A stretch of 64,000 nucleotides of DNA. Source: Macrolepiota albuminosa (Eukaryota > Basidiomycota > Agaricomycetes > Agaricales > Agaricaceae). The notes below the pieces were generated by a model. That model had not been told where the DNA came from and did no database searches. It saw only the letters and a list, made by a program, of their open reading frames with translations. Within the stretch, counting starts at the first letter, position 1; each line of letters begins with the position of its first letter. The translations under genes and the position numbers were made by a program. The DNA is taken from positions 1,798,001 through 1,862,000 of the forward strand of contig JAMWFC010000082.1 in the NCBI GenBank assembly GCA_027475525.1, read 5' to 3'. Below are positions 1-64,000 of this stretch, in pieces.

Positions 1-330
1 GTTGATCTGGCTCAGCGTCGCCCTCGTCGGACTGAGAGCCATCGCGAGATTCGGTATCCGGGACATCCTCCATCTCGCCTGCAAAATCCTCGTTCATTTC
101 GAGCGCGTCGTCATCACCGTTGTCTTTGCCTTCCCTTTTTGCTTCATCCCGTTCTTCCTGCCCATCGTCACCTCGAAGACCCTCGACTTGACTCTCCTCC
201 TCGATCTCTTTGCTGACGTTCTCTGCGCCAGAACCTTCGCCTAAGCCAACCCCGCCAGCTGACTCTTTTGTATCCCCGTCTTCACCTTCGCCGCCATCCT
301 CTGTTTCTGGGGGCTGACAGAATCCTTGTT
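1..330 (-). other. MDN1: MDN1 Asp/Glu-rich flexible segment
   Basis: Minus-strand translation is acidic and low in complexity, with the motif GLGEGSGAENVSKEIEEES that marks this part of midasin across fungi. In the family it tethers the MIDAS domain to the AAA ring. It runs off the left edge. Confidence 0.85.
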
Positions 331-3300
331 TTGAAAGAGTGGTCATAACCGAGCAAAGTACATAGCTCAACTTGAAAACTGCCTTTGTCCATTGACTGTG
401 TGTTGCCAACTGTTCCTTGACAAGCCTTTGATATAGATCGAGGAATGGCATGACACGTTGCAAAATCTCATCCTGGCTATCTGGGTAGACAACGAGACTG
501 AGAAGGACATCATCAAGTCCAGAGATGACCGGAACGATGTTGAGGGATTGCGTGAAGTCCCGGACGATAAGATGATCTTTTGACAGGTAGTGATCAGTGT
601 TTTCTTCGTTGCTTCTAGAAATAGATTCGGGGCACTTTGCAATCATGCTTTGGACTGTGACGAGGAATGAATTGATGACGCTGTAGGACGAATCCCGGGG
701 TTTGGAAAGAGTAACAGGAGTTAATCTGAGAGAAGGGATCTCTAGAGAGCTCGCCCACTCGTTGACGGGATCAAAAAGGTATTTAAGTCTGAAATACTTC
801 AATGCCCAACCCTGAAAGGTTTTTAAAATGTCTGAGATATGTGACTGGGTTTCTAGAAGCGCATTGTGCTCATCTGAAAAACGCGGGGTACTAAGTAAGA
901 ATGAAGGGAGAATCGTTAATACATACCGGTTAACAACACGTTCAATGTGGTAAGCGTCACGTTCTCGCTGACCATTGAGACACGATGAAGCAAGCGTGCT
1001 GTCCACTCGCCGGCAGCTTTCACTTCGTGCTTGAGCTCGTCGGGCACCTTGACTTTCGGTTGGAGGGAGTCGTAAGTTTGTATTCCTTTTGATATCTCTT
1101 GAATGGTATCTAAGAGCCTGCTCAACATATTCTTTGTGGAATCAATATAAACAACGAGGTTTGTTCCAGTCCGTATGGTCTGCGAACTAGAATAAACCAT
1201 TTGCAAGCGTTTTGTTGTCCGTTCCAGCTTGTCGAACTGTTCAAGCGCCGTTGCTAGCCTGAGCTCGCTCAATCAGATAAAGAAATAGAGGAAAGAATAC
1301 TTTTGCTCACTGTGACCTCAAAGTAACACCCATCGAAAAGCCAGACTCAAGCAACATGATGCCTCTCTGAAGTTCGCGAGTGGTCAAGTCCAAATGGTGA
1401 TTTGAGGTCGAAGAACGCAAACCAGGAAGAAGACCAAGAAGTCGTTTGAAATAGTTCTCTCCCTTCTTCGTTGATATGGATGGTTCTTGGGTTTCATGCA
1501 TAAGTGGTTGCTCTCTCAACCATAGTGAATCAGCATTCTGGCGTAGAATCTCGGGTTTGACGTTGACTGCAAATCCAGCTCGCTTGAGCTCCTTCAACAG
1601 ATCACTCCACGCTTTCCTCTTCCGGACCAATAATGCCTTCTGTTGCTTTCGACGTTTTTCCACCGTAACATTTGAAGGCACTGAAAGGGCGGCGAGCTGC
1701 TTTGAGCCGACAATAATATCAACAGCAAGGTTATCCACAACATGCGCAGAACAAGAATGAATGAAAGGTCGCAAGCGATCTGTGATGAAGTTTTCGAATT
1801 TTTTGAAAGCCTTTGGCAACTCAATTTCTGATGCTCCAATGTTTAATTTGCCTTTCGGAAAGGGAAGTGAAGTAGTTGAGCTGAGTGGTATGTTCTCAAG
1901 GCTTAGATGCTTGGATTCCAAAACATCTGCAGGCTGAGGGTACAATTGTTCTGAAATGGGTTGCCTAAGAACGTCTCGGAACTTGCGAATTATCTTGTAG
2001 AGTTGATGATGAGTACGCTGTGCGCTGGCTTTGAGTGCCTGGACATTGATGTCTTTCCAACTGGCCAGTTTAATGAAGTTTCTGATTTGCTTTTCGAGTG
2101 TCCCCCGCTGCGCCGCAAGACGATCCAAAATTTGACCAGAGAAAAGATCGAAATAAGATCTTGTTGATCTCAAGACACGATGGATACGATCCAGGATGAA
2201 CCTCTGGTCATCGTCTTTCTCACGGGCAAGGTGGAAAATGTAGCCCTCAAAAGTCTGCAACAATTGCATGCGGGCATCGAATTCGCCGAGAGGACTGGTT
2301 CGGATATAGTCGTCAAGAAGTGGTATAAGTGTCTGCAAGTAGGTTTCAACGCAATTGGAACCGTCTTTTCGTTTGCAGGAGTCCAAGGGTCCACGAATCA
2401 TTGAATCGTACAGCCGAAACCACCATTCATTTGCCCCTTCTGCGAATGTTCTGGATTGTGATTCCAAAAGACCTTGCCAGCAAAATAGCTCCAAACGCCG
2501 CCATTCCACAATGAGTCCGATAAGAGCCTGCTGGTGAGCTTTAAGAGTATTTTCTCGATTGGCATACATCTCCCAGTCTTCGGTTTGCAATAGAAGCTGT
2601 TCCAGGGCGGAAAGGACTTTTGCGACCGGACTGTGAAGATTCAGGTCCAATAAGATGTCGCAGCGGTCTTTGAGATGCTGGAGAACCATCTGATCAGGCC
2701 ACTCTTGTATAATCTCATTTAATCGGCTTCTCAAAGCACAGATGACGATTGCGGCCCTCTCCAATTGAACGACGTTCGAATCCACGTAGAAGTTGTAGGA
2801 CCTCCCTCCAGTTACAGGCATATTCTCCATGGCAGTCACTCGATTATTGAGGACATTGAATTGGAATGCGAGACTTTCATCATCCAGGGTTTCAGGAAGA
2901 GGCGACGACGTCAATAATAATTCTAGAATCGATTGACGACTCTCTTCAAAGCTCATGCTGTCACCAGTAAGCCGCTGCGTCCCAAACAACTTTTGATGAA
3001 GTGACACGAGCTGGCCCATCTCTGCAAGTGGTACTAGAGCGGTGGGTTGAATTGGTTTTTTGGCCGGGTTTTCGGTTTCTTGATTCAAAACATTGTCGAA
3101 GGAAGGGAACAGTTCTAAAAATTCTCTTTCTTCTATCTCCGCCTCTCCTACGTCATCGTAGTCCAAATTCTTGCGCCTATACAATGACGACGCTGCCATG
3201 TCCGCCTCCTTTTCCTTTGCGCGGTCGATGAGCCAGAGTCGGAGAGCCTGATCGTAAACTATTTCAAGGGTACCCATGTCCACAACTCCCATGGATTGCT

Positions 3301-6300
3301 CTTTCGCCACAGCCGACAAAGTCAGAAGCAGATAGCGGAACGGTGGTAGTCCAGTTGGCACAGTAGCTCCGGTGTTTTTGCATATGATGGCTGAACTGCG
3401 TGCTGGCGGGAATGCGACAAGAGAGAGCACCTGAGGAGAGAAAATGGCTGAAGACTGTAGAGTAGAAGAAGTGACTAATCGCAAGCCCATGCGAATGTAG
3501 AGAATGGCGAGTCGAAGGGGAGCACTTAAATCAAGATAATCTGTGTAGACCATGGCGAGTCGGTGATAAAATCCGGCCATTGATTGTTGTAGAACTTCTT
3601 CACGAGCTATGGCACTTTTGTCGCCGGAAACCAAGAGTCCAGTCAGTTCTTGAATCTTCGAATTCGAGAGGATCTGGTTATAAAACTGCCGGACTTCTGA
3701 CCAAAACATGTCTAGCCGAGCAACGTCTTTCCGAAGAGGAAGGAATGGAGCAGCCTCCAACTCTCGCGAGATGTCATTCAACATACGAACTAGATAGTCG
3801 GTGAGATCGTTGTGATCTTTTCCAGTGGTAAGTTGCTCCAGAGTCTGATGGAGTTTCACTTGCATTTTGATCAGACCTTGTTCTCTGCGTCTTCGTTCTG
3901 TAGAGTAATTTTCTATCGCGACAGGATCCACGGGAGCATCGGGGACGAAAATTTCCATTCTCTGCGTCTTCGTTCTGTAGAGTAATTTTCTATCGCGACA
4001 GGATCCACGGGAGCATCGGGGACGAAAATTTCCAGACTAAACTTCCTAATGCTATCCAGCAATATCCCATACTTTCGACAATCTTTTCTCGTGCACACCT
4101 GGGCTTCAAGCGTCGGAAGGCAGGATAGAGATGGAGCATGAAAGCACGTTTGAAGTATTGATTGCTGGATTCCTCCATGAGTGTCATGATCGTGCTCGAA
4201 TACGACATGAGGTCTGCTATAGATCTTGCATTGGGGTGTAACAGGGCAGTATGGGTATCCACGGGGAAAGACGACAGGAAGCATTCAATTACCTGTGAGA
4301 TAGCAAGAAACTTAAGTTGTCTGTCGTGCATAAAAAAAAACAATACCCTCTTACCAAGGCAACTGATTGGCTTAGAATTACGGCGAGATCGTCAATGCGT
4401 CTAGTCGACCGCTCAGCCTGTAAGAACAGCAAGCGTGAATGGTGACGTGTTTCCATTTTATAACTCTCCAGAGAACGCAGGGATTTCTGGCTCCAGTCGC
4501 TACACTTTGTTAATGAAAGGAATCACTATGGAGTAAAGGAATAGTACCATGCCGCTATAGTTGCAATAAGCTGAGTTGGTTGCAAGAGTACCATGGGCCC
4601 GACAGATTTCTGGATGCTGTATTAGAAGAAGAACAAGCACTGCCAGGACAGAACCCTCTTACTTTGTCCGAAAGGGTAGAAACGTTCCACAACGAATCTA
4701 ACCATTGCATTTGCGCTTCAGCGAAAAGAGGGAGAGCAGCTATAGGAAGTTTAGCCATCACAATCACTAGTGAATAAATGTGTTACTCACTTTTCTTGGC
4801 CTCCAGAGTCCACGACAGATGTTGATAGGAAGTCAATCGAAGCAGTCCGCCTTTCCGGCAACACGCAGCTTCTATAACATCCTCAACTAGCTTCTTCAGC
4901 CCCTGAAAATATTTCAGTTCAAAAGCAGGATTATGAGTCCATGCCACGACGCACCTCTGCATCAGAAATCATCAAAAAAAACCCTAGTTCTGCAATAAGG
5001 AGAGATGGGTCTACTCTCGACTCTCCTTCTATTTCAAAGTCATGGCGGAGCAAATGCTGATGAGGGAGCAATGTTAGCTCTAGGATATTCGAAGTACATT
5101 ATGCCATACTGATTCGAGATCCGCTTGAAGGATCTCCAACTTCCCATTCGAGTACGTAGATACGCTGCCAGGAAGTGTTCTTAGTGCCATGAAATCGAAA
5201 AGTTGTTTTCTTAGGTCTATGTCAAGAGAATAAACGTCATGGTCACCTCTGATAAGAAAAGGATTACTTTGTGCTTCCTTGCCTTTCAGGTGCGCACTGT
5301 GTTTCTCGACGAGGTCCAGAGTGGTCGACGATATATGTGACCTGTCTATATATAGAGCGGACCAGATATTTTGTAGCCCTAGTCCAGTAGATAAAGAAAT
5401 GGCATCTTTCAGCTCATGGGCCCGTAAAACTACCGTTGAAAAGGAAGAAGGACTATCTTCCAGAGCATCGACGATCCAGCAGCATGCGGCTTGAAGCGCC
5501 GAAAAATCTAAAACTGCAGCCGCAGAAATCTTGCGAAGATAACGACCGTAGTTGAGGAGTAATGATGATAATCGAAGACTCTCGTGCTGGGAAAAGACTG
5601 AGTGATCAGAAATTGGACGTGAAGATGAAATCTCTCACTATTCGAGGCACCTCACTTTTGATGGCCAAAGAGTCCAAAGTGTTGCGTGCCGCAACTTGAA
5701 TGGCCTGAAGAAAGTCTTTAATTTGCTTTGATGCCTGATATTCCTTTCCCTGTTTCCCAACAATGCCGCAACTTGAATGGCCTGAAGAAAGTCTTTAATT
5801 TGCTTTGATGCCTGATATTCCTTTCCCTGTTTCCCACAATTTTTTTCACGTCGACTATGCCGGCCTGATCTTCTCCATCAAGAAACAAAGTCACTGCAAG
5901 ATCGATTGTTCCGAATAGGATATCATGAGGGGAAGAGTCATTTGGACCCAGTTTCTTATCCACACATGGCAGAGCATTCAAGTAGAAATCCAAGGGCTAT
6001 ATTCAAGCGTATATGTTTACATGGACACATGACAGGATATAAATTAACAAAAGGCCAGCGGCGGATGAAAGGTTGGCTGACCTGGGTAAGTAAAAGGTCT
6101 GAAGGTAACACCAATGACAGTGAACATGCTTCGCGTAGACGTACAAGAGTTCCTCCGGCGACTGTGCAATCAGCCAATGTGCGCAGGACCCCTTGAATCC
6201 GACTGATAGGTTCTCTTCTTGAATCTTGCAGCATGGTCAACAGACGATAAAAAGGTGAGACAAAAGCGGGCGCCGTTGTACGAGCGACAAAGAACAAATG

Positions 6301-9300
6301 AGCATCTGTAAATTCTGCCAAAGAAGAAACAGCGAGCATGGGCCCATGGTCAGTTAGACTTGAGAGACTGGAATCTAGATCAAGAGAACGTCCTGTAGAT
6401 GCCAATGGTGGAACCTGGGCCAGTCGAGTCGTATTCAACCCTCGACGAGTCTTCTCAAATGCGAGGCTCCGGGCCTTCAGATTTCCAAGGGCCGTCATGT
6501 TTAATGGAAGCCGGTGATAATCGGAAAGGATTCCTCCGTCATCGGCGATGAGAGATGGGATCATACATATCTCGATTCCTCTGTTGCGCATTGCCCTAGA
6601 TAACTCGCCAAATTGGGGGTCAACGGTCATGAACAAACGAAAGTTCGGGTGCGGTTTCAGAATTTGAACCTTTCCATCAACATAACCACGTTCGCTGAGA
6701 GTGAGGACTCCATTAGTTTCGCACAGTGAGTTGAGACGATCCAAGACTGAGGGGTTGCATAAATTTGCACCATCCATGAGAAGCCAGTGGCCGTGTTTCA
6801 TCGCTTGAACAAGTGGACCATCAACCCATTCGAATCGACCAACAGCATCACTAGTGGTGAGAAGGTTATGAACCTTACCCCGTAATGTTGAAGTTACTTC
6901 CGACATATCAGATGAAACTGCGAGCCATTCAGACGCCAATCGTAACAAATCATGATGGGAGGCAAAAGTTTGTCGAGCCTTACGCAACATGTGCACTTGA
7001 TTTTGATGAAACTTGGAGCCTGAAGTTAACCTCAGTTGATGATCAAAGTAGAATAGCAACTCGTCAACCAAAGAAAGAGCGCGTCCACGCAGATCGACCT
7101 GTTCAAAGCTGCCTAAGATATCCATGGTGTCAGTGGAACTATTAATTGATATCTCTTGCAGAATATTCCCTGTAAAGTGAGACAACACTCTCACTACCTC
7201 AGTTTTACCACTATTTCGATGACCTGTAAGAATGCCGAGCCACGAACGAGAAACACAGAGGCCAATAGATTCCAAAGCGGATAGCTGCATCTTCAAGATA
7301 CGGCCAGGAGGGGATAGTGGAGCCATATTCTGGCGTACGGAAGTAAAATAACCCACTTGAAGGTAGCTTGATGATATCGTCAAGTTGGGAGAGACACCAA
7401 ATGGTCGCACTGCCGTTGTAAAGATTTGGTCAAAGAGGAGGCGGGCCTGCAATCGATCCTGTTCAGTGCGAAAACGATGGAGATAGACGGTATGAAGGTG
7501 CTCGAAGGGATGGAGGATTGTGTGAGGCGTACGTAGCAGGGAAGCCCAACGAATGACGTCACGAAGGTTGAATTCCCATGGGGCACCCTCTCTAGCGAAA
7601 CGACGTTGGACTCCGACTGCTTCTTGAAGTTGCATATTGTATGTGATCATGTGCCCAAGAACGTCTTGATTAAAATCAGGGAAAAGATGACGACAAACTA
7701 GTAGCAGGTCGCTGGGTGATAAGTCTTCAACGTAAACCTTGGTGAAACGGTTCACAAAAGATTTTGGAAGACCTTTTCGTCCTCCGCCCTGATGCAGAGG
7801 GTTCTGAGCTGCGAAGATACGGAAATTAGGGTGTCAAACGAAAGAACGGCCAAGTTCGGGAATGTAGGTAGACTGCTCCGCGATGATCCAAAACCACATT
7901 TAACCCCTCCAGAACAGCCTGAGGGGCAAGATTCATCTCGTCGAGAAGGACCCAGTGACCCTCTTGCAAGGCTTGAAGGAATTCTGCATCTTTCCATGCA
8001 AATTCTCCTGGCCCGCCACCCTCTGCCGGAAGGTCAGAACCGAACAGGTCGATGATATCCGTCTGATCAGAGAGGTTAATTCGGCATAGATGGTGACCAG
8101 ATATATTAGCCAAGGCGGTGATCAGGCTCGTTTTCCCGACCCCAGGACTACCTTCAAGCAAAATAGGTTTCAGAACTTGGCAAGCCCGCACGACGCGCAT
8201 TGCGTTGTCCTGAGTGGTCGGAGCTTCGAGATTAAAGTAAGAATCGACGACTTGCTGGGCTCCCTTAGGTATGCTGAATGAGCCAAACTGAACGAATAAT
8301 GAGGGGTCGTAGGGCGGAATGTATGCATGGTCAGAAAGCGGAACGAGATGCTGAATGAGCCAAACTGAACGAATAATGAGGGGTCGTAGGGCGGAATGTA
8401 TGCATGGTCAGAAAGCGGAACGAGATCATCAGTTTCGACACTGCGTCATCCTTGAGTTGTTGAAGGTCCTTTCGCGTGTACGTTGATAGTTGTGGCACGA
8501 AGCTAGACCATCCAGGAACGTCATATGTGCAGCATGATGCTGGAAGAGAAACTGAGCGAGAAGCACCGGTAAGAGATGAAGATCACTCACGAAGATCTCA
8601 TCTCCAGGAATACGACTGGAACTATCAGATTGAAAAGCAGCATTGGAAAAGGCGACCCAGGCCTAGTGAAATCGATCAAAATGCCATTTTCAGAGAAGAA
8701 TAAAACTGAAACTTACAAGGATATCCCTGAGACTCCTCAAAGAAGTATCACCAACTCGGGTACATAACCAATTGACAAAGTCTGGTAGACGTGACGTATA
8801 GTGTTTCAACGTCTCGTGTTTCCACATATTTCCGACGATAAGCTCCAAGTCATGCCGATCCTCGACGCGAGGGACCCATATCTCAGTGAACCGATTGCGC
8901 AGAGCTGGCGAAAGTTCCTTTTTCCCATAATCACCTCCAGGATTCATCGTTGCAGCAAGTTTGAAATTCTCTTTCAGCGCCGGATGAGCAAGCTCGTCCT
9001 CACCACCCTTTTCGGCAAGGACGATGGTTCTTCCTGGTTCAAGAACACTGTTAAGCCTCTCGAGAACCGAGTCATCAGCAAGTGAAATTTCATCGAGGAG
9101 GAACACATCTCCATAGCGCATGGCTTCAACAAGAGGTCCGTCGTGCCATTCAAATATCGAGTCTAGCTGGAGAAGTTTGGTCTGGAGAGCTCGAACGCGG
9201 ACCCGATTATGAGGTGACAGGGAATCTAGCTTGAGGATATCGGCTAGGGCAGCAGAAAGGTCACTTAAAGACTGAGGTAGCTGGTTCAAGCCGATGTCAC

Positions 9301-12300
9301 GGAACACATCCAAAGTCTCCTTAAAAATCTCGGCTTCTCTCGAAGTACGATTGCGAAGTGGACGAAGGCCTCCAATAAGATCTGCTGTCTCCGTATTCTG
9401 ATGACAATTCAGACCATGAAGGCGCTGCGAAGTTGCAGTCGCAAAGACCTGACACACGGAGGTCTTTCCCGCACCAGTTTCGCCAACAAGAAGGACCGGT
9501 TCGTTGAATCGCAAAGCCCTTGAGACTAGGACGAAGAGTCGTTGCATCGCATTGGTCCAAATGAAATCTGGTACCGCCGGTATCGCGCAGCAAAGGAACG
9601 AGGCCACATCAAAATCCGGGCGATGGAGATTGTACATTTTGTTCTCGTCGACCTTAACGTTCATGATGGATTCAATAATCTCTTTCACAGCTGCTTTATC
9701 TTCAACCCGTCGAGTACGCTCTGCCAAGAGCATATACCCATTCTCAGCCAGTTCTTGATAGCTTATAGCGTCCCTACCAGCCCAGCGGAAAAGATCACGA
9801 AGAGTCGCAAACCCTTGTTTGCTTTCGAATACACGACTTGACTGGCGGCGTTTCTGAAGTTCATGGAACACCGCGACGATGCGCTTGCCGTAGGAGGGTG
9901 CGATGTGACAACGCTGACACAAAATGGTTTCCAGTTCGGCTTGAGGTACATCCTCAAAGTGGACTTCAAGGAACCGGTTGCGGAACGCACGGGAAAGAAC
10001 TTTTCTCCCAGCATAGAGCCCGGGAGGATTTTGCGTTGCAAAGAGCATAAAATGAGGGTGTGGCTTCACAACTTCCTGGGTCTCGGGAATGACGAGTTCG
10101 CGATTATCGTCGAGAAGACGATTGAGAGCCTCTAAGACATCGGTTGGGGCCAGGTTGAGCTCATCAAGCACAATCCAATCACCGTTGCGAAGGGCACGAA
10201 CAAGAAGTCCATCCTTAAACACGAGTTTCCCTGTTTGAGGATCCGAAACGTATGAACCAATGTACTCCTGGATGTCCGTATGTTCGTGATTATTAATACG
10301 TATGAACCGATGTCCCGTGCGTTTTGCAAGGTATTCAACCGAACTAGTCTTGCCAGCGGACGTGGGGCCCTCAATGAGAATAGGAAACCGCCGAGTGAAA
10401 ATAATCCTTGCAAGGTCAATGAGTTTGGTCTCTACTGAAGGGGTTATGATGTAATCCTCTGCAGGGTCCTCAGGCAACGATCCTTTCTCGAGATAGAACG
10501 GTCCCAACTTAATGAACTCGTCGGCAGAACGTGAAGGAGGGTACTGAAGGCTCTTTCATCAGCATGGAGCGAGGATTCCGCACACCAGCCAAGAGATGCT
10601 TCTGCGCGAGGGCAGTCACGAGCTCTGCGCTGGGGATGTCGAGTACCATCGTGAATGCCATCAGACAGCCTTCCCATATTGCTTCGGTGGAGGCCAAACA
10701 TGCTCGCTGTGTCTGATGCGAAGGTGAGCGCGCGAGCGAGCGTACGCATGCTGAAGTGTGGTCGATGGTTCGATCCATCCACTATCTGTCGCTTCTCGGC
10801 AAGATCTTTCACGGCTGGATAGAATTCGGCAACGTTCATGATACCCCCTTTGTCCCCCACAGCGCTGGCACCAATGTATTGACTGACAATGCTAAGAAGA
10901 GTTTCTTTATCGGCATCAGGAGGGGGCACGTCAATCTCGGTGAAGCGCGAACGGATGTTAGGAGGAAGATCTTTCTTCCCAACATCAGTCGCTGGGTTCA
11001 TACAGGCAAAAAGCCGGAAGTCAGGGTGGCGAGGGACTGGTTCCAGAGAACCTTGTTCAGTCAGGGTGATGAACGCAGTAGATCCATGCAGGAGGCCAGA
11101 TATACACTCCAGAGCCTCTGGACTAGCAAGGTTCATCGCGTCAAGCAACACCCTAAATGAAGATCATAAATCTGTGGTTCGTACATGAATTGTGATCGTA
11201 CCAGTCGCCATTTCTCAATGCCTTGACTAAGGGACCTTCGACGAACCCAAACGCAAACTTCCCCTTGCCCTGGACATGTTGAACCTCGAACTGCTCAACG
11301 TCCTGAACAAATGTGACCCAGCTCTTCGCTGACACTTTAAGTTCATTTTGTTCCAACTTCCGCCGTTTGCGCGGCCCTTCTTTCTCCAATCCGTCCCTAT
11401 AAATGGCAGATTAATCGTAGCACAGACGTTGGAGGAATATTACCGCACGCACTTTGTCTCCAAAACCTCCTTAGCTTGTATTCTCTCTCTTGCCAACCTC
11501 GCACTCTCCTTCCACAACCCGACGGCCCTCTTCCACTTCCCCTCAGTAACGGCCTTCCTAACTTCAACCTCAAACTTCTCATTTTTCCTCCGACTGAACG
11601 TCCCTCCGAACAAATCCAAAAACTTCTGCTGAAGCTGCGCACCGGGTACCCTCGCATCGACAGGCTTGAATCCTCCCAAGAGATCAGAAGACTCAGTCTG
11701 GTGTGACAAGTTTAGTGATATCAGCGGACGATGTAGTAGGGATGCTAGGTGTGTGACAACACTGGTTTTTCCCGTCCCAGTCTCTCCAGTCAGGAGCACA
11801 GGCTCCGATAACGCCACAGCCGTCGCGATCCGCGACAGGAGAAGCCCGGCAGGTTTGTGTAACGCGAACGGCCTCACAGGAGCCTCGTATATCCCTAGCT
11901 TCGTTAAACGGGCCGCAAGGTGTGTTCGCCCAACACGCACGGCGGTGACAGTACCATTAATGTCTTTCTCCACCTCGAACTCAGGTGTACGGCCGTTCAA
12001 GACCCACAAACGGCGATCAGGGTCTAATCCAAGGTGATCTGCAGTAATCTGGGAAATGGACTCGGTATGCACGCGTGCACTGGCAGTCGTAGTTCCAGCG
12101 CCGAAGAATACGTCTCGTGCTTCGATGTAGATTTCTTCCCTCAATGTGGGGTTGGGGAAGATAGATGAGAAGGATAGTGGTGTAGTAGCATCGTCCATGT
12201 CGACGTCCATGGATTGGTATGAGGAAGGTAAAAGCCTTTGTACGCGGGCACAAAATTTTTCGAGCTCGCGCAAACCGATGTCGCGCGCCGACGCCGCCGG

Positions 12301-13929
12301 ACCCAAGGATTTAGCGGCCTCCCAGAGACGGATGATTGCCAGGTTTGGGTGGCCTGTCAATCGAGAGAAGCGAGAGTTCAGGATCGTGCGAAGCTCCTGG
12401 GTGGTTGGAGATGATATGATGATCTCGTGGAATTTGTGCGCTCCGAAGAATGCGGGAGCAGAAAGGTACCATTTCTCGAGGGTGCTGTAGATCTTGTGGC
12501 GAACAATGCGAAACTGTCTGCAGCGACGACACGACCACGACTAGGGACCTGGAGGGATGCTCGGCCACCGATTGATTTCCCTTCTCTCAGTGATTCCACA
12601 AGAGGCTTTATGACTCCGAGTACCTCATTGCTTCCACGATCAATGTCCTCGAAGACAACCCATTTTCCTTCGCGCAAAGATCGCACAAGAACACCTTCCT
12701 TCCATTCAAAAGTACCAGGCTGTGTTGGAGAAGAGACGTAGGACCCGAGAAGGGCACGTGGGTCAAGGGAAGTATCGGCGAGATGGATAGTGATAATTTG
12801 ATTACTGACGCCAGGGTAAAGGAGTTCTGCGAGGTGGGACAGGAATAACAACTTTCCAGAAGAGGGTGGTGAAGTAAGGAGAGTAGGGAGACGAAGGGAG
12901 ACGTGTAACGCCAGAGACCTCAGAGCTTCGACAGTGGTCGGAGTCGATATCAGAGGTGAGGTGGGCTCATAAGACTTTTGACCGGGTGTTCGAAGCATCA
13001 AGATTCCATGGATATCAACGATGTGTTTGCTAAAGGGTGTGAGGTCCAATGCTTAAAGGCAAAAAATGAACGGTACCTGAGCTCTGACGATTGTAAGGGT
13101 GTGATAGGTCCTTCGTTAAAATAGTAATCTTGTTCTTCACGGGAAATTCCTTGATGCGTTGCAATTCAAGGACGGGCATAAGCCAGCCGTCTATCGTCTA
13201 TGTCCCTTTTCGTTCCATCGGGATTAGTTCCATATTCTATCGGGCAATCGACCCCAAATGCTTCGCCAAGAACCTCTCTTTCCATGACCTCTCGTTCGGC
13301 TTCGCCCATGTGACTTTGGAGAGCATAGCAACGGATAGCAAGAAGGCGGACGCCAGTGTCGAGATTTGGAGTCCAAATAAGTTTTGAAAGAGGAGATAGT
13401 GGCCAAACAAGAAGTTGAGGTAATTCGCGATTGGCGCGCAAAATTCTATATTGTGCCAGTAATAAGCGGTGTAGACGAGCCACATCAACGGAGAGGGGTG
13501 ACGAGGAAGCAGTTATGAAGGCCAGCGGTCCTTCAGCAAAGGTAGGTGTGTTTAGAATCCGATTCAATATCCTAAAGATACAATTAGCACAAGACAACAC
13601 GACAAAAACATGTCAACAGACGGGAAGAGTTCTTCGTGGTTTTCTAACATAAGACACAACGCTACCAATTGAGCTTCTGTATTTTGTTCTGCATCTAGCC
13701 ATCGTGCACAGAGATCCAGTAGAATGGGTCGATAAAGCTTCGCGATGGTCAGCGTCAAGGCTGGATCAGACAGGAGTTGAGATAGTGTGACAAGAAGGTC
13801 TGTGGTAGACTTGGCATTAGATACATCGATTGAATATATCGAAGAGTTTCGCATGCTCTCCGATAACAGTGCAGTCTGCCGGTGTAGATTGATGGTCAGT
13901 GGGTCATGAATAGCACTGGTTGGCTCCAT
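1..13929 (-). CDS. MDN1: midasin, giant AAA ATPase of 60S ribosome assembly (C-terminus outside window)
   Basis: Midasin (yeast Rea1/Mdn1) removes assembly factors from pre-60S particles in nucleolus and nucleoplasm. The protein starts at 13929 (MEPTSAIHDPL) and reads leftward through many exons. Six AAA modules carry P-loops at about 12860, 11775, 10358, 9471, 8140 and 7212, followed by a long alpha-helical linker (about 6400 to 900) and an Asp/Glu-rich segment (330 to 1) with the conserved GAENVSKEIEEESQVEGL block. The MIDAS domain that binds Rsa4 and Ytm1 lies beyond the left edge. Introns are short, for example about 52 nt just before 6000. The frame is broken by three 77-bp duplications (3881, 5687, 8271), a 4-bp GTAG duplication (7864-7871) followed by an in-frame TGA (7834-7836), and single-base shifts near 10690 and 10533. 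Identity is certain; whether this copy is intact in the organism is not. Confidence 0.95.
3881..4034. repeat. 77-bp tandem duplication in MDN1
   Basis: Copies 3881-3957 and 3958-4034 are identical. 77 is not a multiple of 3, so the second copy shifts the MDN1 frame. Dropping one copy joins SLEIFVPDAPVDPVAIENY to the downstream RRRREQGLIKMQV in one frame. Confidence 0.95.
5687..5836. repeat. 77-bp-period duplication in MDN1
   Basis: 73 identical bases at 5687-5759 recur at 5764-5836, an offset of exactly 77. The duplication breaks the MDN1 frame just after DVKKIVG. Confidence 0.95.
6400..7330 (-). other. MDN1: MDN1 AAA6 module
   Basis: Walker A TGHRNSGKTEV at about 7201-7224, then NSSTDTMDILGSFEQVD. 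Walker B is WLLMDGANLCNPSVLDRLN with Gly where the catalytic Glu would be, so hydrolysis here is probably lost. Sensor segment MTVDPQFGELSRAMRNRG. Confidence 0.85.
7500..8230 (-). other. MDN1: MDN1 AAA5 module, with frame lesions
   Basis: Walker A EGSPGVGKTS at about 8129-8152, Walker B WVLLDEMNLAPQAVLEGLN. The next conserved block (IPELGRSF, then HPNFRIFAAQNP) is readable only after allowing for a duplicated GTAG at 7864-7871 and a TGA at 7834-7836. The frame then recovers through SFVNRFTKVYVEDL. Confidence 0.9.
8271..8424. repeat. 77-bp tandem duplication in MDN1
   Basis: Copies 8271-8347 and 8348-8424 are identical. They lie in coding sequence upstream of the AAA5 P-loop (HAYIPPYDPSLFVQFG). 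Confidence 0.95.
8690..9560 (-). other. MDN1: MDN1 AAA4 module
   Basis: Walker A VGETGAGKTS at about 9458-9484, Walker B DVFLLDEISLADDSVLERLN, sensor segment AATMNPGGDYGKKELSPALR. Confidence 0.9.
9850..10507 (-). other. MDN1: MDN1 AAA3 module
   Basis: Walker A EGPTSAGKTS at about 10346-10369, Walker B WIVLDELNLAPTDVLEALNR, then the FATQNPPGLYAGRK block and arginine-finger segment SRAFRNRF. Confidence 0.9.
11153..12060 (-). other. MDN1: MDN1 AAA2 module
   Basis: Canonical Walker A GETGTGKTS at about 11761-11790, with the midasin block NLSHQTESSDLLGGFKP just after it. A long insert precedes Walker B (LLDAMNLASPEALE near 11140), and an intron separates the two halves. Confidence 0.85.
12400..13049 (-). 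other. MDN1: MDN1 AAA1 module
   Basis: The P-loop reads TSPPSSGKLLF (about 12845-12875). It lacks the Thr/Ser that normally follows GK, so nucleotide binding may be weak. The Walker B equivalent is WVVFEDID, with Glu where an Asp is usual. Function is inferred from position in the midasin ring. Confidence 0.8.
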
Positions 13930-16749
13930 CTTTTAGGGTTCTAGAACATGTAACCGACAGAAAAAGTCGTCGTTTCCTGCGAGGAAGTCAGTATGTCTGC
14001 AATACAGCATTGGAAAGAGAAACAACCTGATACACGAGCAGGTCTTTTCTCTCCTCCGAGGGTACACTCAGAAAACTAGAAGCAACAACTTCGGCAAAAA
14101 TTCTTGTAAATCACGTGCCTTGAAATTGGTCTGGTCTCGTGACGTGTGACGCGTGACGGTTGGCTGGCCCAGACATCAGCGATTTCGTCATTGCATTGAG
14201 GTTGGATAATGAGAAGAAAGCTTAGTGTTGCCCATCTGCAGACACTCCTACATTTGAGTTACCTATACGTATGTCCTCAAATTCTACGGGATACTCCATT
14301 GTCCCTCGAAATCTTATGGAAATCTATCCGGGATTGGAGGTTAGTATGTATGTTTTTCGAGAGTTGGGCTGACGTATCTGTTCCGTTACCGTTATTTCAA
14401 AAAAAAAGGATTGGAGGTTAGTATGTATGTTTTTCGAGAGTTGGGCTGACGTATCTGTTCCGTTACCGTTATTTCAAAAAAAAAACATAGAATGTCATTG
14501 TTACAACTGGACTCGCATTCTACTAATGCGTTTTATTCGACTCTTTTTCGAATAATGGAAACAATGACTTATCTATTTCCTGCCGTATTGTGTCGCGAAC
14601 CTTTTTGAGCATGTTTCGTGTTGCATAGTTTAATGTATACCTGTTTCCATGATTTTTTCTGTTTCTTGTTCTGTTTCCTATACCCGCTAGAGTTGTGCCC
14701 TTTGTCAGGTTCTGCTATATGTTAACCAGCTACGTATTGGTCTTATCGTACGTATTCATTATACTATTGGCTCCTACACACACAATCTCCCGGTTACTTC
14801 TAGGCCGAGGTCCGTATCATGCCTCCATGTACTACCATAAATTATGTTGATAAGTGTACAGTCCACGGTGCTCATTTGTTCGTTTTCAATGCTACTTCGT
14901 GCTGTTTATGCACTTGAACGTAACTCAGAAGCTTGCTCAACGCTTTCTGGTCTCGGTTCCACTGCTTTGTGCAGCTCGCGTTCCTGCTCTCACCCATGAC
15001 CGCACTCGAGTAGAAAATTGATTGTCTCATGCGTTGCAAATTGAGGTTGTTCAGACGGTGTAAATATTAATTTAGCAGTTGACTGGCAGGGCGTGAGGAT
15101 ATAAACATGCTTCCTCGGAATGTTTAAACGACGTTCTCCATGCTAGCTGGGGTCTCTGGCCTTTGAGTCCGTTAATCTGGTAACTTTTTTGTTAAGAGGC
15201 TGGAGGAAGCTCAACGATAAGGGCCGCTATTGCTAGATGATGGTCTTGACAGTGCACATCTGCCGTAACAGGGTTGTAATCCTCTGGCGGTTTGCAGAGA
15301 TGTCCAAATCATGCTGAGATCGGAACTTTTGACTCCTTCGCCAGTGTCTCATCCTATGCGCTAAGTGTATTCAAGCTCCACAGCAACAATTGTCACTCTG
15401 ACAGTTTCACCATATTCCTGGATGAGCAAACTTGTCAGTGTGCCAGACCAGGTACAGATTGTTCAGCCTTGTAGAAAATGACGCCTTGAGCGCCTTGAGT
15501 GTACCGGCCGAGTGCAACCCAAAAGTACATTTCTTCATCGAGATTGAGTGTTGTGATGCTATCTGGAGTCAAGGGCTTGTAAGACCGCCAACGTCCTTGG
15601 CGATAGGGCTCTAACTTTGACTGCTCCTGAAAAAGAAGCATCCCAAGGGTTCTTAACCCTTCGTTTGGCAGGGAGGTTCCTGCACATTGAGGTTGTTTGT
15701 TGGGTCTATCGAGGTAGGGATCTTTTGTTCTCGGTGATGAGGACTTAAGATGTTAAGGATAATTAGTTGTTTCCAGACTTCCTTTTAATCTTGTCATTTC
15801 CCCGTGAGGTGAGTAATTCACCACCAACGGAATTGGATTTTACCTTTTCAATAGGTACCTTTTGCCCACGCACGCACGCCGGTTTTTTTGATGTTGTTTT
15901 AGAAACCTGGCACTTTCATGGACCCGTCCACACAAAGGGTAGTTTAAAATTCTAGCTGGGTATAGGCCAGATCAAATTGGCATGGCACAGTCAAAATCGA
16001 GAAAGAGGCGATTAGAATCTATTTACCAAAAAACGGACATGACTGTACTTGCAGAAGGGCCCCGTTTGTAACCTCTTTGGTGACTTAACTTGACCAAAAC
16101 GTCATCTTCATCTTTTTTGCCCTAAAAGGTATGTCCGTGATAGCATTGTATATATATTATCGGTGCGCTTGAGAATGACATAACTACGAGGCAGTTGTGG
16201 GCCTTACCCTTCAAGGTAGTTGTGTCATATTGATTCAGGGTTGGGTTTTCACACATATGTCGTCGGTTGTTTGCCAGCTCCATCTGTTTCTATTGTTCCA
16301 CTCCATGGACATGATCTTTTGAATCCCGATGTTGGGGCGCTGGTTGATTCTGATATGTTTCATTCTCTGATGCGCGTATGATTTATTCCCGTTCCGTTCC
16401 AAGGATTGGTCCGGGCAACGAGCTCCGGCATTCCACACGTGCTCCACTTCAATATCTCAATCTCTCTCGTCTCTCATCTAAGTTTAATCCACACTGTGAT
16501 GGAAGGTGTCTTCCCACCTACGGGCACCCTATATTTCACCTACTTTAAGTATGTCATAATACGCCATTTGCACCTCGAAGTCTAATGAAGTCTACCCGAC
16601 CCAGACCAGCTGATCACATAGTCAATCAATTGGCCACATGCAAGATCGGAGGTCAAGAAGCATGTGGCTGACGTACAATTCCGGTTACACTCTCTCTGTC
16701 ATCATAAAAGCTTGCCGAATGTCATCATTCCAATACGTGCATTCGACCG
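13930..16749. other. gene-free interval between MDN1 and the GH20 gene
   Basis: No ORF here has family-like content. It must hold the upstream region of MDN1 and the promoter of the plus-strand hexosaminidase gene. It contains one 77-bp duplication (14331-14484). I see no RNA gene. Confidence 0.6.
14331..14484. repeat. 77-bp tandem duplication, intergenic
   Basis: Copies 14331-14407 and 14408-14484. They end in an A-run of 9 versus 10 bases. Confidence 0.95.
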
Positions 16750-18830
16750 ATGTTACCTCTCCTTACTCTCTCACTGTTACTCGCGGCGACCCCAGCTCTC
16801 GCCGTCTGGCCTATTCCTCGTCAATACTCAACGGGCAGCACACCTCTTCGTCTCTCGCCATCGTTCTCCATCAAGTTTTCAGGCGTCAGTCGTCCACCAT
16901 CTGACCTCCAAGACGCAATCTCGCGTACGACCGCGTATTTGCACAAGGACAAGCTTCAAGCCCTAGTCCCAGATCGCGGCGCGTCCTCAGCACAAGTTGT
17001 TCAAAGCGCGAAGACTCTCAAGACGCTCACTCTTAGTTTGTCGACCCATGTCCCTGTCAAGAGCATTTCCGAAGAGGCAGTCGCGGATCTAGAATCTCGT
17101 GTTGAGGGATACGCACTTACTATCCCAGCGGACGGTTCCGGCGCGTCCCTCACGGCTAATTCCACTCTGGGATTGTTCCGTGGTCTTACTACCTTTGGAC
17201 AGCTATGGTACGATTTGGAGGGTATAACGTATACCCTGCAAGCTCCTTTCGATATAGTCGATTCTCCTGCTTTTGTGCGTAACAATCCTTTCTAGACGGT
17301 TAATCATTCTTATGACATTTAGCCTTATCGTGGTTTGATGCTTGACACCGCCCGTAACTATTTCCCGGTAGAAGACATCAAGCGTACCCTCGATGCCATG
17401 AGCTGGGTCAAGATCAACACCTTCCATTGGCATGTCGTGGATTCTCAGTCATTCCCCTTGGTCGTTCCCGGTTACACCGAGCTTTCCGCGAAGGGCGCCT
17501 ATTCTTCTGCCGAAGTCTACACCCCCGGTGACGTGAAAGAAATTGTTGCTTATGCCGCTGCTGTATGCCTAAATTTAATCGTTCTCGATTCAAATTCAAA
17601 AGATACTAAAACGATTTTGAGTAGCGCGGTATTGACGTCATGCCAGAAATTGATACCCCAGGCCACACTTCTATCATCGCAAAAGCTCACCCTGAGCATA
17701 TCGCATGCTTTGAGGCTTCACCTTGGGCGTCATTCGCAAATGGTGAATACCGATTTTACAAGTCTATCCATATAGGAATTGACATATGTACGTTACTAGA
17801 ACCTCCTGCAGGCCAACTTCGTCTAGCGTCCACCACGACAACTACTTTTACCACTGGCCTCCTCAAATCCGCTGCTTTTCTCTTCAAATCCAAACTCTTC
17901 AGCACTGGAGGTGACGAACTCAATTCTAACTGTTATGCCCAAGACAATGCAACTCAAGCAGATCTTGGTACGTTCCAGTCATTAAAGGGGGATGTATCTT
18001 TTCACAGACATACTTCTAGCTGCGCAGGGCAAAACTCTTGATGAGGCGTTGGACACCTTTGTCCAAGCCACTCATGCTGGACTTAGGTCAGTCGGGAAAA
18101 GAGCCGTCGTTTGGGAAGAAATGGTTCTTGATCATCCTGTTACCCTCGCCAATGATACTATTGCTTTGTGCGACTTTTAAGAAATCAACAATAATCAGGC
18201 TGACATTTTTCACAGGGTCTGGATTTCTTCTAACAACGTTGCCGCCGTTGCGCAGAGAGGATACAAACTCATCCACGCCGCGTCTGATTATTTCTACCTC
18301 GACTGCGGCAGTGGTGGCTGGGTTGGTCAGAACGTTCTTGGAAATAGTTGGTGTGATCCCTTCAAGACGTGGCAGAAGGTACGTCTGAAAAAACTTGCCT
18401 GGCGAACTTTGATCTGATACCGCTGGCCAGTCGTACTCTTTCGACCCATTCGCAAATCTAACAGAAGCCCAAAGCAAGCTTGTGCTTGGAGGTATGACCA
18501 TCCTTTCAGTTTGTTCCTGCGTCGTGCTCACAAGACCTTTTTGCAGGCCAACATCTTTTGTGGACCGAACAATCCAGCCCTTCGAATCTCGACTCTACCG
18601 TCTGGCCGCGCGCCGCATCTTCTGCTGAGGTAGGAGTTTTTTTTTACCCTATTTTCTCTTCTGATTGCCGATCCCAGGTGTTTTGGTCTGGGCCCGGCGG
18701 CGAAGTCGGCACAGCACTCCCCCGGTTGCACGATGTGTCCTTCCGTTTCCAGCAGCGGGGTGTCAATGCGATTGCCTTACAACCTCTTTGGTGTGCACTT
18801 CGTCCTGGGATGTGTGATTTGAATGCATAA
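16750..18830 (+). CDS. secreted beta-N-acetylhexosaminidase, GH20
   Basis: Releases terminal GlcNAc from chitin oligomers or glycoproteins by substrate-assisted catalysis; used in cell-wall turnover and chitin use. Start at 16750 gives a signal peptide (MLPLLTLSLLLAATPALA) followed by the GH20 N-terminal domain (WPIPRQYSTGS). Exon 1 is 16750-17274, exon 2 17323-17562, exon 3 17625-17742, exon 4 from 17800, with further short introns up to 18660. The catalytic barrel shows YRGLMLDTARNYFPVE, NTFHWHVVDSQSFP, DVMPEIDTPGHTS and the catalytic Asp-Glu pair in FSTGGDELN, then VVWEEMV, GNSWCDPF and LLWTEQS. Total length is about 550 residues, normal for fungal GH20. It ends MCDLNA at 18830. All hallmark motifs are present and the gene looks functional. 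Confidence 0.95.
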
Positions 18831-21515
18831 GTGCGGTAGAGGAATGTGTGTTTTGCACGCAAGTGCGGCAGAGGGAAACGAATAGGAGGAGAGAAGGCTT
18901 ATTGATTGAGCTGCAGTCTCCGTATATGCTATTGCCTTTTCTATTAGGTCGCTCAGCAAAATCAATATACAACTGAAATAGAGTGATACTTTTCATGATA
19001 TACGAGCTTTTATACGTTCACACTTTGCTCCAACGATTGGCATATGTGCATTCTTGAATTCTTGCCTTCCTACCGATTTCTTGACCGCAGAGGTTCCCAG
19101 CTGGTCATTTGCAATCGGTCTTGAATTACCTATCAGAAGGGAAAAAATTGTAAGACGGTCGGGCTTGGAAAAAAACAGCATAGCCACTGTGAACTAAAGA
19201 TATACTAACATGCTGATATTCAACGTTATGGGTCTTCGATTGTTGCTATCGTGACTCTCACTATTTTTCATTTTCGATATCCACAGGTTTTGTCAACTCT
19301 GCATCCTCTGCGGCCTGCTATACAATGAGCTTGTTATCTATACAAGAGTTCCATACAGGCTCACACGATCAAACATTACCGCCAAATGACAAATCTCATT
19401 AATGGCACCGGCGATTCATGTCTTCGTGCTGTCTCTCCCATGAGATACTTTGAGAGAAAAGAATATGGTTGTGCGGATTTAGTTTTGGCCTCTTTTCGGT
19501 GATCAACGGTGAAAGCCGACCTTTATCCGGTTCTGTACACATGGTATCTTTTTATCGCAGTCACGGCGAACGTTCTAAACAATTGGGGGACACATAAGGT
19601 CAGGAGTGCTTTATATTGGTGGATAGACGGATACTCTACGTACCAAATCATTACGGATAAGTTGCTTTCCCACCAAACGAGGGTCCATAACTGCCGACTT
19701 CAACTAATTGCATGTTGACGAATGGACTTTAGAGGTATCAGCCTAGATATCCGAGCTTATTTCAACTGACTGCTAGATAGATGCACCGAATCTTCTCTGA
19801 AGGCTGTTTTTCAGCCAGTTGTTGACTGTATCAATTCGCACAAGCACAATTGTTGAAGGGGCGGTCCAGGTGGACGACTTTCACTGAGTATGCTTGAGAA
19901 AGGCGACGACGGAATCCGTATACCTCAGATTACTCTGAGGACTCTGGGTCATCTCGAATCCGAGCTTGTGGCGCTTTCCACTTTGACCGGGCTGAGATAA
20001 CCTGGATATCAATTGCCACATGACAAGTTCTTTCGATAGCCGGCAGTTCAATCACGCCTCTCGGGAGCCCTTCAGGCGAAAACGAGGGGTGTGGCGTGCA
20101 AAAGAACCGTCTGTCTTGTTGACGCCACTGGCAATATAGATTCTCTAACGATAGATCTTGAAGGCACTTTAGTCATTCCATCAACGCATTGCAATCTTGT
20201 AATCTTGTCCTTGAAGATTGATTTTGCTGGATAATTGGATGTTGCTGGACAACTCTTGACCTTTTCGAGGTGGCAAGTTACTTTCTCATTTAGAACCTTT
20301 CTGTGTTGACCAAGCTACTCTACAGACGCCATCATTTAGAAGTTTGATCATTTGTGGTAGGCAAGACGATAAGTTGTGTGACTCACCCTTGAAGCGTTGC
20401 GGATGGTCACAGAGGTGTGACATGACTGATTTCGTGGATCTCGAGGTATTGTTGCGCTGACAAAGATGAACGTAAATTGACTGGGAGAAGAATAGATTCA
20501 GCGCGCAGTACTCTAGCAAGCATGGTTGCATGAGATGAGATGCCGTTGATACGTATATTTGGAGGTAAGAGTGAGATGAGCATTCTAGGTCGACTTCCAT
20601 GATGACCGTGACCTAGTACCTGCAGCCTGAAGACTAAGACCGTGGTAGAATGAGCGAGATCGCGTGAAATGAGGAAGTCGGGCTTGGGCATCCAGATACG
20701 CCCACCGTTGGCGCCTCTCAGCAATTCAACCTGGTTGAAGTATACAAAGGTGAAAATACCGGTCTGGAAAACCATCAGACTGGAGACGCACTTTTGCCCT
20801 GGCCAACAACACTATCATATGCTTTGATCATACGGGGACGCTATTCGATGAAGTCTGAGTCCTCTTCGAATACTTGCTGTTCCAAAGTAGCAAGCGAGGA
20901 CACATGCATTGATTCTTCGTCCGTGAAAAAAATTCTGAACCCACTCATTCGACGTTTCAGCTACCCATTAAAGGGCAAGAGGTGCATTTCTGGGCATTTG
21001 AGGTACAAGTCGGATGCTTCTTGGCGGAGTTGTGGATCAAGAAGATGCTGCGAGGCCTGGGAAACGCTACCATCATAACATTGTTGTCAGTTGGCATATT
21101 TCACGGCCAGTATGGTCATATCTTCCCTTGCCCTTGCAAAGTTTTGCAAAGGCATTCCATGTTGATGATGGGAAAACAATTGAGCCCCGCACCTCCGCAG
21201 CCAATTTGCTTCCGCTTTAGACCTGAATCTGCATGATCGGTACCGATACTCACATATCTATTGGGCAAAGGCATTATTTCTCAATGCCTGTTTCCCTCTC
21301 AAAATCATCCACTACACCTCATGAGGACGTGAGATATGCGACAACGATTCCGTCGGATTTTCATTAATAAGGTATCCTTTGTCAAGAAGAAGCGGGTTGA
21401 TTTCAGAGATGGGGATAACGTGAATTGCAAAGCGAGTAAGTACGGGGACCTTGAAAAAAATAGGATAAATAAGTCCCTGAAACCTTTCTTCCTGCCGCCA
21501 CAGGCCTCACCCGCG
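18831..21515. other. interval with no supported gene
   Basis: Minus-strand ORFs of 90-120 codons occur around 20.3-20.8 kb. They match no family I recognise and show no clear intron or motif pattern, so I treat them as chance or very degraded. The upstream region of the next gene includes a possible 5'UTR intron: donor GTAAGT near 21437, acceptor CCACAG just before 21504. Confidence 0.5.
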
Positions 21516-22280
21516 ATGACTGAAGCCTTTCCCGGTCTTGAAGCACCTCCACCATACCCCAGTGCTTTCGCTCTCCCGCCATACGAAACTGTTACCTCGC
21601 TTGACACCTGGGCAGATTCTTACTGCCTCCCACCCTACCAATTTCGCACTGCACAGCGCTTTCACCCATATCTGCGCATTTTCCCTAATCGTCGAGCTCG
21701 CCAGGTTTGTCCTTGCGTTCCTACTTTTTTTTCGGCTTTTCTCATCTTTCTCACACTCAGGAAGAGTCTTTTGAACAATTTCTCAGATCTCTTCAGGCAT
21801 GCGCGAACGATCCAATAGTACGCGTTCCATGGGGTCTTTCCGCTTTGCTTGTCTAATTTAATTTTAGGCACCGCCTGTTGCAACTGAAGCCCCCTCTATT
21901 GCTTCCATGTCGCCTTGCCTACCTGTTCGCTCTACCAACAATCAAGTGACCATGCGTTTTCTATTAGATATCCTCAATACCACTTTTTAACCTTGATGCA
22001 GGCACTTTTTTCCGTTGCCGCGGCACTCCCGGCACCTGGTCCTCCTCCCGCTCCTTTTCCTCCAGCCCAAGGTCCTAACGCAGTTCCTATAGAGAGAAGT
22101 CTAAGTGTCGTGCGTCGTCTATTTCTCCTGGTAAGACTCTCATTCTTTTCACCTTCATCCAGCTCTGAGAAACGTATTTCACAGCCAGAGATCATCAGAA
22201 TTGTACGTTCTGCATTGTGTGCTGCCATGCGAGCAGTGGAGGTGCAAAAACAAAAAATGATTGTGGCAGCTCGACAATGA
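21516..22280 (+). CDS. five-exon gene for a 182-residue protein of unknown function
   Basis: Not recognised. Exons 21516-21704, 21761-21817, 21868-21945, 22002-22130 and 22185-22280 are separated by GT-AG introns of 56, 50, 56 and 54 nt. Every exon is a whole number of codons (63, 19, 26, 43, 32), so all four introns are phase 0 and the joined frame is open from MTEAFPGLEAPP to VQKQKMIVAARQ. The protein is Pro-rich at the N-terminus, has a Pro/Ala stretch in exon 4 (PAPGPPPAPFPP) and ends in a basic helix (IIRIVRSALCAAMRAVEVQ). No signal peptide or membrane segment is visible. The donor of intron 3 (GTGACC) is weak. The regular splicing argues for a real gene; function is open. Confidence 0.7.
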
Positions 22281-24395
22281 ATAGCTCAGAACTTGATTAT
22301 ACTCCTGTGAACTTGAGCAGACCTTTGATTCATCTTGATCCTACTTCTTCATGCATCGCCAGTCTGTTTACTATCGTGCTACCCTACGTTCACCTCATGT
22401 GCTTGCCACCGTGATCTGTAACAGTTTTTTTTGGAGTTTTTTGTCTATAATTTTATCCCTAGCTGAATATACTCTGTCATGTTATTATGAGTTCTGAGCA
22501 TACTACATCTACTTAGTAGGCATGTAATACATGTCGTTTAGCCTCTTCTTTTTTGTTACTGTGGATTCATTGTGCGTTCACAAGCACATGACTCAAACCC
22601 TGAATTTTTCATGCGGATGTCAACCGCCACAGACTAAACTTACCTCCATCAAACTTCTATCAAGTAATACGTTTCAACAGTACCCTCAAATTCCTCTGCT
22701 ATCAAGCCGGGTTAAAAATGGATAGGTCCTCATTGAAGTGATTCATGTGATTTGTGCATGTCTAACATATTTGAAATTTTGAATCAGTCTGAAGCACAGA
22801 AGCCTGTCCTGTCATGAATCAAACCCTCATGCAGGGATGGCTCTTGATAAATTGATTGTTTGTGGAGGTCGTAACCGATTCGAGGAATACATATGATAGA
22901 GCTCAATGACACACAACACTGAGTGCACAGGTAACGGCTGACTCTGAGTAATAGGCAAATCACTCGATTGAGTCAAGAACGAGAAAGATTGAGCCTTCTG
23001 TATATAAACGGGACCTTGGACAATAGGTATGCATTTCATGCTATGGTGACTGAAGTCACAGATAAAATTTAAATATAACTACAGATTCCCGGGCTACTCA
23101 GCACACCATTCCTTATCGATCCGAATCGCAATTTGTCAGTCTGACACTGTGGCTGTGAGCACACCGGCCCTCAACATGAAGCGGCCATAAATTGACCACA
23201 ACTACATGGCCGGTGTCTGCGGTGTTTTGAGCAGGTCTCTTCCATCTTTATGAGGATCTGCCCATTGTTGGATGACTTGCTGGCCGCAGGTCATTCCAGC
23301 ATGGCTCTTGATGCCATCTAGATTTCTGATAGAATGTTGTCAATGGGGTCAGCTGTTTGATGTTGATGGGATGGTTTCTTAGTGCTGAATAATTGTTCGT
23401 TCAGAATTCACCGTTGTGGCTACTGTGAAATTGCAGCTTATTCTGCACTCCGTTTTGATGATCGGGCTCTTTGGACGTATATTTTCTTTCATCCAGTGAC
23501 TCTAATATCATTAAGCGCTCGGTAAGATACGATGACAAGGGAGAACACGCGAAGTGCGCTGGTCTAAATCTGATCGTGAGCGATTTATCCTGCATATGAC
23601 ATTTGTATTTATTGATCGGGTCAGATTCCGAACTTTGGCTAGCAGTAAATTTCCTTTTGTGTAACCCTAATTCTTACCTAATAGGGTTTGTTTCCCTTTT
23701 TCTGAGGACAAAAAATTAAAGTTTGAGATAGATATCACTCTGGGAAGCACAACAATAATAGACAAAGTATAGATCTAGAGAGTGGTTTAATATAGTTTAT
23801 TTGAGACCATTGGAAACCAGAAAAAATGTATTTCAATTTGGTTTGTTTTGATTTGTTCAAGCGAGGGTGTATGAGCATGGAGAGATCTTGTTCCCACGTT
23901 TGACAGCTTCGCGATGTGGCGTGACAGCACTCCTTACGTCCTTTGGCCTTTGAATTGGGATTGAACAAAGAGCGCGCAATTTTGTACCTAATCCAGTGAA
24001 TAAGTGAAACATTGTGGGACAAAAAAAACTATTACAGAAATCAACGTGTTCTGGTCCACGTGCCTAAAAAAGAAATTGGGAGAAATTTACACAATAATTT
24101 TAGGTACCTAATGGAGGTGTGACTCGCGCTTGTACGAGGTTGCGATTGGGTACTTTACAAATAATTTATGGTGTCTGCGTTGCTCATGGATGCGTCGAAA
24201 CAGTGCGAGAGCCCTTCCTATTCACATGTGACTGTGGATAAAAATGAACAATCACTATCGCCGGTGAGATTGAAGATATGCTTAAGGTTTGCACAGCCAG
24301 CAGAAGCCATGAATATTAAATACTCGGATGTTTCGAAGTGACTCTCAGGCTCCTTGCTCAACCCATTGAGGATTGAGCATCCCTAACAACACAAT
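22281..24395. other. gene-free interval
   Basis: AT-rich in parts (23.6-24.1 kb). ORFs are short and carry no family-like content. I see nothing supportable apart from the flanking regions of the neighbouring genes. Confidence 0.5.
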
Positions 24396-25702
24396 ATGGG
24401 CGGGAATGCTTTTGCGACACTATTGGACGCAAGCGCGTTTCCTCGCATGCCACCTGCTGTATATAATGCATTGAAGGACCGTCTATTACCTCGAATCTCA
24501 TGTCTCTACGAACATGTGGCTGTCCCTTTTGAGGCTCCTGAGAAGACTACTCACGGGGATGTTGACTTCATCGTAGCTTGTCCATTGAACTTTAAAGACA
24601 CCGCTGATCAAATCAATGCCCTGCATGAGATTGTTCAGGCGTCTGTCGGCGCCCGACATGCGAATTTGATGGACGGCAACCGCACATCGAATTTTGCCGT
24701 TCCTGTCGCTGTAGGTGAATGGACAACCCTTGGTTATGCAGATGAAGAGCAGGAGGCGCGTAGACTGGTTGAAGACGGAGACATTTATTATCAGGTAAGT
24801 CCTAGGACGCAGAAATTGAGTAAGTAATTGAGAAGATGCACCTTCGTGTAGGTTGATATTAAGGTCTGCGTGGACAAAGCAGAGTTTGAACGGATTGCGT
24901 TCTATCATGCGTATGGTGATCTTGGGATGATCATGGGTTTACTCGCTCGCAATATTGGACTGACTTTGGGAGAAAAGGGTCTCAAGGTTCGCCCCGAAAA
25001 TGATCATTTCTTGATTGATCGGACAATTCACGCCCTCAGTTACCCGACCCTCCAAATCCACCGATTGAACTCAGTCAATCATTTAACGAGATATTGGAAT
25101 TCATGGGCTGGTCGATGGACACCTGGAAAGCAGGGTTCAATACCAAGAGAGAAATATTTGAATGGGCAGGATCAACCAAGTTCTTCAATCCCAGGCAGTT
25201 TAGGTCTCACGGTGAAGGTTTTAGGAAAGTCAAAACAGATCGGAAAATGTATGCCGAATTCGTGCAATGGGCTGGGGAAACGGCCGCTCTTGTTGTAGAG
25301 AAACAAGGTAAGCGGACTGAAGAGCAATTTCGAGAATTACGAGACCTGGCACTTGTCCACTTCAACAAAAAGGACGTTTTCGACACACTAGCTCGGGAGC
25401 GAGAGCAACGTGTGGGCTTGAAGCAGGCATGGAGCGGATCTCGTGTTCGTGATTGGGCTGAACTTGGAAACTACTGGAAGGGTGTGAAACTGATTATGGA
25501 CGCAGTAAGAGAGAGGTTGGGCGGTGATGAAGGCGTTGCGAAGTTGTATCAAAGAGAAGGCGAAGATGGCATTAAACGAGTAGTTTTGGAGGAGAAAAAA
25601 CACCTATCAATTAGTTCGGTTAAGAGGGAGGAGAAACATGCAGACATCAACTCGACCGAGGGCGACCTGGCAAGGGGTATTACTAATCTAGCAGTGGCAT
25701 GA
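24396..25702 (+). CDS. nucleotidyltransferase-fold protein, fungal family of unknown role
   Basis: Three exons: 24396-24794, 24852-24986 and 25040-25702 (133, 45 and 221 codons including stop), all phase 0, giving about 398 residues. The second intron runs GTTCGC to CCTCAG (24987-25039) and is needed to join GEKGLK to LPDPPNPPIELSQSF. The N-terminal domain shows HGDVDFIVACP, resembling the G-x-D-x-D metal-binding signature of the pol-beta nucleotidyltransferase superfamily, then a helix-rich body (YHAYGDLGMIMGLLARNIG). The C-terminal half (EFMGWSMDTWKAGF, FVQWAGETAALV) is typical of basidiomycete paralogues annotated only as hypothetical. No targeting signal is seen. Fold assignment is inference from motif; substrate unknown. 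Confidence 0.85.
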
Positions 25703-25788
25703 CTTCGGTATAGTACTGTCATAAATTTCAGGACGTCAGTGAAATAGTAGTAGCCTTGTGACTATTATCGCTGTCGAGAATTGATTGC

Positions 25789-27177
25789 TTAATATTGCGT
25801 CCGTATGAAGTCTTCGACGAGCTTCTTGAACTCAACAGGTCTGGATCATTCTCAGTGAGCCACTTAATAGGAGAATAATTACAAAACATACCTATCACCA
25901 TGAACTTAATCATAGAAGGAATCTATCATCAGCCAAAAGTAGGATAGCGTCAAACAAGTTACATACCCCAATGACCCGCGTTGAGTGTTTCAAATTGTGA
26001 TTTAGGGAAGAATGATTCTATCGGTGCGAGACTATGTTTGTTGATATATCTAATCTTGAAATGAGCCGAGTGATATCAGACGTGTCTCGTGATGCACTTA
26101 CGCGCTCTGAGAACCCTTGATAAACAAGGTGGGACCGTCCCACTGTCGCTCTCCAGGAACGTAAGGGAAAGATCCAATCTCAGGGATCGCAACTTTAAGG
26201 GTATTCAATGGAACCCGGAATTTGGCAAATGGCTCATCCTGTGTGAGTGGAACGAGGTTTGTAAGAAGAAACTGCCGAACAGTCACATCCTCACCCAGCA
26301 GTGTAAGCCAACCCGTCCAAAATCGATTCAAATCACATACTGGTTCATAGTCTTCCAACACCTCCAGGGCTTCCTTTCGCGTCCGGAGCTTCAGCCTTTC
26401 AATCTTCTGCATGGCTTCCACGTAGCCCTTGAATTCAGGCGAGAGTTCCGCTCTTGTTGGAGCTACATCGACCACGATGAGTTTGGACAAAATTTGCGCA
26501 TTCTTAGCTTCAGACAGGCATGGATGAAGTGCCACAGACATTGCGACCTTTCCTCCCCTGGAGGATGGCTGCGTTTAGAAAAGGCAAAAAGCGCAAGGAT
26601 GGATCATACATGGAGTGCCCAAGGAGAGTAACTTTCGATAAGGAGTGACAATTTAAGAAGTGTATGACGTCCTCAGCCATCGCCGAATAAGTCATAGGCT
26701 CTAAATGGGGAGAACTTCCTTGATTACGAAGGTCCTAGTACTAGCCGTATCTTCGTTGGTGTCTTTGATGTGTATGCAAGAACTCACAAGAGAATAGACA
26801 GGAATATTCAAATCCTTCATGAACTGTTTAGCTAGTGATGTGAAGTTGCGCTTCGATCCACTCAACGTCACTCATAAGCGTTTTCCCGTGATATTCGCCT
26901 ATTCAACTGCTCACAATAGTCCGTGGAGGATAACTAAAGTCCCTTCCTTTAAATTTATATTCGGCGGGATTTGTGCCATATAATCGAGGTTGACGACAGT
27001 GTTGCTTTGGTTCTGCTCATGGGAAAATGACCTTGTGATCTGGGTCAGGTGGGTTGTCGTCGAGTGTGCTTGCGCGTGTGTTGCCCTGCCTCGAACTTCT
27101 AAGCGAGATACAGTGCCTCTATGCAGAGAAACTCTTGTTGTTGCAGATGCTCGTCGGACGGCAAGGCGTAAGAGCAT
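25789..27177 (-). CDS. ABHD11: mitochondrial alpha/beta hydrolase, ABHD11/Imo32-like
   Basis: Probable serine hydrolase of mitochondria. Start at 27177 (MLLRLAVRRASATTRVSLHR) gives an Arg-rich, acid-free presequence. The fold reads GTLVILHGLF-GSKRNFTSLA, DLRNQGSSPHLEPMTYSAM, nucleophile elbow GHSMGG, VVDVAPTRAEL, GPTLFIKGSQSA and, at the C-terminus, the catalytic His in LNAGHWVHGDRPVEF, ending FVEDFIRTQY... more exactly KKLVEDFIRTQY at 25789. An intron lies in the elbow after GHSM. The C-terminus uses introns 25905-25966 and 25841-25891 around a 13-nt exon (25892-25904). Catalytic Ser and His are visible and the gene looks intact. Yeast Imo32 and human ABHD11 are the family names; substrate is unknown here. 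Confidence 0.9.
25892..25904 (-). other. ABHD11: 13-nt microexon of the ABHD11-like gene
   Basis: Minus strand TTCATGGTGATAG, preceded by AG and followed by GTATGT. It completes CAT TGG G|TT CAT GGT GAT AG|A CCT, giving HWVHGDRP, which matches the family around the catalytic His. Without it the last exon is out of frame. Confidence 0.85.
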
Positions 27178-27401
27178 GTTATGGGTCAGACCCGAAGAAG
27201 TGACGCTATAAATAGTCACTCATTTACCAGACGCTCCGATCGTCACACATGCTCACGACCATTATGGACCACAGATGACAGACCTCTCTGCCTACCGTGT
27301 GAAAGGACTTCTGGTGTTCTCTTCCGCCAGGCGGGATCGCAATTATTTGTATGCCATAAAAACTGCAAACCAATTATTATCGACTCCCCAAGTCTTTCAC
27401 A

Positions 27402-29275
27402 ATGTTAACTATCCTGAAAACGTCTGTCCTGTTCTCAATGCTTGCCCGAGGTGTTTCATCTTCTCCTGTTGTGCACCTTAAATCAAGGGCAGCTACCCAG
27501 CCTGTGAAAGTTACTTTGAACGGGAACACTTATATTAACAAGGTAGCTGCATTTTTGCGCCTTCATAAGCATTCATCTTACACTCACCTGAGGGTTTGGT
27601 TGGCTTTGGTCTTATTCCTTCTGATTTTCGTGATTCTGTCGGTGATACCTTGGGCGGAATTGGAAGTGGAATCGACATCAAACGTGGAACATGGGCGCAG
27701 ACTGCCTTTGGAACTTACACTGGTACATTTGTCGTGACCCCAGATCGTGGCTTCAATGTGTATGTTATTTCGATTTTTTGCTCTGGCATCAGTGGAAGGA
27801 TTTATCCCTCGTGTAGCGATGGAACGATCGACTATCAATCCCGCCAGCATGAGATTGATTTTGTCTTTTCGCCCTATTACGACAGCTCAAAACTCAGTTT
27901 TTCGGATGCACAGGATACCCTCGTTCTTACGTACATTAACACTGTGCTCAGATTCGAGAGGAACAACGTTAAGACCAGCGGATTGGACCCGACTGCTGTC
28001 AGGGCTGCTCAGAGCGGGTTCCCTGACGATCCCACTGCTGATCCCCAAATGCCCATTGCCTCCACTTCAGAACCTCATCTCACCATTGATGCAGAAGGAC
28101 TTGTTGCAAATGATGATGGCAGGTGAATACCCCTGCAAGTGACCTCTGAGAGTGATATACTCATAAACTCCTGCCCTGCAGCTTTTGGGTCAGTGATGAA
28201 TATGGTCCTTATATCTACAAGTTCTCGGCGACTGGGCAATTGATTCAAACAATTCAACCTCCTGATGCAATCCTCCCTCTGGACAAGAATGGAAACCTCG
28301 AATTTACTTCCGATGACGATCCACACACTGGCCGGGGCGGCAATCATGGTTTGTTCTCCCTTCTCTTTGTTTCTCTTGTCTTGCTGAGGTAATTCTATCT
28401 AGGTTTCGAAGGATTGACGATTGACCGCGTGAACAAGATACTTTATGCTATGCTTCAGGCGGCTACTATTCAGGACGGGGGTGACGAAAGGGATACCTCC
28501 CGATACACTCGTCTTCTCGCATGGAATGTTTCTGATCCTTCGATTCGTCCTCCTCTTGTCGGAGAGTGGGTCGTTCCTCTTCCTCTGAGTGACAAAGACA
28601 ACACGCAGGAATGCAGCGAGATTCATTTTGTAAAGCCTGGTATTTTCCTTGCCTTGTCCAGGGACGGTGATGGTCATGGAGGAGACGACAATAACACGAA
28701 GTACAAGTAGGTTTTAGTTTCTACCTAGACCTCTACTTGGCCTGATCTTTCAAGACAGGCGGATCTTTTCTCCATAATTGGAGCTACAGACATTCACGGA
28801 ACAAAATATGACGATCCTGCAAATCCAATCGCGTCTGATGGCAAGCTCAAGAGCGGCATTACTCCTGCGACATATGTATCCTTTGTCGACTTCGTTGAGG
28901 ACAACGGCCTTGAACGATTTGGTTTGCACAACGGTCAGTCGCCACCTCTTTGCCCCTCCGTGCAGGTTTCAGACTTTTCGTGATCTATAGATGATCCTGC
29001 AGACAAGACATTGATTGATGCGAAGTGGGAGTCCCTCACGTTGGCACCCTGCTTTGACTCTGAATTTCCTGATGATTTCTTCTTGTTTACTGCTGTGCGT
29101 ACCGCCCTTTGACGGCACCTGTTGATGAAGCTAAATGTTTCCCCAGGCGGATAATGATTTCCTCACCGAAGACGGGATGTCCCTAGGGGAATCTTATGAT
29201 GCTGGTATCAATGTTGACACCCAGTTCTTGGTATTCAGGGTAACACTTCCGGGTGCTGTACCTTACAATTCCTAG
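27402..29275 (+). CDS. secreted esterase-like/phytase-like protein
   Basis: Belongs to the phytase-like family (esterase-like activity of phytase, Pfam PF13449), a secreted beta-propeller of bacteria and fungi with uncertain substrate. Start at 27402 gives a signal peptide (MLTILKTSVLFSMLARGVSSS). Exon 1 ends at 27542; exon 2 starts at 27593 and reads GLVGFGLIPSDFRDSVGDTL and GIGSGIDI, then FVVTPDRGFNV. After a further intron come EPHLTIDAEGLVANDDGSFW, VSDEYGPYIYKFSATGQL, NHGFEGLTIDR, LLAWNVSDPS and the C-terminal DTQFLVFRVTLPGAVPYNS. At least six introns are readable. Family hallmarks are the GIGSG and D-EG-(F/W)-SDEYGP blocks. It seems intact; enzyme activity is not assured from family membership. 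Confidence 0.88.
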
Positions 29276-29574
29276 ATAGGGTTGTTGATCTCCATATGAT
29301 CTTAAGTTGTGGTGGTGATTTAATGTATGCCGTTAGGGCTTGTGCTATCGTAACAGTGACCTGTCAAAAGTGAATCATGAAAATGATATACATAGAAATC
29401 AAGCTCGAGTTGAATTCCAGGAACAAAGTCGAGAATGATAATTTTCCGAGGTCAACATACATGTATGTATGTGGTCATTGTTAATTGAGATGAGGAGGTT
29501 GTCCGTGACACTTGTTTGGTTACAACGGTTACATCAAACATCATCATCCTTTCTTTCAACGGCCAAGTTGCATA

Positions 29575-31018
29575 ATGACGTCGAATTTCCAGCAAGCTCA
29601 GGCAGAGGGGCTATGCCTTCGCTATCCAGAAAATCTTCCTCTTCACAGAGATATCAACTATGAAGCTGCTGTCAATATGCTATTGCGGGCTACGGCCATG
29701 TCTACAAGCGTACCCTTTGCATGGGGCTTTGTTGACAAGCCCCCTGGTAAGTCGCGCTTCGGTCCCGTTTATGATGCATTCTCACAGGTTATTTGACGGA
29801 TCTACTAGAGGGACAAGTTCTGCTTCTATTTCTTCCTCTACAATCACCGTTTCCCAATGACGGCCTTCGATTCCAAGAACAAGAAGTTAAATTTACCATG
29901 CCTGCCGGAAACAACCGCGTGAGTAGCCTAGTTACATATATTCAGTGATATCGGTAAAGTATTGGAGCATCTATTGATATCTATATCAGGAGCTCGAAGT
30001 ACACGAGGTGAAGTTTGGTTTTATCCCAGGTGGTCAAGACTCCAACGCCTGGCGCTGTCGACGACGATACCGTCTCGTCAAGGGTGGCAATCCTTCCCTC
30101 GTACTAGTACACTACACGCAAGGGCCTCAGGCACGTAAGTCGCGTCTAACGCGATTTTGTCGGATCGTGAACTTAAAAAACTGGCCAACAGAGATCGTCC
30201 CGTCAATGATGAATCATCCTGTTCGCAATTATCCGCTTCGCACTGTCAATGAACCATCTGTATATGTGGCAGGAGAAAAGATGGGGCAGAAAGTGTATCC
30301 TCCTGGTGGTCTCATGCAATCTTCTGCTCCCGCGATTCAACAGCCCGGAATGCCCATGAATTTTTCCCAGCAACAGGCTATGGTTGCGCAACAGAACACC
30401 AATATGGATTTACTAGACCAGCGGAGAAGAGAGCAGGAGCAGAGGGCACGAGCACAGGCCGGGGCCGCCGCAGGAGGTGTAAGTATCTGTCATCGGTTCC
30501 ACTTCCCATGCTCCTTAATCTTAGCAGAGGCCACCACCACGGCCTGAGGACGATGATTCCGGAGGTAATCTTTGCTTTTCTGCTATAAGCTCGTATCTCA
30601 CAAGGATTTCTTTAGACGAAATCGATCACATATCAACGCGAACCCTTGCTCTTAACAGATACAAGCGCAATCACGATATGATGAACGAAGTGTTCAAATT
30701 TGCAGCTTATGGTGCGTTTCTCTTGGTATCTACTCTTCTCGCATGTGCTCACGTGTAATGTGTTCATTAGGCGATAAACATGCACCACCACCGCCTCGTC
30801 CGTATTCCATCTTTGACAAAAACGAGATCGAGCAAAAAACGGTTTGTGTCTTTGTCAGAATTATGACATGGATGTTGAACCTTCACGTTACCATTTAGCT
30901 AAAGCTTCAAGAAGAGATTGAAGCACTCAAGGCTCAGCTTGCTGAACGAAGAGCAGCCCGTCGACAGGACCGACCAGACGTTGTGACGACCTTTGGAAGC
31001 GATGGGAACGCCGCATAG
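29575..31018 (+). CDS. ssr4: SWI/SNF and RSC complex subunit Ssr4 homologue
   Basis: Fungal-specific subunit shared by the SWI/SNF and RSC nucleosome remodelers. Start at 29575 (MTSNFQQAQAEGLCLRYPEN). The N-terminal domain (former DUF1750) has SVPFAWGFVDKPPG, LLEGQVLLLFLPLQSPFPND, ELEVHEVKFGFIPGGQD and the signature RRRYRLVKGGNPSLVLVHYT. The middle is Pro/Gln/Met-rich (VYPPGGLMQSSAPAIQQPGM, NFSQQQAMVAQQN) and followed by a charged helix (LLDQRRREQEQRARAQ). The C-terminus holds ISTRTLALNRYKRNHDMMNE and a short coiled coil (LKLQEEIEALKAQLAERRAA). About seven short introns interrupt it; it ends GSDGNAA at 31018. No lesions seen. Confidence 0.88.
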
Positions 31019-31366
31019 TACCTCTTGTACTTTGTATAATGTTTCTTGGTGTACTAGTAAGATTTTGGGCTGCGCTTATGTATAGGCTGCTTTTCTCACC
31101 CTGAGACGTCTCGACGGATTTTCTTCATGTTTGTATCCGTCGCCTATATACGGGGTTGACATAGAATAACAGAAGGAAGGCTGTCCTGTCTTGCGTCCCC
31201 CATTTTTCAGCTTGAGGTTCACGTTTCACAATCAATACTACTAGTTGAGAGGATGATGAAGCCGCTAACGCTCCTGTTTACTCAGTAAGGTTTGTATATG
31301 TGTAAGCGAGCTCATTAGAAAGAATCTAGTAAAATCACATGGAGTCATGATATTAATCTAGACTGA
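31019..31366. other. short intergenic stretch
   Basis: 3' flanks of two convergent genes. Nothing else seen. Confidence 0.5.
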
Positions 31367-32252
31367 TCAGAAAAAGATTGGTTGAACCACATGAGCAAAT
31401 GAAAATATCGTCCTATGAGACAAAAAGGGAAGCTGTGAAGGGAGATCTTGATCACATATCGACAACGAAGCACTGATGGAACGAAATTTGGTCTCATCGA
31501 ATAAGCAGCGTAAATGGTGTGTTGACGAGCTGACAATAATGAAGCGCAGGGGACTCCGTTGTACATGGACAAGCCGCGATATTTGTTTTAAAATATCACT
31601 TTGGTGTTCTTCGCCCCTGCAATCATCCAATGCGTCTACGATAACGAAAAACGAGCCGTGAACATCGAGTTCGGCAAGTGGCTTCAAGATGAGCGTCTCG
31701 ATCTGGCTCGGAATAGATCTCTGGAATATCAAAGGATCGTCGCGCATGGATTTGACGAGGCCGGCTTGAAAACCTGGAATGTATAGAGCGAGCTGCAGCG
31801 CAAGGGTAGGCGTGAAGTAATTGATAGAACTGCACTTGGGCCGCTTAGAATTGAAGAAGAAACTGGCTGCGAGTTCTCCGCGCTTCGCGCAAGTCTCAAC
31901 GATATGGCTCGCGATTGTAAAATTGAGAGCCTTGGAAGGCCCGTGAAGGTGGAGCAGGGGCTTGCTCGTGCTACTCGTCGACGACATCCATTCCAATACC
32001 GCTTGCAGGATTTGTGACTGTACCCCTGAATGACTTGAAACCCCTGGAAGTAGCACGCGATCCTGCGAATCATATGTAGCACCCAAGGCAGATGCTTGAC
32101 AGAGATTGAGAAAGACTGCACGGTGATTGATCTGAGTTCGGCGTCCTTCCACGAGACCGGATAGAGTGCTTACCAGGCTCAGTACTGTAGATATTCTCTA
32201 TGGTCGTGAAGTTGCCCCCATTGACGGTAACGTTTCTGGCATTTGTGAACAT
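31367..32252 (-). pseudogene. truncated NACHT-type NTPase (NLR-like) with a lost P-loop
   Basis: Starts at 32252 with MFTNARNVTVNGGNFTTIE, the N-terminal signature of many Agaricomycete NACHT proteins, then an intron (GTAAGC donor near 32177). The core follows: GATYDSQDRV and LLHLHGPSKALNFTIASHIV, where the Walker A GPxGxGKS/T is expected. Here it reads GPSKALNFT, so the invariant Gly-Lys-Ser/Thr is gone. Walker B FFVIVDALDDC and the sensor LRFIIVSSS remain. The frame ends at 31367 soon after the NACHT core, with no C-terminal repeats. These proteins are candidate recognition and incompatibility receptors. This one cannot bind ATP in the normal way and is probably a relic. Confidence 0.75.
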
Positions 32253-33248
32253 GGCGATTCTGTGGAAGTTACCAATGATGACAGGTCTTCCACAAACCGA
32301 TTTTTACAGCCCTTGTGTGGCCGCAGCAGTTGCACAGCCCCCTCGTAGAGTCGCTGCTTCCGACGAGAACTGCTGAGCGTATTTCCTTTCTAATACGCAT
32401 GTCACGATGACAAACCCTAGTAGCCCCTAGTAGCCGTGAAAGGTCCCAAGAAGATCTTAATTTGAAGACGTGGACATGTAATTTGGTCTGAACTTCACCA
32501 GGCGGAACTTTGCCGATAAACTATGAACATATGTATCAGGAGGCACTGCTTTGTACCAGATTTCCGGTAAGCAATACCTCCAGGGCTTAGACATTTCGAT
32601 AGGCGCCAGCAGCGGCTACTGTCAACGTCGGTCACACAAACCAAAAAAGAACATCAAAGGGGATAGTGAAGATGATGATCACCTTGATTTACGTGCGAAT
32701 GCTTCCAGGACGAGCCAAAATGTGCTGTAAGGGCTTCAAGAACGCACGAAGGTAATGTAGTAACAAAGGCTAGGCTACGATTGTGGATCAGACGCAACCA
32801 GATATTCAAGCTCAGCGAGTGATTGACGCCGCCATCCCCTTTGAGGATAATCAGTGGGAAAACGGTTCTCAGTTATCACTGTCATCTGGTATAAAGTACA
32901 CGCTGCGCATCATGACGTAAAGTATGATTCTGTGACAGATAGCTCTTGGGAAATGTGCTAGTATAGATGAATAACATGAACATCATAATCATCGTGATTG
33001 GTCGTAAGTTGTGGTGTGCATGCTTAATAAATAGTTGATACCCAATGCATGTAAAGACCAAAGGAAACCAGCGTGCATAGAATACACATTTGAACTGAGG
33101 TGTTCAGGTGATATGAAACTGTGGGGGCGCACGTACAGGGTATCCAGAGATAGATAAACAAACCACGAGGATCAGAAACCACAAACCGGAAAATTCTGAT
33201 GAGCCCATAGGGACTCGCAACCTCAGGAGCCTGACAGGGCGCACTTGC
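32253..33248. other. gene-free interval
   Basis: Only short ORFs without recognisable content. It could hold 5' parts of the NACHT relic, but I see no matching motif. Confidence 0.4.
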
Positions 33249-35510
33249 TCAGCGCAGGATTTCAAGGCTCCTGCTCCTTTTTCGATCAGCCGGGCACACA
33301 GGTCTCAGCAAGGTCGTCTGGAAAGTGGATAACCCTTTGAAGTCCACTATTCCAGATAACGATGGCCGAGGCCACGTTTCTTCATTCTTTTCATTCAGAA
33401 GTAGACCTTCAGGATGCTTGTTCCCTCGCCTCGATGCACTACATGCAAGTGTAGGACCATACGAAGGCTTCGATTGGCTCCTATGCGCGTGACGTCTCAC
33501 GAAGTCTGGGACTTGTAAACGCTCTTGGCGGTGGTTGAACGTCGCACTCCGTGAAACTTCAAACGTTTCGAGCGCGTCGGCGACATCGAGCTGTTCTGCC
33601 CCACTGAGAGGAGGAAGCACAGCGTTAAACTCGACTTTGCGCCGGCGTCCACGGGACGAGGAACGGTCTAGATGGGGGCCTGGACCAAGCGAGTCTGAAG
33701 GTGTCACTGGCGGGGCAATACTGAGGCTAGGTGAGCGGTCTGAAGTGAAGGATTTTAGACGTCTTCGGCCACGCTCGAATGATGCGGATGACAGGTCAGA
33801 GGTGGTATCGAAAAAGTGGGACGATCGAGGAGATGGTATACTGGAGGGGGAACGAACGGCAGATGTGGAACGCGTGGGCGTGCCAACGGCATTGAAAGCT
33901 ATCACGGATGGAGAAGGAGCACGGCGGGACCGTGAGTTGCTGCGGTTGAGCGTGAGACGCGAGTGAGGAGCGCGAGAAAGGGAACGTTTCAATCTAGACG
34001 AGGACCGTCGAGACGCTGCATCGTGAGTGGGATGCGGGCTAGGTTCCTGTTTCCACTCGGGATCTTCGGGGATAGCGTCTTCAAGCCTACGCGGCTGGGA
34101 CGGCACTCGGAATTCTTCCTCCGAGTCGGCCGAAGTGATGTCATCGCTCTCTGGACCCCATCCGATACCCCACGCAACTTCATCAACCATTGCAATGCTC
34201 CAGCGGTTTGTGTCTGAGCGGTCAAGACATCCTTTCAACACACGTTCTGCACCGCGGCCAATGCCAGACGGGACTTCATAGACGCCTGATCAAAGTCAAA
34301 ATCAACGAACAATGCAAGGAGCTCTTGAATGCTTACCATTCAAGATTTTCATTTGTAGCCGGGGCTCAAACGGATCGAAAAAAGGAAGACAACCGGTCAG
34401 TAGAGTGTGAAGAACAACACCAAGAGCCCAGATATCTTGGGCAGGATTCGGAATGACAGGACCAGCCTGTGGTAGAATAAGTTCGGGTGCCGCGTAAGGA
34501 AGTGATCCTGGCAGGAATATTGGGGGAGGTGTTGGGTGAGCAGACGAGGTAGAATTGCGATGACGTGCCAATTGAGCTGGAAGATTGATCCCCTTGATCC
34601 CTACCCTTGGATTTGGAACGTTGAGAGAAACTGCGCGGTGCACCGTAGAATGTCCTGGTCGATAGATCTCGGTCTGCTGCTGATCTTGTTCTTCCTCTTC
34701 CTCTTCATCGGGCTCACCTATCCTTTTGGACATGCCGAAATCTCCAATTCTACACACGCCCGACTCGTCCACAAGCACATTCTCTAATTTGATGTCCCTA
34801 TGGACCAACAAAGCAACTTCATGCAGATATCGTAATCCCCGCACCACCTGCCTAAACATCGTCCCCACATCATCATGAGGTAACTCGGGTCGGCCGTCCC
34901 GCTTTAATATGTCGAAAAGAGAGCCAGCGGGACAGAACAGAGTGAAAAAATAATCGGCATAAGGGGTGTGAGCTGCAGAGAAAAGCGGCAGTATGTGCTC
35001 GTGACTCAGAGTTCCCCAAATCTGAGCTTCATGCTTGACACGCTTTTTCGCAAGAACCGAATCACTGCCCCGCTTGAAATGATCAGAACGCCTAATGATC
35101 TTGACTGCAACCACATCACCCGATGATGAAAAGGCACGCCTGATGGTGGAGAAAGCGCCATGTCCAATGATTGTCCCCAGAGTGTAGCCAGAGACAACAT
35201 GTCCCTCACTATCTGGTTGAGAAACGGACATATTTCTTGGTGAGCTAAATGCTGAGAGGAACATCGCAGCAGGCGAAGAGGATATCGAGTCTGCAAAGCA
35301 AGGAACCGACATATTATGTTGGACTGCCATATCTTCTTTGTCATTGTCCTTTTCCACAACTCCAGCCAAGTCTTGCATTAACGTAGCACCCAGAGCACTT
35401 TGTCCGGTTTCTTCGTCTTGATTAGCAGAAGCAATAGAGGCCTGAGTGGGCCGGACACAGCCAAACAGCGAAGGGCATAAGTATGAATCTCCGGTGGTCG
35501 TTCCAGAGGG
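33249..35510 (-). CDS. serine/threonine protein kinase with long activation-loop insert and Ser/Arg-rich tail
   Basis: Kinase domain: Gly loop IIGHGAFSTIRRAF, catalytic Lys VAVKIIRRSD, HRD loop LLVHRDIKLENVLVD, DFG in GVCRIGDFGMSKR, then APE as SLPYAAPELI and DIWALGVVLHTLLTGCLPF. Between DFG and APE lies an insert of about 75 residues with an acidic run (EPDEEEEEEQDQQQ), far longer than the usual activation segment. After a single intron (near 34255-34330) the domain ends CLDRSDTNRWSIAMV, and a 300-residue tail rich in Ser, Arg and Pro follows to 33249. Upstream, MPSGTTTGDSYLCPSLFG at 35510 is the first in-frame ATG after a stop; an additional 5' exon near 35749 (MAANSIRYPPE) is possible. Closest in feel to fungal CAMK-like nutrient and cell-cycle kinases, but I do not assign a subfamily. 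Confidence 0.85.
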
Positions 35511-37173
35511 CATGGAACGATGAAGCAATCGGAGGGAGGATTGGTGATGGAGGTCAAGGCTTTCAAGAGTCAGAAATGACCCAAGTCGGAGTCTCAAGCG
35601 GCCACCGCGGCACGGCAAAATCGGTCATCTCGCCCCTGCCAAGATCTCCTTTTGTGGAAATGGTCCCTTGTGGGGTTTAGTGGCGATGCTTCTTGCGCGA
35701 AGCTCGTCTGACTTACCTCTGGCGGATACCGTATGGAGTTTGCAGCCATGCGGTCGCTTTCCTCACCAGGTAGGAAAAGAAGAAAATGAAGAGCCACACT
35801 GGTTCAGGTCTGGCCGCTGCATCCACATACGTGGAAAAATGATCAAAGCCGGCGACCGAGAACACGTCTAGAGACATTCCGGATGAGTATGGCACACTAC
35901 ACACCCTCTGCGAAACATCAAACGTTCCCAAGGTACCCAAGTCAGGAGAAGAGTACTTATGTCATATACAGCTAGTCCCGCATCCGTGAAAGTCTATCAC
36001 TAGCCATATATGGCAAATTCTTTAGGATCCGTCCGCCGTTGGTAACGGTTTCAAAGACTGACTTAGAGAAAGCAAATTTTGTCATTGATCCATCGATCAA
36101 TCATTGACGGCCACAGAACCCGGGGCTTTTTGTCTCTCACTACATAGACCCTTTTGGGTTTCCTTCTGACATGTGTCCCTTCAAATCTTCACCAACGTTC
36201 TGCTCACCTGACATTCACACAGCCAGGCCTCTCTGGGCCTCCTTGCTGGTCCCACAAACTCCCTTTGAATTTGATCGTCGTTCTAACGGCGCCCTTCCAG
36301 ACTTTTCCTTGCAATTTTTACAACAGATTAAAGATTAGTCTTATGATTGTCGCCCCTACTATTCCCGCTTAGGAGTTGCCTGGCCCCTCATTGCCATACG
36401 GCTCTAAGAGACGTGCTACATTAATATTCAATAACAAATTTAAACGTATTTTTAATTATGATATTTTCCCACGTTTGTTGTTGTAACGTTTTGCCTAAAA
36501 TGGAACACGTCGGAATTGCACCGACGAACCAGTTGGACTACCTGTCCCATCAGAACAAACATCGTTACTATACTGTGACCCGTTACGCAGAGTGGAGGAG
36601 GCTCTGGTACTGCCAGTCATTTCCATACCGGGAACCCGAACCGCTACAATTGTCCAAGTGTGGTTGAGCGTGAAAATTTTACAGCAGCATTGACTGTCAA
36701 CGCCGAGTCAGCCATGGCCTCAACATCTACTCGGTGCGTCTGCGTATATGTATGTATATAGTATACTGTCAGTTACCTGTCAGCTACATCCGATCATTCA
36801 CTGAGTGTCTGTCACAAACACCCCGCCTGATCTTCGTACCTTGTGGAGGTCAGGACAGCCCTTATAACCATTGATACGCCTGTCTCGATTCCCTGTCTCG
36901 AATCCGAGACAGGACCCAGACACGAAAGAAAGAAAAATCTATTTTCCTGTCTACGAAAAATCTACATAATTGCGAAAACAACGGTCGAAAACTTGTAGAC
37001 CGGTCGTACCTCAGAGAATGGAGCCATCACCCAACGATGACCATGAAACTGACATGTATGGACACGCGAGAAAGCAGCACATCACGATCGAAGCAGTAGC
37101 CGAGGCGGTGGGTCCAGGCAATGAGAAGACGTATGCAGCCACTATTGAGGATGAAATAATTTACGGAGGAATG
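35511..37173. other. mostly gene-free interval
   Basis: Holds possible 5' exons of the kinase gene (35.5-35.8 kb) and the tRNA-like relic at 36501-36548. A short inverted repeat of the GAGACAGG type occurs near 36890-36915. No protein gene supported. Confidence 0.45.
36501..36548 (-). pseudogene. tRNA-like remnant lacking the anticodon arm
   Basis: Read on the minus strand: GGGACAG, an A-box-like TAGTCCAACTGG, a B-box-like GGTGCAATTCC inside a perfect T-stem (CGTCGG/CCGACG), then GTGTTCCA and TTTT. The outer 7-mers pair at 6 of 7 positions (one G-T). At about 48 nt it is some 25 nt too short for a tRNA and has no anticodon stem, so it is a decayed or deleted copy, or a chance resemblance. 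Confidence 0.35.
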
Positions 37174-38005
37174 CTATGCGGACGCAGACAAATCGAGCGA
37201 CTCGGCGTATGCTACTAACGATGTCGAATACCATTGGATATTCACAGATACGCCGAAAAAATCTAGGGTATGGCGGAACAGGAGGCTCACGGAAAGCTGC
37301 CCAAAATCGGGATCAAGGCCTACCCAACGATCGTAGGTATCATACAGCCCTGTACCATTGGGTAGAGGTATCAAAGAGGCGAGTATGCGTTTAGGTGTTT
37401 GCGGAAGGACCTCTTGTTCGAAAAATTGTAAGGCTTCTGAGGCTTTGAAACGACGCTCAATATATCGAGTTGTCATCTTGTCGAATAAGGGTGCCAGCAT
37501 GGGAACGGTCCGCGTCAGAAACTGAAAAATCATGAAAAAAAATACTATTAGAGCAGATGGAGGAGTTTATGAATCTGGCTTACTTGAAACTCGTGACAGA
37601 ACAAGACGCCTAACATCCCGACGTCAAAGGCAAAGGGGTTAAAGTCAAACTCGCCCTGAGACGTATCCGCTGGGGCTTGAAAACACAACGTGTTAAAAGC
37701 TATATAGCTGGGGAGACGACACTCATCCAAAGACATTGTCGGCGGAAATATTGTAGAACCATCGAAGTCACAAATCGCGTAAGTCAATTTACCTTGTGAG
37801 CGTAGCGACTGGCGAAAGGGGTTGCTTCTGTCGAGAAAATCTCTGTCAAGATGACTGATTAGAATGTTGCTTGTCTTGATGTCCTGGGCCGAAGACTTAT
37901 TAGAGGAAATCGAACCGTGAACATGATTACGTACCCCATGAAATATTTTGTGTTCATGAAGGAAGGATAGACCGGTTCAGTGAAGGGTGTTAAAAACTGC
38001 ACCTT
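37174..38005 (-). pseudogene. 5'-truncated protein kinase-like gene, basidiomycete-expanded type
   Basis: Exons readable on the minus strand: LSFLHEHKIFHG | DIKTSNILISHLDRDF, then KLTYAICDFDGSTIFPP, YDPFA-like FDFNPFAFDVGMLGVLFCHE, and MTTRYIERRFKASEALQFFE. This is the C-lobe of a kinase: catalytic loop with HGD in place of HRD, DFD-G in place of DFG, and the C-terminal helix pattern of the large mushroom kinase families. The N-lobe with the ATP site is missing and the sequence abuts the cut end of retroelement A near 38005-38010. An in-frame TGA precedes TGLSFLHEH. It is probably dead. Confidence 0.65.
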
Positions 38006-38687
38006 TAATTTCCAAATCTCTGCCTAATGGTTATACGGTCACTCCACATTACATGGTAGAAGAACCAGAACCACTTGGTGCGATCCTCACAGGCTTTGAA
38101 CAAAGCTTGCCTGACATCCCAATGAGGTCTTTCAATCCTACCATTGGCTGGTGAGTTGTAGGGAGAGATAGTAATACCTCTAATCCCATACTTCTTTTCC
38201 AACCAGGCAGTGACCTGCTTGAACTGTCCAGCATTATCTGTGATGATTTCTGCAATGCAGCCCCAGCGGCAAATCACATCCTCAAACAACCATTGACCAA
38301 TGGTCTTATGGTTCTCCTTCCTTAGAGGTCTACCTTCCATCCAAGAAGACAAGGCACACCTACCATGTACTATATACTTACAGCCATTGGAGGCTGGTGT
38401 CATGTGCATGGTATCAATGTGAATTATTTGAAAGATGGAAGGAGTATAAGTTACAGTTGTTTCCCTGTTGACTACTGTCTTTGTCTGATTTGACAATTGT
38501 GACAAGTTCCAACATACCACTGCACATCCCCTTCAATGCCAGGCCACCAGAAGCATTCCTGTATAAGCATTCTGGTGGCATAGGCTCTCCTATGTCCTAA
38601 GGCATCATGGGCTGATTTAAGCATGAACATTTGTCTATCAATTTGGACTACTAGTTTATGTTTCTCCTCATGACAGCGCTTATACAA
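38005..38687 (-). pseudogene. element A integrase, truncated
   Basis: Zinc-binding HHCC domain in HDALGHRRAYATRMLIQECF with CHNCQIRQ, then catalytic core HIDTMHMTP, EIITDNAGQFKQ and the region YGIRGITISPYNSPANGRIE with the catalytic Glu. A one-base shift near 38475 separates the two. The frame stops at 38005 (TIRQRFGN) where the family continues with a C-terminal domain, so it was cut there. Confidence 0.8.
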
Positions 38688-38699
38688 TCTCCCCTTCTT

Positions 38700-38853
38700 G
38701 TCAAAGAAGAATTGCCTAGCAAACTTCTTAAACTTCTCTAGATCCCAGCCTTGTAGATTCTTGGGTTCTGTACCTGGTCAAAGAAGAATTGCCTAGCAAA
38801 CTTCTTAAACTTTTCTAGATCCCAGCCTTGCAGACTCTTGGGTTCTGTACCTG
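38700..38853. repeat. 77-bp tandem duplication in element A pol
   Basis: Copies 38700-38776 and 38777-38853 differ at three positions. Collapsing them restores the RT-to-integrase frame. Confidence 0.9.
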
Positions 38854-40846
38854 GGTCTTGCAACCAACTCTGAACAGTGGGTAGCAGATTATCCCAGTCT
38901 TCACCCTCACTACCTTTCCGGTGTTCTAGGTAAGTTTGTGTGTCCTCTACCCTTGCTTCTTGGTCTTCCACTGGTAACAGAGGCATAGTCATAGCTAGTA
39001 CTGCTACTGGATTCATGCTTGTTCCTGGTGTTTGACTCAAGATGCCATCTCTAAGTTCCTGCTCTTGGGACCTGGCTTTACAAAGTTCTTGCTCAAAATC
39101 TGATACTTCAGTAGCTACCATGTTTAGATAGCCACCTCTAGTGTCAATTTGATCTGCAAACTCTTCAAGTTCCAAAGGTTCCCAGTCCTCCCATCCAGGT
39201 ATATTATTGATCTTGTCTGGATACTCATAGTTCATAGACTTGGGTTCATCCATTAACTCAGGATCAACTGGTGGGTACTCCTCATCTCCTGGCTGCTTAG
39301 GCCACCTTGACAAACCATCCACACTGAATGTTTTGCCTGGTACATGCCTTAAGGTAAAGTGGTAGAGTAGGACATTCTCAATCCATCTCATGATAGTGGC
39401 ATTGGGTCCTACTCCTGGATTTCCTAGCATCCCTTTAAGATACTTGGCATCTGTCTCTATCACTAGTTTTCTACAACCAACTAGCCAATGCTTGTTGGCT
39501 AGCAGAGATCTCATGAGACCATACAGCTCTCTTTTTGGTTGAGAAAATCTAGCTTCTCTCTCATTCAGGGTGATAGATCCTAACTTGGCACAAGTGCGCA
39601 TTTTAGGATTGTCTGGGTCTTCTTGGAAGATTCCAAAACCCACTGCCATCCAGGATGTATCCACTGACAGAACTACTGCACCTCCTGACTCATAGTCAAT
39701 GGGTTTTAAAGGAGCACTTTCTGCTAGCAACTTTTTCATTTGTGCCATTGCAGAGTGCTGTTCTTCTCCCCAAGTAAAAGGTACATTATTCTGAGTAAGT
39801 TTATTGATAGGTGCTGCTACCTTAGCATAGTCCTTGATAAAGGATCTAAAGGTACCACAGGTCCCTAAGAATGACTTTACTTCATGTTTATCCCTGCAGT
39901 CACCCCATCCCATCACTATGGCAAATCTCTTGGTTTCTGGCTTCTGCCCCTCATAAGAGCATCTATGGCCAACAACCACAATCTCATCTGCACATACTAC
40001 TGACTTCTTTCCAGAGAAAGTCCCCCCTGCATATTTGATTCTTTGTAACACTCTGTTCACATTGAGCAGGTGTTCCCATACAAATCTCCTAATGCCTGGA
40101 TTCTCTGGTATGACTTCACAGCTACCATCTGGCAACTCATATCTATGAGGTGGCCCTCTGACTGGTACATCATCAATGTATGGCCAAGTTACATGTGGTA
40201 TCTCATCTTTCAAAATGAATGTAATATCATCATGGAAGATAGGTACTGAATTTGTCCATCCCACTGGTAAGGTAACCAACCTCAGAGCACCAAATGGTGT
40301 CTGGAATGTAGTATAATCTCTAGAGTGCACATCTAGTACTCTCTCATCATATCCCACATACAAGTCAAAGATTCCTCCACAAGCCCTGCCTAAGAAGTGA
40401 CTAGCTAATTCTTCAGTTGCTGGTGGCAACCCAGAATGTGCTATGGTTACTTTATTCAAAGGCTCCAAGCTATGGACTATCCTCAAGCTCTCACCATCCT
40501 TCTTCAACACTGTAAACCATTGGGAGCGATATGAGGAGTTAGAGGGTTCATACACCCCTGCCTCAATCTTCTGCTTTATCATTTGACAGATTCTATCCCT
40601 AAGACCTGGTGCAATAGGAATGTTCTTCAACACCCATGGGGTGTGAGGTATCACTGGCATGATTACTGGAGGGAAGAATTCCTCCTTCAGCCTGCCTCTT
40701 TGAGAATCATCCCATGCAAAAGCCTGGTTTTGCAGCATCATAAGGTGATGTACTGCCTTCATCTCCTCTGGCCAAAGAAAACCATCACCATGGGCTTGGT
40801 CAATGACTTCTTTGCACTCAGCTGTGTATCTCCCTGTGGGTTTGAA
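38738..40846 (-). CDS. element A reverse transcriptase and RNase H
   Basis: In-frame from FKPTGRYTAECKEVIDQAHG (just after TAA 40847-40849) through LKKDGESLRIVHSLEPLNK, GGIFDLYVGYDERVLDV, FGALRLVTLPVGWTNSVPIF and the active site TWPYIDDVPV (YxDD type). RNase H follows: VVLSVDTSWMAVGFGIFQED, RELYGLMRSL, LVIETDAKYLKGML. DLYVGYDER in place of the usual Ty3 DLxxAYHQ marks the Agaricomycete subgroup shared with element B. The 77-bp duplication at 38700 shifts the frame into integrase; without it RT-RH continues as ARQFFFDKKGRLYKRCHEEK. Confidence 0.85.
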   Translation of the reverse strand, partial: FKPTGRYTAECKEVIDQAHGDGFLWPEEMKAVHHLMMLQNQAFAWDDSQRGRLKEEFFPPVIMPVIPHTPWVLKNIPIAPGLRDRICQMIKQKIEAGVYEPSNSSYRSQWFTVLKKDGESLRIVHSLEPLNKVTIAHSGLPPATEELASHFLGRACGGIFDLYVGYDERVLDVHSRDYTTFQTPFGALRLVTLPVGWTNSVPIFHDDITFILKDEIPHVTWPYIDDVPVRGPPHRYELPDGSCEVIPENPGIRRFVWEHLLNVNRVLQRIKYAGGTFSGKKSVVCADEIVVVGHRCSYEGQKPETKRFAIVMGWGDCRDKHEVKSFLGTCGTFRSFIKDYAKVAAPINKLTQNNVPFTWGEEQHSAMAQMKKLLAESAPLKPIDYESGGAVVLSVDTSWMAVGFGIFQEDPDNPKMRTCAKLGSITLNEREARFSQPKRELYGLMRSLLANKHWLVGCRKLVIETDAKYLKGMLGNPGVGPNATIMRWIENVLLYHFTLRHVPGKTFSVDGLSRWPKQPGDEEYPPVDPELMDEPKSMNYEYPDKINNIPGWEDWEPLELEEFADQIDTRGGYLNMVATEVSDFEQELCKARSQEQELRDGILSQTPGTSMNPVAVLAMTMPLLPVEDQEARVEDTQTYLEHRKGSEGEDWDNLLPTVQSWLQDPGTEPKSLQGWDLEKFKKFARQFFFDQVQNPRIYKAGI

Positions 40847-41287
40847 TTATAGTGGGTTGGGATCCAACTGAGGCATGTCTGCCAGTGGGTCTCCAGTAAT
40901 GCACCTCTCAATTCTAAACTCCTCAGGTGAGGTACCTAGTACAGGCTTAACTTTTCTAGCCACAGGTTTGTATTTCTTAGAAAATACTTGGGCAGTCTCC
41001 CCCACACCTGCTTTTGACTCTAAGTTTTCCTCTTGTACTAGCAGCTCCTCAAGACTGTCAGGTATTTGAGCTAAATGCCCATTCAAATATGCTGACAATG
41101 TCTTCTGCTCCTTCTCCTCACACCCCTTGCTTGCTGTAAAAGCATGCAAGTACACATCTCTCAACTCTTCCTGACTGAATTTACTATGTTCCATAGAATA
41201 TCCAGTCACCACAATCTCCCCTTCCTGAGTCTCAGCAAGACTTATTGCAATCTCTCCCTGGTCTGTAACCAGTTCCTCGAGACTCAA
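40847..41287 (-). pseudogene. element A protease-RT spacer
   Basis: Acidic linker between protease and RT (SLEELVTDQGEIAISLAETQ ... YKPVARKVKPVLGTSPEEFR). It overlaps the protease frame end by a frame change and is closed by TAA at 40847-40849, after which the same frame runs into RT. No enzymatic motif. Confidence 0.6.
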
Positions 41288-42309
41288 AATTTTGCTTCAC
41301 TCTCCCTAGCAGCCCCTGCCTTTGGCATTTTGCCTCTTTCAATAGTAGGCAGGGCAGTTTGACGACCTGTATTAGGATCTCGAATGGTGATGATGGCACT
41401 GCCATCTTGCAAGTTTTGAATGTTGCTTTCTGTCAAGGTGTCAAATGGACAACCCAATAAGACAGTATAAGCAGGACTTTCAAAAATGTGCACTTGTAGA
41501 TAGATAGTGAACCCTTCTGCAAAAGTGAATGGCACATTACGTGCTAAACCAACAGATTCATTCACTTGCTGATTGGCACTCTCCATCCTTAGCCTAATGT
41601 CTGGATCCCAAGTCAATCCTAGATTGAGAGCCTCTCTTAAAGCCATGCAGACTATTTGAGACCCACTATCTAAGATTGCCTCTGCTCTTCCCTTTTGATT
41701 GACAACTGGGTTGAGAGATCTCAGAACTTGCAATTCCCTAGCTACATACACCACTACTGGCTTTTCTCCTGTTGGGATATTTTCCAAGTAAGTGGCAACA
41801 CAGTCTTGGTGCACTACTGCACCAGTAGGCAAACCCGATTGTGTTCCATCTGCAATGAAGTAGGTGGCCATAGGTAGATCATTAACATCTACCTTGTTAG
41901 GCTCTTTCTCCACTGCTGTCAGGTGTTGAGTAGCTGTCCTAGGAATATTGGGTTCCTTAGGCCTGGGAGGCTTTGGTACCAACTTTTGTACCATGACCTC
42001 CCTCAAACCAGGTGCCACATCCAGAAGTTCTCTGGTGGTTAGTGGCACTGGTACCTCCCACAGCTTCTCAACCATCTTCTCCAACTCCTTCCTAGTTCCC
42101 TGAATGGAACTCCTACCAGTGTCCTGCACTGGTACCTCCTGCCTCTCATTCAAAGCTGGCACCTTTTCAAAAGGTAAGTCCAACTTGGGTGCCACTTTGG
42201 GTGGAATCCTCAAAGTTAGCTTTTCTTTCCAGGAATTTTGTGGCTGTCTCTCTGTCAATGTGGGTATTCCTGGTGGAGCTTCCCCCATTTTCTTCATTGA
42301 GCTCCTCAA
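41284..42309 (-). CDS. element A aspartic protease region
   Basis: Retroviral-type aspartic protease: active site AEAILDSGSQIVCM and the flap/C-terminal motif TVLLGCPFDTLT. About 190 residues of Pro/Lys-rich linker precede it. It matures Gag-Pol. The frame ends at 41284 (SEAKF) against the spacer. Confidence 0.8.
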   Translation of the reverse strand: MRSSMKKMGEAPPGIPTLTERQPQNSWKEKLTLRIPPKVAPKLDLPFEKVPALNERQEVPVQDTGRSSIQGTRKELEKMVEKLWEVPVPLTTRELLDVAPGLREVMVQKLVPKPPRPKEPNIPRTATQHLTAVEKEPNKVDVNDLPMATYFIADGTQSGLPTGAVVHQDCVATYLENIPTGEKPVVVYVARELQVLRSLNPVVNQKGRAEAILDSGSQIVCMALREALNLGLTWDPDIRLRMESANQQVNESVGLARNVPFTFAEGFTIYLQVHIFESPAYTVLLGCPFDTLTESNIQNLQDGSAIITIRDPNTGRQTALPTIERGKMPKAGAARESEAKF

Positions 42310-43609
42310 AAATCCTTGGACCCTCCTTGTTGCCCTTCACCAGGACTGGGAGCATGCCTGGTGTTGACTAAGACTGACATGACTTCTGTCAGTCTTTGAA
42401 AGCCTTTTTCCAGTTCTCCCAGCCTGTCTGCTTCTCCATGCTGGATGCGCTCCAACATGTCATTCCTAGTATCTCTCACAGCATTGGTGTAAGTAGAGTA
42501 GGTTGGGATGTCTTGAGCTTCCTCAGCCCAGCCAAAGTATAACCCTACTTGAGAGTCATGTAACTTCATCACCCTATCATGTGGTGATATGCTGGATGGC
42601 TCTCTGGGTAGAGGAGCTCTGTTGGGCATTCTAGTCCTCCCATCTACTAGGATCACCCATCCCTTTTGCACATCTGATTTCACCTGCTCACACTCTGCTA
42701 TACGATGACCAGTTCCCCAACAGTAGAAGCAATATGTGCTTCCACCAGGGGTTGGCATCATGGCCTGAGCATATGGTGGCTTTTGGTAGTTAGGAAGGCA
42801 TTCCTCATGTCCAGTTGGCTAGTTTGCAGAGCCTGCATAGCACTTTGGATGCTGCCAACCTGCTTCCCAATAGCGACCATAGAGTCTTGCAGATGAGCCA
42901 TCCTCTCTTCTGCCTCCTCATTTTCCACTACTACTCCACCCACCTCCCTGTTGGTGGTCTCTCCCCTAGTCTTCCTGACAGTTGTCCCATCTACTAGGGC
43001 TGTCACCACTGCTATCACTTCAGACAAGTCATACTTGTTGTCTTTGTGACGATTACGAGCAGGATCCCTGTAATGGCCATGTTTGTGGATGAGTCTCTCC
43101 TCCACTAACTCTGCCAGGGTAGGTGTAAAACACCCCATAAACTTATCCACCAATACCCCATTCCCTACAACACTATCCAGCTTTTTGGCTTCAGCCCTGA
43201 ATTTTCTGATTAAGGAGTGCAGCTCAGGGGCATCACCTCTGCTTAGCCTGGCATGCTCCTTACAGATCCGTTCCAGGTTTGCCATGCTTCCTGCATCGTC
43301 CATAGCTTCAGGGTATGATTCCTTAACCTCCCTTATAAAGGTGGCCCAAGGATATCTATCCTCAAAACTATCGAACCCTCTCCATTCCTGCTCAGTTTCT
43401 GCATCCACATATTCTAATAACCTCTTCTTCTTTTCTCCATCCTCCACAATGCCTGCATGATTGAATAGAGACTGCATTCTCTGCAGAAACCTGTGAACCT
43501 CAGCAGGCTCACTGCTTCTGAACTTGGGTGCATCTCTACTTTCAGGCAATGGCATTTTGTATCGCATGGGTTGCTCCATAATGCTGGTCAACTTAGTTGG
43601 CTCAGGCAA
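42306..43609 (-). pseudogene. element A gag with CCHC zinc knuckle
   Basis: Capsid-like part from about 43609 (LPEPTKLTSIMEQPMRYKMP; first true ATG MEQP) through FLQRMQSLFNHAG, YPEAMDD and ARLSRGDAPELHSLIRKF. A one-base shift near 42790 separates NAFLTTKSHH from the alternative frame YQKPPYAQAMMPTPGG, which holds the zinc knuckle CFYCWGTGHRIAEC (C-x2-C-x4-H-x4-C). Binds and packages element RNA. Confidence 0.8.
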
Positions 43610-45030
43610 TGAAGACTTAGGTGTTTGTGGTGTAGGCGTGTACTTCTCAGTCCGAAGTTTTCATTTATGAAGTACAGCGTCTGGATCCAGGAGACTAGCA
43701 ACTGTGCCCTTGGAGGATGCATGAGTTTCTCTTCTCCTGGGAGAAATAATGGTTTTTGCCCTTGGTGTAGTAACCTTAGGCATGCCGGGCCAAGAACCTG
43801 GCAGTGCAAAACTAATGTTTCTTTTTGGGTGGTTGGACTCCAAATGGAGATCCGACAAAGTGTTTGATTGTGCAACAAAAGCCCCCTTGCGGTGGGCTCC
43901 AGATGATGCAAAAATGAGATTGTTTACTCTATGTAAAGTAGTCCGAAATGGAATTTGGACTGAACTTTGTTATATTTTGACTACCCAATTTCACAGAATA
44001 CGTGGGGCAGTAGTCACACTAGCACGCACTTTGTAAACATGGTTTATAATTTTTATTGATTTTAAATTGAATGCAAACTTAAAGTCACACTCAAATTTTG
44101 GGAGCAAATAGTATTAATACTAGTAAACCTGAAGTCAATCGTGATGCGTAAGGCCTAAGACGTCCACTCCCTGGAGACTCCGAGCTGTGGCAAGTTGATT
44201 GCTTGCCCGACTCCCCCAATTCCATCCTCCTTTTATACCTATTTCCTTTGAGCATGGACCAGTGCGTATCCACGTGGTAGTGAGTTATTCGTCGTGTTTT
44301 TGGGTTGCTTGGTGACCCGGCGTGGCCTATTGCTGGGCCTGGGCCCCGGTTACCGTGTTTGCTGTTGCTTGTTAGCAAGGCTAAACGTTTTCCCTCCCTT
44401 TTTGTTGGCTAAACCTTGCCCCCTTTGCTGTATCCTTCTCTCTACTCCTTTCCTCCATGGTCCTGGCTTTTTTGTCGTTGTTTCGTGGTTGGGTGGACAT
44501 GCAATGGGGTTGGAATAGCATAGCAGTGGCACGCAGGTAGTTTTTAAGAAGAACAATGTGCATACTCAAGTTTTGATCATGATCAGCTCATGATCGCTAG
44601 ATGAGATCGATCTCGGTGATTTGGCCGAGATTGCCATCAAATCCTGCCGCTGCCTTGTTTTGTCATCGGCTTCGTCATTTTAGGTGCTGGCTGGGTGGTC
44701 TGACGGTGCGCTGGTTGATATCCTGAGGTGCGTCTTGGTCTACAGTTTTCGACCATTTCACAAGAGCTTACAGTTTTCAGCTTAATCTTGTGTAGACTTG
44801 GGACAATTAAATAACAAATAAACATTTTGTGTATTTGTCGTCCCTTTCCTCTGTCTCTGTCTCTGATTTGAGACAGACGACGTATCACCTCCCTCACACC
44901 ATTTACTGACTGTCCCCAGTTAGCATGCCAACCTGACTGTGCTCTCGACTTTTTCTTGGCTTCGGCAGAAAAACTTTTTATGCGCAAAAGTTTTTTCTTT
45001 TACCTCCCGCACACTTCCCACTCATTTTTC
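43610..45030. other. element A leader between PBS and gag
   Basis: About 1.4 kb, unusually long. Contains a TATA-like TTTTATACC near 44233 and several short ORFs without motifs. It could include an undetected nested insertion, but I find no termini or target-site duplication. Confidence 0.4.
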
Positions 45031-45048
45031 TCCCGATCACAGCCACCA
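45031..45048 (-). other. putative primer-binding site of element A
   Basis: Three bases inside the 5' LTR end. The plus strand reads TCCCGATCACAGCCACCA, like the 3' end of a mature tRNA with CCA tail; the element strand therefore begins TGGTGGCTGTGATCGG. Which tRNA cannot be decided here. Confidence 0.55.
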
Positions 45049-45051
45049 CGG

Positions 45052-46036
45052 TGATGAGCCTGCATCGTGGCTGGCTACTGATAGCACCAATACCCACACC
45101 TCACATCGGCCCACTAGTACCACCAGAAGCGCCATGCTCTAGCGCTTCCAGTGCTATTTTTCTCATATTTTTACACTAATAACTCGCAGCTACAGACTCC
45201 AATTACTCTCAGACCACTTTTTATGGCACCACTTATTCTTTGCACCACTATTGACACCTTGCCGCACCTTGCCACTTGCACTTCAAGGCTATACATTTAC
45301 ACAGACACTTGGCATCAGTCAATCTGGCATAATGCTCTTAGCCAGTGGCAGCGCTTACAAGGGGAAATGATGAAGTATTTTCGTGACAGCATCATTATAG
45401 ACCTTTTTACTATACAATTCAATTCACCGCATTTACTTACATTTTTATCAGTTCACCACCCTCTAGCGGTGCTTAACCTCTTAGCGTCGGCTAACTTTCT
45501 TTACTATAAATACCTACTTTTTGTTAGTAGCACAGGGAATCAATTTGGCAGTAGAGATCGTATCCCAACATTTTGATCTCCATACACAACAGACTACCTC
45601 TTGTTGACCATGTCAAGCAAGGGGACTCTGCTCTAGTTTTCTATATCTCTCTCTCTCTAGCGCCTTGCAACTACGGCTTGGCTTTCGTGCTTAGATCCGC
45701 TAAGCAATCTCATTCTTTTATTATCACGTTCCAGGTGCTAACACTTAGCGCCTCTTAGCAACCCTTTCCCGCACCTCTTAGCACCTTTCTTAGCGACTTT
45801 CCCATGCTCTTAGCGCTCCCCCTTAGCAACTTTTAGCGCTCTGTAGCCACGTTTTGGAGCCATACGCAAGTGCCTCCAATTACCCACTTTCCTTGCCACC
45901 AACCTCTTGCCTACCATGTGTTCTCTGGGACCTGTCCAGGACTCTCTCACACACTTAGCACGCCCAAAGCTATATCAGCTAAGTAGCTGCACTAGTGATA
46001 GTCTACGCAGCACCCAGCTCGATTTGGGCGTCATCA
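45052..46036 (-). repeat. 5' LTR of element A, 985 bp
   Basis: Element strand starts TGATGACGCCC and ends CTCATCA, giving perfect 6-bp termini TGATGA/TCATCA. Aligns base by base with 55468-56253, with many CpG here matching CpA or TpG there. Inner part carries repeated CTTAGC motifs (plus strand, about 45743-45840). Confidence 0.75.
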
Positions 46037-46320
46037 ACGGTATAAAATCGCCATTGGTGCCACCTGCCATGTTTATGGCTCCCCCTACTGCTCTACGCAA
46101 GCCATCTGGCGCCAAGTTGCATCCTTAGGTCATCATCTCGACTCCTCCCAAGCCAACTGCTCCTCCCCCACCAATCCTGTCTGTGCCGACTGACTATTAT
46201 AGCTTGTTCCAGCACGCTGTCAAGCACGATGGCAACAAGGCTATAATGTCTGTGTTCAAGTACCCATGGTTTGCAGAGGCCACGATCGGCCTTTGTGCCA
46301 CTGCTAGGTCTTTTCCCAGA
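46037..46320. other. spacer between LTR copies
   Basis: No gene. The 3' boundary of the neighbouring LTR copy is not sharp. Confidence 0.3.
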
Positions 46321-47013
46321 ACAAATATTTTGGTCACTTTATGCAACAGACTACCTTTTGTTGACTGTGTCAGAAGAAGACTCTGCTTTAGTTCTTTCTC
46401 TTTCTCTATCTTTATAACCTCCTAGCACCTTCCCTTAGCAACTTTTAGCACTTTGCCTTAGCAACTCTTAGCACCTTTTCTTAGCAACATTTAGTGCATT
46501 TCCAACCACCCACTTTTCTTGCCACCAACCTCTTGCCTACCATAGGTTTTCTGGGATCTGTCTGTAAGGGTGACTTCTAGAGACTGTGGCTCAGTCACAT
46601 AGCTGGCAGAGGAAGATCCAAAGAGAATAAGTCTGGAGATTCTCTATGCCAGGTTGGATGCTTCTGGGGCCTCTAAAGCATGGGAAACAACTATACAGTA
46701 CAACAAACTTTAAAAACTCAAAAATTGCCTACATAAACAATTGCACAAATAAGGGGCAAACTCTGGCAAACTCTGGCTTATATAAGTGGTCTGGAAGCAG
46801 TGCTGAGGGGCCCACACTTGTTTGAATGGTAGCTAAAGAACCAGAGCACTTCAAGGGCTGAGAATAGTATTAACAGATAGTGAAGAAAGGAAGAAATAAG
46901 GAGTCCCTGACACTGTCCAGGACTTAACCCTCAAATACTTAATACACCAAAAGCAATATTGACTAAGTAGCTGTACTAGTGCTAGTACACCTTAGCTCAA
47001 TTTGGCATCATCA
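46320..47013 (-). repeat. degraded LTR copy of the element A family, interrupted
   Basis: Element strand begins TGATGATGCC at 47013 and matches the element A LTR through 46913, then again from 46562 to about 46320. The gap is exactly the nested 350-bp solo LTR. Confidence 0.65.
46563..46912. mobile_element. 350-bp solo LTR nested in the older LTR
   Basis: Begins TGTAAGGGTG and ends CCCTGACA (TGT...ACA) and is flanked by the perfect 5-bp duplication CTGTC at 46558-46562 and 46913-46917. Has a TATA-like CTTATATAAG near 46775. Removing it restores the host LTR (ATCTGTC|CAGGAC). Confidence 0.8.
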
Positions 47014-47526
47014 CCACTTTTCTTGATAAAGAAGTTTTATTTACCTTACCTGCTATCAACATTACTGACTTCTCTCTTGCATATTTGTACCTTACTGCTT
47101 GCAAATCATTTCAAAATATTTTATATTCTAAAAAAGAATGGTAACTTGCACATAGTCCACAGCCTTGAATTACTAAACAAAATTACCATATGGTGCTCTG
47201 GTGTACCAGCTTTTTCTGATCATATTGCCAAGTCTTTTGCCAGGCACATTTGTGGTGCCATCCTTGATCTCTACAGTGTAAGACACATGAATGGCAACTG
47301 ACTTTGCCGTGCCTGAATATCTTTCCTCACGGCAAATAAACTATATTTCTGAGTATACTACAGGGTAATACAAGTATTGAGGATTATAAGAACGAACTAT
47401 GAAAAAAATTATATGGAGTTGAAGATGGTATATAGGTGATTCTATGAAAGTCGGGGCAAAACCGACCAAATGCATGTAATTGGCAACCGTGACAAACACG
47501 GGTGTCACGCGTTTACTCGGGGTCAT

Positions 47527-48597
47527 CTATTGCCATCTCGTTGTCATCATCATCGTCGTCATCCTCCTCCTCCTCCTCCTCCTCCATTTCCTCTTGAAAT
47601 GCAAATTCGGCTTCAAGGTCACGATGCAGGGGCCTTGCGGGTCCTCCTCCTCCTCCTCCTCCATTTCCTCTTGAAATGCAAATTCGGCTTCAAGGTCACG
47701 ATGCAGGGGCCTTGCGGGCCTCTTTGGCCACCTTACTTTAGGGAGACCCTCCTCCGCCCATGTCTTGATTGCCTCCTCCCATTCCTTAACCGCCGTGTCG
47801 TGAGTTTTCTTCATCTCCTCCCATCGAGCTTCCATTGCCGCCTTTGCATCTTGCTTGGATTCTTGTTCTACCCTATTCTTTTGTTTCTCATCCTCATCCT
47901 TCTTCCTCTTCTCCCGCTGTTTCCTCACCGCAGCCTCAAACTCATCAGATGTCAATACAACACCTTTCCCATTGAACAATATTGTTCGATCGTCCTTCTT
48001 CCGGGTTTCCTTCAAATTCAGCGACTCCGACATCTTGTCAAGGACAATATGCTGAAAAACAAGCTGTGCAGATGTCCCCTCAAGCATAAACTCCTGCGCG
48101 ACAACGATATTGTGGGCCAATCGTAAATTTTTGGTAAGTTTTTGTGATTGTTCTTCTAACTCTTGCTTTGACTGATGGACTGGTGCTTCCCCGAACAGAA
48201 TATTCCAGTTGGGCATAGGCAGGTCAGGAAGTGAGCCGAGCACTGGTGGTCCTATCATTCGGCAAGCGTTTTCAGAGGTGAGCTTGGCCTTCGAGACAAG
48301 AAGGGAACCTGACGAGGTTGATGCTAGGGCAGCATTCATCAACCTCAAATGTTTGGATGGCGTATATAATTCTGGATCAATATTTGGGTCAAGCACTCAA
48401 CGGTGAATACGGGTGGGTGTCTCTGGACACCCAGTGGGGAGAGTATGGGTGTCTTCATCAACATCAAAGGCTGTTGGGGGGTGGAGGCGGTTTGCGGCTA
48501 TTATTGCTCGCACGGGGCTTGGTTGGGCAAGAGAAAATGACTGCTTCTTACGTTTTTTAATTTTCTTGACACGATCAGACAACGCGTGTCTGGTCAT
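47527..48597 (-). CDS. coiled-coil protein carried by the TA-flanked transposon
   Basis: Frame runs from 48597 (MTRHALSDRVKKIKKRKKQS, a nuclear-localisation-like start) through an in-frame TGA near 48397-48399 to VLDPNIDPELYTPSKHLRLM, NWNILFGEAPVHQSKQELEE, GKGVVLTSDEFEAAVRKQRE, a Lys/Glu-rich helix, and VRWPKRPARPLHRDLEAEFA, then an acidic tail. The helical end resembles the C-terminal tail of fungal pogo/DDE_1 transposases, but no DDE catalytic core or helix-turn-helix is present. It is either a 5'-deleted transposase in a non-autonomous copy or a separate accessory protein. Function not assigned. Confidence 0.5.
47565..47718. repeat. 77-bp tandem duplication in the transposon
   Basis: Copies 47565-47641 and 47642-47718, beginning in a CTC run. 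Shifts the acidic tail of the carried ORF. Confidence 0.9.
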
Positions 48598-48728
48598 TTG
48601 AGCGATTGACGCTGAGAAGCTTGATGGTGGATGCGGCGGGGCTAGTGCGGGTTACGCTTGGGCTGTCACGCTAAAAGGCACTCAACAAAGTCATGCATTT
48701 TGCGACGCGTCCACACCCCCAACGCGCC

Positions 48729-48882
48729 TCGGACTTTTTTTGTTTATGTTCCGTAGTTCAATAGCTTTCCATAGGTATCAATCTTGTGCAGGTTTACTGG
48801 GTATATCGGACTTTTTTTGTTTATGTTCCGTAGTTCAATAACTTTCCATAGGTATCAATCTTGTGCAGGTTTACTGGGTATA
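48729..48882. repeat. 77-bp tandem duplication in the transposon
   Basis: Copies 48729-48805 and 48806-48882 differ at one base (AGCTTTCC versus AACTTTCC). Confidence 0.9.
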
Positions 48883-51375
48883 TCGAGAGGAATCTTGCTC
48901 CGAAAAGTTGCCATCAGTCTCAAATCAGCTAAAATCAGCACAAAATCACTCGTCCCTCCACATAAAATTACACATTCAGCTCAAAACTGGGTATACATAT
49001 TCTCAAGGGGTATATCATTGCTGTATGTAGTAACATCAGGGCGAAATATGAGGCATTGGTCCAGTAGACAGGTAATTGCCATTGACCTATTGGTTGCCAG
49101 TCATGTGGATTACACTGTATGTTGGCTATGATGAGCATCTGATATATCCTTCTTCCTGAGATCTCACCACTTTTCAAACTCTGTTTAGTGCATTGCACCT
49201 AGTCACTCCCTATGGGCTGGACAACCTCACTCTCTATATTTTATAATGACATCACTTTCATTCTCCAACCCAAAATACTGCATAATGTCTTTAGCTTTAT
49301 CAATGATATTGGTGTCAAAGGCTCCAAAGATTGGCAACTTATAAACAGCTTGCCAGCAACCCATTCTGATAACTCCAATATTCACTTAATACTCTGAGAA
49401 TTTTTTCAGCTACTTAACTGAGTTCTCCAACATATGAAGTATAGCAGTGGAACTTTTAGCAGCTATAAGCTCCTGCTCTGCATGCCAAGGTTCAAAATAC
49501 TTGGTCACATCTGCACTCCTGACAAATATATTCCTAACAAGTCTTGCCTAATGCTTCTGGAACAATGAGATTCTTGCTGAAATCTTTTTAAGGTACATAC
49601 CTTTCTTAGAATCATTGGTGTGCTTTGAATATTTATCAAAAACTTTGCTCATTGCACACATGCCCTTAATCAACTCATCTATGCCAATGAGCCCTTTGAA
49701 TTCAGGCCAGACCAGATCAATGCCCAGCAAGATCTAGTAAAAGCTTTACAAGATGCCAAGCTGCTTATCTCCATTGACTATGCCTCTGCTGACCCTGTCA
49801 TCTTAGCAGTGGATACTTTGTATATTGCTATTGGCTATATTTTGTGTCAATGCCTTACCAACGATTAGAAACAATAACACTACAATCAATTTGGGTCTAT
49901 TATGCTAAACAACTGAGAATCCTGCTACAGTTAGCCTAAATTGAAGCTGTATGGACACTTCAAGGCCTTCTGATTGCTAAAAATGTATCTGATTGGCATG
50001 CGGAACCTTATTATAAAAGTCAATGCCAAGTATATCAAAGGCATGCTGCAGAATCCCAATATTCAGCCATCTGCTAGTATCAATTGTTGGGTAGTCGCTA
50101 TCTTTATATTTCACTTCAAACTGGTACATGTTAAGAGCTTGTTTTACAGATCAGATAGACTCTCTAGATGACCACAGCAGCCTGGCAACCCAGCAGTAAA
50201 TCTACAAGCAAATTGCAATTTTAAGTACTGAATCAACCAATTACATGGCTTCATGCACCGTATCTAACAACCGATTCTTCTGCTGCATTGACAACAGCCA
50301 GCTAGTATTCTTTTACATCCCATTGTCTCTTACAGACCTAAGATCTTTAGCACACCACCTACTTTCTACATGGCAAGCATTTTTAGCCAAGATTCCTCTC
50401 TAGTGAAAATTGTATAGGAGCCTTATTTGCTAAGAGAAAACAGCAGAAATTTGACATACAATGCTGTACTGTGATCTGCCAAGGCCAAAATAGAAGACAG
50501 TTGTTTAGTAACAGTTGAGCAATGGATTTAAAACTTCAAGTGACCAGCAAACCTTACTGATGAACAATATGCCATATTTATTTGCTATGCCACATACTTC
50601 TTCTTTACTGATAACTGTCTTTGGCAACAAAATTGAGATGGCACACATAAGCTAGTCATTAAGCTGGATGATTACCTATGAGTGCTGTGTGCTATACACA
50701 ATGAGCTTAGACATAGAGATCTTGATACTATCCAAGCCTCTTTCTTGGAATGATTTTGGTGGCTACACGCTAGCACTGATATCACCTGGTACATTAGAAC
50801 TTGCCATCTCTGCCAAATTCAACAAACATGCCAAGTGCTTATCCCACCAACTGTTGCAATGCCAGCTCCCCTCTTCAGCAAGATCTATATCAACACCATG
50901 CACATGTCCAAATCTGGTTGCTATAAGTACATCATTCAAGGTTGCTATTTGCTAATCTACTGGCCTGAATTTTGGATGCTTCAAAGAGAAAATACTGAGG
51001 CAGTTGCCAAGTGGCTATTTGAAGATGTTATTTGCCATTGAGGAGCACTAAGAGAAATTGTTATGGATAATGATGCACCAAGCATAAAAGCACTAATATA
51101 TTTCACCAAAAAATATAACATCCATCACATCTGAGTATCTGGCTACAATAAATGTACCAATAGACTGGTAGAGAGACTACACTTTGATATTCAACAAGCA
51201 CTCTTCAAGGCAGTCAATGACAACAAATCTTGTTGGAGTAAAGTGACATACTCAGTATTTTAGTTGAAAAGAGTCACAATTCATAAGCACATGAGTTGTT
51301 CTCCCTATTATGCAGCTACTGGCACTCATTCTTTATTCCTTGATGACATTATAGAAGTGACCTACCTCCAACCAG

Positions 51376-52302
51376 TGATAACGCCCAAAGTTTGGTCAGC
51401 AACAAATATAACTATAGTGTTACCGTACCAATAGCTTGCATTGGGCGCGCTATAAGTGATGTGAGGAGTCCCAGGCAGGTCCCAGAGAACGCGTCTATGA
51501 AAATGGAGAAAAGTTGGTAAGGGGGTCGGCAAGTGTAAAGCACTAAGGTAAAGCGCCTAAGAAGGGAGCGGTAAGCGAATACGGCAATGTCAACGGCAAG
51601 AACACAGTAAGCTTAGCGAAGTCTAAGCGTCGTAAATGCCTGCTGTAGATGCAAGGCGCGAATAGGTCGAAGGCTAGCGATAGTCTGCAACTGCCAACGA
51701 GCTCAACATTGCTGACCGTAAATGAGGTCTAGAGCGTAAGGGAGACTGAAGTAAGGGGAGCAGGAAACTCTGGTCTATTGTTCAATGTACAAGTCGGTAA
51801 GTACTTTTATACTACAATGAGTTCACCGTCGCCAGTGGCCAATGACGCCAAAGTGTGGTAAACTAGAAAATTTTATAGGGGTAGCTCCAACAGTTTCAGA
51901 TCCCTACCGTCCATTCAAGAACCTTAGCAATGCCAGGCAACAGATCGCAAAGCTAAACCATCAATCCATCACCCTTCTGTCTGTCCAAAATGCTTAGCAA
52001 TGTCAGGCGCCAGATTGAGGCGCTAAGCGGTGTCAGACGCCAAGGTCAAACACCAAGCTGTCCGTCAGTTTTTGATAGATCATCAGGCTTCTCGCTAAGC
52101 GCTGTCGTCAGTGACTGATGCCATCTGTCAGTTGTCATTCTGTCTGCCGTCGGCGCTATCATTGATCGGATCTGCTTCTTGCCGTGCGCGGCTGTCAAAT
52201 ATTGCCAAAATTGGTTAGTTAGCGTGTGCTAAGGTATCCCGGACCTGTGCTGTGTTGCCGTAGCCTGCCGTTGATGTGCTGATCCTGTATGGGGTCCTAT
52301 CA
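51376..52302. mobile_element. 927-bp solo LTR in element B integrase
   Basis: Starts TGATAACGCCC and ends TCCTATCA, with 5-bp inverted termini TGATA/TATCA and a 4-bp target duplication CCAG (51372-51375 and 52303-52306). It splits the integrase between TYLQPV and the ITDLIAR/LERLYD part. Related to but distinct from the element A LTR; shares GCTAAG-rich stretches. Confidence 0.85.
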
Positions 52303-52734
52303 CCAGCATCCAACAGCATCTTAGCAATTACTGATCTGATTGCTAGGTGAGCCATTGACCTTTAACAAAGAAAAGAAGATTTGGAGCGACTCTATGATGT
52401 GGTCTTTAGTGCTTATCACCAAGCAGCCCTCCAATTCAAGACAGAACATAGCGCCACTATAAAAAATTACAACTTCCTGAGAGGAGTACTAGTATTTATG
52501 TGTAACTCCAAAATAGAGACATTTTACAACAAGAAGATATGCTCATACTATTTGAGACCTTTGGTAGTTATCTCTCATAACTATGGAGGTGCTTATGTGC
52601 TTTGTGAATTAGATGGTTCAGTCCTACACCAACCTATTGCCACTTTCTGCTTATTTCTATATCTTGCCAGAGAATAGATTGACTTGCCACTTGAAGTGCT
52701 AAATATTAACACCGCTAAACTTTAAGAACTTGAA

Positions 52735-55467
52735 GAAACTGACTTATTGAATGATGATAATTTGCTGACTATATTTGAAGAAAAAGAAAACAATTAGAAA
52801 AGATTATAGTAATAAGCTCTCTTTTTCTATTACTTACTCTATTATATCTAACAGACATTTTCTTATGTAGTTAAGATGCAGCACTAGCATGGCTGCCAAT
52901 ACTTAGCACTTTGTGCAACTTTCACCAAGAGTTTTTCACTATGATGACTTACTGAGCATTTCTCTTTTTGCAAAATTTTGCTAAGTCCTCTTGAACTTTG
53001 TTTTATCTATTATGACTCTTAATTTGCTAAAAGGCTTACTCAATTTCAAAACCAGATATATATGAAGACTGACAGCAATACAAAAAGCTATACAAAAATG
53101 GCCTATCTATGCTAAGGTCTATTTAATCACTATCGTTGTCTATCAGCAAAGAGTCATCTAAAACTGGCAAAAAGGAGTTGTGAAGAGGAAAAAGATCATC
53201 TAGCAAGATGTTATTGGTGGTTTGCCAATCCATGGTGGCTTAGCAATTGTCTTAGTAATCACAAAGGATGCAAAGACTATGCTCTAAGTTAGAATAGCAT
53301 AGCCAAAGTGCCATGAGCTGGCCCCAGATTTGTTTCTGCTTCTGCCCCATTACCATTTCCATTGTTGCCGCTCTCTTTGAGAATCTCTCTAGCATCTCCT
53401 ACAAATTCAGTGCTACCACTGAATACATATGATTTTGATTTAGCCAGGTAAACATGTTGCCAGTGACTATAGGCTGCAGTTGGAGAGTTCATACAGGGTT
53501 GATCCTGGCAATGACAGGTTGCTGAGGCTCTAAACTAGCAACATCCTCTGGATCTGAGACTTCCTAAGGGGCAGTGTTACCATAAAGTGGTAACTACTGC
53601 CACTCAGGTTTCTGCTGCTACTTTCTCTGCTGCCTCCTTGGCTGGTTCCTCCCTACCTTCCTGCTGTGTTGTCAGAATCTCATCATCTTCACCATCAGCA
53701 TTCTTATCCCCTCTCATTGCTGTTACCTTAGCTTTTTCCTTCTCTTTCTGTCTAGACTCATCCCCCATCTCAACATCCACAGGAACCTCTTTCCACTCCT
53801 TCTTTGCTGCTGAGTTGCCAACCTTCTTCTGCTCTCCCAAATCTCCTGCTTCTCGGTTCCCTGACTCCTTGGTGCCAATTGAATAGGCAACAAAAGGCTA
53901 CTTGGATCTGCCTTGGTCTCTGGTGGCAGCAAGCAACTTGCTGCCAAGACCCTTTTCAAATCCTTCATCTTGGCATCTTTGGAAAGGGAGAAGAAAGAGG
54001 GCAACAACTCTATGCAAGGGCACTTTGCTTTGCCCTTCTTTTTGCTAGGGCTTGTTGTTTTTCTGAGACTGAAGTTCTTTGGTGCTCTCTCATGTCCTGT
54101 TTGCCAACTGTTTCAGATCCATTCTCTTAGCACATTAGCAATGCCAAGAAGGCTTGTCCAATTGAGGCCATTCTACTAGCAGCAATCTTTTTTTTCTGCA
54201 TTTCTATGAACTCCCTTGCTCTTCTGATTGATACAGCATAAGTAAATATCTTCTCAACCAAGGCATCTGGAGTCCTACCATGCTCATAACTTTTGGCCTC
54301 ATAATAATGCACATGTGTTTGAGGGCCCCACAGTGGTAACACAGCTATGCTCTAGTCAGGAACCAGCAGCCTTCTGGATTGTTATCTACTCAGCATTTGT
54401 CACACTACTATCAGAAGTTAGCAAAACTGCTGAAGAAAAAGAAGTCACTTGCCACTCCTCATGCTTTCTTGAATTCTTGCTGAGTTGCCAGAGAAATGGT
54501 CTTCTTCCTCTTCATTTCCTCTATAATGACCCCAGCTTTCTGCCTCTCATACAAGACAGCGTCTTCCCGATGTAGCAAAAGCTAAAAAATTCCTTGTCAT
54601 TGAAAGTGGATTGCATTGGCACCTATACAAACTTAGTCAATTCAAGCTTAAGTTCAAAAAGTACTACTTAATGCATATTGAAGAGCCGTCTTGTGACTTT
54701 GCAAAGTTTATTAGTGACTACTGGCAATGGCAAGAAACATCACAACATATCTTGCATTTAGAAGCAACTGCTGGCTTCTTTGGCAAGCCTGATTTGCTAG
54801 CTGGCAACACTGGGCTCATTGTGCTGCCAGCACAAGTTTTCTTCTTAAATCTTTTAGCTACAATTTTCTGCCTCTTAATGGCAGGCACTTTTTCTCCAGC
54901 AACATCCTTCATCTCCTCTGCCAATTCTCTGACTCTTTTCTGCTCCTCCAGCATCCTGGTAATTTTCCAGGACTCCTGGGAGATCTCCTCACACCTTGCT
55001 GCAATCTCCTTTTCTACTTGCATATATGTCAGGGGCACCAAGACCTTCTGCTTACTGTAGGGTGACAAATCAGACCAAAGCTAAGTTAGAAGTATGGGTT
55101 AGAGATACTCACTCTGCTGCAGGTATGCCTACCATCATTGGCAATGCCCTGGACAAAATATCCTCCAACTTGTCCTCAACAGTTGGAACAAGGGGAGGTG
55201 CCTAGCAACACAGTCAGCTGGCAATATGGCAAGAACCAGAAGCACTTACAAAATGAGAAAGAGGTGCTAACTACTCAGCACTATGATTGTCTACATAATG
55301 TGCCTGGCACTATTTCTGAACCTCAATTTTCCTATCTCAGCCTACGCCAAGAACACAAACCTCCAACCAATGCTCCTTTATCATAGTAACAACAAGGTTT
55401 GGAGGCACCTCCATGCCCACACCCTCAATGCATCTAATGAACTTGTTTTCTTTTTTAATATATGTGT
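52735..55467 (-). pseudogene. remnant of an intron-containing gene antisense to element B
   Basis: Not recognised. On the minus strand PTVEDKLEDILSRALPMMVG is followed by a well-formed intron (GTGAGT to CTACAG, near 55055-55112) and then VLVPLTYMQVEKEIAARCEE, a charged helix (LEEQKRVRELAEEMKDVAGE) and KCKICCDVSC. Lower-coordinate pieces include EAKSYEHGRTPDALVEKIFT (54290) and an acidic stretch (53800-53610). Stops break the frame. It may be an accessory ORF of the retroelement or a captured host gene. Confidence 0.4.
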
Positions 55468-56253
55468 TGATGACGCCCAAATCAAGCTGAAGAGCATGCA
55501 CTATCATTAGTATAGCTCCTTAGCTAATATAGTCTTGAGCATGCTAAGTATGTGAGAGAATCCTGGACAGGTCTCAGAGAATACATGGTAGGCAAGAGAT
55601 TGGTGGCAAGGAAAGTGGATGATTGGAAGCACTTGTATAAGGCTCCAAAACATGGCTAAAAAGCACTAAGAGTCGCTAAGGAATAGTGCTAAAAGACATG
55701 AGAGAGTCACTAATAAAAGGCACTAAGAGGTGTGGAAGAGTTATTAAAAAAAAGCACTAAGAGGTGTGGGAATAAGTTGCTAAGAGGCACTAAGTGTTAA
55801 CATCTAGAATAAGATAATAAAAAGATGAGATTGCTTAGTGGATTTAAGCACAAATGCCAAGCTGTAGTTGCAAGGCACTAGAGAGAGAAAAAAAAAACTA
55901 AAGCAGAGTCTTATTGCTGACATGGTCAACAAAAGATAGTCTGTTGCATATAGTGACCAAAATGTTGAGATACAATCCCTACTGCCAAATTGATGATATG
56001 CTACTAACAAAAAGTAAGTATTTATAGTAAAGGAAGTTAGCCAATGCTCAAAGGCTAAGTGCTGCTAGAAGGTGGTGAACTAATAAGAATATAAGTAAAT
56101 GTGGTGAATTGAATTGTATAGTAAAAAGGTCTATAATAATGCTGTTATGAAAATACTTCATTATTCCATCTTATAAGTGCTGCCACTGGCTAAGAGCATT
56201 ATTCTGGATTGACTGATGCCAAGTGTCCATGTAAATGTATAGCCTTGAAATGC
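55468..56253 (+). repeat. CpG-decayed LTR of the element A family, 3'-truncated
   Basis: Starts TGATGACGCCC and aligns with the element A LTR in inverted orientation (45285-46036) up to CTTGAAATGCAAG, where the 3' LTR and flank of element C begin. Sites such as GGGCGTGC versus GAGCATGC and TTAGCGG versus TTAGTGG show CpG loss. Confidence 0.8.
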
Positions 56254-56258
56254 AAGTA

Positions 56259-56493
56259 TGTAACGAAGTTACAAGGATTTGTGAGCTTAATGTTCACACT
56301 GCACAGAATCAGACCAGTCCGGTCTATTGACTATGTAGTACAAACAAAAGATAAGCTGCTTTGTAAGCAGCTGGTAAACTAATTTATATAATAATGTAAA
56401 TTAATATTATATTATAATAAATATAATATAATAGTATCTACTGTAAGGTAAGTAAAGCTATGTGGCCAACGCCACATAGCGGACTACGCTACA
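56259..56493 (-). repeat. 3' LTR of element C, 235 bp
   Basis: Element strand runs TGTAGCGTAGTCC to CTTCGTTACA (TGT...ACA). It contains a 10-bp stem with 4-base loop (arms 56457-56466 and 56471-56480), a terminal palindrome TGTAACGAAGTTACA, and a very AT-rich centre (56380-56440). The boundary follows from the adjacent purine tract; the 5' partner LTR is not in the window. Confidence 0.7.
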
Positions 56494-56503
56494 CACCCCC
56501 CAA
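56494..56503 (-). other. polypurine tract of element C
   Basis: Element strand TTGGGGGGTG directly abuts the LTR start TGTAGCG, the expected place for plus-strand priming. Confidence 0.65.
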
Positions 56504-57726
56504 TCAGACCGAGCTACGGTCTTGAGATAATACGACGGTCATGCCGTCGGTAAGTCAGGGACGGGGGCAATGGGAGAGTCCCCAGGCTCCCAGAATGGAT
56601 CGGCAGTCGCGTCGTCCATGTCGTAGTCGAGGAGTTCATCCTCGGGTGCGGGCGCGTAGGAAGTACCCGAAGGCCCTGCTACTGGCAGGGAATCGTCATA
56701 GTCCCGGAGGGGGGACAGTGTGAGATTGGGGTCGATGGTCGACCCCGGGACAGGTGGTTGGGGATCAGGCAGATCCCCGGTGTCGGACGGGTACTGGCAC
56801 GTCCAGATTTTGCGGGCATGAATGTCTTGCCCGATGGAGAGGTACATCCCCTTGGCGAGCGCGTCGTCGTATGCACGACAACTGTCCTGCTGCTGGAGCA
56901 TCAGGCGTTGGCGATCGCCAATGGTGGCCTCGCACCACCCATCCCACTGAGGGATGGACTGGGGTGTACCGTAGTGGTCGAGGCGTTGTAGCCTCTCGTC
57001 GTCGATAGCAGCCGCCTCGTTGTAGAGCCGGCTGTCACTGAAGAATAGATGGGCCAAGTAGGTGACCCCATAAGTGTACGCGTGGTCAGCCCAGCTGACC
57101 GGAATTTGATTGTGAAGAAGGACACGTAACGTGTCCGAAGTGGTGAATACGGAAGCTGACGCTTCCGGGATGTCCACAGCCTGAACCTCGAAGGTAGGGT
57201 CGTTGGCGTGGAGAGGCTCGAAGGCTTGCCCCGTGGCCGCCTCGTACTCAGCCACGGCCTCTTTGTAGAGGCCTGGCCTGGCGAAGACGTAGGCCAGGTA
57301 CTTGTATACCGTGGCCTTGGAGGGGCGGCTGGCGCTGAGGGCGCGTACAAGCACAAACCCAAAGAGGCTGCGCCAATGAATGCGCATGGCTCGGTCCAGA
57401 GCCAGACCGGTCCACACGTTGGACATCCCAGGGCATCCATAGAGGAGGGCGTATGAGCCCAGGTAGTCCAAAGCAAATGGTTGCTTTGGATCAGGGGGGG
57501 TAAGGCCGACGAAGGCAATTTTCCCTCCCTCTTTGCGGCGATAGAGCCGCGACGGCACAATTATTCACGGGACGTTCTCCCGCTCCTCTGGACTCGCGAA
57601 GGGTACCGCGATAGTCCTATACTCAACCTCGTCGAGTAAATGAGACATAGCTCTGTCTCGGGCCATAGGGTGGCAGTTGAGCGCCACCCGCTTGAATTCG
57701 TTGAGCAAGAGGTAGCCCAACTGATG

Positions 57727-57880
57727 CTGACAAAGCGGCGTAAACTGGTTGTTAACCAGTGCGTGAAGTCTGCGGACTTCTCGAGGACTGCGGGGAAACC
57801 CGGCTGACAAAGCGGCGTAAACTGGTTGTTAACCAGTGCGTGAAGTCTGCGGACTTCTCGAGGACTGCGGGGAAACCTGC
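57727..57880. repeat. 77-bp-period duplication in element C ORF3
   Basis: 74 identical bases at 57727-57800 recur at 57804-57877. Removal puts the ORF segments starting at 58082 and 57558 in the same frame. Confidence 0.95.
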
Positions 57881-58958
57881 GAGGTGCAACTTGGTACACC
57901 TTACTGTTGTGGGGCGTCGCGGCGGCGTTGCCCTGTTTATCGTCCTCGAAGGACCTGGCTGCGCGGGCTTCTTGCCCGACGAAGATGGTATTGGTCATTG
58001 GCGACCAATAGAATTGGGGAGCCAACTCCGCGCCAAAGAATGAGTTCTGGCGCTCAATAGTGTGATCACGGTAGATCACCACACCGAGCGCATCAGGGAT
58101 GCGCCCGGTTTCGTCCTCAAGGAGGGCGGCCCCTCATTTGGCGCTGTTCTGCGCCCGACGCTCCATCTTGGCTCGTTGATTGCTGTTGCGCTGTTCGCGC
58201 GCCATACGTTGTGCCGCCGTCTCGTGCGGCACTGGGGATTCCATACGAGCCTCTTCAGGCTCCTCATACCAATCATCGTCGGAGGGCGGGGAAGGCAGCC
58301 TCTCCGGCTCTGACTTCTCAGATCGTGGGTCCATTGCCCACACACACCGTGGGAGTCGGGCTGGCAGGCCCTCTACCAGTATAGCAGGTAAAAAGGGGAT
58401 GTTAGCCCCTGGGGCCCCTTTCGGGGCATCCTCGGAGAAGTGCACGTTGACGTAGGCGCGCCCTTCCAGTTGCTTACCCCGACGATCCTTTCGGGGTTGT
58501 GAGGCCTTGGCCTCAATGGGGCGTGTGCTCACGCCCCTGGAACTCTGCTCCCCAGAGTGCGTGGTGGATACCACGAATACTGGTCGTGAAGACGTGACCT
58601 CAGACGCGCCGCTGGCGAGGCGCTGGATAAGCCAGGGGGCGGCTGGAGCAGGAACATCTTCATAGAGGAGGATGTCCCGTCCTAGACCAGCCTCCCGGCC
58701 AGGGACAGCAACGCTCAACTTAATCGAGCGGGAGGGCGCGTCTTCCACTCCTTGCCGACGCGCCCTTTTGCTGGAGTCGGTGTCCCAACTCGGGGGTGTA
58801 GTCTGGCGCTTATGAGCGGCCGAAATGGCAAGGAGATCAGTTTTGCGCTGAGCGCGCATATGATCCATGTCGTCCATCATCCGGCAGATGAGGACGACTG
58901 CCTCCGCATCGCGGAGGAATGATGACTCTGCGGGTACATCGTACCCGTTATCTCCCAG

Positions 58959-59112
58959 ACGTTGGAGAAGGGTAGCCAGGACTAAGTCCTGGCTGTGAGT
59001 GGGCTCGACAGCCCATGCTTTTCCTTTGTCGCGTCACGTTGGAGAAGGGTAGCCAGGACTAAGTCCTGGCTGTGAGTGGGCTCGACAGCCCATGCTTTTC
59101 CTTTGTCGCGTC
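58959..59112. repeat. 77-bp tandem duplication in element C ORF3
   Basis: Copies 58959-59035 and 59036-59112. Removal puts the segments starting at 59824 and 58880 in one frame. Confidence 0.95.
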
Positions 59113-59765
59113 AAGGACGCGACTCTTCTTCTGAGCTGGGCTCGGATTGGTGCGGCATTTCCAGCCGCTGTAGCAAGGAGAGCTTGGCCAAGCTCTCCGT
59201 CGGCGCATCAGCCGATGAACTGATGCTCCGTTCTGTATTGAGAGTTTCTGTACTCTCGATGGCCGCGGTGGCCTGCCCGAGGGATGCTTTGCGTCCCTCT
59301 AGATTGTCAATTGGTGCTGTGGTCGACAGGGAAATCGACCGGCCTCCCTTGGCTTGCGACTCATGCGAGTCGCTGTACTGGGGCATTGCGCCCCAAGCCC
59401 CCATCCAAGCCGGGGGGTACGGCATCATTACGGGCACACCACCCATCCCAGGGTAGTGCGCCGGGGCGGTAAACTGGGGAAAAGAATGTGTCCCCAGTTG
59501 CCCTGTTGCCGGTACAGGGGCAAGCTGCCTCCATGCCGACGCTGCTTGGGGGCTGACTAGCCCCCCGTAGGCCTGTTGCTGGAATTGGCCCTCAGTGTGA
59601 TGTGGCGCATAAGCGCCCGGTGCTGGTTGTTGGGGCTGATAGCCGCCCACAGGTGCATTCTGGGGCATGAAGTTGCCCTGCATGGTTTGAAGTGGCGGAT
59701 AGCCACTGATCACCGGCTGCTGCGGCAGGTAGCCCGCCGCTGGTGGTTGCTGCTGCTGTGGGAAG

Positions 59766-59919
59766 CCCACAGCTGGTTGCGATTGTCCCCACTGGGGCGC
59801 ATTTTGGGTCTGCGGGGGAGCCATCTGCCCCCCCCTTCAGCCCCCACAGCTGGTTGCGATTGTCCCCACTGGGGCGCATTTTGGGTCTGCGGGGGAGCCA
59901 TCTGCCCCCCCCTTCAGCC
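59766..59919. repeat. 77-bp tandem duplication in element C ORF3
   Basis: Copies 59766-59842 and 59843-59919, identical and both including the C8/G8 run. Confidence 0.95.
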
Positions 59920-60012
59920 AACGGTAAGACCGACGGCGTACTCTCAAACTGCTGCTGCTGTAGCTGCTGCTGCTGCTGGTCACTTAAGTCCACGGGCATG
60001 CTGTCCATGGTT

Positions 60013-60166
60013 GGGGGAAAAAAGTGAAAAAGAAATTTCGCCTTTTAAGACGTGTTTCAGCCACAGCTGCTGACCAACTCAGCCAAGCCGGGGGAAAAAA
60101 GTGAAAAAGAAATTTCGCCTTTTAAGACGTGTTTCAGCCACAGCTGCTGACCAACTCAGCCAAGCC
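60013..60166. repeat. 77-bp tandem duplication between element C pol and ORF3
   Basis: Copies 60013-60089 and 60090-60166, identical, lying in the non-coding gap. Confidence 0.95.
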
Positions 60167-60188
60167 GCGATCGGCACTGCCGATCAAA

Positions 60189-63100
60189 TTAAGCGCCGGC
60201 ACGCTTACTTAATTGATGTGGGCGCTTAACGCCCTTCAACTCCAAATAACGGTCAAGTGCCGCTAGCTTGGAGCAATGGGAGTGTGGCTCCCATGTTGTG
60301 TCCCCCAGGGACCATCGTACTTCAAACTCGAGCGTGTTACGCTCAGTCCACCGGTGCCCAATTATGCACTCGATGAACCATTCGTCATCGTCTCGAGCCC
60401 CAAAATCATAGGGGCCCGGGGTTGCCCTGTTAGGGAACAGCGCATCGTCAGACGCGCTGTAAGGTCGCAACAGCGACACATGAAACTTAGGAACAATGCA
60501 TCGTTCCTGTAATGCCAGAGGCAGCTCCAACACGTAGTTGGAGGTACTTGGCTCTGCATCTAGGACGCGGTATGGGCCTACCCACTTCGGGCAGAGTTTA
60601 CTCGCCCGTCCCTTTGGGAGCTTCAGATTACGCGTTGATAGGTAGACCAACGCTCCTACTGCTATTGGCGGGTCCGCTCGCCTACGGTGATTGGCGTTTT
60701 TCGCCTGGAAGACTCGCACCTCTATGATGGCGTCATGCGCTGCCACGATGTTCTCCAGGGCCTGCCTGGCAAACTTGACAACTCCACGGTGAGCCACCGT
60801 ATCAGCACGAACTTTGTGCAGCATGGAGGGCAAGTACCCTCCGTTGAGTTCAAAGGGCGCATACCCTGTGGTATCCAAGATACTCGCGTTAATCGCGAAC
60901 TCGGTGAGTGGACACCAGTCCACCCAGTCCTGTTGGTCAGGGCGAACAACTGCCCTCAAAATCTGACCTATACTGCGGTTAGCCCGCTCTGTCTGCCCAT
61001 CCGTTTGAGGATGGAAGGACGTCGACATGAGGAGTCGCGCTCCTAGCAGTTTGTGGAGTTCTCTCCACCATTGAGACGTGAACTTCGAGTCACGATCACT
61101 CACAATGGTGCTAGGCAGCCCATGCAGCCTAACGATCTCCCTCAGGTAGATCCACGACAGCTCCTTAGCCGTCAGCGTAGTTCGCACCGGTATGAGGTGC
61201 ACCATGCTCGTCATGCGGCATATGACTACCCAGAGGTAATCGAACCCTCTGGACTCGGGAAAGGGACCTACGAAGTCCATTCCGATTGAGTCCCAGGGTT
61301 TCACCGGCACAGGTAGCTGGTGTAGCTTCCCGGGAGGGGACCCAGGGGGCAACTTTGCCCTCTGACACGCTGCGCATGACGCGCAAAACTTAGTCACTTC
61401 TTGGGCCATACGTGGCCACCAATACCATCTCCGGATGTAGCCCAACGTCTGGGCGGCACCAAAGTGCCCCACCAGGGCATGGGCCTGGTCCAAGACCCGC
61501 GTAACAATGGTACGCGTATGGGGGAGGCATACCACTGCCACCCCTTGACGGTTCTCCGTCGTGATGAGTCCACCAGGCTCATGCCTGAACCGAGGATGGT
61601 TGTCAGGATTGGCGATTATCTCGGTGAAGAGAGAATCATCGCCATAGTCCTGCACCACCTCCTGCCGGAAGTCGTCATTGACCAGGCTAGGAGGCTGGGA
61701 TGAAGGCAATTCGCCTTCGAGCATCTCCGCAAGCGTAACGGGTACATCGTGGCGCTCGTGCTCCCTAGTGGACGCTGGGTCCACGGCTTCATGCTCCTTG
61801 AGCAACTGGGCGGCTACGTCCCGTTCTTCACGCTGCTCTCTGAGGCGAGTGCTTCGCCTCCGTTCATCATCACGCATAGCGCGTACTTCCAGGACATGCT
61901 CCCTGAGCTCCTGGTATCGGTGGAGAGGTAAATCCTCTCCATCAGGGTCTATGCGGCAGTCTGCCTGCACATACTCATGAGGCTCGTGAGCCTCCCCGAC
62001 TACATCACTCTCAAAGTAGCACGACAAGCAGTCTGCCACTTTGTTGAGTTCACCTTTAACATAGGTGATGTCGAACTGGTATCTCGACATGTAGTCTATC
62101 CACCGTCGCTGGCGCGGCGACAAGTTCACCTGAGTTTTAAAGAACTCAAGGGCCTTGTGGTCCGTTATGATGTGGATGGGGTATCCCATCAGCTTATCCT
62201 CCCACTTGAGGAGGGCCTCGAGTATGGCAAGAGTCTCCAGCTCGTGCACCGCATAGTTTTGCTGGGCCGTTGTGAACTTCTTCGACATGAACCCTGCTGG
62301 GCGGCACGTCTGCCAGCTGCTTCCCTGGCCGTACATGGCTCCGACGCCTGTCTTGGACGCGTCGCAAATGAGCCATATCGGCTCATCCCGTCTAGGGTCA
62401 ATTGGTCGAATCACCGGAGTCTTTGTACAGATCCGTTTGACCATCTCGAAGCACCGCTGGTGCAACGGCCTCCAATTGAACGGTGACCCGTTCTGCGTCA
62501 TGGCCATAAGTGGCCCAGTATAGGCTGTGACATTGGGCAAGAAGCTCGATATGTAGTTGACAAGGCCAACGAATCGTTGGATGTCATTGTAGTTTCGGGG
62601 CGTGCGCCACTCCCGAATACGATCGAGCTTGTCCTGATCAGGGTGGATACCCTGCTCGTCTATGACATGCCCTAGGCAGTCTATACTCTGAGCGTAGAGC
62701 TCACATTTTTTCCACTTCAAGTACAACTTGTACTTGTGCAGTCATTCGAATACGACTCTGAGGTGCTGCTCATGCTCCTCCATGGTATCCGAGTAGATGA
62801 ATATGTCATCTAAGTAGACGTGCATGAAACGTCCTATTACGTCTCGGAAGATAGAGGTCATTAGCCTCTGGAAAGTTGCTGGAGCATTGCAGTCTCCAAT
62901 CTGCATTATATTGCTCGTGAATGTACCCATGATCGACGCAAATACGGTCTTGGGTACGTCCTTGGTGCGAATGCGCACCTGCTTGTAAGCGTCAGTAAGG
63001 TCAATCTTTGAGCGATACTTCGCCCGAGCCACGTCTTCCCGGATCACCTCTTGATCTGGTAAAGGAGTTACATCCTTTATGGTATTGTCATTGCGCTGAC

Positions 63101-64000
63101 GCGCATCAAGAGCTGTTCGAAGGGTTCCATCCTTCTTCGGGATGCACAATAATGGTGCAGCTTGAGCGGTGGTGCATGGGGACCACCATTGAGCATTCAA
63201 ATAGCGATTAGTCTTATCACGTAGCTGCTCCTGGAGGGCATGCGGACAGCGCGGCAAGTGGTACTTATACTGCTTGTTCTCGTCTATGAGATTAATCTCA
63301 TGGTTCACCTCCCTCCATGGCGGGAGCTCCTCCTTGGTCCCATTGACCATGTTGGCAAATTCTTCTTGCCATTGCTGACGCAACCGAGGAATATCTTCCT
63401 CACGAAGGCTTGTCGCCTTCTGTTTCCCCTTCATGCATACCGGGGGAAGTACTTCCACCGTCTCTGAGGGTGGCCGAGGTGGCGGTGCATACTGCTTGCG
63501 CATTGCGAGCACCCGATTGACACTGTCATCAGGTATATGTAGTCTCAGCGGAGCACCCGCTGCCGCTGCCTTATAAGCCACGAGGCTTCTTCCTTCACGT
63601 ACAAGCAAGTACGCTACGGATACCTCATCCGGGGCTGGCTGGCGATACGCTGGTTTGACGGTCATCCGTCTCTGGTGCGCATTTTGTGCACACGTGGCTG
63701 CCACCAGCTCGTTCCACTCTTGCGGCATTCGGGGGTCGTATGCCCAGTCGTACTCCGGTAGGGGGGCTGGTCGCTCCCATAGGGACCGTGTGTCCCCCTC
63801 TTCTGAGGCTTCCGCCTCTCGGATGCTGTCTTTCAAGTCTTCCAACTTGACTCGTGAGGACGTAGGTGGACATGCATCCACTGAGTCCTCCCGTTGTCTC
63901 ACCTTTTGATGGCGTTTGTCTGGAGGCCTTGCGCCTCAAATCTCAGGAGCGATTATTCGCTCGTTGCTCCTCTTGGAGGCTTGATACTCCTCCTCGCTCA
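60189..64000 (-). pseudogene. element C pol: RT, RNase H, integrase, chromodomain (5' end outside window)
   Basis: One frame from the right edge to 60189, interrupted by TGA at 63936-63938 and 62742-62744. RT: LLCIPKKDGTLRTALDARQR, SKIDLTDAYKQVRI, YLDDIFIYSDTMEEHEQHL (YxDD). The second stop falls in VVFE*LHKYKLYLKWKKCEL, where the family has Arg. RNase H: PIWLICDASKTGVGAMYGQG, YAVHELETLAIL, HIITDHKALEFF. Integrase: HALVGHFGAAQTLGYIRRWY with CASCAACQRAK, core GMDFVGPFPE, VSDRDSKFTSQWWRELHKLL, STSFHPQTDGQTERANRS. The C-terminus is a chromodomain (EWFIECIIGHRWTERNTLEF ... DTTWEPHSHC), which in chromoviruses directs integration to heterochromatin. Apart from the two TGA codons all catalytic motifs are intact. 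Confidence 0.9.

Follow-up and report, generated by a model that had tools for sequence, protein, structure and literature searches.

The genome of element C, a young fungal LTR retrotransposon, is crowded with short perfect hairpins at about eight times the level of chance, that is, about 11 per kb or about one per 90 bases. The excess is present in the LTR, the 5' part, pol, the downstream ORFs and those copies of the family that were read, and is absent from MDN1; the hairpins are of short range, are spaced at random, leave the protein unaltered, lie at other positions in a related family and show no pooled difference between the strands. As their cause we favour, at a probability a little short of even, a repeated rewriting of the sequence of this lineage by short-range fold-back copying, filtered by selection on the proteins. 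A limited search of the literature returned no description of hairpin-saturated LTR elements.

Element C and its layout

Element C is of the Ty3/gypsy type, lies on the minus strand and extends from position 56259 of the 64,000-nt stretch of DNA analysed (the window) to about 67982, past the window end. Its LTRs of about 235 bp (56259-56493 and 67747-67982) are 99.2% identical by self-BLAST, and the 5-bp target-site duplication AAGTA is found on both flanks, at 56254-56258 on the left and, beyond the window, at 67983-67987 on the right. Pfam matches place reverse transcriptase (RT), RNase H and integrase in sense order across 63902-60189, and gag and protease are recognisable by zf-CCHC (L009:652-2037, 4.9e-6) and RVP_2 (L009:95-733, 8.1e-8); two other 5' ORFs gave no Pfam domain match. 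The 845-aa pol, truncated by an in-frame stop in the copy of the window, has an SH3_Tf2-1 domain and no chromodomain (PF00385) at E<=1e-3, and some relatives do have a chromodomain. Homologues of ORF3 are named Termitomyces in 31/31 cases, with no other names. The host itself is probably Termitomyces or a near relative. Self-priming by a 5' hairpin, used by several chromoviruses according to PMC3601003, was considered and left no sign, the longest complementarity between the LTR and the first 30 nt after it being 7 nt.

Table 1. Features of element C with their window coordinates; hairpin counts are for arms of 6 bp or more.
Feature	Position	Strand	Basis
Target-site duplication AAGTA, left copy	56254..56258	.	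Flanking sequence
3' LTR, 235 bp, hairpin-rich	56259..56493	-	Self-BLAST; 6 hairpins vs 0.5 in shuffles; 24-copy alignment
10-bp LTR hairpin GCTATGTGGC(CAAC)GCCACATAGC	56457..56480	.	Exact form in 17/24 copies
ORF3, 341-aa open frame	56542..57564	-	11 hairpins vs codon-shuffle mean 1.05
10-bp hairpin inside ORF3, TCCAAAGCAA(ATGG)TTGCTTTGGA	57467..57490	.	Sequence
Other ORFs downstream of integrase, several frames, with 77-bp assembly duplications, hairpin-dense	57564..60044	-	58137-59033: 11 vs 1.3
pol: RNase H, integrase zinc finger, integrase core, Tf2-1-like SH3	60189..62741	-	25 hairpins vs 4.7 in codon shuffles
8-bp hairpin CAAGTACA(ACT)TGTACTTG, immediately past (sense) the pol-truncating stop	62718..62736	.	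Sequence
Reverse transcriptase (RVT_1)	62742..63935	-	10 hairpins vs 1.8 in codon shuffles
Beginning of the 5' part, continuing beyond the window (locus L009)	63936..64000	-	33 hairpins in 3,610 nt vs 4.3 (5' part)
Protease ORF 64095-64733; zinc-knuckle gag ORF 64652-66037; 5' LTR 67747-67982	Beyond window	-	Domain matches, self-BLAST

Hairpin excess

Hairpins were counted with arms of 6 bp or more and loops of 3-8 bases, unless another arm length is given. Over 56258-67982, reduced to 11,183 nt by dropping the second copies of 77-bp duplications, element C has 123 hairpins, where 100 dinucleotide shuffles average 14.4 (sd 4.1) and reach 25 at most, an excess stronger than the original prediction had claimed; the count is 121 when the masked stretches stay in place, and 85 in the 7,434 nt of 56259-64000. 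For arms of 7 bp or more the figures are 52 against 3.5, and for 8 or more 21 against 0.9, the ratio of observed to shuffled counts climbing through 4.4, 8.5, 15 and 24 at arms of 5+, 6+, 7+ and 8+. The density of arms of 7 bp or more is 17 per kb in the LTR, 7.4 in the downstream ORFs, 3.1 in the 5' part and 2.2 in pol, a gradient which fits a filter by protein constraint. All 20 hairpins listed in the prediction exist, 19 of them at the coordinates given there and one (63405-63421) displaced by a single base; inward extension lengthens the arms of four, leaving a centre of 0 or 1 base, and three (57744, 57765, 58974) are inside 77-bp stretches repeated in the assembly, each being counted once in the densities. 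For 62700-64000, where at least eight had been announced, 12 were counted.

Structure had also been said to be superimposed on coding sequence, and the codon-preserving shuffles (200 for each of 12 partly overlapping ORFs, duplications unmasked) agree, the arms leaving the protein unaltered and element C being denser than such shuffles. In 10 of the 12 ORFs no shuffle reached the observed count, the exceptions being 66969-67682 (3 against 0.8, 7/200) and 64095-64733 (2 against 0.6, 29/200). Four ORFs without second duplication copies illustrate the difference: pol (60192-62741) has 25 against 4.7 (0/200), RT (62745-63935) 10 against 1.8, 56542-57564 has 11 against 1.05, and 58137-59033 has 11 against 1.3.

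Rest of the window and relatives

Elsewhere in the window, dinucleotide shuffles predict 43.1 hairpins for 1-31000 and 13.1 for 49001-56257, and 41 and 13 are found; MDN1, rightly described beforehand as much sparser, has 17 against 17.0. A mild excess is seen in 31001-49000 (39 against 24.8; arms of 8 bp or more, 11 against 1.4), mainly, for arm 6, in the gag/protease part of element A (13 against 4.0; its protease-region ORF, 9 against 1.9), so that the alleged sparseness of element A holds for its pol (3 against 3.3) and fails for this part. The ORF of D, a diverged sister family, has 112 matches of 60-100% identity in this genome. In D (1,487 nt) there are 11 hairpins against 2.2, and 9 against 0.6 for arms of 7 bp or more. 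They are mostly elsewhere, one of eight being within 3 alignment columns of one among the 11 of C, and two of the eight lying beyond the aligned range of C. A distant gypsy pol in the same genome lacks the excess; since C and D have the trait, and MDN1 and this pol do not, the trait tracks lineage rather than genome. No relatives were found in the viral contigs of other sequence collections, and three contigs in bacterial bins, with a pol 30-35% identical, are presumably eukaryotic contamination. Their observed counts against codon-shuffle means are 13 against 3.9 (0/100) and 2 against 2.5 for L040, 9 against 5.7 for L038, and 7 against 5.0, 9 against 3.8 and 1 against 0.8 for L039.

Hairpin anatomy

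The excess covers loops of about 1-18 bases and peaks at 4-6, or at 4 by maximal arms; the loops are A/T-rich with 4 as the commonest length, and no excess is found in element C at loops of 19-30, pol alone being somewhat high at 20-50 (9.1/kb). After about 3 pairs, the next position pairs with a probability that climbs to 0.41-0.55, and past the first mismatch six positions pair in 395 of 1503 cases (0.26), which equals random, the stems ending abruptly. Spacing is Poisson-like (CV 0.96). Mismatches of near-perfect stems that are common to most copies are, on the sense strand, G.U and A.C in proportions of 29:30 (7-pair stems), 18:18 and 8:8. Neither these proportions nor the abrupt ends were retained as decisive evidence, because similar values came from random sequences that had been evolved for the folding energy of the sense strand (G.U:A.C 10:13 and 6:8; pairing beyond the stem 0.278), and both tests therefore have little power. 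The 5' arms are G-rich, with 75 hairpins having more G than C and 21 the reverse (p 2.7e-8; 41:32 in window 1-56257), or 133:61 at arms of 5 bp or more (122:115 in the same part of the window). This G-richness is not predicted by simple fold-back copying and, being strand-independent, confounds the polarity of arm composition, which was discarded as a clue.

Variation among copies

Within the LTR, columns in arms are less variable than the others (21/92 against 64/143, p 0.0008), with no difference in non-transition changes (p 0.27), and arms outside the LTR gain transversions like the rest (27/1626 against 150/7711 columns, p 0.49). Among 24 copies, 25 linked multi-base variants include one hairpin gain against 0.32 expected, and no clear fold-back event was found among copies of element C. 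In the AT-rich stretch of the LTR, L019 and L028 have a perfect 14-bp stem whose register differs from that of most copies and which uses the same right-hand segment; the change of register fits fold-back copying, but in low-complexity sequence it is suggestive only. In pol and RT, lineage-specific residues are not in excess in the arms (5' arms +0.034, 3' arms +0.018, rest -0.002) and neither arm looks copied from the other. A lower conservation of 3' arms (0.489 against 0.603) vanished against the site variability of the relatives themselves and is absent in ORF3. Compensatory arm changes, which the prediction had proposed to look for, did not hold up: two-sided changes occur in 41 of 1,258 pairs among copies, where slid controls gave 3-12, but every one of the 41 combines G-C with A-T or C-G with T-A. 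Two C>T-type decays arising independently would produce this pattern, C>T and G>A making up 732 of the 916 private changes, and the 41 pairs are not counted as support.

Origin of the hairpins

In fold-back copying, the growing end would fold, during strand synthesis, onto the stretch just made, copy 5-10 bases and go back to the template, each event creating exactly inverted arms around a short loop; quasi-palindromes would thereby be perfected repeatedly. Protein-spoiling events would be lost, the survivors in pol being (nearly) synonymous changes. The process would operate most simply in reverse transcription, where it is placed because the tested host gene is spared; the copying process as cause, reverse transcription as stage and the direction of copying are all three what we infer. 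The arm-length trend, short loops, random stem ends, pooled strand parity, Poisson spacing, density gradient, the other places in D and MDN1 at expectation all count for it. On the other side stand the G-rich 5' arms, the lack of a caught event and of extra lineage-specific residues in arms, the less variable LTR arms, as selection would give, and the sense-lower folding Z in D and downstream in C. More tentatively, the copying machinery of the lineage might actively write perfect hairpins into its own genome, fast enough to arrive at about one per 90 bases and checked by protein function alone; with similar reserve, templated fold-back mutation rather than point mutation may then shape a mobile element.

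Of the two causes originally proposed, template-switch copying is the one favoured, its events uncaught, and ordered genomic RNA fits poorly. If selection favoured a sense genomic RNA that is tightly folded and ordered on a genome scale, this would account for a mean folding Z of -2.15 over 117 windows of element C (background about -0.2), but the pooled sense/antisense difference is -0.10 +/- 0.13 Z, both strands folding equally well. Regions are mixed in a separate test, with sense lower than antisense in D (-2.78 against -1.79) and in the downstream part of C (-2.66 against -1.78), where the mean energy itself is lower on antisense (-47.6 against -45.2). The want of an excess at loops of 19-30 also tells against it. 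Simulated selection for sense folding, taking random coding sequence to Z -1.95 (4 replicates), gave 3.75 short hairpins/kb, an antisense Z of -0.89 and 9.6 long-loop stems/kb, against 8.9-12.4 short hairpins/kb in element C; with so few hairpins and such strand bias, plain ordered genomic RNA is improbable. Far less credible still is an origin in chance, base composition, codon usage or assembly artefact. The assembly does have artefact-like 77-bp duplications, four of them within 56259-64000, but their second copies were masked or dropped and 25 copies of the family, read whole or partly, agree (8.3-15.3 hairpins/kb), which rules out the artefact; chance and composition are ruled out by dinucleotide and codon-preserving shuffles, 5-10 fold below element C.

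A somewhat less probable alternative to fold-back copying is that selection favours numerous short stem-loops in themselves, whether in RNA, single-stranded cDNA or extruded DNA; they might serve, for example, in packaging, in protecting against nucleases or silencing, or in making reverse transcriptase pause. It would agree with arms that exploit synonymous freedom, with loop lengths and A/T-rich loops that suit stable hairpins, with the lower variability of LTR arms and with G-rich 5' arms, which are similar to the asymmetry of G-C over C-G that PMC8794818 discusses in stems of RNA. It agrees less well with the sharing of at most 1/8 positions between C and D, with random spacing and with non-LTR arms that gain transversions like the rest.

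The excess suggests that either a copying mode or a hidden demand on the nucleic acid keeps writing hairpins into element C. If copying is true, the lineage would preserve, naturally and at high density, the traces of short-range template switching, a process known elsewhere from scattered events, whose rates, loop sizes and direction would be measurable from sequence; if selection is true, an LTR element would have an unknown need for short stem-loops. Either way, the question is testable with more families from this genome and its genus.

Comparison with known systems

Like Ty3/gypsy elements (Metaviridae) with a Tf2-1-like integrase tail, element C has LTRs, a 5-bp target duplication, a zinc-knuckle gag, an aspartyl protease, the RT-RNase H-integrase order and the SH3_Tf2-1 domain; unlike others, it is saturated with perfect short hairpins and has extra ORFs past the integrase. 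Genome-scale ordered RNA structure (GORS) has been proposed for some RNA viruses. Element C resembles these in an unusual folding energy spread over coding sequence, and differs in being an LTR element with mostly short stems and no pooled strand preference. Finally, template switching creates and perfects hairpins in RNA genes (Monttinen and Loytynoja 2022, PMC8794818), where, according to this source, events were found on trees and one-step arm perfection is the proposed mechanism. In contrast to the RNA genes described there, element C is a whole mobile element with about 11 hairpins/kb and no clear event, and its 5' arms lack the T-A over A-T excess at arm 6+. As in the hairpins of that account, the arms of element C are exact reverse complements and the loops are short, 4 being the commonest length.

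Hairpin excess and coding sequence

Element C contains 123 hairpins (perfect arms of 6 bp or more, loops of 3-8) in 11,183 nt, or 11.0 per kb, against an expectation of 14.4 ± 4.1 (maximum 25) in 100 dinucleotide shuffles, and the ratio of observed to expected climbs with arm length, from 4.4 (5+) to 8.5 (6+), 15 (7+) and 24 (8+). At arm 6+, the excess over these shuffles is found in the LTR (6 vs 0.5), the 5' part (33 vs 4.3), the pol region (36 vs 4.7) and the downstream ORFs (43 vs 4.6), with loops of about 1-18 and a peak at 4-6. The dense packing of short hairpins claimed in the original prediction is thus firmly observed, and with the codon-preserving shuffles proposed there it persists in all but two of the 12 ORFs tested, pol being one example (25 vs 4.7). 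In a limited literature search, an earlier description of hairpin-saturated LTR elements was not found. For 35 hairpins in pol and RT, compared with 26 and 25 relatives, the lineage-specificity of residues encoded by arms does not exceed that of the remaining residues (5' arms +0.034, 3' arms +0.018, rest -0.002), and the codon registers of pol arms are even (9, 8, 8). Therefore, the hairpins occupy synonymous freedom, in line with the suggestion that structure overlies coding sequence.

Structure of the element

By Pfam, one ORF in the 5' part of element C has a zinc knuckle and another an aspartyl protease domain; RT, RNase H, the zinc finger and core of integrase, and an SH3 domain of the Tf2-1 type come next, which is the Ty3/gypsy order; further ORFs, including ORF3, lie downstream of integrase. 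All 31 protein matches of ORF3 are named Termitomyces (37-47% identity), and the host is therefore probably Termitomyces or close kin. A Pfam search of ORF3 from C and its sister family D gave no domain, and ORF3 is a lineage-specific extra gene. The near-identity of the LTRs suggests a young insertion. Among 40 scored of 913 first-look candidates, the LTR-ORF3 end has long matches in its own genome at 93-100% identity. The pol of the window copy has one in-frame stop, and is open in several other copies. Most 77-bp tandem duplications are exact (two at 95-99%); they are present in genes and elements alike, and compared copies of element C carry them at other places. They are most likely unmerged overlaps from an assembler with k = 77, and can artificially break reading frames.

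Positions of features in the window and in stretch L013
Feature	Position	Remark
LTRs of element C	window 56259-56493 and 67747-67982	minus-strand element; 99.2% identical to each other
Target-site flanks of element C		AAGTA on either side, by our reading of flanking sequence
ORF3 of C and D	window 56542-57564 and L013:3088-4191	behind integrase
D segment	L013:2715-4201	adjoins a C copy; codes ORF3
Element A, protease-region ORF	window 41284-42309	9 hairpins vs 1.9 (codon shuffles)
77-bp tandem duplications	window 3881-4034, 5687-5840, 8271-8426, 14331-14484, 38697-38850, 47565-47722, 48729-48885, 57726-57877, 58959-59113, 59766-59919, 60013-60167	
Inverted pair	window 45274-45532 / 55999-56257	259 nt, 88% complementary, 10.5 kb apart; right arm stops at element C insertion point

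Copies and other sequences

Hairpin density is 8.3-15.3 per kb in 25 copies of element C, that of the window included (part 56258-66300; coverage is limited to 3-4 kb in a few of them, and L012 shares 99.7% identity with L020). Of 211 hairpin centres in 24 copies, 123 (our addition of the table) are found in at least nine, and therefore the source element was already rich in hairpins; 36 are confined to a single copy. After insertion, the copies have changed chiefly through C>T and G>A decay; these two types make up 732 of 916 private changes (80%) and are nearly balanced (360 and 372), a likely result of methylated-cytosine decay. In the AT-rich LTR stretch aligned to window 56340-56440, the copies L019 and L028 have a perfect 14-bp stem in a register unlike that of most copies, pairing with a right-hand segment that most copies use too; this is possibly a re-templated arm.

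The host gene MDN1 is at shuffle expectation (17 vs 17.0), sparser than element C, as it had looked by eye. Element A, which had also looked sparser, is so in its pol ORF (3 vs 3.3, codon shuffles) but not in its protease-region ORF. The D segment, whose ORF3 is 39% identical to that of C over 245 residues, shows 11 hairpins against an expected 2.2 (9 vs 0.6 at arm 7+; longest arms 11 bp), and its ORF alone 8 vs 1.4 (0 of 100 codon shuffles reach this). The D hairpins are placed elsewhere: of eight, one is 3 or fewer alignment columns away from a hairpin of C (11 compared), and two fall outside C's aligned range. A distant gypsy pol of the same genome (L029:6960-9950, 22% identical) is below expectation (5 vs 12.0, arm 5+). 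At arm 6+, the majority of the other stretches counted are near expectation, with L016:4397-5465 (5 vs 1.2), L031:6262-7303 (3 vs 0.7), L033:8240-9951 (5 vs 2.3) and L029:2935-6900 (9 vs 5.1) above it. Of three contigs from other collections that carry a distant gypsy pol, two are only slightly high and one clearly so (L040:1770-5342, 13 vs 3.9); the latter is binned as Erythrobacter, and is presumably eukaryotic contamination of a bacterial MAG. From this mixed excess, high in D, the protease-region ORF of element A and L040 and low in the distant gypsy pol, the trait is graded, with the C/D lineage as its extreme.

Origin of the hairpins and arm polarity

Fold-back copying is tentatively placed first, at somewhat under an even chance; harmless events alone would survive, restricting hairpins to synonymous freedom. 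Selection for short stem-loops, by which codons would be picked for pairing ability, comes second, with a lower but still appreciable probability, and an ordered sense RNA is unlikely. Of the causes originally proposed, template-switch-type copying accordingly leads the ranking, and ordered genomic RNA falls to third place.

Another feature is the G-richness of 5' arms. At arm 6+, G exceeds C in 75 and C exceeds G in 21 of 96 unequal 5' arms of element C (p 2.7e-8), vs 41:32 in the rest of the window; at arm 5+ the ratios are 133:61 in C, 11:3 in D and 122:115 in the rest, and the bias is absent from local shuffles of C. The non-C stretch L029:2935-6900 has G-rich 5' arms (16:3) despite no arm-5+ excess (21 vs 20.9), and therefore polarity may not be tied to hairpin excess. 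It is no sense/antisense effect, because the arms of perfect hairpins read identically from either strand. For RNA stems, a passage of PMC8794818 discusses the asymmetry of G-C over C-G together with that of U-A over A-U; in comparison with that passage, element C at arm 6+ shows the G-C half alone.
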